Shown here: one piece after another, positions 1 to 24,356 of the stretch
Layout of the letters: every line of letters starts with the position of its first letter
Position numbering within the stretch: position 1 is the first letter of the stretch
IMG/VR virus record: IMGVR_UViG_3300046724_000080
Coordinates: 1-24,356 of that record
DNA: 24,356 nucleotides
Source of the DNA: a virus
Reading direction: 5' to 3' (one strand)
The notes under the pieces: generated by a model
Seen by the model: the letters and a program-made list of their open reading frames with translations, nothing else
The model's database searches: none
Told to the model about the DNA's origin: nothing
Program-made: the position numbers and the translations under genes

Positions 1-109
1 GGGGACATTATCCGCCGGCCCCGGCGTGGGCGACATTGACATTTCACAAACTCCCGAGGGCCAGGTTGACCCGGATCACTTGTATTCGGTCGTCATCGTC
101 TTTATCGTC

Positions 110-124
110 CGTGCGAGTCGCACG
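110..124. promoter_or_regulatory. 15-bp perfect DNA dyad, possible third repressor operator
   Basis: CGTGCGA and TCGCACG flank a single G, giving a perfect dyad. The inner 13 bases have the form GTGC-N5-GCAC, the same form as the dyad in the divergent promoter at 481-493. A 1-base loop rules out an RNA hairpin, so a protein-binding DNA site is the better reading. It lies 35 bp downstream of the stop of the Cro-like gene. What it would control is unknown, because no promoter of normal spacing was found beside it and the next gene to the left lies outside the window. Confidence 0.35.
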
Positions 125-158
125 ATATCCGCGGCTCAGGCCAGGATTAGCGAGCCAA

Positions 159-470
159 TCAACGCATGACCGACAACCGCTGGGTGGACTTTCGGCCACG
201 CCGCGCCGCTTCCGCGAGCGCACGATCTCTGTCTCGCCTCTTGCGAGCGATCCCGATCCGGACCGCCGCCATCAGTGTGTCCAGGTTCACGCCCCGGATG
301 CCCAGGGACGCGGCGCTGTCGATCATCCCGTCCCATTGCTCGGGGGGGATTTTATCGCGCCTGATCCAGCCCCGGACCGTCGCCTCCGGCACCCCGATCG
401 CGCGGCAGAAGTCAGCGATAGTGCCCCATCGCCCGATCAGACCGACCGTATCGAGTACGCTACCGGACAT
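159..470 (-). CDS. Cro-like HTH DNA-binding protein (carph-isopro type)
   Basis: This 103-residue protein has a helix-turn-helix at about residues 14-40 (IADFCRAIGVPEATVRGWIRR), followed by IPPEQWDGMI. That layout is typical of the small Cro-like / carph-isopro regulators of phages. The tail (about residues 75-103) is strongly basic and probably contacts DNA or is disordered. The open frame runs further upstream, but ATG at 470 is the first plausible start and puts the HTH near the N-terminus. It has almost no Shine-Dalgarno spacing (AAGG only one or two bases before ATG), so the transcript may be leaderless. The gene is divergent from the larger repressor, with a 54-bp shared control region. 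The probable role is the lytic-side regulator of the switch; that role is inferred from size and position. Confidence 0.75.
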   Translation of the reverse strand: MSGSVLDTVGLIGRWGTIADFCRAIGVPEATVRGWIRRDKIPPEQWDGMIDSAASLGIRGVNLDTLMAAVRIGIARKRRDRDRALAEAARRGRKSTQRLSVMR

Positions 471-524
471 ACCTTCAAGCGTGCATCCTGCACGTTCCCC
501 GGTCAAGCGGCGCCGGAGAACAAA
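471..524. promoter_or_regulatory. divergent switch region with operator dyad
   Basis: The 54 bp between the two regulators contain GTGCATCCTGCAC at 481-493, a perfect 5-bp inverted repeat around TCC. The first ten bases recur at 1447-1456 in the early promoter. On the minus strand a TTGACC box (506-501) is followed, after 17 bases, by a weak -10 (CACGCT) ending near 478. Transcription would then start almost at the ATG of the Cro-like gene. GGAGA at 514-518 is the ribosome binding site of the plus-strand repressor. No clear -10 for the repressor was found. Confidence 0.55.
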
Positions 525-1349
525 ATGAGCCAGGGCGTCACCCTCGCCACCCCCGCGCCGGGCAGGAAGCCGGCGAAGCGACTGCCACAGGCGGCCAAAA
601 GGCTGCGCAAAATACGCGTCGAGGCGGGCTTCCGTTACAGCACCGAAGCGGCGGCGGCGATGCGCGTCAACCATATCACCTACAACCAGCACGAACGCGG
701 ATCGCGCCCGCTCACCGTCGCCGCGGCCCGCAAATACGCCGCCTTTTTCAAGGTCTCGGCATCCTGGCTGCTGCACGGCGAGGCCACCTATCCACACGCC
801 ATGGTACTGGTCGTCGGGAGAATTGGCGACGATGGGCGAGTGACCCCGGAACGGTATAGATTTTCCGACGTTCGTGGGGTAAAGCGGACTACTCAGGGAA
901 GTGCCCAGGAATCACTCGCTTCGATTGATCGCGCCGCGTCGACCGACCTCAAAGAGAAGCAATTCGTTATCGACCTGTTTTCAAGAAAGTATCCGGAGTC
1001 CGCTTATAGCGAGCCGGTCTTGCTGTCGGCCCCGCCCGGCCTGACGATCGCGGAGGTCTCGCACTACGGCGCCATCATCGTCGATACCCACCTGCTCGAG
1101 CCGATCTTCTTCCGCGATGAAACAATCTATTACAAACCCCAGACCTTCGACGCGGCGCGCTATCGCTCGCGGCTGCACAACCGGCGCTGCGTCGTCCTGA
1201 CCAGCGCGCCGATGTTGTTCGCTGGCGTGGTCATGATCGCGGACGATCATACGGTCAGCCTGACGGCGACGAATCACCGGCGCGCGGTCGATCTTGGCAC
1301 CCCGCTGGCGATCTGGCCGATCGTCGGCGTCGAGTGTCCTGACCTATGA
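525..1349 (+). CDS. phage repressor, XRE-type helix-turn-helix
   Basis: This 274-residue protein is the likely lysogeny-maintaining repressor. Residues about 22-85 form an XRE-like DNA-binding domain: an LRKIRVEAGF start, YSTEAAAAMRVNHITYNQHERG around the recognition helix, then AARKYAAFFKVSASWLLHGE, a typical ending of phage C1-type repressors. The open frame extends upstream to base 36, but that part overlaps the opposite-strand Cro-like gene and has no domain. ATG at 525 has GGAGA six bases upstream and places the HTH normally. The C-terminal half (about 150-274) is mixed alpha/beta and ends in a hydrophobic segment. I do not see the Ser/Lys dyad context of self-cleaving S24 repressors, so induction by RecA-stimulated cleavage is not supported. 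The gene points the same way as the early operon it probably controls. Confidence 0.8.
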   Translation: MSQGVTLATPAPGRKPAKRLPQAAKRLRKIRVEAGFRYSTEAAAAMRVNHITYNQHERGSRPLTVAAARKYAAFFKVSASWLLHGEATYPHAMVLVVGRIGDDGRVTPERYRFSDVRGVKRTTQGSAQESLASIDRAASTDLKEKQFVIDLFSRKYPESAYSEPVLLSAPPGLTIAEVSHYGAIIVDTHLLEPIFFRDETIYYKPQTFDAARYRSRLHNRRCVVLTSAPMLFAGVVMIADDHTVSLTATNHRRAVDLGTPLAIWPIVGVECPDL

Positions 1350-1384
1350 AATCCGCACGCCCGGCGCGGACCCCCACAGCGTAA

Positions 1385-1411
1385 GGTTTCCGCGAGAAAA
1401 CAGCGGAAACC
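1385..1411 (+). terminator. strong hairpin after the repressor gene, no U tract
   Basis: GGTTTCCGC (1385-1393) and GCGGAAACC (1403-1411) form a perfect 9-bp stem with a 9-base loop, 36 bp after the repressor stop and 24 bp before the early promoter. The position suits a terminator that insulates the two units. The 3' side (GCGTGAAATACG) lacks a T run, so intrinsic termination would be weak. An RNA structure or protein site is the alternative. Confidence 0.4.
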
Positions 1412-1434
1412 GCGTGAAATACGTCCTCTGACGC

Positions 1435-1464
1435 TTGCCATGAATCGTGCATCCTGTATCATTC
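1435..1464 (+). promoter_or_regulatory. early promoter with embedded operator
   Basis: TTGCCA (1435-1440) and TATCAT (1457-1462) are separated by 16 bases, a good sigma-70-like pair for this GC-rich sequence. GTGCATCCTGTAT (1447-1459) lies between and across the boxes and matches the first ten bases of the dyad at 481-493. A larger symmetric frame, GAAT at 1442-1445 with ATTC at 1461-1464, shares the same centre (1453). Repressor bound here would block the promoter directly. The ATG of the first early gene is at 1507, with AAGGA at 1491-1495. Confidence 0.6.
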
Positions 1465-1506
1465 GCGCGCACGCTTTCCGCAACCGCAAGAAGGACACCT
1501 CCACCC

Positions 1507-2688
1507 ATGTCGCAGCACGCAGAACGCGCCACCAGCGCGCGTACCACCGCGCCCGTCGTCGACCAGCCCGAGCCGGGCATGTTCAAGCTCCGGCTGCACC
1601 CCGGCGGCTGGAACGCGGTCCCGGCCCGCATCGTCCTGACCGACGATCTCTGGTCGGCCGAGATCGACGGCGAACCCGCCGGCATCCCGCACCACGACCC
1701 GGCGAAGGCCGATGGCGTGCTGGCGATCTGGCACGCGCGCAAGACGGAAATCACCGAGAGCGAATACCGATTCCTGACCGGCGCGCTGAAAGAATGGGCG
1801 CGCGAGCATTACCCCGATCACCCGCTGCTCGATCCCCGCCGCCGCGTCTCGCTCAACGCGTTGCGCCCGATCCCGGCGCGCACCGCGCCGACGGCACCCG
1901 AGCCGGTCAGCGAGGAACCCCTGAACGCGCCCGAGCGGCCACGCCCGATGACCTCGGCGGAAATCCTCTCCTGGCTGGACTACGAGAACGAGGCGCTGGT
2001 CAAAGCGATCGAGCACGACATCACGCAGCTTCAGGCCGACAAGGGCATCGTGATCGATGACGACGCCGTGCTTGGCAGGATCAGCGCGAACGTCTCCATC
2101 GCGAACGCCCACCTTCGCCAGACCGGCAAAACCAAGGCGATCCAGCAGAAACCCTTCTCCGACGCCAACACCACCGTCCTGCGGTTCTTCCAGGGCCTTT
2201 CGGGATCGCTCGAGACGGCGATCAGCCCGGTCCAGCGCGAGATGAACGCTTACGGCACCCGCAAAGAGGCCGCGCGCCGGGAGGAGGCCGATCGCGCCGC
2301 CGCCCGCGCCCGCGCCGAGGCGGACCGGCTCGCCAGGGAAGCCGAGGCAGCGCTGCGCCACAACGCGCCATTGGCCGTGGCCAAACTGGACGCGGCCAGC
2401 ACCGCGGCGAAGGCCGCCGAGAAGGCCGGGTCGTTCGCCACCGGCAAAGCCGCTGACCTCACCCGCAGCCATACCGACTACGGCAGCACCGTCAGCGGCG
2501 TCGAGACCTGGGATTTCCAGGTCGCCGATATATCCGCGGTTCCGTTGCAGTATCTGCAGATCAACGAGACGGAGGTCCGCCGCGCGGTCCGGGTCTACGT
2601 CCGCGACAACCTGGAAGCGGCCCGCGCGGGCGGCACGCCGATCGCCGGCATCACGGTCCTGCGCTCCATCGCCATGCGGACGAAGTGA
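1507..2688 (+). CDS. coiled-coil early phage protein, unknown function
   Basis: This 393-residue protein is the first gene of the early operon. Residues 20-110 form a compact domain rich in Trp and charged residues. Residues 120-148 are a Pro-rich linker. Residues 149-250 are helical and include KPFSDANTTVLRFFQGLSGSL. Residues 250-310 are a highly charged Ala/Arg/Glu coiled coil. The C-terminus (about 336-393) has the pattern V-P-x-x-x-L-Q-I-N-E-x-x-V-R-x-A-V then I-A-G-I-T-V, which I recall as a recurring end of phage proteins encoded beside recombinases. An upstream GTG at 1447 stays in frame but lies inside the promoter/operator, so ATG 1507 is preferred. An accessory role in DNA recombination or replication is inferred from context only. 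Confidence 0.75.
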   Translation: MSQHAERATSARTTAPVVDQPEPGMFKLRLHPGGWNAVPARIVLTDDLWSAEIDGEPAGIPHHDPAKADGVLAIWHARKTEITESEYRFLTGALKEWAREHYPDHPLLDPRRRVSLNALRPIPARTAPTAPEPVSEEPLNAPERPRPMTSAEILSWLDYENEALVKAIEHDITQLQADKGIVIDDDAVLGRISANVSIANAHLRQTGKTKAIQQKPFSDANTTVLRFFQGLSGSLETAISPVQREMNAYGTRKEAARREEADRAAARARAEADRLAREAEAALRHNAPLAVAKLDAASTAAKAAEKAGSFATGKAADLTRSHTDYGSTVSGVETWDFQVADISAVPLQYLQINETEVRRAVRVYVRDNLEAARAGGTPIAGITVLRSIAMRTK

Positions 2689-2888
2689 TGGAGGCGCGCG
2701 ACTCAGTCGGGGGGTTCCCGCACATGCTGGGCGACCCCCGCGATACCTACCCCTCGCCCCACGAAGCAGCCGACGCCCTGATCGGCCGGCTGCGCGTGGA
2801 CGGCTTCACCATCATTCTCACCGGAGGCCACGCCTGCCCGCTATGCGGCGGCAGCGGCCTCGATGAACGGGATCAACACCATGTCTGA
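2688..2888 (+). CDS. small protein with CPLCGGSG motif
   Basis: This 66-residue protein starts at ATG 2688, sharing one base with the stop of the previous gene (TGATG), and its end overlaps the RecT start by 8 bp. Such tight spacing supports a translated gene. Near the C-terminus it carries H-A-C-P-L-C-G-G-S-G, a CxxCGGxG knuckle like one half of a zinc ribbon or a DnaJ-type cysteine repeat, preceded by GFTIILTGG. A single CxxC could bind zinc with the nearby histidines (HACPLC and the terminal QHHV) or through a dimer. No family was recognised. Confidence 0.6.
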   Translation: MEARDSVGGFPHMLGDPRDTYPSPHEAADALIGRLRVDGFTIILTGGHACPLCGGSGLDERDQHHV

Positions 2889-4878
2889 GGTCATCGCCCG
2901 CAAGCAGGCACTCGCCGCCCCGGCCCTCCCCCGCGAGAGTTTCACGCCCATCCGCGAATGCAAAGATCTCGGCCAGCTTTTCTCGTCGGCCGATTTCCGC
3001 GAGCGCATCGTCGCCTCGGTCCCGAAGCACATGACCAGCGACCGAATTCTGAGCGTCGTGCTGCGGGCCCACATGACGAACCCGCTCCTGCTGCGCTGCA
3101 CCCCGCAGTCCTTCGCGGGCGCGTGCCTCACCGCCACGAACACCGGGCTGGAGCCGAACAGCCCGCTCGCCGAGGCGCACCTGATCCCGTTCAAGCAGAA
3201 GATCAGGGCCAAGGGCGACCAGCCCGAGCGGGAGGTGGTTCAAATCCAGACCATCTTCGGCTACCAGGGCCTCCTGAAGCTGGCGACCAACACCGGCCGC
3301 GTCCTCTCGGTCAGCGCGAACGTCGTCTACCCGGACTCCGACATCTTCGACTGGATGGAGGGGTCGGAAACGTATCTCCGGTTCAAGCGCGGCGGGCGTC
3401 GTGAAAGGCGCGACGGCGACCAGCCCGGTTACGCCTATTTCCACGGCCGGCTGATGGGCGGCGGCGAGAGCATGGAAGTCTGGCCCTGGGGCGAAGTCCT
3501 CAAAATCCGCAATATGTCGCAGGCGTACCGGCACGCGATCAACGCCCGCGCCCAGGCCGAGGCGAAGAAGTGGCGCGTCCCGCTCACCTACACCGAGGCC
3601 CCGTGGGTCAAATGGGAGGAGCCGATGGCGCGCAAGACCATGATCCGCGCCGGGGTCAAATACCTGCCCAAGAGCGTCGAACTGGCGCTCGCCAGCCGCA
3701 TCGACGAACTCGGCGAGCGGCGCACGATCGACTACAGCCGCGTGATCGACTTGGCGGGCAACGCGGCCGAGCCATCCTACGCCGACGCCGCCGTCACCCT
3801 GGGCGAGCACCAGCCCGATCCAGACCCCTCCGGCGGCGGCTCCGGGGGCCCAGGGGCCGGCGGCGCTCCCCGCGGCGGCTCAGACCCCGATCCCGACGAC
3901 GGCCCGGCGTGGGACGACGACGACCCCGGCTACAGCGGCGGCGGTCCCTCGGGGTCCGCTGGTGGCGCCGCCGTCGGCGCCACCTTCGCCGACCGGCGGC
4001 CTGTCGAGAATCGCACCGATCAACAAACCCCGACCGGCGGCGCCGAACGTCAACAGGTCCGCTCCCCGTCTTTCGAGGCCTATCTGATCGACCCGGATGG
4101 CGAGGTCGAGGGCGATGTGTTCGTCGACCCGGTGGCGTGGGCGCGGGCGTTCCTCGACCTGGGCCGCGGCGCCTCCCCCGCCCAGATGATGGCGATGCTC
4201 GAGCATAACGAGGATGCGCTCGCCGAGGCCCGGCAGGCGCCGATCGCCGACCAACTGCTGGCCGTGCGCGACGAGGCGCGCGACCTCCCCTCCCCCTCGC
4301 TGATGATCCTGGGCAAGACGAGGGACGGGAAACCGGACTGGAAGAACTTCGTCGCGGCCTTCAGGGACGTCCTGTTCGGCTGGCGCGGCGACCTGGCCGC
4401 GTGGCTCGACGTCCAGCGCCACGTCATCACCCAGGCGCCGCTCGCGCAGCGGCTCCTGCTCGTCAAGGCGATCCGCGAGCGCGGCGATCAACTCAAAGCG
4501 GGCCTGCCCGAGTGGGTGCTCGAGATGACCGGCAGACCCGAGCAGAGGGCCGGTCAGGTGTCCGATCAGAGCGGACAACTGGCCGGGCAACACCCGAGCG
4601 AGGGGTGGTCGGACCCCGGACACGACCCGGACGGGGCCGGGCAGCAGGACGAGCAGGGCGAGCAGGGCGAACCGATCTTCCAGACCGCCGACGAGCGGCA
4701 GGCATACTTCCTGGTGCGGATCATCCGCGGCATGACCAACATCGAGGACATCCAGAATCGCGTCAGCGCGCAGCAGCCGCAGGAACTGATGCGCAAGCTG
4801 CGCCACGCCAACCCGGCGCTGTTCGCGTCCACGGAGGCGGCGATCAACGCGCGGATCGAGGAGGTCAAGGGGAAATGA
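2881..4878 (+). CDS. recT: RecT-family single-strand annealing recombinase with long C-terminal extension
   Basis: RecT proteins anneal complementary single strands during phage recombination and replication. Residues about 40-285 show the family pattern: IVASVPKHMTSDRILSVVLRAH, then NPLLLRCTPQSFAGACLTATNTGLEP, then AHLIPFKQ, IQTIFGYQGLLKLATNTGRV and the late PWVKWEEPMARKTMIRAGVKYLP helix. The total length, 665 residues, is more than twice that of classic RecT (about 270). After an acidic Gly/Asp/Pro-rich linker (305-395, including AWDDDDPGYSGGG) come a second folded part (396-550, with DPDGEVEGDVFVDPVAWARAF), a Gln/Gly linker (551-597) and a C-terminal helical part (598-665). ATG 2881 (GGGAT seven bases upstream) is preferred over the in-frame ATG 2863, which lies deeper inside the previous gene. 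No partner exonuclease gene was recognised next to it. Confidence 0.85.
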   Translation: MSEVIARKQALAAPALPRESFTPIRECKDLGQLFSSADFRERIVASVPKHMTSDRILSVVLRAHMTNPLLLRCTPQSFAGACLTATNTGLEPNSPLAEAHLIPFKQKIRAKGDQPEREVVQIQTIFGYQGLLKLATNTGRVLSVSANVVYPDSDIFDWMEGSETYLRFKRGGRRERRDGDQPGYAYFHGRLMGGGESMEVWPWGEVLKIRNMSQAYRHAINARAQAEAKKWRVPLTYTEAPWVKWEEPMARKTMIRAGVKYLPKSVELALASRIDELGERRTIDYSRVIDLAGNAAEPSYADAAVTLGEHQPDPDPSGGGSGGPGAGGAPRGGSDPDPDDGPAWDDDDPGYSGGGPSGSAGGAAVGATFADRRPVENRTDQQTPTGGAERQQVRSPSFEAYLIDPDGEVEGDVFVDPVAWARAFLDLGRGASPAQMMAMLEHNEDALAEARQAPIADQLLAVRDEARDLPSPSLMILGKTRDGKPDWKNFVAAFRDVLFGWRGDLAAWLDVQRHVITQAPLAQRLLLVKAIRERGDQLKAGLPEWVLEMTGRPEQRAGQVSDQSGQLAGQHPSEGWSDPGHDPDGAGQQDEQGEQGEPIFQTADERQAYFLVRIIRGMTNIEDIQNRVSAQQPQELMRKLRHANPALFASTEAAINARIEEVKGK

Positions 4879-5546
4879 GCGGACTGCCCGGCTTCGGCGA
4901 CATGCTCGCCGAGGCCGACCGCGCCAACCAGAAGCGCCGCCAGGACCGCGAGGCGGCGCACCTCCCCGACACCTGGGACGAGGGCATCGCCCTCCACCGC
5001 CAACAGATCGCGGCCTATGACAAGGCCATCCGGGCGGGCGACTGGCGCCTCGCCAACGCGATCAGCCAGGAGGCCGACAAGCTGGCGGTCAAGCTGAACG
5101 GCGGCGACACCGGCATCCTCGCCGACAAGGAAACTTCCGCTGGCTACGTCCTGGCGCGGCGCTGCGCGGCCCCCGCTGGCACCGTCCCCCTCTGGGGCCA
5201 GAGCGGCGCGTTCCAGGTCACCGTCACCGCCCAGGATATACCGGTCGCGATCAAGTTCGACGGTCTGTTCGGCCTCGGCACCGACGGGTTCGAGGCCCGC
5301 GTGGTGGACAAGGATCGGCCGTTCATCTCGCCCACCGGGTTCCGCTCGTTTCTCAGCAATGTCCCGGTCGGCCGGGAGGTCGGTGTCGATCGGTACATCA
5401 TCGGCGTGATCGAGGACCATGTAGCCCACGAACTGAAGAACCGACTTGTCATGGTCCGCCCGCCCGAGCAATTGTACGATCCGCCGCCGAAGGCCCCCAG
5501 GGAGAAGCGACCCAGGAAGGCCGCCCCGGCGGCTGAGCGAGGATGA
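4875..5546 (+). CDS. conserved-looking early protein, unknown function
   Basis: This 223-residue protein begins at an ATGA overlap with the recT stop, so it is translationally coupled to the recombinase. The N-terminal third is helical and charged (HRQQIAAYDKAIRAGDWRLANAISQEADKLAVKLNGGD). The middle (about 75-190) is probably beta-rich, with GQSGAFQVTVTAQDIPVAIKFDGLFGL and FISPTGFRSFLS. The tail is basic and Pro-rich and probably disordered. No nuclease motif is evident, so I do not call it an exonuclease partner. GC3 is very high along the whole frame, which supports coding. A role in DNA metabolism is suggested only by its place in the operon. Confidence 0.7.
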   Translation: MSGLPGFGDMLAEADRANQKRRQDREAAHLPDTWDEGIALHRQQIAAYDKAIRAGDWRLANAISQEADKLAVKLNGGDTGILADKETSAGYVLARRCAAPAGTVPLWGQSGAFQVTVTAQDIPVAIKFDGLFGLGTDGFEARVVDKDRPFISPTGFRSFLSNVPVGREVGVDRYIIGVIEDHVAHELKNRLVMVRPPEQLYDPPPKAPREKRPRKAAPAAERG

Positions 5547-5552
5547 CACACG

Positions 5553-5744
5553 ATGCTTCAAAGCCGCGGCGGCATGGGCATGCACAAGCACGGGATCAGC
5601 GGCCACCCGACCCGCCCCCCAGGCTACAAGCTGGGGCGCACCCGCGAGGCGAACGCGGCGGCGGCGGCGGACCGCGCGAGACGCCCGGTCACGCCGATGT
5701 ATCCGACCCTGCGAGACCTGATGGACGCGTACCGGCGCCGGTAG
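5553..5744 (+). CDS. small basic protein, unknown function
   Basis: This 63-residue basic protein contains HPTRPPGYKLGRTREAN and ends LRDLMDAYRRR. ATG 5553 has GCGAGGA about 10 bases upstream. A competing frame (5543-5761) overlaps both neighbours by ATGA, but counting third positions by hand gives about 61% GC there against about 90% in this frame. That matches the neighbouring genes only here. The real start could also be one of the internal ATGs a few codons on. Small size and charge suggest nucleic-acid or protein binding, without further evidence. Confidence 0.55.
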   Translation: MLQSRGGMGMHKHGISGHPTRPPGYKLGRTREANAAAAADRARRPVTPMYPTLRDLMDAYRRR

Positions 5745-5757
5745 CCGAGACCCGCCG

Positions 5758-6000
5758 ATGACCGATGACGACGACGACGAGGTCTACTTCACGGAGGACG
5801 ACCTCTGGGCCTGGGTCGCGGCCGCGATCCTGGTCGTGCGCGACAAGCTCACGCCGCCGGAGGACGGCTCGTGGGTCGAGTGGTTCCACGAGACGGTCGA
5901 GCCCGTCCGCGCCGCCGCCCTGCTCGCCGAGGTCCGCGCGATGCCGCCGGATGAGCGCGGCATGTATATCGCCGCGGCGAATGGCGACCACGACGCCTGA
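5758..6000 (+). CDS. small acidic protein, unknown function
   Basis: This 80-residue protein has a strongly acidic start (MTDDDDDEVYFTEDD), then a Trp-rich helical part (LWAWVAAAILVVRDKL, WVEWFHETVEPVRAAALLAEV) and ends MYIAAANGDHDA. Nearly every codon ends in G or C, which supports translation. It begins 13 bp after the preceding small gene and is the last member of the compact early run; a hairpin follows 37 bp later. The acidity recalls phage DNA-mimic or inhibitor proteins, but nothing in the sequence proves this. Confidence 0.6.
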   Translation: MTDDDDDEVYFTEDDLWAWVAAAILVVRDKLTPPEDGSWVEWFHETVEPVRAAALLAEVRAMPPDERGMYIAAANGDHDA

Positions 6001-6031
6001 AAACGGACCAGATCCACTGAGCCCCGAAACG

Positions 6032-6063
6032 AAAAAAAGCCCCGGACCGCGATGGCCGGGGCT
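6032..6063 (-). terminator. intrinsic terminator for leftward transcription
   Basis: AGCCCCGG (6038-6045) and CCGGGGCT (6056-6063) form a perfect 8-bp GC-rich stem with a 10-base loop. On the plus strand the stem is preceded by seven A's (6032-6038), so on the minus strand the hairpin is followed by a T7 run, the classic form. Rightward it is followed by CTCAGTTTG, a poor U tract, so termination of the early operon here would be weaker. Leftward transcripts would come from the late operon after reading through the two plus-strand genes. Confidence 0.7.
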
Positions 6064-6118
6064 CTCAGTTTGCCGCTTCTGACGCGGCGAGTAACAGTGT
6101 ATTCCAACGCTCGAGATA

Positions 6119-6670
6119 ATGACAGGTCCAACGCCCGAGTCCACCCCGGAGTCCACCTCTGGGTGGCTGACCTACGCCGAGGCCGCCGAACGCCTCGGCA
6201 GCACCCCGGAGGCTGTCCGCACCCGGTCCAGGCGGGAGAACTGGCCGAAGCAGCGTCCCAACGTCGGCGGCGGGCTGGCCCGCGTCATACCACCGTCGGA
6301 ACTACTGACCACCTGTGCCCGGCCCGTGCCCGACTGGCTGCGCGCCTCTGCCCGACCGGCCGGGCGACACCCGGTCGAGACCCGAGCAGACCCCGAGCAA
6401 GACCCGGTCGAGACCCGAGCAACACCCGAGCAACCCCCGAGCGAGGCCCGGTCTGGGGTGGACTCGGAGGTCATCGCCATGCGACGCCACATCGCCGACC
6501 TTCGCCTCGCCCTGGAGCGGGCCGACGAGCGGGCGGCCGAGCGGCAGGCCCAGGACGGGGCCACGATCCGATTTCTGCAATCCCAGGTCGAACGCATGCA
6601 GGCGGCCGAGGCGGCCCCGCCACCGGCCCCCACGGGCGCGCCACGGCGGCGCTGGTGGCGGCGGCGCTGA
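6119..6670 (+). CDS. HTH-coiled-coil protein, plasmid/phage type
   Basis: This 183-residue protein has an N-terminal winged-helix-like start (residues 15-60): GWLTYAEAAERLGSTPEAVRTR, then RRENWPKQRPN and RVIPPSEL. I recall this pattern from DNA-binding proteins of proteobacterial plasmids and phages. Residues 80-110 are a Pro/Glu/Arg repeat linker built from 11-residue units. Residues about 112-165 are a coiled coil (MRRHIADLRLALERADERAAERQ). The C-terminus is PRRRWWRRR, very basic. A possible weak promoter is TTGCCG (6070-6075) and TAACAG (6092-6097). The Shine-Dalgarno before ATG 6119 is poor. A role in replication initiation control or segregation is possible but unproven. Confidence 0.65.
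   Translation: MTGPTPESTPESTSGWLTYAEAAERLGSTPEAVRTRSRRENWPKQRPNVGGGLARVIPPSELLTTCARPVPDWLRASARPAGRHPVETRADPEQDPVETRATPEQPPSEARSGVDSEVIAMRRHIADLRLALERADERAAERQAQDGATIRFLQSQVERMQAAEAAPPPAPTGAPRRRWWRRR
6370..6435 (+). repeat. 33-bp in-frame tandem repeat in the HTH gene
   Basis: Two near-identical 33-bp units (6370-6402 and 6403-6435) encode PVETRADPEQD and PVETRATPEQP, and a degenerate third follows (PSEARSG). The units form the linker between the HTH and the coiled coil. The copy number could vary by slippage without disturbing the frame. Confidence 0.75.
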
Positions 6671-6712
6671 AAGGGTAGGGGAGGGGGCCACACCGGACAG
6701 GAGGACCAACGG

Positions 6713-7483
6713 ATGTCCGTCGTCGCTTTCATCCTCGCCGCGACCGACGCGGGGCCCATGATCGTCAACCGGCTGGACGTCTGCCAGACCGAGAGCGGCT
6801 TCTTCGGGATCGGCGCCTCGCTGCTCAGCACCGGCGCCAGCCCCGAGGCCGCCGAGATCGCCGGGATCACCGGCCTGCTGCATCTGCGCCGCCAGCATCA
6901 CGGCGACGGCGTGGTGGTGATGGATATCGGCGCCAACATCGGCACCCACGCCTTGGCGTGGGGCAAGGCCATGCGCGGCTGGGGCCGCGTCATGGCGGTC
7001 GAGGCGCAGCAGCGGGTTTACTACGCCCTGTGCGGGAACGTCGCGCTGAACAACCTGTTCAACGTCACGGCCGTCCACGGGGCGGTGGGCGAGGCCAACG
7101 GGATCATCACGATCCCCGAACTCGACCACGAGCGCTCGGCCTCGTTCGGCTCACTCGAACTGCGCCGCGTCACCGGCGAGGATATCGGCCAGACGCCAAC
7201 AAGCGAAACGAGCGTCGCGATGTTCACGATCGATGATGCCATGCGGGGCGGGCGCGTCGATCTGATCAAGCTCGACATCGAGGGCATGGAACTCGACGCC
7301 CTGGCCGGCGCGGAGGCGACCGTCGCGAAGTATCACCCCGTCATCGTCGCCGAATGGACGAAATGCGGCGAAGCCCCGCTGAGCGCCTGGCTCACCGCGC
7401 GCGGCTACACCGTCCACGGCACCGGCATGAACACCCTCGCCGTCCACGCCGACGATCCGATCCGGGCGGGGTTCGCCGCCTAG
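6713..7483 (+). CDS. FkbM-family SAM-dependent methyltransferase
   Basis: This 256-residue protein transfers a methyl group from S-adenosylmethionine, in this family commonly to a sugar or other small-molecule hydroxyl. The SAM-binding motif is VVVMDIGANIGTHAL (67-81), followed by GRVMAVEAQQRVYYAL (91-106) and NNLFNVTAVHGAVGE. The family signature VDLIKLDIEGMELDALAGA lies at 182-200, then HPVIVAEW. ATG 6713 has AGGAGG at 6699-6704, the best ribosome binding site in this part. The gene is the last on the plus strand and converges on the late operon, sharing CTAG with its last gene. That position fits an independently expressed cargo gene, perhaps modifying host surface glycans or a virion component. 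The substrate cannot be read from the sequence. Confidence 0.85.
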   Translation: MSVVAFILAATDAGPMIVNRLDVCQTESGFFGIGASLLSTGASPEAAEIAGITGLLHLRRQHHGDGVVVMDIGANIGTHALAWGKAMRGWGRVMAVEAQQRVYYALCGNVALNNLFNVTAVHGAVGEANGIITIPELDHERSASFGSLELRRVTGEDIGQTPTSETSVAMFTIDDAMRGGRVDLIKLDIEGMELDALAGAEATVAKYHPVIVAEWTKCGEAPLSAWLTARGYTVHGTGMNTLAVHADDPIRAGFAA

Positions 7484-7710
7484 CAGCCGGCCTCCGCGTC
7501 GGGAACCAGATGCGGCCTGGGCGCGGGCGGCAGCATCTGGGCGGCCTGCTCGCGGGCGAGCGCGTCCAGTTGGCCCTGCACCTGGTGTTTGAACGTCAGC
7601 AGCGTGTCCGCCACTTCCTCGAAAGGCTGGCGGCCCAGCACGCGCTGAATGTCGTTGAAGGTTTCCAGGCTCATGGTCAGCGTGACGGTGGGGTTGTTCA
7701 TCGGTGTCAT
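7480..7710 (-). CDS. small protein at the end of the tail operon
   Basis: This 76-residue protein begins PTVTLTMSLETFNDIQRVLGRQPFEEVADTLLTF. It resembles the short proteins often found just after phage tail-fibre genes, which have a beta start then L-G-x-x-P-F-x-x-V; that resemblance is from memory. Its ATG at 7710 lies 10 bp after the fibre stop with AGGAG in front. An in-frame ATG at 7701 is an alternative start. It overlaps the FkbM gene tail to tail by four bases. Its function is unknown. Confidence 0.65.
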   Translation of the reverse strand: MTPMNNPTVTLTMSLETFNDIQRVLGRQPFEEVADTLLTFKHQVQGQLDALAREQAAQMLPPAPRPHLVPDAEAGC

Positions 7711-7720
7711 TGGTGGCTCC

Positions 7721-9748
7721 TCATGCCGTGGTTGAGTCGGTCAGCAGCCCGGTCGCGGCGATGGCCGTGAGCAGGGACGCGAGCGCGGCGTTGCCGCCGC
7801 GCGATCCGGTTACGGCCGGTTTGGCGACCGGCGCCGTGCCGTTGAAGCCCGGTCGTTGCATCGAGACGTTGGCCGCGAACACGATGTTGCCGGAACCGCT
7901 CGGCAGCATCACGATGTCGGTCCCCCCGGTAGAGCCGGGAGAAACCAGCAGCGCGTTGTTCGCGGGTCCGCCCACGGTCAACCCGTTGGCCGCCGTCAGC
8001 CCGCCCGAGCCGCTCACCGTCAGCCCGCCAGACCCGCTCGTCGCGAGTGTGACCGCGTTGCTCGCCCCCGCGCCCGGTGTGACCGTCAGGATGCTGTTGG
8101 TGCCGCCGCCGATAATCATCGGCGCGGCGAACTGGAACCCGGCGGTGCCGGCGTTGGAAAAATACACCGGGCTGGAGGGGTTCGCGCCCGGCGCGATCGT
8201 CATGTTGTTCTGCGTGCCGCCACCGGGCGTGCCGACCTGAAGGAACGACCCGCCGACCTGGACGGAGGGGGCGCTCAGCAGCAGGTAGGTGCCGCTGGCG
8301 GCCAACGTGGCGACGGCGCCGACCGTGGCACCGGGCGTCATGGTGAGCACGTTCCTGGACCCGGAGCCCACGATCAGGGGACCGGCGGCGCCCACCGTGA
8401 CGCCGCCCACGCCACTCGCCGAGAGCAGGATGGCATTGGCGCCCGCCACGCCCGGCAGGATGCTCAGGATGTTCTGCGTCCCGCCGCCGACCACGATGCC
8501 GGTCGTCCCGGTGAACTGGACCCCGGCGGTGCCGCTGACACCCAGCACGACAGTACTGGCCGCCGTGGCGCCGGGCGTGACCGTCAGGGTGTTGTTGGGG
8601 CTCACGCCAACGGAGAGGCCCCCCGTGCCTGGCGTCACCGCGATCCCACCCGTCCCGCTCGCCGCGATCAGGGCGGCGGTGGCGGCCGTGGCACCTGGCG
8701 TGAAGGCCAGGGTGTTCTTCGGGTTGGCGCCGAACGTCACCCGCCCGTTGTTCCGCTCGATCATGAAGGCGTAGCCGAGCGGGGCGCCGGTATCGTCGAA
8801 CGGCATCATCGCGAACCGGGTGCCCAGGTTGCCGGTGCTCTCGGCCGCGGTGTCGCCGATGTGGACGCCCCAGCGCATGACGCCGTTGCGCTGCGCCGAC
8901 AGATACCCGGTGTCGGAGTTCCCGGTGACCGAATTGAACTTCACGCCCGGCCAGCCGGGCCCGGTGCTGTTGATGTAGAGGTTCGGGTCGTTGACCCCGT
9001 TGATGGTGATCGGCGCCTTGGACGAGAGGCCGTCCGCCAGATCGACGATGCCGGTGTCGCGCCAGATCTTGAACGGGTAGTCCAGCAGCGTGCCGGTATC
9101 GTCGAAGCGGGCGAACTGAAGGTGCGAGCCGGTGTTCAGCGCGACGTCGCTCTCGATATCGACCGAGCCGAGATGCAGGCCCCAGCGGCGAAGGTTGTTG
9201 ACCCGGCCCGAGATCAGGTTCGCGCCCATCACGCCCGAGGTCGCGCGGGCGTGGTTGAGGATCATCTCGGGCCAGGTGGTATCGCCCGCGATGGTGTTCT
9301 CGATCACCACCTGGGCCCGGTCGGCCGGGTCGGAGGCGAACACGTGCAGGCCCGCGACGGTGGCGCCGGAGTAGGTCACCGCGAGGTGGGCGAAGGTGCC
9401 GGTCCCGCTGACCGTCAGGTCGCCCGTTATGTTGGAGCCGAGCGAGGTCGGCGCCGGAGCCCAGGCGGAATTGACCCGGCAGTAGTAAAGCCCGTCGGTC
9501 GGCGCCTCGGGGATGCCCACGCCGCCCCCGGCGATCAGCGCGTCGACGTAGGCCTTGGAGGCCGCGTGCAGCGGCTGGGTCGGCGTGTTGCCGAGCGTCA
9601 GATCGCCGAGGACCGAGGGGTTGGTCAGCCAGCCGCCGGTGGCGTCGACCTTCTGGCTGAACCAGTAATTCCACTCCTGGGCGAGCGGCACCTGGTTCGG
9701 CTGAATCTGGGGATCGCTGTTGGTCCCGACGGTGTTGGTGGCGCTCAT
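7721..9748 (-). CDS. tail fibre protein with tandem repeats
   Basis: This 675-residue protein is a probable receptor-binding or side fibre. The N-terminus (about 1-80) has the usual fibre pattern PLAQEWNYWFSQKV, LGDLTLGN and HAASKAYVDALIAGGG, the last seen in many trimeric tail fibres. Two related blocks follow (RWGLHLG..FDDTG..LDYPFKI and RWGVHIG..FDDTG..LGYAFMI, around residues 185-320). About seven repeats starting N-x-L-x-x-x-P-G make up the shaft (about 344-631). The end, AVTGSRGGNAALASLLTAIA and TGLLTDST, is a familiar fibre C-terminus. ATG 9748 overlaps the stop of the wedge gene (ATGA). The upstream continuation of the open frame has no start evidence and is rejected. No tail-spike enzyme motif was seen. 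Confidence 0.8.
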   Translation of the reverse strand: MSATNTVGTNSDPQIQPNQVPLAQEWNYWFSQKVDATGGWLTNPSVLGDLTLGNTPTQPLHAASKAYVDALIAGGGVGIPEAPTDGLYYCRVNSAWAPAPTSLGSNITGDLTVSGTGTFAHLAVTYSGATVAGLHVFASDPADRAQVVIENTIAGDTTWPEMILNHARATSGVMGANLISGRVNNLRRWGLHLGSVDIESDVALNTGSHLQFARFDDTGTLLDYPFKIWRDTGIVDLADGLSSKAPITINGVNDPNLYINSTGPGWPGVKFNSVTGNSDTGYLSAQRNGVMRWGVHIGDTAAESTGNLGTRFAMMPFDDTGAPLGYAFMIERNNGRVTFGANPKNTLAFTPGATAATAALIAASGTGGIAVTPGTGGLSVGVSPNNTLTVTPGATAASTVVLGVSGTAGVQFTGTTGIVVGGGTQNILSILPGVAGANAILLSASGVGGVTVGAAGPLIVGSGSRNVLTMTPGATVGAVATLAASGTYLLLSAPSVQVGGSFLQVGTPGGGTQNNMTIAPGANPSSPVYFSNAGTAGFQFAAPMIIGGGTNSILTVTPGAGASNAVTLATSGSGGLTVSGSGGLTAANGLTVGGPANNALLVSPGSTGGTDIVMLPSGSGNIVFAANVSMQRPGFNGTAPVAKPAVTGSRGGNAALASLLTAIAATGLLTDSTTA
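7857..8718 (-). repeat. seven degenerate ~40-residue repeats of the fibre shaft
   Basis: Each unit begins with a variant of N-N-x-L-x-V-x-P-G-A, followed by a Val/Leu strand, S-G-x-x-G and a Gly-rich turn such as IVGGGTQ or LIVGSGSR. Unit starts include KNTLAFTPGAT, NNTLTVTPGAT, NILSILPGVAG, NVLTMTPGAT, NNMTIAPGAN, SILTVTPGAG and NNALLVSPGST. Unit length varies between about 36 and 48 residues. A trimeric beta-helical or solenoid shaft is the likely structure. Confidence 0.75.
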
Positions 9749-10158
9749 GCTGGCACTTTCCCGAGGCCCACGTTGGTCGCCTGGATCACGAACGGGCCGG
9801 TGCCCGCGATCGGCCCCAGCACCTGGAAGTCGCCCGCCGTCGAGGTGCATTGCACCTGGCCGGTGACCACCCGATCCACCGTCACCACGATGAACGCCTG
9901 CGCGAACGTCACGCCCGGCACCGTCTCGGCGGCGTGCGTCAGTTCCGCCTTGAGCAGCGGCAGCGGCGGGGTCTCGCCGAGGATGTCCTCGAAATACCGC
10001 ACCCCGCGCGTCGTGTCGTAATAGCACTCGGCGCGGAACAGGCGGATCGCCGAGGCCACGTCCTGGGCCAGCGAATAGGGCTCGGAGGCGACGGCGATGT
10101 TGCCGAAGGCGTCCAGGCACAGATCCCAGATCAGCGTGTCCAGCAGCAGGGTTTTCAT
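9745..10158 (-). CDS. baseplate wedge protein, Mu gp46 / T4 gp25 / DUF2634-like
   Basis: This 137-residue protein probably forms part of the baseplate wedge of a contractile tail. Residues 1-90 fit the gp46/gp25-like fold: DLCLDAFGNIAVASEPYSLAQDVASAIRLF, then YDTTRGVRYFEDILGETPPLPLLKAEL and PGVTFAQAFIVVTVD. Residues 95-137 are a beta-rich end (GDFQVLGPIAGTGPFVIQATNVG). ATG 10158 overlaps the stop of the preceding gene by four bases and its own stop overlaps the fibre start. The oddity is its place: wedge genes of this kind normally stand before baseplate J, while here it follows the first fibre. Confidence 0.7.
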   Translation of the reverse strand: MKTLLLDTLIWDLCLDAFGNIAVASEPYSLAQDVASAIRLFRAECYYDTTRGVRYFEDILGETPPLPLLKAELTHAAETVPGVTFAQAFIVVTVDRVVTGQVQCTSTAGDFQVLGPIAGTGPFVIQATNVGLGKVPA

Positions 10159-10727
10159 CGGCTCAGGCGGCGGGCGGCGAGCACGACGCCGCTGTCGATG
10201 ACCAGCGTGTTCGACGGCAAGGTGGTCGAGAACCCGCCGACGACCTGTTGGCAGGCGTAGGTGAAGTTCGCGACCGCGTTGGTCAGCGCGACGAATTCGG
10301 CCGCCGGCCACGCCCGCTCGGCGCCGTCGACGTCGGGCCAGTTGAACGTGACGTCTCCACCCGGCAGGCCGAGGCCCGCGTTGATCTGCGCCACGACGCC
10401 GGTCATCGAATGGCGCACGCTCTCGTTGTTCGGGTAGGTCGCGCTGAGCGCCGGCACCGTCACGCATTGCACGATGACCGGCTGGCTCATCATCGCCGTG
10501 GCCTCATCGGCCGGCGTCAGGACCGGCGGCGGCGGCGTGTAAGGCACCAGCGCGCCGCCCTGGACCGCCCACATCCGCTCGGTCCGCGCGTCCCACTGCT
10601 GGGGCGTGAGCGCCATCATGTCCTCGGGCGGCGGCGGGTTCGGATAGGTCAGCGCGTCGGTGTCATACCAGCCGAGCACCGGCTGCGGCGCGGGCCGTGA
10701 ACTGTCAAAATGCGCGAATTGCGGCAT
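10155..10727 (-). CDS. tail-fibre-associated protein (fibre assembly / DUF4376-like)
   Basis: This 190-residue protein has an N-terminal half with FAHFDSSRPAPQPVLGWYDTD, MMALTPQQWDAR and MWAVQGGALVPY. That is the pattern of small proteins encoded right after phage tail fibres and annotated as fibre assembly or tail fibre accessory proteins. The second half (about 115-190), with TFNWPDVDGAERAWPAAEFVALTNAVANFTYACQ, resembles the DUF4376 domain often found at the end of such proteins. It starts two bases after the fibre stop, so it is probably coupled to it. A chaperone role for fibre trimerisation is inferred. Confidence 0.65.
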   Translation of the reverse strand: MPQFAHFDSSRPAPQPVLGWYDTDALTYPNPPPPEDMMALTPQQWDARTERMWAVQGGALVPYTPPPPVLTPADEATAMMSQPVIVQCVTVPALSATYPNNESVRHSMTGVVAQINAGLGLPGGDVTFNWPDVDGAERAWPAAEFVALTNAVANFTYACQQVVGGFSTTLPSNTLVIDSGVVLAARRLSR

Positions 10728-10729
10728 GG

Positions 10730-12361
10730 TCAGAAACCTATCGCGATGACGAAACAGGCGAAGGGCGGCGTGAAAAACGGGGTAGTCAGCGTGGCGCCGA
10801 ACTGCGCGTTGTTGATCTGGGAGATTCCCAGTGACGAAGGCGACGTGGTGCTGACATCGTAGCCGAATGAGCCCACCACGACGAAGCAGAAGTTGGGAAA
10901 CGCGATCGGGAAATTCCACACCGAGGTCTGTTGCGTGGGCACGCCGATGGACAGCCACTGAATGATCAGCCCGTCCGGGAACCTCTGATAGCTGCCGTTC
11001 AACGGGAAGTCGTTGAGGTTGAGCACGCGGGTGCCGTCGCCCGTTCCGGTGGCCCCGACCGAAAGTCTCGCGCTTTCCGCCACGAAGGCGTGCGCGATCG
11101 AGAGGTTCCCGACGCCGTCGAGCACCATCCCGTTCCCACTCGGGGTGGCCCAGGAGCGGGTGCCGTTCTGCCCGTTCCACAGGTCGTACCAGCCGCCCGC
11201 GCGGTAGACCTGGTATTTGTGGCCGCCGTTGACGCGATCCACCTGGAACGACCACTCGCGGCCATTGAAGTCGTTCGGGCTGAAGTACGTCCCGGCATAC
11301 ATCGCGGCGGGCGTCAGGATTTGCCCGGTGACGGAGAAATTGCCCACCGGGTCCAGCGACATCAGCGTCTGTTCGCCGCCGCCGGCCGCGCCCACCCAGG
11401 ACCGCGTGCCGTTCGAACCGTTCCAGAAATCGTACCAATGGGAGCGATAAAACTGGAACTTGTGGCCAGCGGAGGGATCGACCTGAAACGACCACTCGCG
11501 GCCGCGGTCGGCGTTCGGCGAGAAGAAGCTGCCCGCGTAGATGCCCTGACCCACGACGACCTGGCCGTTGACGTTGGCGTGCCCGTCGACCTGAAGCGCG
11601 TTGCCGGCGATCAGCGCGGTCGTGGGCGTGGCGGTGACGTGCAGCGATCCGACACTCGCCGCTCCCCCCACGGTGGCCCCGTTGGTGGCGGTCAGGATCG
11701 AGGCGGAAACGGTGCCGCCCGCCGTCAGGTTGCGGACGTTGGAGACATCGCCCACGTCGCTCAGCGTGAAGATCTCGGCGGTGTAAGCGTTGTTGACCAC
11801 CGATAGGTTGCCGTTGACCGCGCGCAGCCACTTGCGCGGCGTGACCGTGCCGTTGCCGACGAAGGCGATCCCGGCGCCAGCGGAGGCGGCGGTCGTCCCG
11901 AGCCCCACCGCCGCGGTGACCGTCAGGCCGGCGACGTTGGGATCGGGGAACTGCGGGGTCTGCCAGCCGCCGCCGCCCGCGTCCGGGTTCGAGAGGTTGT
12001 TGTCGGCCGTCGATTGCCAGATGAGGTTCGGGACCGTGTTGGAGCCGACGCGTGCCTCGGCCGGGTAGCCGCCGATCGCGCCCTGGAAGGTCGGGTCGTA
12101 GCGGATCGGCCCGCCCGCCTGCTGCCAGCGCTCCCAGGCGGTGATCTGGTTGAGCACGCCGTTCATGTCGGCGCCGAACGGCGGCACGCCGCCGGCCGCG
12201 ACGGGGGTGAAGGTCAGCGGCGGGAAGCCGTCCGAGAAGCTGGCCGCGCCCGGCGTGACGTGGATTTGCGAGGCGTTCGGCACCGGGCGGATAAAACCCG
12301 CTCCGGCGCCCGAGGCCCACGGCGTCGGCATCTTCAGAGGTTGGCTGGTTACTCGCTGCAT
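10730..12361 (-). CDS. tail fibre protein with gp53-like receptor-binding tip
   Basis: This 543-residue fibre attaches to the baseplate by its N-terminus (23-130: RPVPNASQIHVTPGAASFSDGFPPLTF, FGADMNGVLNQITAWERWQQAGG, IGGYPAEARV), a common fibre anchor. A Gly/Thr/Val-rich shaft runs from 140 to 265. Two copies of a ~78-residue module occupy 266-422. The tip (455-543), with YQRFPDGLIIQW, FPIAFPNFCFVVVG and FACFVIAIGF, matches the gp53-like C-terminal domain seen in many fibres, which normally carries receptor specificity. ATG 12361 has GAGAGG four bases upstream; MPTPW ten residues later is an alternative. The open frame continues far upstream, but that region belongs to the overlapping DUF2612-type gene. 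Confidence 0.82.
   Translation of the reverse strand: MQRVTSQPLKMPTPWASGAGAGFIRPVPNASQIHVTPGAASFSDGFPPLTFTPVAAGGVPPFGADMNGVLNQITAWERWQQAGGPIRYDPTFQGAIGGYPAEARVGSNTVPNLIWQSTADNNLSNPDAGGGGWQTPQFPDPNVAGLTVTAAVGLGTTAASAGAGIAFVGNGTVTPRKWLRAVNGNLSVVNNAYTAEIFTLSDVGDVSNVRNLTAGGTVSASILTATNGATVGGAASVGSLHVTATPTTALIAGNALQVDGHANVNGQVVVGQGIYAGSFFSPNADRGREWSFQVDPSAGHKFQFYRSHWYDFWNGSNGTRSWVGAAGGGEQTLMSLDPVGNFSVTGQILTPAAMYAGTYFSPNDFNGREWSFQVDRVNGGHKYQVYRAGGWYDLWNGQNGTRSWATPSGNGMVLDGVGNLSIAHAFVAESARLSVGATGTGDGTRVLNLNDFPLNGSYQRFPDGLIIQWLSIGVPTQQTSVWNFPIAFPNFCFVVVGSFGYDVSTTSPSSLGISQINNAQFGATLTTPFFTPPFACFVIAIGF
11096..11566 (-). repeat. two tandem ~78-residue modules in the tail fibre
   Basis: Residues 266-344 and 346-422 share YAGxxFSPN, then GREWSFQVD, GHKxQxYR, WYDxWNGxNGTRSW and V-G-N-x-S at matching places, about half identical. 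Differences concentrate in the loops between the conserved parts. The pair looks like an internal duplication of a beta-sandwich or carbohydrate-contact module. Confidence 0.85.
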
Positions 12362-12369
12362 GGCACCTC

Positions 12370-13395
12370 TCAGATGACCGTGGCTGTGGCGCGCACGCTG
12401 CCCGTCCCGCCGATCCGCGCCGCGCCGGCCTCCCTCTCCACCGCCCCGACACGCACGAGACCGGCCCCGGCGACGATGGCGCCAGCAGCCGCGACCGTGT
12501 GTGTCCCCGCGGCGCGCACGCCACCGGCCCCGGCGATCGCCGCGCCGGCCTGGACCCCGCGCCGGATCACGGCGTCCGCCTGGACCCCGCCCAGGCCCGC
12601 CACGCGGGCCGCTCCGGGGAAGGTGCCGGCGAGGTGAACGGAGGCGTCCACCTGGACCGAGCCCACGCCGCCCAGGACGGCCGCCGTGGCCCCCCGGACC
12701 ACCGGGTTGGCGATCACCCGGCCGGAGCCGGCGAACAGCGACGGGGCGAGGCTGACCCCGCCTCCCGCGCGCATCCCGCCGCGCCCGTCGATCTGGGCCG
12801 CGGCCGCCTGGCGCAGCCACGAGGGCTGGCCGAAACTGTAGGTGACGTTGACCCCGGTCGGCCTCGGGAGCACCCCGGACTGGCTGATGATCGCGGCGAC
12901 CACCCGCGGCGGGAGGAACTCGAAGACGTAACTGAGCGACATGTTCCGGTTGTCGGCGATGTAGGTTTTGCCCAGCGAGCCGAACAGATTGATCAGCAGT
13001 TGGTTGGTCGCCGGGATCGAGCCGTCGATGATGTTGAACGCGGCCTTGGCCAGGATCAGCACCCGGTAGCCGTCGTCGCTCAGCGCGAAATTGCCGGTCA
13101 GCGGCTCGTTGTTGAAGAAGATGCCCTGATTGAACGGCCACGCCGACAGCGCGGTGGCCTCCTCGAAGCCGAACCACGGGTCGTCGACCTGGATCTTCAG
13201 CACCCGATCGACCGCGACGATGCGGCCCCAGACATCGAGGCCGTAGCCCTGGGCGGTGTCGACGTTCCAGACGAGGTCGTAAAACGCATCGAGGTTCGCC
13301 GTCGGGTCGAGCCACTGATTGACGGCGTAAAGTAGAGTTTGAATAGTTGGTGCCTGGTTGTACTGGCTTATTACCGTGCCCTGCCAGTTGATCAC
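12370..13395 (-). CDS. DUF2612-type baseplate protein (gpI-like position)
   Basis: This 341-residue protein has an N-terminal ~200 residues that fit DUF2612: LDAFYDLVWNVDTAQGYGLDVWGRIVAVDRVLKI, then FGFEEA, DDGYRVLILAKAAFNIIDGSIPATNQLL and MSLSYVFEF. Members sit directly after baseplate J and are thought to link the wedge and fibre, like P2 gpI. The last ~135 residues are a Gly/Ala/Val repeat (units like GxGxVxAxA, including GVGSVQVDA, GLGGVQADA, GAGGVRAAG and GTGSVRATA), probably an extended shaft or collar. The start is GTG at 13395, overlapping the J stop (GTGA). The product probably joins the fibre encoded 8 bp downstream. Confidence 0.75.
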   Translation of the reverse strand: MINWQGTVISQYNQAPTIQTLLYAVNQWLDPTANLDAFYDLVWNVDTAQGYGLDVWGRIVAVDRVLKIQVDDPWFGFEEATALSAWPFNQGIFFNNEPLTGNFALSDDGYRVLILAKAAFNIIDGSIPATNQLLINLFGSLGKTYIADNRNMSLSYVFEFLPPRVVAAIISQSGVLPRPTGVNVTYSFGQPSWLRQAAAAQIDGRGGMRAGGGVSLAPSLFAGSGRVIANPVVRGATAAVLGGVGSVQVDASVHLAGTFPGAARVAGLGGVQADAVIRRGVQAGAAIAGAGGVRAAGTHTVAAAGAIVAGAGLVRVGAVEREAGAARIGGTGSVRATATVI

Positions 13396-14843
13396 GGCGA
13401 GGCCACCAGCGCGACCGAGATATTGGCCGCCGAGAGGACCGGCACATGGGCGATCCCCACATGCACGTCGTCGAGCGTGGCGACCATCGAGGTGATCGCG
13501 GTCCCGGCCGGTATGCCGGTGACCAGGCTCTGGTTGAGGTTGTAGGTGCCCACCCCGCCGATCCCGGTGCCCAGCGAGGCGATCTGGATGCCGTCCGGGA
13601 TTCCATTGCCGACCAGCGTCTGGCCAACGGCCAGCCCCGAGCCGGCGGTCACCGTCAGCACGTTGGAGTTGGCCGGCACGGAGCCCACGATCCCGGCCGA
13701 GGCCCCGGCGGCGGTCGAGCCGAGCTTGATCGAGACGAGCTGGACCCAGGCGCCGAGGCGCGCGACCGGGGCGTAGTAACGCGAGGCGTAAACGATCGAC
13801 CCGATCCGCGCCCGGCTGCCCCCGTCATCGCCGGCCCAGGCGGTCAGGATCGCGTTCCGCACCTGGATCAGCGCGTCCTGCGGCACCGATGGTGAATTGA
13901 CCAGCGTGACGTTGACGATGAACGTCTGCGGGATCGCGATCTGAAACGATATCTGATAGCTGGGCGCGGGCGGCGCATAGCCTCCGTTGTCGTCGGTCAC
14001 GACCACCGTGGTCGATCCGGCCATGTTGCAGCCGGGCGCCTTCTTGGTGAAAATGGCGTGCGCGATGTCGCTCGACAGGCCGCCGGCCGCGCAGACGTAG
14101 AGCGAGTGCGGCGGCAGGGTGATCCCGTCGAGGATGACCGGCGTGTCGGTGAAGTTCTCCGTCGTGTAGGCGTCCAGCACGTTGGGCGCGCTCAGCACGG
14201 CGCCTTGCACCGAGGCCAGCATGCCCATCGAGTTGGCGGCGACCGAGTTGTAGCGGCGGCGCTCGAACTGTGCACGGCTCTCGACATCCTGGCCGACCAC
14301 GCCGTCGCTGTTGTTGAAGATCGAATCCCAGCCGGGGATCACCTGCCAGACCTGGTTCAGCGATCCGGTCGGGCAGGCCACGGGCCCGGTGATGTCGCAC
14401 TGGAACGGCAGCGTCACCGTGCCGTCGGCCCCGATCGTGCCGCCTCCGGTGGCGGCGTAGAAGTTACCGTCGGTCGCCTTCGCCAGCACGCCGGGCGGGA
14501 TCACCACGCCCTGCAGCCCGCGACAGGTCGCCTGCACCGTCGTCGGCAGCGCCGGGTTCCGTTCCAGGAAGTAAATGCGCGCGATGCCATCCTGCATCCG
14601 GCCTTGCGCGTAGGAGGGGTCGACGTTCTGCGTCAGCAACAGGAACTGGTCGTTGGTGTCGGAGATGATCGCGGTCTGGGTGCTGGCCAGTTGACCTTGC
14701 GGGGTCTCCGGCGCGGGGTTCAGCCCGCCGCCGAAGCACGCCTGCAGGTCGGCCAGCACGCCCGCGAGGATGTCCGCCTCGGTCGGCAGCAGGAAGCCGG
14801 TCGCCGTGAATACCGGGCGCGGAACGCTGGTCGTGCCACTCAA
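13392..14843 (-). CDS. baseplate assembly protein J
   Basis: This 483-residue protein forms the baseplate periphery of contractile tails. Family features are the ILAGVLADLQACFGG..PETPQGQLAST start, TVQATCRGLQGVVIPPGVLAKATDGNFYA, VESRAQFERRRYNSVAANSMGMLASVQGAVLSAPNV and LYVCAAGG.SSDIAHAIFTKKAPG. Residues 385-453 carry an extra module also seen in the neck and sheath proteins of this phage. The start is a rare TTG at 14843: an in-frame stop lies 12 bases further up, no other start lies between, and GGAGG at 14853-14849 is five bases away. It follows the plug gene by 18 bp and overlaps the DUF2612-type gene. Confidence 0.88.
   Translation of the reverse strand: MSGTTSVPRPVFTATGFLLPTEADILAGVLADLQACFGGGLNPAPETPQGQLASTQTAIISDTNDQFLLLTQNVDPSYAQGRMQDGIARIYFLERNPALPTTVQATCRGLQGVVIPPGVLAKATDGNFYAATGGGTIGADGTVTLPFQCDITGPVACPTGSLNQVWQVIPGWDSIFNNSDGVVGQDVESRAQFERRRYNSVAANSMGMLASVQGAVLSAPNVLDAYTTENFTDTPVILDGITLPPHSLYVCAAGGLSSDIAHAIFTKKAPGCNMAGSTTVVVTDDNGGYAPPAPSYQISFQIAIPQTFIVNVTLVNSPSVPQDALIQVRNAILTAWAGDDGGSRARIGSIVYASRYYAPVARLGAWVQLVSIKLGSTAAGASAGIVGSVPANSNVLTVTAGSGLAVGQTLVGNGIPDGIQIASLGTGIGGVGTYNLNQSLVTGIPAGTAITSMVATLDDVHVGIAHVPVLSAANISVALVASP
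13485..13691 (-). repeat. shared beta module, copy in baseplate J
   Basis: Residues 385-453: IVGSVPANSNVLTVTAG, then VGQTLVGNGIPDG, GTGIGGVGTYNLNQS and IPAGTAIT. The order of conserved parts (GS, LTVTAG, GxG-x-P-x-G, TY-x-x-N, PAGT) is the same as in the sheath and neck proteins. It interrupts the C-terminal part of J, before DDVHVGIAHVPV. Confidence 0.8.
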
Positions 14844-14861
14844 ATGGACCTCCCATCATCG

Positions 14862-15185
14862 TCATGCGACCGGAAAGAAGTAACCGAGGAAATAGCGGGT
14901 ATCGAGGCCGGTCCAGTCGGGGTCGGCGAGGCCCTGGCTGTCCCAGAAGGCCAGATCGCCGACGAAGCCGAGGTAGCCGTCGCGCACGATCCGCACGCGA
15001 TCCAGCGCCAGCACGCCGCCGATCACCAGCACGCCGTTGATGCCGAGATCGACATAGAGGCCGGTCGTGCGCTGGTAGACGTTGAGGTTGCAGTTCTGAT
15101 TCTGCAATTGAACGCTGAGCACCTGAGACGGCACCGCGCGCAGCGGAATGATCTGGCGCGTCGTCGCGATCACGAACCCCGACAT
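14862..15185 (-). CDS. phage baseplate plug protein
   Basis: This 107-residue protein matches the baseplate plug family over its whole length: IIPLRAVPSQVLSVQLQNQ, CNLNVYQRTTGLYVDLGING, VRIVRDGYLGFVGDLAF, then SQGLADPDWTGLDTRYFLGYF. Family members are small beta proteins thought to close the centre of the baseplate or hub. The ATG shares one base with the stop of the Dit-like gene, so the two are coupled. The N-terminal Met choice is firm because the pattern begins at once. Confidence 0.85.
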   Translation of the reverse strand: MSGFVIATTRQIIPLRAVPSQVLSVQLQNQNCNLNVYQRTTGLYVDLGINGVLVIGGVLALDRVRIVRDGYLGFVGDLAFWDSQGLADPDWTGLDTRYFLGYFFPVA

Positions 15186-16375
15186 CAGAAGACCACCCCT
15201 GGCGACACGTTCAGCCCGGTAGAATTGACCTCTTCCCTGGGCTGCGGCGGCGCGCTCGCGGCCGGCATGGCGGGCGGTGGCGGGTCTTCCGATGGCCGCG
15301 CCCGGTCGGGGACCGGCGTGGGACCGGGCGGCGGGTCCGCTGGCGGCGGCACGGGTGGCGGGTCTTCCGACGGCCTGGCCCGATCCGGCGGCTTCCTCGG
15401 CCCTGGGTCCGTGCCCGGCGGGGCGTCGGTCGGCTGGGTCTGGCCGTTGTTGTTGGCCGGCTCCGAGGTGGGCGATTTCGGCTCGTTGGTGAACGAGGCG
15501 CCGGTGATGATCCGCACCTCTTTGACCCACACGTCGACCACCAGCAGATTGACCCCGCGGCGGCTCTCCCGCGCGTATTCCAGGTGCGTGAGGTTGGCGC
15601 TGTAGTAAAGCGCCTCGGGCGTCACCACGGTGAACAACTCGAGCGAATTGACGGCGGCCTCGAGCGCGGCCAGCAGTTGCGTCCGCCGCGCCGCGCCGCC
15701 GGAACTGCCGACCACGAATGAAATCCGCACGTCGTACGGCACGGCGACCTTGTTGTAGCTGGCGAAGCCGCCGTCCTCGATCGGGAACTCGGCGACGCGC
15801 ATCTCGCGCCGGTAGTCGATCTTGATCACGGTCTCCCACGGCGCCACCGGCAGGCCGTTCCGGTTGAAGATGCCCCAGCGCGGGCCGGTGAACATGCCGA
15901 GCGTGATATCGGCGGTGACGAAGCCACCCAGGCTGGCGCTCAGCGACAGGCCGAACGGCGACAGCGAGACCCCGCCGGTCAGCGGGCCGATCCCGCCCGA
16001 CAGCGAGCCGGTGATCCCGGCGGTCAGGCTGGCCGAGACATTGCCCCCGATACTGCCGCCCAGGGAGCCACCGATCCCCGCGTTCAGGCTGCCGCCTATG
16101 CCGACGCCGACCGAGCCGGTCAGCCCGCCGAAACCCCCTCCCAGGCCCGCCGAGGCGTTGACGTTCACGCCAGCCCCGGTGATCCCCAGACTGGCTCCGA
16201 AACCCCCTGTCAGGGTCGGCACGCCCGGCCATTGCAGCACCGCCGGGGGCGGCGCGATGTTGAAGCCTCCCGAGGCGGTCAGGCCGAACACCGGGTTGAG
16301 ACCGATGCTCCCCGATATCCCGCCGGATATGCCGCCGATGCCGCCGGTGATGCCGCCGCCGATTGAGATCGACAT
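15185..16375 (-). CDS. Dit-like baseplate protein with Gly-rich N-terminus and Pro-rich tail
   Basis: This 396-residue protein has a central folded part (about 163-292): WGIFNRNGLPVAPWETVIKIDY, EMRVAEFPIEDGGFASYNKV, PYDVRISFVV and LTHLEYARESRRGVNLLVVDVWVKEV. That fits the Dit-like N-terminal domain of baseplate proteins found after tape-measure genes. Two regions are unusual. Residues 1-150 are a low-complexity Gly/Ser/Ile run (GGITGGIGGISGGISGS and similar). Residues 300-380 are Pro-rich with a duplicated DRARPSEDPPP (331-341 and 357-367). The core probably forms a ring beneath the tail tube. The extensions are unexplained. It starts one base after the tape-measure stop. Confidence 0.7.
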   Translation of the reverse strand: MSISIGGGITGGIGGISGGISGSIGLNPVFGLTASGGFNIAPPPAVLQWPGVPTLTGGFGASLGITGAGVNVNASAGLGGGFGGLTGSVGVGIGGSLNAGIGGSLGGSIGGNVSASLTAGITGSLSGGIGPLTGGVSLSPFGLSLSASLGGFVTADITLGMFTGPRWGIFNRNGLPVAPWETVIKIDYRREMRVAEFPIEDGGFASYNKVAVPYDVRISFVVGSSGGAARRTQLLAALEAAVNSLELFTVVTPEALYYSANLTHLEYARESRRGVNLLVVDVWVKEVRIITGASFTNEPKSPTSEPANNNGQTQPTDAPPGTDPGPRKPPDRARPSEDPPPVPPPADPPPGPTPVPDRARPSEDPPPPAMPAASAPPQPREEVNSTGLNVSPGVVF

Positions 16376-16376
16376 C

Positions 16377-18767
16377 TCAGGCGAGCCCCGTGTCGGCCTG
16401 GGCCGCGTAGTCGAAGCGGCGCAGTTCGCGCTTCAGGTCGCGCGCGATCCCGGCCGCGTCGGTGGCGGCGGTATGGACGTGGATTTGCGCGATATGGGTC
16501 TGCGAGGACATCGAGTGGTCGACGCTCATCGCCGCGAACTGCGCCCGCTGGCCGGCGGCCGAGGCGCCGAAGGCGGGCGAGAGCGATGGCGCGTCCGACG
16601 CGAAAGCCGGATCGCCGCCCGTGCGCCACGACGTCCTGGCCGGCCGCGGGGTCACCCCCCGCGCCCACTCGTCGGCCGAGTGCCGCCGGAAGCGTTCGTC
16701 CATGTCGGCCTGCGTCGCCCCCGGCGCGGCCTCCGCTCCTCCTGGCAGCGAGGTCCAGATGCGATTGAGCGCGGCGGCGATGCGGGGAAGGTTCGCGGGG
16801 TCTTTGAGGTCCTGGTCAAGATCACGCCCGTGTGTGTTGCGCGCATACATCTGGCGCGCGTAGAACTGGAAGTTGATGTCCTGGTCTTCGTGAGACGACC
16901 TGTCCCAGCGCCCGGTCTGGGCCGCGACCTCCTTCCAGGTCGAGTCCTTGAACTGATACCGTCCGAAGGCGGTCACCGAGTTTGGCCGCGTCTCGTAGCC
17001 CGCCCTGCCGGCCTCGCGGTCCGCGATGGTGTCCGCGAAGGCGCGCATCTCCGGGCCGCCGGCCTCCGTCGATGTCGTTCCGGGATTGTAGCCGCCGCCG
17101 ATCTCGGTCTGGTGGGCCGTGGCCTTTTCCTCAGCCATTTTCTTGAGCGCGTCGGCCGAGTCCTTGGTGTTCTTCTCGACCTCCGCGAGCCGTTCGAGTT
17201 CCAGTTCGCGCTCGGCGACCACCTTCTCGACATCGAGGCGGGTGAATGATTTGCCGTCCTTGGTGAACTCCGTCGGATGGCCGAAATCGTCCACGTTCTT
17301 CGTGTTGTAGCCCATCTGCCAGGCCTTGGCCTCGGTATCCCCGGCCTTGAACTGCGCGAGGGCCGCCGCCGCCGTCAGCAGGACCACGCCGGTGCCGACC
17401 AGGGCGGGTGGCGAGATGAGCGCGGGAGCAAGGTCGGGGAGCGCCGACGCCGCCCTGGGCGCGGCCTTCGACAGCAGCCCGCCCAGCGTCACGATCTCCC
17501 GCATGCTGCGGATCACGGAGGCGACCTTGCCGGCGGCCCAGATGCCGAAGAACACCTCCATCACGGTGCCCCAATGCTCGAACGACGACGCCACTTTGTA
17601 GACCTCGGTCGCGGCCGTCCCGGCTGCTTTCGCGAACGCGGTGGCATCGGTGATCATCTTCTCGAAACGGCCAGAGTTGACGAATTTCTCGACGTCGGTG
17701 GCGATCTGCACGATCGCGCCGCCAATGGCCTTGGCCCAGGTCTCGATGGTGTTGTCGCCCTTGTGCAGATTGAGCCAGTTCTGGATTTTGCCGACCACGA
17801 TATCGATGGACGGCGCCAGCGCCTCCATGAACGCCTTTCGCATTCCCTCGATGGTCTGTTTGGCGAGGTCGAGGTCTTGCACCAGCTTCTGGCTTTGCAG
17901 CCCTTCGCCCTCTTTGGTGTAGTTGCCGGTGCCGCGCTGCAGTTCCAGTTGATGTTGGATTTCCGCCGGGCCGCGCGCGATCATCGGCGCGATTTCTTCC
18001 ATCCCGGCGCCGCGCAACCGCTCGGTGATTTCCGGCTGCTTCATGCCGCGCCGCTGCGCCGACTGCGCGATCTCCATCATGATCGCGAAGGGGTCTTTCT
18101 TGCCGCCCTTCTCGTCATTGATATTGACGCCGAACAATTCCAGCAGCGAGTTTTTGGTCTGGCTGTTGCCGGTGAGTTTAAGTTCTTCGAACGCGCGCTG
18201 GATCGCGCCGACGCTGTGCGACACGCCCTCCGCCGTGGTGCCCATCCGCGCGGCCATGCCCATCCACAGCGACAGCGCCTCGACGTTCACATTCATCGAC
18301 GCCGCCAACTGGACCATCTGCGTGTTGGTCTTGGCCACGTTCATGAACAGCCGTTCCATCGCCGAGACGGACATCGCGATGCCCATCATCGACAGCAGTT
18401 CGACACCGACGCGCCGGATCGAACTGGCGACCTTGTCGTAGCCCTCCTCGGCCATGCGCGTGGTGGCGCGCATGGTCTCGGCGGTCTTCTTGGAGGCGTC
18501 CTCTTGCTCCTTGCCGCCCCGCCGCGCCGCCGTCCCCTGCGCGTCGGCGGCTTCCTGGGCCGCCTGGGTCGCCTCGCTCGCCGCCTCCCGCTGCACGCGC
18601 GCGGTGTTCTGGGCCGTGGCCTTGGTCGACTGCTCGATCTTGTCCAGGTTCGCCAGCATCTTCGCCAGCAGGCTATCGGAGGCCGTCTGCGCGTCGGCCG
18701 CGCCCTTCTGGAAACCGCCCGGTTCCAGGGTCAGCGTCATCGCCAGTTCGTCAATGATCGTGGGCAT
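16377..18767 (-). CDS. tail tape measure protein with lambda-lysozyme-like domain
   Basis: This 796-residue protein sets tail length and probably also opens the cell wall. The first ~120 residues are an Ala/Gln/Glu coiled coil. Residues 120-420 hold the helical core (VGVELLSMMGIAMSVSAMERLF, LSLWMGMAARMGTTAEGV). A hydrophobic stretch lies near 450-475 (ALVGTGVVLLTAAAALAQF). Residues about 575-675 resemble the lambda endolysin / GH104 fold: FADTIADREAG with Glu585 in the place of the catalytic Glu, TAFGRYQFKDSTW, EDQDINFQFYARQ and LNRIWTSLPGG. The end, IHVHTAATDAAGIARDLKREL, is common in tape measures. AAGGGGG lies upstream of ATG 18767. It is short for a myovirus tape measure, suggesting a moderate tail length. 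Confidence 0.85.
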   Translation of the reverse strand: MPTIIDELAMTLTLEPGGFQKGAADAQTASDSLLAKMLANLDKIEQSTKATAQNTARVQREAASEATQAAQEAADAQGTAARRGGKEQEDASKKTAETMRATTRMAEEGYDKVASSIRRVGVELLSMMGIAMSVSAMERLFMNVAKTNTQMVQLAASMNVNVEALSLWMGMAARMGTTAEGVSHSVGAIQRAFEELKLTGNSQTKNSLLELFGVNINDEKGGKKDPFAIMMEIAQSAQRRGMKQPEITERLRGAGMEEIAPMIARGPAEIQHQLELQRGTGNYTKEGEGLQSQKLVQDLDLAKQTIEGMRKAFMEALAPSIDIVVGKIQNWLNLHKGDNTIETWAKAIGGAIVQIATDVEKFVNSGRFEKMITDATAFAKAAGTAATEVYKVASSFEHWGTVMEVFFGIWAAGKVASVIRSMREIVTLGGLLSKAAPRAASALPDLAPALISPPALVGTGVVLLTAAAALAQFKAGDTEAKAWQMGYNTKNVDDFGHPTEFTKDGKSFTRLDVEKVVAERELELERLAEVEKNTKDSADALKKMAEEKATAHQTEIGGGYNPGTTSTEAGGPEMRAFADTIADREAGRAGYETRPNSVTAFGRYQFKDSTWKEVAAQTGRWDRSSHEDQDINFQFYARQMYARNTHGRDLDQDLKDPANLPRIAAALNRIWTSLPGGAEAAPGATQADMDERFRRHSADEWARGVTPRPARTSWRTGGDPAFASDAPSLSPAFGASAAGQRAQFAAMSVDHSMSSQTHIAQIHVHTAATDAAGIARDLKRELRRFDYAAQADTGLA

Positions 18768-18782
18768 CGCGGCCCCCTTAAA

Positions 18783-19787
18783 TCATGAGGTCGGGATCAG
18801 GTTCATCGGTTGCCCGGACGCGCCGAACGTGGCGTGCCACTGACCGCCCGGTGACTCCGACTCCAGCGAATACGAGTAGCCGTAAATGTAGAAAAGCTTT
18901 TGTTCCATGTTCCAGAGATGGCTTTGCACCACGATCTTGATGCCGAGCTTGAGCGGGCGGAACAGGGTCGTGACCATGATGCCGCGACTATCGAAGATCG
19001 GATAGGTCTTCATGCCGCTGGTGGGCGAGATCAGCGGCACCTCGCCGGTATCGCGGGACCGGCCGCGCGGCCAGATCGCCAGCACGCCGTTCTCGTTGGT
19101 GAAGTTGATGCCGGCATGCTCGGCGATCCGCCGCGCCTGCTGCATCGCGGTGCCGGGGTAGTAAATGTCGCGCAGCTTCGCCACGACGCCGTGGTTCTCG
19201 AACGTCAGCTTCATCTGTCCGGCGAGTTGTTTCATGATCGTCGCGACGTCGACGCCCCCGGCGACCGAGATCGGCGGCGCCGGTTTCATCTCGTCGTAGG
19301 CCCCGGCGAACGCCTCCACCATCAGCGCGACGTCGGGCTGGCTTTCGCCGTCGAAATAACAGTTGACCAGCACGCCCTTGAAGATCCGCGTCATGCCGGC
19401 GAGGTCGTCGCCCGCGTTGACCTCGATGGTGTGATTGAGCACGGCGGGATATTGCAGCCCGCGCGTGGTGAGCGCGATCATGTCCTTGAACGGCATCCCG
19501 TAGACGCGCACCGAGCATGTCGTCTTGGCCCCGGCCGCGGCGTGGGAAATCGTCACCGAGCAGCGATGGCCGGTCAGGCGCAGCGTGTTGGCGCCGTTGG
19601 CGAAGGTCGCCGGCTTGCCGGTGGACTCCGGCCTCCCGCCGACCAGGATCACCTCGGTGCCGAGTTGGAACGTGAGGTCGATCCGGCGGCGGATATAGGG
19701 CGTCGCGCCGCCCTGCCCGGCGGGCGTGGGCGCGGGCGTGGGCGCGGGCGAGGTCGGGCCAGGGGGGGCGGTGGTCGCGGCGCTCAC
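18783..19787 (-). CDS. baseplate hub protein (gpD/gp27-like)
   Basis: This 334-residue protein probably forms the hub above the spike. After a Pro/Thr-rich N-terminal stretch (7-30) come IRRRIDLTFQLG, NTLRLTGHRCSVTISHA, CSVRVYGMPFKDMIALTT and FKGVLVNCYFDGESQPDVALMVEAFAGAYDEMKPAPPISV. Then VATIMKQLAGQMKLTFENHGV, ARRIAEHAGINFTNENGVLAIWP and the C-terminal LGIKIVVQSHLW..YSYSLESE. This order (two beta barrels and a hub helix domain) is typical of hub proteins between spike and tape measure. The start is GTG at 19787, two bases after the spike stop. The assignment rests on pattern and position rather than a certain family match. Confidence 0.7.
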   Translation of the reverse strand: MSAATTAPPGPTSPAPTPAPTPAGQGGATPYIRRRIDLTFQLGTEVILVGGRPESTGKPATFANGANTLRLTGHRCSVTISHAAAGAKTTCSVRVYGMPFKDMIALTTRGLQYPAVLNHTIEVNAGDDLAGMTRIFKGVLVNCYFDGESQPDVALMVEAFAGAYDEMKPAPPISVAGGVDVATIMKQLAGQMKLTFENHGVVAKLRDIYYPGTAMQQARRIAEHAGINFTNENGVLAIWPRGRSRDTGEVPLISPTSGMKTYPIFDSRGIMVTTLFRPLKLGIKIVVQSHLWNMEQKLFYIYGYSYSLESESPGGQWHATFGASGQPMNLIPTS

Positions 19788-19789
19788 GG

Positions 19790-20437
19790 CTACTGTGGCA
19801 CGCCCGAGAGCCCGCCACCGGGCTGGACATCCTTGTGCCGGTGGGTGTCGTCGATGCTGTGGCCGTTGCTGGTCACCGTGCCGCCGCTCTGCTGGACGTT
19901 GCCCACCAGCTTGATGTTCGGCGCGCTGATGGTGACCGTCCCCGGCGAGTGCAGCACGATCCCATCGTCGGTGAACTGCACGTACTGGCCGGGCGCGGCC
20001 GTGGCCATGACGGTGCCGACATAGAGCGCGTCGGCGTAGTCGTGCCGGCGGTGCGAACCGGGCGCGGAGGCGGCGCCGCCATTGGCCTTGACCGCCGAGA
20101 TATCGCGCGAGGCGCAGACGATCACGCCGACGTCGTTCACTTTCGGGTCCATGATGATCCCGTGCCCGCCGTTCTGCATCCGGTGGTATGGCACGTTGAA
20201 GATCGTTCCGTGCGGGTGGACGTTCCCCAGCCCGTCGATCTGGTGCACCAGCGGGGTCACGTCGATCGTGCCGGGTTGGCCCAGCTCGCCGTTCTTGCGC
20301 ACCGCCACGACCTTGACCACCATCGAGGTGGCCACCTCCGACAGCACCGAGCGGACCAGGAAGCGCAGCGCGTTGACCTCCGAGCCGTCCTCGCCGACGG
20401 CGCCGCGGAAGCCGACCCAGCCGTCCGTTTCGCTCAT
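19790..20437 (-). CDS. baseplate spike protein (gpV / Gp138-like)
   Basis: This 215-residue protein is the likely membrane-piercing tip. Residues 30-145 have the Gp138 / spike OB-fold pattern: SMVVKVVAVRKNGELGQPGTIDVTPLV, FNVPYHRMQNGGHGIIMDPKVNDVGVIVCASRD. Residues 150-215 form the beta-helix and apex: FTDDGIVLHSPGTVTISAPNIKLVGNV, then NGHSIDDTHRHKDVQPGGG. His199 and His201 make the HxH motif that binds an iron ion at the needle apex in P2-type spikes. ATG 20437 overlaps the stop of the frameshifted chaperone (ATGA). The longer open frame upstream covers the chaperone overlap and is rejected. Confidence 0.82.
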   Translation of the reverse strand: MSETDGWVGFRGAVGEDGSEVNALRFLVRSVLSEVATSMVVKVVAVRKNGELGQPGTIDVTPLVHQIDGLGNVHPHGTIFNVPYHRMQNGGHGIIMDPKVNDVGVIVCASRDISAVKANGGAASAPGSHRRHDYADALYVGTVMATAAPGQYVQFTDDGIVLHSPGTVTISAPNIKLVGNVQQSGGTVTSNGHSIDDTHRHKDVQPGGGLSGVPQ

Positions 20438-21068
20438 TTGGGTCTGTCCTCTCGCGCGGCCCACTTGTTGGCGAGCCGCTGGTTGAAGCCGTCCACCTGG
20501 ATGATCTCGGCCAGCATGTAGAGGTCGGCCACGCCGTAGACGGTCTGCAGTTCGCGCAATGTCGCGAGTTTCGCCGAGATCACCGCCCCAACTGTTGCGC
20601 TGGGAAGGTTGCGATATTCGGCCCACTCTGGTTCGTCTCCTCCAACGGTTCCGTCGTCCAGTTGAAGTAACGAGCGCGTACGGAAAAACCCAGATGGGTG
20701 TCGAACCATGCCTCCCGGATCGCCAGCCGCGTGGTGATTTCCTCGATGTCGTCCTCGATCAGCGGGCGCGTCAGCGCCCGGTTCGGATCGGGTTGAATCG
20801 TGACGCAATCCATCATCTCGTCGAGCAGCGGCTTGGCGACGATCCAGTCGATGCCGCCGACGCCGTGCACCGCCACCCAGGCGGCGATGCCCTCGACGCC
20901 CATCTGGAAGAACCCCGACGGGACGTTCTGATTGCCCTTCGCGAGCATGGTCAGCAGCCGGCCGGCCCAGTACTCGGCCGCCGCCGCGCTCATTTCGGTG
21001 ATCCAGAAGACCTTGCCCAGGTCGCGGCCGGACCGCTCGATCACCAGCTTTTCGCGCCGCCGGGCCAC
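20434..21068 (-). CDS. tail assembly chaperone, probable -1 frameshift product (E-E'-like)
   Basis: Contractile and long-tailed phages often make two chaperones that coat the tape measure, the longer by -1 frameshifting. The short frame (GTG 21068 to 20580) overlaps a second frame ending at 20434, which lies exactly in -1 relation. The second frame encodes GAVISAKLATLRELQTVYGVADLYMLAEIIQVDGFNQRLANKW, a good helical domain with no good start of its own. A GGGTTTT heptamer sits in the right register at 20691-20685. Slipping there would join residues 1-128 of the first frame to 83 residues of the second, about 211 in total. The second frame ends in an ATGA overlap with the spike gene. Confidence 0.7.
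20580..21068 (-). CDS. tail assembly chaperone, short form (E/G-like)
   Basis: This 162-residue protein begins at GTG 21068, one base after the tube stop. It has EKLVIERSGRDLGKVFWITEMSAAAAEYWAGRLL, then IAAWVAVHGVGGIDWIVAKPLLDEMMDCVTI and an acidic IEDDIEEITTRLAIREAWFDTHLGFSV. The layout (N-terminal beta and helix, then a long helical part) suits the first chaperone encoded after the tail tube. The last ~34 residues after the slippery site are Pro/Gln-rich and look like a disordered end, as expected where translation normally does not slip. The order sheath, tube, chaperone is the usual one. The family itself was not recognised by sequence. Confidence 0.7.
   Translation of the reverse strand: MARRREKLVIERSGRDLGKVFWITEMSAAAAEYWAGRLLTMLAKGNQNVPSGFFQMGVEGIAAWVAVHGVGGIDWIVAKPLLDEMMDCVTIQPDPNRALTRPLIEDDIEEITTRLAIREAWFDTHLGFSVRARYFNWTTEPLEETNQSGPNIATFPAQQLGR
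20685..20691 (-). promoter_or_regulatory. GGGTTTT slippery heptamer for -1 frameshifting
   Basis: On the minus strand the reading is CTG GGT TTT TCC, that is G GGT TTT in the zero frame: an exact X-XXY-YYZ heptamer. After tandem slippage the tRNAs would pair with GGG TTT and continue with TTC CGT in the second frame. The site is inside the overlap of the two chaperone frames. No downstream pseudoknot was worked out. Confidence 0.65.
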
Positions 21069-21069
21069 G

Positions 21070-21501
21070 TTACAGCGGCGCCCCGGTGATCGACTGCCAG
21101 GTGATGGTGAACCGCCTCGGCTGCAGCACCCGGCGCGCGTCGGTCATCGGCGGAAAGTTGGTCAGGAACCCCTGGACGCAATAGAAGGTCCGCCCGATCG
21201 AGGCCAGGGTGATATGCGCATTCGCGATGTAGGCCTCGCGCGCCTGCTCCTGGGCATTATACCAGGTGTCGAACACGAGGTTGCTCGGGCTGTCCGCCTG
21301 CAGCGCGATGGTCTGGACTTTCGGTTGCGGCGTCCAGCCACCGGAGAGGATGCCGTCCACGCCCATCAGCGTTTCCACCGGCGCCACCAGCGCGTGCGAA
21401 AACACGTCGTCGGCGGCGAAGCCGTGCAGTTGTTGCGGCGTCGGAAAAAGGCTCGTGACCGAAATCATGAAGACCGCGTTCGCGGCGGTGATGGTCGCCA
21501 T
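21070..21501 (-). CDS. tail tube protein
   Basis: This 143-residue protein is the likely inner tube of the contractile tail. It contains FMISVTSLFPTPQQLHGFAADDVFSHALVAPVETLMGVDGILSGGW, then PKVQTIALQADSPSNLVFDTWYNAQ and RRVLQPRRFTITWQSITGA. The V-D-G-x-L-S-G-G-W start and the last strand are typical of tube proteins paired with DUF3383-type sheaths. AGGAGA precedes ATG 21501. It sits 27 bp after the sheath and one base before the chaperone. The call is supported mainly by length, pattern and fixed gene order. Confidence 0.78.
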   Translation of the reverse strand: MATITAANAVFMISVTSLFPTPQQLHGFAADDVFSHALVAPVETLMGVDGILSGGWTPQPKVQTIALQADSPSNLVFDTWYNAQEQAREAYIANAHITLASIGRTFYCVQGFLTNFPPMTDARRVLQPRRFTITWQSITGAPL

Positions 21502-21528
21502 TGGAAATCTCCTGTCGCTTGCTGGACG

Positions 21529-23349
21529 TTACTGAACCATCACAGAGGCGAGGGTGATGCGCTGGACAGAGCCGCCGTCTGCGTACCAAAAGGTGCATGG
21601 CGGGGTTCCGCGGTTGCCCCGCACCTGGGGCGCCGCGTCGAGCACCTGCAGGTAGTAGCCGATGCTGTTCAGAATGCCGTCGATCGGCACGCCGGCCATG
21701 TTGTTGACGGCGTTGATCTGGGCCTCGCTCAGCGTCACTCCCGCGCGGATCGCGCCGAAGTTCAGCGCGGCGTTGATCACGTCCTGGCAGGCCGCCTTGA
21801 TCATCGTGTAGCCGACCTGGGTGTAGGGGATGCTGCCGGTCTGGGTGAGCAGTTCCATCAGCGCCTGCTGGAAGCCGTTGTTCATCCAGATCTGATTGAT
21901 GAAGCTGTCGATCCACTTATACGGGCCTGACACGACGCCCGGATAGAGGAAGCGGAACTGGTCGTTGGCGGTCGTCCAGATGCCGTAATAATTGTAGAAG
22001 TTGGCTTCGAGGTTGGCCGCGATCCCGCCGTCGGTGATGTCGGGGATGATGCCGGTCTGGCCGCGGAACGCCAGCGTTTTGCGCCCATTGAGGCGGTTGA
22101 AGTCGATCGCCGCGATGACCCCCATCGTGAAGGCCGCCAGGTTGCGCCCGTTCGAGACGTTCGGCGAGTAAATCACCGCGGTGCCCGACGACAGCGAGGT
22201 ATGCAGGATGCTGGCGAGGCTGTTCGGCGCCGAGGCCGAAACGGTGGGCGCGACGTCATTGTCCCAGGCCACGTAAAGGTAGTTGCTCTGCTGCAGATTG
22301 GTCCACGCGGCGAACGCCTGTTTCTGCGTGTTCTGCCCCGGCTGGTCGGGATCGAAGGCGGTCATGAAGGAGGCCCAGTTCATGGTCTTCTTCAGCACGC
22401 CATCCATGAACGAGGCCGGCGTCGGCGCCGCGAGGCCGAAGGCCGGGTTCGAGTTCATTCCAACCGGCTGCAGCCGGGCGCCGGTGTCCTGGTTCAGCTT
22501 CAGCACACCCGCGAGGTTTCCGGCCGACGCGGTCGGGTAGCCGATGGACGGCATGTGCGGCGTCGCCGTCACCCAGAACGGCGCGCTGGTGATCATGAAC
22601 TGGAACGTCTGCGCGTCCCAGGAGCAGGGGTTGCCATAAATCTTGAATTGCGTCCCGGCCGGGATGCTCAGCGAGCGGTTGATCTGATAGGTGCTGTGCG
22701 AGACAAAGTTGTCGGTCGAGGACAGGTTGGCGGTGATGTAGGTGCCCGCCGGCACGCCCGGCCCGGTGACGATCATCGGCGACAGAATCTGACTGCCGGG
22801 CATCCCCGCGGTGATCGTCAGGATGTTGCCGGCGATGCTCCCGACGGCGATCGGGTTTGGGGTGCCGTTGATCGGCAGGCCCAGGTAGCCGAGCGCCGCG
22901 CCGATCATCTGGGCGGCCATCGAGAACGAGGTCGCGGCGGCGAGCGTGATCGGCTGCGAGGTGTGGGACACGCCGTCGATCGGCAGGGTGATCGTGCTGT
23001 TGGGCGTGCAGGCCTGAAGCTGGGCCAGCGTCAGGGTCGGCAGTTGCGCCGAGCGCAGCCACGCCGGCAGCCAGGTGCTGCCGTAGCACGCCATCAGCAG
23101 CGCGCCGGGCCGCCTCGTGGCGTTGATGTCGGCCAGGAAATAGGTGCCGGCGAGCGCCGCGATGTAGCTGGTCGGACCGAAGAAGGTCTGCACCGCCGTC
23201 AAATTCGGGAACGAATAGACCTCGCCGAGCGGGATGTGGTTGTCCGTCGTGATCAGCAGGCCGAGCAGATCGAGCCCGACCCCGCCCGCGTTGAGGACGC
23301 TCGGAACGACGTTTACGATTTGACCAGCGGGGATCGCTGAGCCGCTCAT
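21529..23349 (-). CDS. tail sheath protein, DUF3383-type
   Basis: This 606-residue protein forms the contractile outer sheath. Family features are IVNVVPSVLNAGGVGLDLLGLLITTD, SFPNLTAVQTFFGPTSYIAALAGTYF, PGALLMACY, FNRLNGRKTLAFRGQTGIIPDITD, ANLEANFYNYYGIWTTANDQFRFLYPGVVSGPYKWIDSFINQIW and a C-terminus with GSVQRITLASVMVQ. Residues 168-239 are an inserted beta-rich module also found in the neck and baseplate J proteins. AGGAGA precedes ATG 23349. It is separated from the neck gene by 99 bp that contain duplicated copies of that gene's end. Confidence 0.85.
   Translation of the reverse strand: MSGSAIPAGQIVNVVPSVLNAGGVGLDLLGLLITTDNHIPLGEVYSFPNLTAVQTFFGPTSYIAALAGTYFLADINATRRPGALLMACYGSTWLPAWLRSAQLPTLTLAQLQACTPNSTITLPIDGVSHTSQPITLAAATSFSMAAQMIGAALGYLGLPINGTPNPIAVGSIAGNILTITAGMPGSQILSPMIVTGPGVPAGTYITANLSSTDNFVSHSTYQINRSLSIPAGTQFKIYGNPCSWDAQTFQFMITSAPFWVTATPHMPSIGYPTASAGNLAGVLKLNQDTGARLQPVGMNSNPAFGLAAPTPASFMDGVLKKTMNWASFMTAFDPDQPGQNTQKQAFAAWTNLQQSNYLYVAWDNDVAPTVSASAPNSLASILHTSLSSGTAVIYSPNVSNGRNLAAFTMGVIAAIDFNRLNGRKTLAFRGQTGIIPDITDGGIAANLEANFYNYYGIWTTANDQFRFLYPGVVSGPYKWIDSFINQIWMNNGFQQALMELLTQTGSIPYTQVGYTMIKAACQDVINAALNFGAIRAGVTLSEAQINAVNNMAGVPIDGILNSIGYYLQVLDAAPQVRGNRGTPPCTFWYADGGSVQRITLASVMVQ
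22633..22848 (-). repeat. shared beta module, copy in the sheath
   Basis: Residues 168-239: AVGSIAGNILTITAG, TGPGVPAGTYITANL, STYQINRSLSIPAGTQF. It follows AAQMIGAALGYLGLP and precedes SWDAQTFQFMITS, so it splits the usual hinge between the N-terminal sheath domain and the next strand. It is probably displayed on the outside of the sheath. Confidence 0.8.
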
Positions 23350-23393
23350 GGCAGTCTCCTGTTGTGAAATTTCCGGGGGCGGCGCGGCGGGCG

Positions 23394-23465
23394 CGCGGGG
23401 TCAGTCGTGCGACGGCACGCGGGGTCAGTCGTGCGGCGTGACGCGGGGTCAGGCGTGCGGCGTGA
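23394..23465 (-). repeat. three 24-bp tandem repeats spanning a stop codon
   Basis: Units at 23394-23417, 23418-23441 and 23442-23465 differ at only a few bases; a partial fourth starts at 23466 inside the gene. Read on the minus strand they encode PRVTPHA-stop, PRVTPHD-stop and PRVPSHD-stop. The first belongs to the end of the neck gene and the others are duplicates of it, all in the same frame. The array fills most of the gap before the sheath start. Confidence 0.9.
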
Positions 23466-24186
23466 CGCGGGGGATCAGGAACAGATCGACCGGGATCAGG
23501 CCGAGGTCGAGTTCGTCGGCGAACTCCTGGCCGAGCGTGACGACGGTGTTGACCTGGAGGTGAAGGTCGACGATCCAGCGGTCTTCCCAGGTGGCCTCGG
23601 CGTTGGTGAACGCGGCCATGTGCGGGTCGTCGGCGTAGAGCGGCTGCATCTCGAACGGCGCGGCGGCCGCGGCGAGCAGTTGGCACCCGGCGTCGTCGCG
23701 CCAGGTCGTGGCCAGCGCCATCACGTTGCTACTCGACGCGGGGCCATGCACGTCGACCTGGAAAACGAAGTCCACCGGCTGGATCATCAGGTGCCGGCCG
23801 ACATAGATCACGGTCCCCGCCGGGGCGCTCTGGGGCGGGGCCACGGTGTAGGTCCGGGGATCAGGGCCGGCGGCGGTGATGACGCTGCCACGGGCCACGC
23901 CGGGGCCGTACAGCGCGTAACCCGCCAGGAGCGCCGGGCCGGTGGTCACCGTCATGGTCTCGCCCGCGATCGAGCCGATCACCTTGAGGTCGAAGTCGGT
24001 GTCGCGGTTGGTCGACAGCCGCTCGCGGCGCAGCGGCGTCAGCACGCAGAAATCCGGCCCGATCGGCTCCGGCACCCGGTTGGCGTAGGCCCGGATGACC
24101 TCGACCCCGGCCGGCAGCAGGCCGAGCAGCACCGTCCGCGCGACGGTCAGGATTTCCGTGTCGCCGAGGTTGACCAGGGCCACCAT
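23449..24186 (-). CDS. neck / tail terminator protein (gp12-like, LIC_12616 type)
   Basis: This 245-residue protein closes the head-proximal end of the tail. Residues 15-65, VLLGLLPAGVEVIRAYANRVPEPIGPDFCVLTPLRRERLSTNRDTD, and the later VFQVDVHGPASSSNVMALATTWRDD, PLYADDPHMAAFTNAEATWEDRWIVDLHLQVN fit the phage neck terminator family. Residues 69-130 are an inserted beta module (GSIAGETMTVTTG, YGPGVARGSVIT, TYTVAPPQ, APAGTVI) placed between RLSTN and the next strand. The family is usually about 170-180 residues, and the insertion accounts for the extra length. ATG 24186 lies three bases after the upstream stop. The final codons belong to the 24-bp repeat array. Confidence 0.8.
   Translation of the reverse strand: MVALVNLGDTEILTVARTVLLGLLPAGVEVIRAYANRVPEPIGPDFCVLTPLRRERLSTNRDTDFDLKVIGSIAGETMTVTTGPALLAGYALYGPGVARGSVITAAGPDPRTYTVAPPQSAPAGTVIYVGRHLMIQPVDFVFQVDVHGPASSSNVMALATTWRDDAGCQLLAAAAAPFEMQPLYADDPHMAAFTNAEATWEDRWIVDLHLQVNTVVTLGQEFADELDLGLIPVDLFLIPRVTPHA
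23797..23982 (-). repeat. shared beta module, copy in the neck protein
   Basis: Residues 69-130: VIGSIAGETMTVTTG, then YGPGVARGSVITAAG, RTYTVAPPQSAPAGTVIYVG. The conserved order matches the sheath and baseplate J copies. The linker after VIT is shorter than in the other two. Confidence 0.8.
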
Positions 24187-24189
24187 CGG

Positions 24190-24356
24190 CTAGTCGTCAT
24201 CCTCCTCGGCCACGGTCGCGAAACCGGGCACGGAGGCGTTCGGCGTGGTCACCAGCGCCGGTTGCTGGTCGCGCGCGCCGTAGTAGACGTCGCGGCCCCG
24301 TTTGGCGCCGTAGAGCGGTCGCGCGTCGTGGGCCACGCGCAGCGAGGCCGCCACCG
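24190..24356 (-). CDS. 3' end of an unknown upstream late gene (partial)
   Basis: The window cuts this gene. The minus strand is open from the window end to TAG at 24192-24190, giving 54 or more residues with LRVAHDARPLYGAKRGRDVYYGARDQQPALV, then an acidic end (VAEEDDD). The stop lies three bases before the neck ATG, as in the rest of the operon, and the codons are GC3-rich. The position would suit a head-tail or neck protein, but no family could be recognised from this part. Confidence 0.6.
   Translation of the reverse strand, partial: VAASLRVAHDARPLYGAKRGRDVYYGARDQQPALVTTPNASVPGFATVAEEDDD

Follow-up and report, generated by a model that had tools for sequence, protein, structure and literature searches.

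The window, by which we mean the whole 24,356-base stretch that was analysed, contains a contractile-tail operon in which the tail terminator, the tail sheath and a baseplate J-like wedge each carry one copy of a small beta-rich module (Table 1). The sequence-only reading of this DNA had called the first of these a neck protein. The module is indeed there, and the protein itself is a tail terminator, as identified by PF23961 and by the Foldseek matches of its AF2 model to neck/gateway proteins (Pa193 9b42_G, Pam3 8hdr_G, E217 8fvh_M and XM1). The sheath has relatives in the PDB (9b42_S, 8fvg_A, 8env_A); used as the query in a genome scan it returned no relative, and no closely related phage came up when the tail region was run through megablast. 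Elsewhere in the window, a RecT-family recombinase (2863-4878, plus strand; PF03837, E=6e-25) has a long acidic Gly/Asp-rich tail after its RecT domain, an FkbM-family methyltransferase encoded on the strand opposite to the tail operon (6713-7483, plus strand; PF05050, E=2.5e-17) is possibly a sugar-modifying cargo, and a putative tail fibre (7721-9742, minus strand) contains degenerate NxLTVTPGATxxxxxTLxASGxGGLxVG repeats and matches neither Pfam nor the module profile.

Table 1. Position of the module copies and of their host genes in the window.
Feature	Location (strand)	Product or place in host	Basis
Window	24,356 bases	IMG/VR virus record; contractile-tail operon on - strand	
Module copy 1	23797..23979 (-)	Tail terminator residues 70-130	Pairwise and profile homology, AF2
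Host gene of copy 1	23449..24186 (-)	Tail terminator / gateway protein, 245 aa	PF23961 E=2e-18; phrog_1876
Module copy 2	22633..22848 (-)	Tail sheath residues 168-239	Pairwise and profile homology
Host gene of copy 2	21529..23349 (-)	Contractile tail sheath (DUF3383), 606 aa	PF11863 E=7e-102; phrog_205 tail sheath
Module copy 3	13485..13691 (-)	Baseplate J residues 385-453	Pairwise and profile homology; AF2 alone
Host gene of copy 3	13392..14843 (-)	Baseplate J/gp47-like wedge, 483 aa from putative TTG start	PF04865 E=4e-11; phrog_6 baseplate wedge
Plug gene, just before J	14862..15200 (-)	Pam3_gp18-like baseplate plug, without module	PF22479

Homology and fold of the three copies

The terminator, sheath and J segments are copies of one domain family of ~60-70 residues. 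Local BLOSUM62 scores between the segments reach 83 (terminator-sheath), 78 (sheath-J) and 63 (terminator-J), with z = 10.0, 6.9 and 5.3 respectively in a test where 0 of 2000 shuffles scored as high for each pair; an iterated profile recovers the window copies at E = 4e-23, 2e-20 and 8e-18, and finds exactly three of them, with no fourth. Shuffles and iterated E-values together rule out chance similarity. When the full proteins are aligned, the best local alignments centre on the same segments, showing that the similarity is confined to the module. The homology that the sequence-only reading had proposed is thus borne out, at the places where it had been located. Searched as a profile, the three copies match the corresponding segment in relatives (E down to 1e-12) and the module in many other phage virion proteins.

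In the AF2 model of the terminator, built on a 45-sequence alignment (mean pLDDT 86; 92-98 over residues 71-130), strands run over residues 61-82, 91-93, 101-106 and 112-147. The J copy modelled by itself adopts a confident six-stranded beta fold (pLDDT 91.3, pTM 0.78; strands 2-9, 13-21, 29-31, 40-47, 52-60 and 64-73), and the order of its elements agrees with that in the terminator model. Foldseek against the PDB found nothing below E 0.001 for the module; the best matches are weak (a tail tube chain of phage Mystique at 0.02, a chain of Arthrobacter phage Bridgette at 0.04, the phi92 endosialidase at 0.1), and weaker ones fall on ATP-synthase N-terminal domains. A comparison with predicted viral proteins gave 12 hits at E<=0.001; besides capsid, P22-gp10, fibre and unnamed proteins of phages, these include proteins of Indivirus ILV1. 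In this giant virus, two collagen-repeat proteins (BFVD A0A1V0SCQ2 and A0A1V0SDM6) match the module fold with TM 0.80 and 0.76 and 41% and 29% identity.

Insertion sites, copy number and age

Sheath homologues from viral contigs and named phages were aligned, together with their terminators and J proteins. At the sites examined, the module is cleanly absent from phages of Acinetobacter, Aeromonas, Pseudomonas, Klebsiella, Burkholderia, Xanthomonas and Helicobacter; in the named phages it is missing from all three proteins wherever each was available, and terminator, sheath and J are all module-free in L022 and L023, which are close relatives from IMG/VR. Module-free sheaths occur in L022, L023 and L025-L032. 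The comparison with module-free phages, which the sequence-only reading had put forward as a check, therefore gives clean absence at all three sites. Module-free terminators and sheaths align straight through each site, as expected if the module interrupts these families; the interruption, which had been noticed for these two proteins, extends to J, where relatives have a short turn in place of the copy and the alignment is continuous without it (the window reads IKLGS, then the module, then TLDDVHVGI, against IQIGT-VTANANFVNVNI in L023). Because relatives do without it, the module is not needed for assembly itself. As far as the fragments reach, the same sites are occupied in the close relatives L004, L008, L010/L012, L014, L015 and L018. 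In L004, L006 and L013, the gene that precedes J carries a fourth copy, placed on the N-terminal side of its plug domain, PF22479 (in L004:18676-19452, module at residues 81-137, plug domain at 165-256); the window orthologue is without it.

Across the DUF3383 group, number and place vary: the sheath contains 0, 1, 2 or 3 tandem copies, J has the module near profile position 378 or near 233, and the terminator has one copy, or two at different places in L196 and L218. The sheath copy of L204, a Paraburkholderia elongata prophage, sits in a later loop than that of the window, the J protein of L134 is the only one of its proteins to contain the module, and L166 and L085 combine a module-bearing terminator with a module-free sheath.

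The three window copies are mutually 33-46% identical. In a tree of 52 copies, a short alignment with many unresolved forks, the window terminator copy groups with the terminator copies of L010, L004, L008 and L015 (100/100) and the window sheath copy with that of L004 (98/88); the window J copy falls among J copies without strong support. These groupings point to old gains of the module followed by mostly vertical descent at each site. The suggestion that the module has been spreading between the genes of one virion is not upheld for the recent past: the copies in this genome are old, as their divergence indicates, and have mostly descended within their own site, by which the terminator and sheath copies group clearly and the J copy weakly. 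The sheath copy is hypervariable: relatives with 63-71% identity in the host part retain only 26-42% in the module, a divergence that is less marked for the terminator and J copies. The dN/dS of the module lies between 0.11 and 0.59, below 1 for every pair tested and above the host value in 4 of 5 comparisons, the ratios at larger distances being rough because dS nears saturation. Judged from these ratios, the module is shown to be retained under purifying selection, which would be equally expected of a neutral domain that is obliged to fold.

Distribution across virion proteins

A search at the DNA level for the GTYTVxxxQTV end that recurs in the module gave at least 120 stretches in viral contigs and 75 in GTDB genome contigs, where 35 loci were confirmed by the profile, mostly in Proteobacteria. 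The set collected covers 166 loci, some of them near-duplicates, whose 225 module-bearing ORFs contain at least about 300 copies, 262 of which are distinct. Beyond terminator, sheath and J, 149 host ORFs fall into 51 clusters once the module is masked, an upper bound on the number of independent families because fragments may split; representatives match PHROGs or Pfam families of capsid, decoration protein D, adaptor, head closure, minor head, tail tube, major tail and fibre. Insertion is seen independently in a P22-gp10-like head-closure protein: it has two tandem copies in L121 and L092, whereas its counterparts in L231, a close relative, and in L230 (Rhodoferax phage P26218) have none. The module is thus shared by many unrelated hosts and absent from close relatives of each, as befits a promiscuous accessory virion domain, and the occurrence of similar modules in other phage structural proteins, as the sequence-only reading had it, is borne out. 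The presence of three copies in one tail operon, which had been thought notable, is real and becomes less exceptional in this setting: 47 of the 166 loci have two or more module-bearing ORFs, one group has the module in four genes and one locus has 11 copies. This last locus (L227), a Chloroflexi UBA2235 contig that is partly N, lies outside Proteobacteria and spreads its 11 copies over three ORFs; at another, a single open frame of 4384 residues (L076:2-13153, plus strand) contains seven copies in one protein.

In Pfam, no model covers the module (36 copies scanned, E<=0.01; nothing for the window copies alone), and a profile search of the PDB gave nothing below E 0.5; phmmer matches to 6xi1 and to RecA fusion constructs were set aside as sums of weak repeats, each stretch being unconvincing alone. 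Short tblastn queries against named phages gave no match, a result that is uninformative, since MW202520.1 (L231), which is in the collection searched, has a clear copy; the low-complexity filter probably masks such queries. Two tail-fibre clusters, phrog_21413 and phrog_38233, enclose the module at positions ~399-465 of 595 and ~556-621 of 896. They differ from the family described here in being whole-protein clusters to which the module is internal, so that the domain is neither delimited nor named. They match 51 and 41, respectively, of 56 unrelated host proteins, meaning that annotation by best PHROG could mislabel module-bearing proteins as tail fibres.

Discussion

The module is real and widespread, an accessory domain that tailed phages carry in their virion proteins and that apparently has no name. 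The sequence-only reading had pictured an exchangeable beta-domain, and this picture stands up well: the J copy is predicted to fold alone, the module interrupts its host families and it recurs in many phage structural proteins. As to its role, the reading that we favour, at about even confidence, is that of a mobile accessory domain displayed on outward loops and likely making many weak contacts with the surface of the host cell or with its polymers. The long first and last of its six predicted strands would join a host strand or hairpin, allowing the module to fit into a loop or turn while leaving the host fold undisturbed. From such outward-facing loops, it could then be exposed as a displayed accessory, and its job may be to multiply weak contacts with the cell: with one copy per sheath subunit, some 200 sheath copies would be exposed on a tail like that of E217, which has 204 sheath subunits (PMC10329688). 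The module is likely to be displayed on the tail surface, because the sheath insertion of the window maps between the counterparts of Pa193 residues 144 and 207, within the part of that sheath (residues 91-210) described as its 'flexible domain' (PMC11042391), and because added sheath domains lie away from the tube-contacting face and core (PMC9230969). Weak adhesion is probably the function, by analogy with Ig-like domains and with the carbohydrate modules of 936 phages. The composition of the module (53% S/T/G, 2.2% charged, 3.9% aromatic and 0.1% Trp, in a set whose partial collection with a Thr/Gly-rich pattern biases the figure; the host proteins have 28% S/T/G, 12% charged and 9% aromatic) nevertheless argues against a carbohydrate module of the aromatic-platform type. 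Adsorption is also a poor fit for those copies that sit near the head, in head-closure, adaptor and terminator proteins; the authors of the R4C study reached a similar view of an Ig-like adaptor domain (PMC10276861).

Could the module instead have no consistent function? A foldable, uncharged Ser/Thr/Gly-rich domain could behave as a near-neutral hitch-hiker, spread by illegitimate or module-to-module recombination because insertion into surface loops is tolerated. The extraordinary host range, the bland composition and the patchy occurrence among close relatives (the extra plug-gene copy in one group, the module-free sheaths of L166 and L085) all suit such a domain. We nevertheless consider it unlikely: retention per site among hosts that are 63-71% identical, with dN/dS of 0.11-0.59, suggests upkeep, even if folding constraint alone could suffice, and in compact genomes its loss should be both easy and advantageous. 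It also seems doubtful to us that the module is best seen as a mobile element at the protein level, that is, a foldable domain that moves between the structural genes of unrelated tailed phages and builds up tandem copies thanks to termini that fit beta-hairpins of the host protein, its spread being largely independent of any single function.

Cementing would assign the module a structural role, in which it contacts neighbouring subunits and stabilises the sheath, the terminator ring and the baseplate (the capsid in other phages) with no host binding. Sites in head-closure, adaptor, terminator and capsid-decoration proteins suit stabilisation better than adsorption, and the same possibility has been raised for added sheath domains (PMC9230969). 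However, a precise subunit interface is hard to square with 0 to 3 copies at one site of an otherwise alignable host or with sheath copies that diverge to 26-42% identity, and each host family would need to reinvent its partner interfaces; cementing therefore strikes us as improbable, and less likely than weak adhesion. The least tenable proposal, to which we attach almost no credence, is that the segments belong to the ordinary core of each host family, either because the whole proteins share an ancestor or because their beta-strands have converged in composition. The three host proteins are indeed rich in beta structure, and in the terminator model the strands of the module run on into host strands, but the similarity limited to the module, the J copy that folds confidently alone and the members of all three families that align through the site without it refute this for the window.

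Promiscuous accessory domains of the phage particle are a known kind, so the module is familiar as such; it is apparently new as a family, so far as the libraries and literature searched show, with no Pfam model, name or sequence-detectable structural relative. Nearest in kind are the Ig-like domains (Big_2, I-set, FN3), which, as Fraser et al. (2006) are cited in PMC9230969 and PMC10276861, are likewise promiscuous beta-domains of many unrelated virion proteins, often variable in number and thought to aid adsorption weakly. There are differences: (i), the module is six-stranded by prediction and mostly an internal insertion; (ii), no Ig-like Pfam model matches any of 36 copies at E<=0.01 (the nearest, Big_6, at 0.014 for one copy); (iii), its weak PDB fold matches, all above E 0.001, are to phage tail and tailspike proteins and ATP-synthase N-terminal domains, not to Ig folds. 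The 936 lactococcal phages carry carbohydrate-binding modules in neck passage, major tail and Dit proteins, two of them with shown host binding (PMC6669499). As in the present case, one virion can bear accessory modules on its neck, its tail and its baseplate, in varied combinations. They differ in that binding has been shown for them; the module here is poor in aromatic and charged residues, is one family across head and tail, and is matched by no CBM model in Pfam (scans of 36 copies and of the window copies alone). Added sheath domains (PMC9230969) and the XM1 insertion domain (PMC10457771) are comparable as extra sheath domains off the tube-contacting core, but these are described as mostly Ig-like or FliD-D3-like, and the module is found in the same phage also outside the sheath, in terminator and baseplate.

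Many of the odd differences in size among related structural proteins of phages are explained by the module, and its contamination of whole-protein clusters such as phrog_21413 and phrog_38233 means that unrelated proteins may be falsely linked. Identical sites that occur with and without the module, or with 0-3 copies of it, provide clean natural pairs for testing virion decorations.

Another small phage beta-barrel, that of the endosialidases (PF12195; K1F and phi92 tailspikes), gives a weak Foldseek match to the module; the K1F barrel binds polysialic acid (PMC12632334). PF12195 matches 0 of 36 module copies scanned, and an apparent link through L047 was discarded, since the hit lies at residues 600-660, below the gathering score, and the module at 1059-1119. 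The PF12195-like segment of this ORF (1-3948, plus strand) does share a VGxxI...GTYTV-like pattern with the module, perhaps reflecting a distant kinship.
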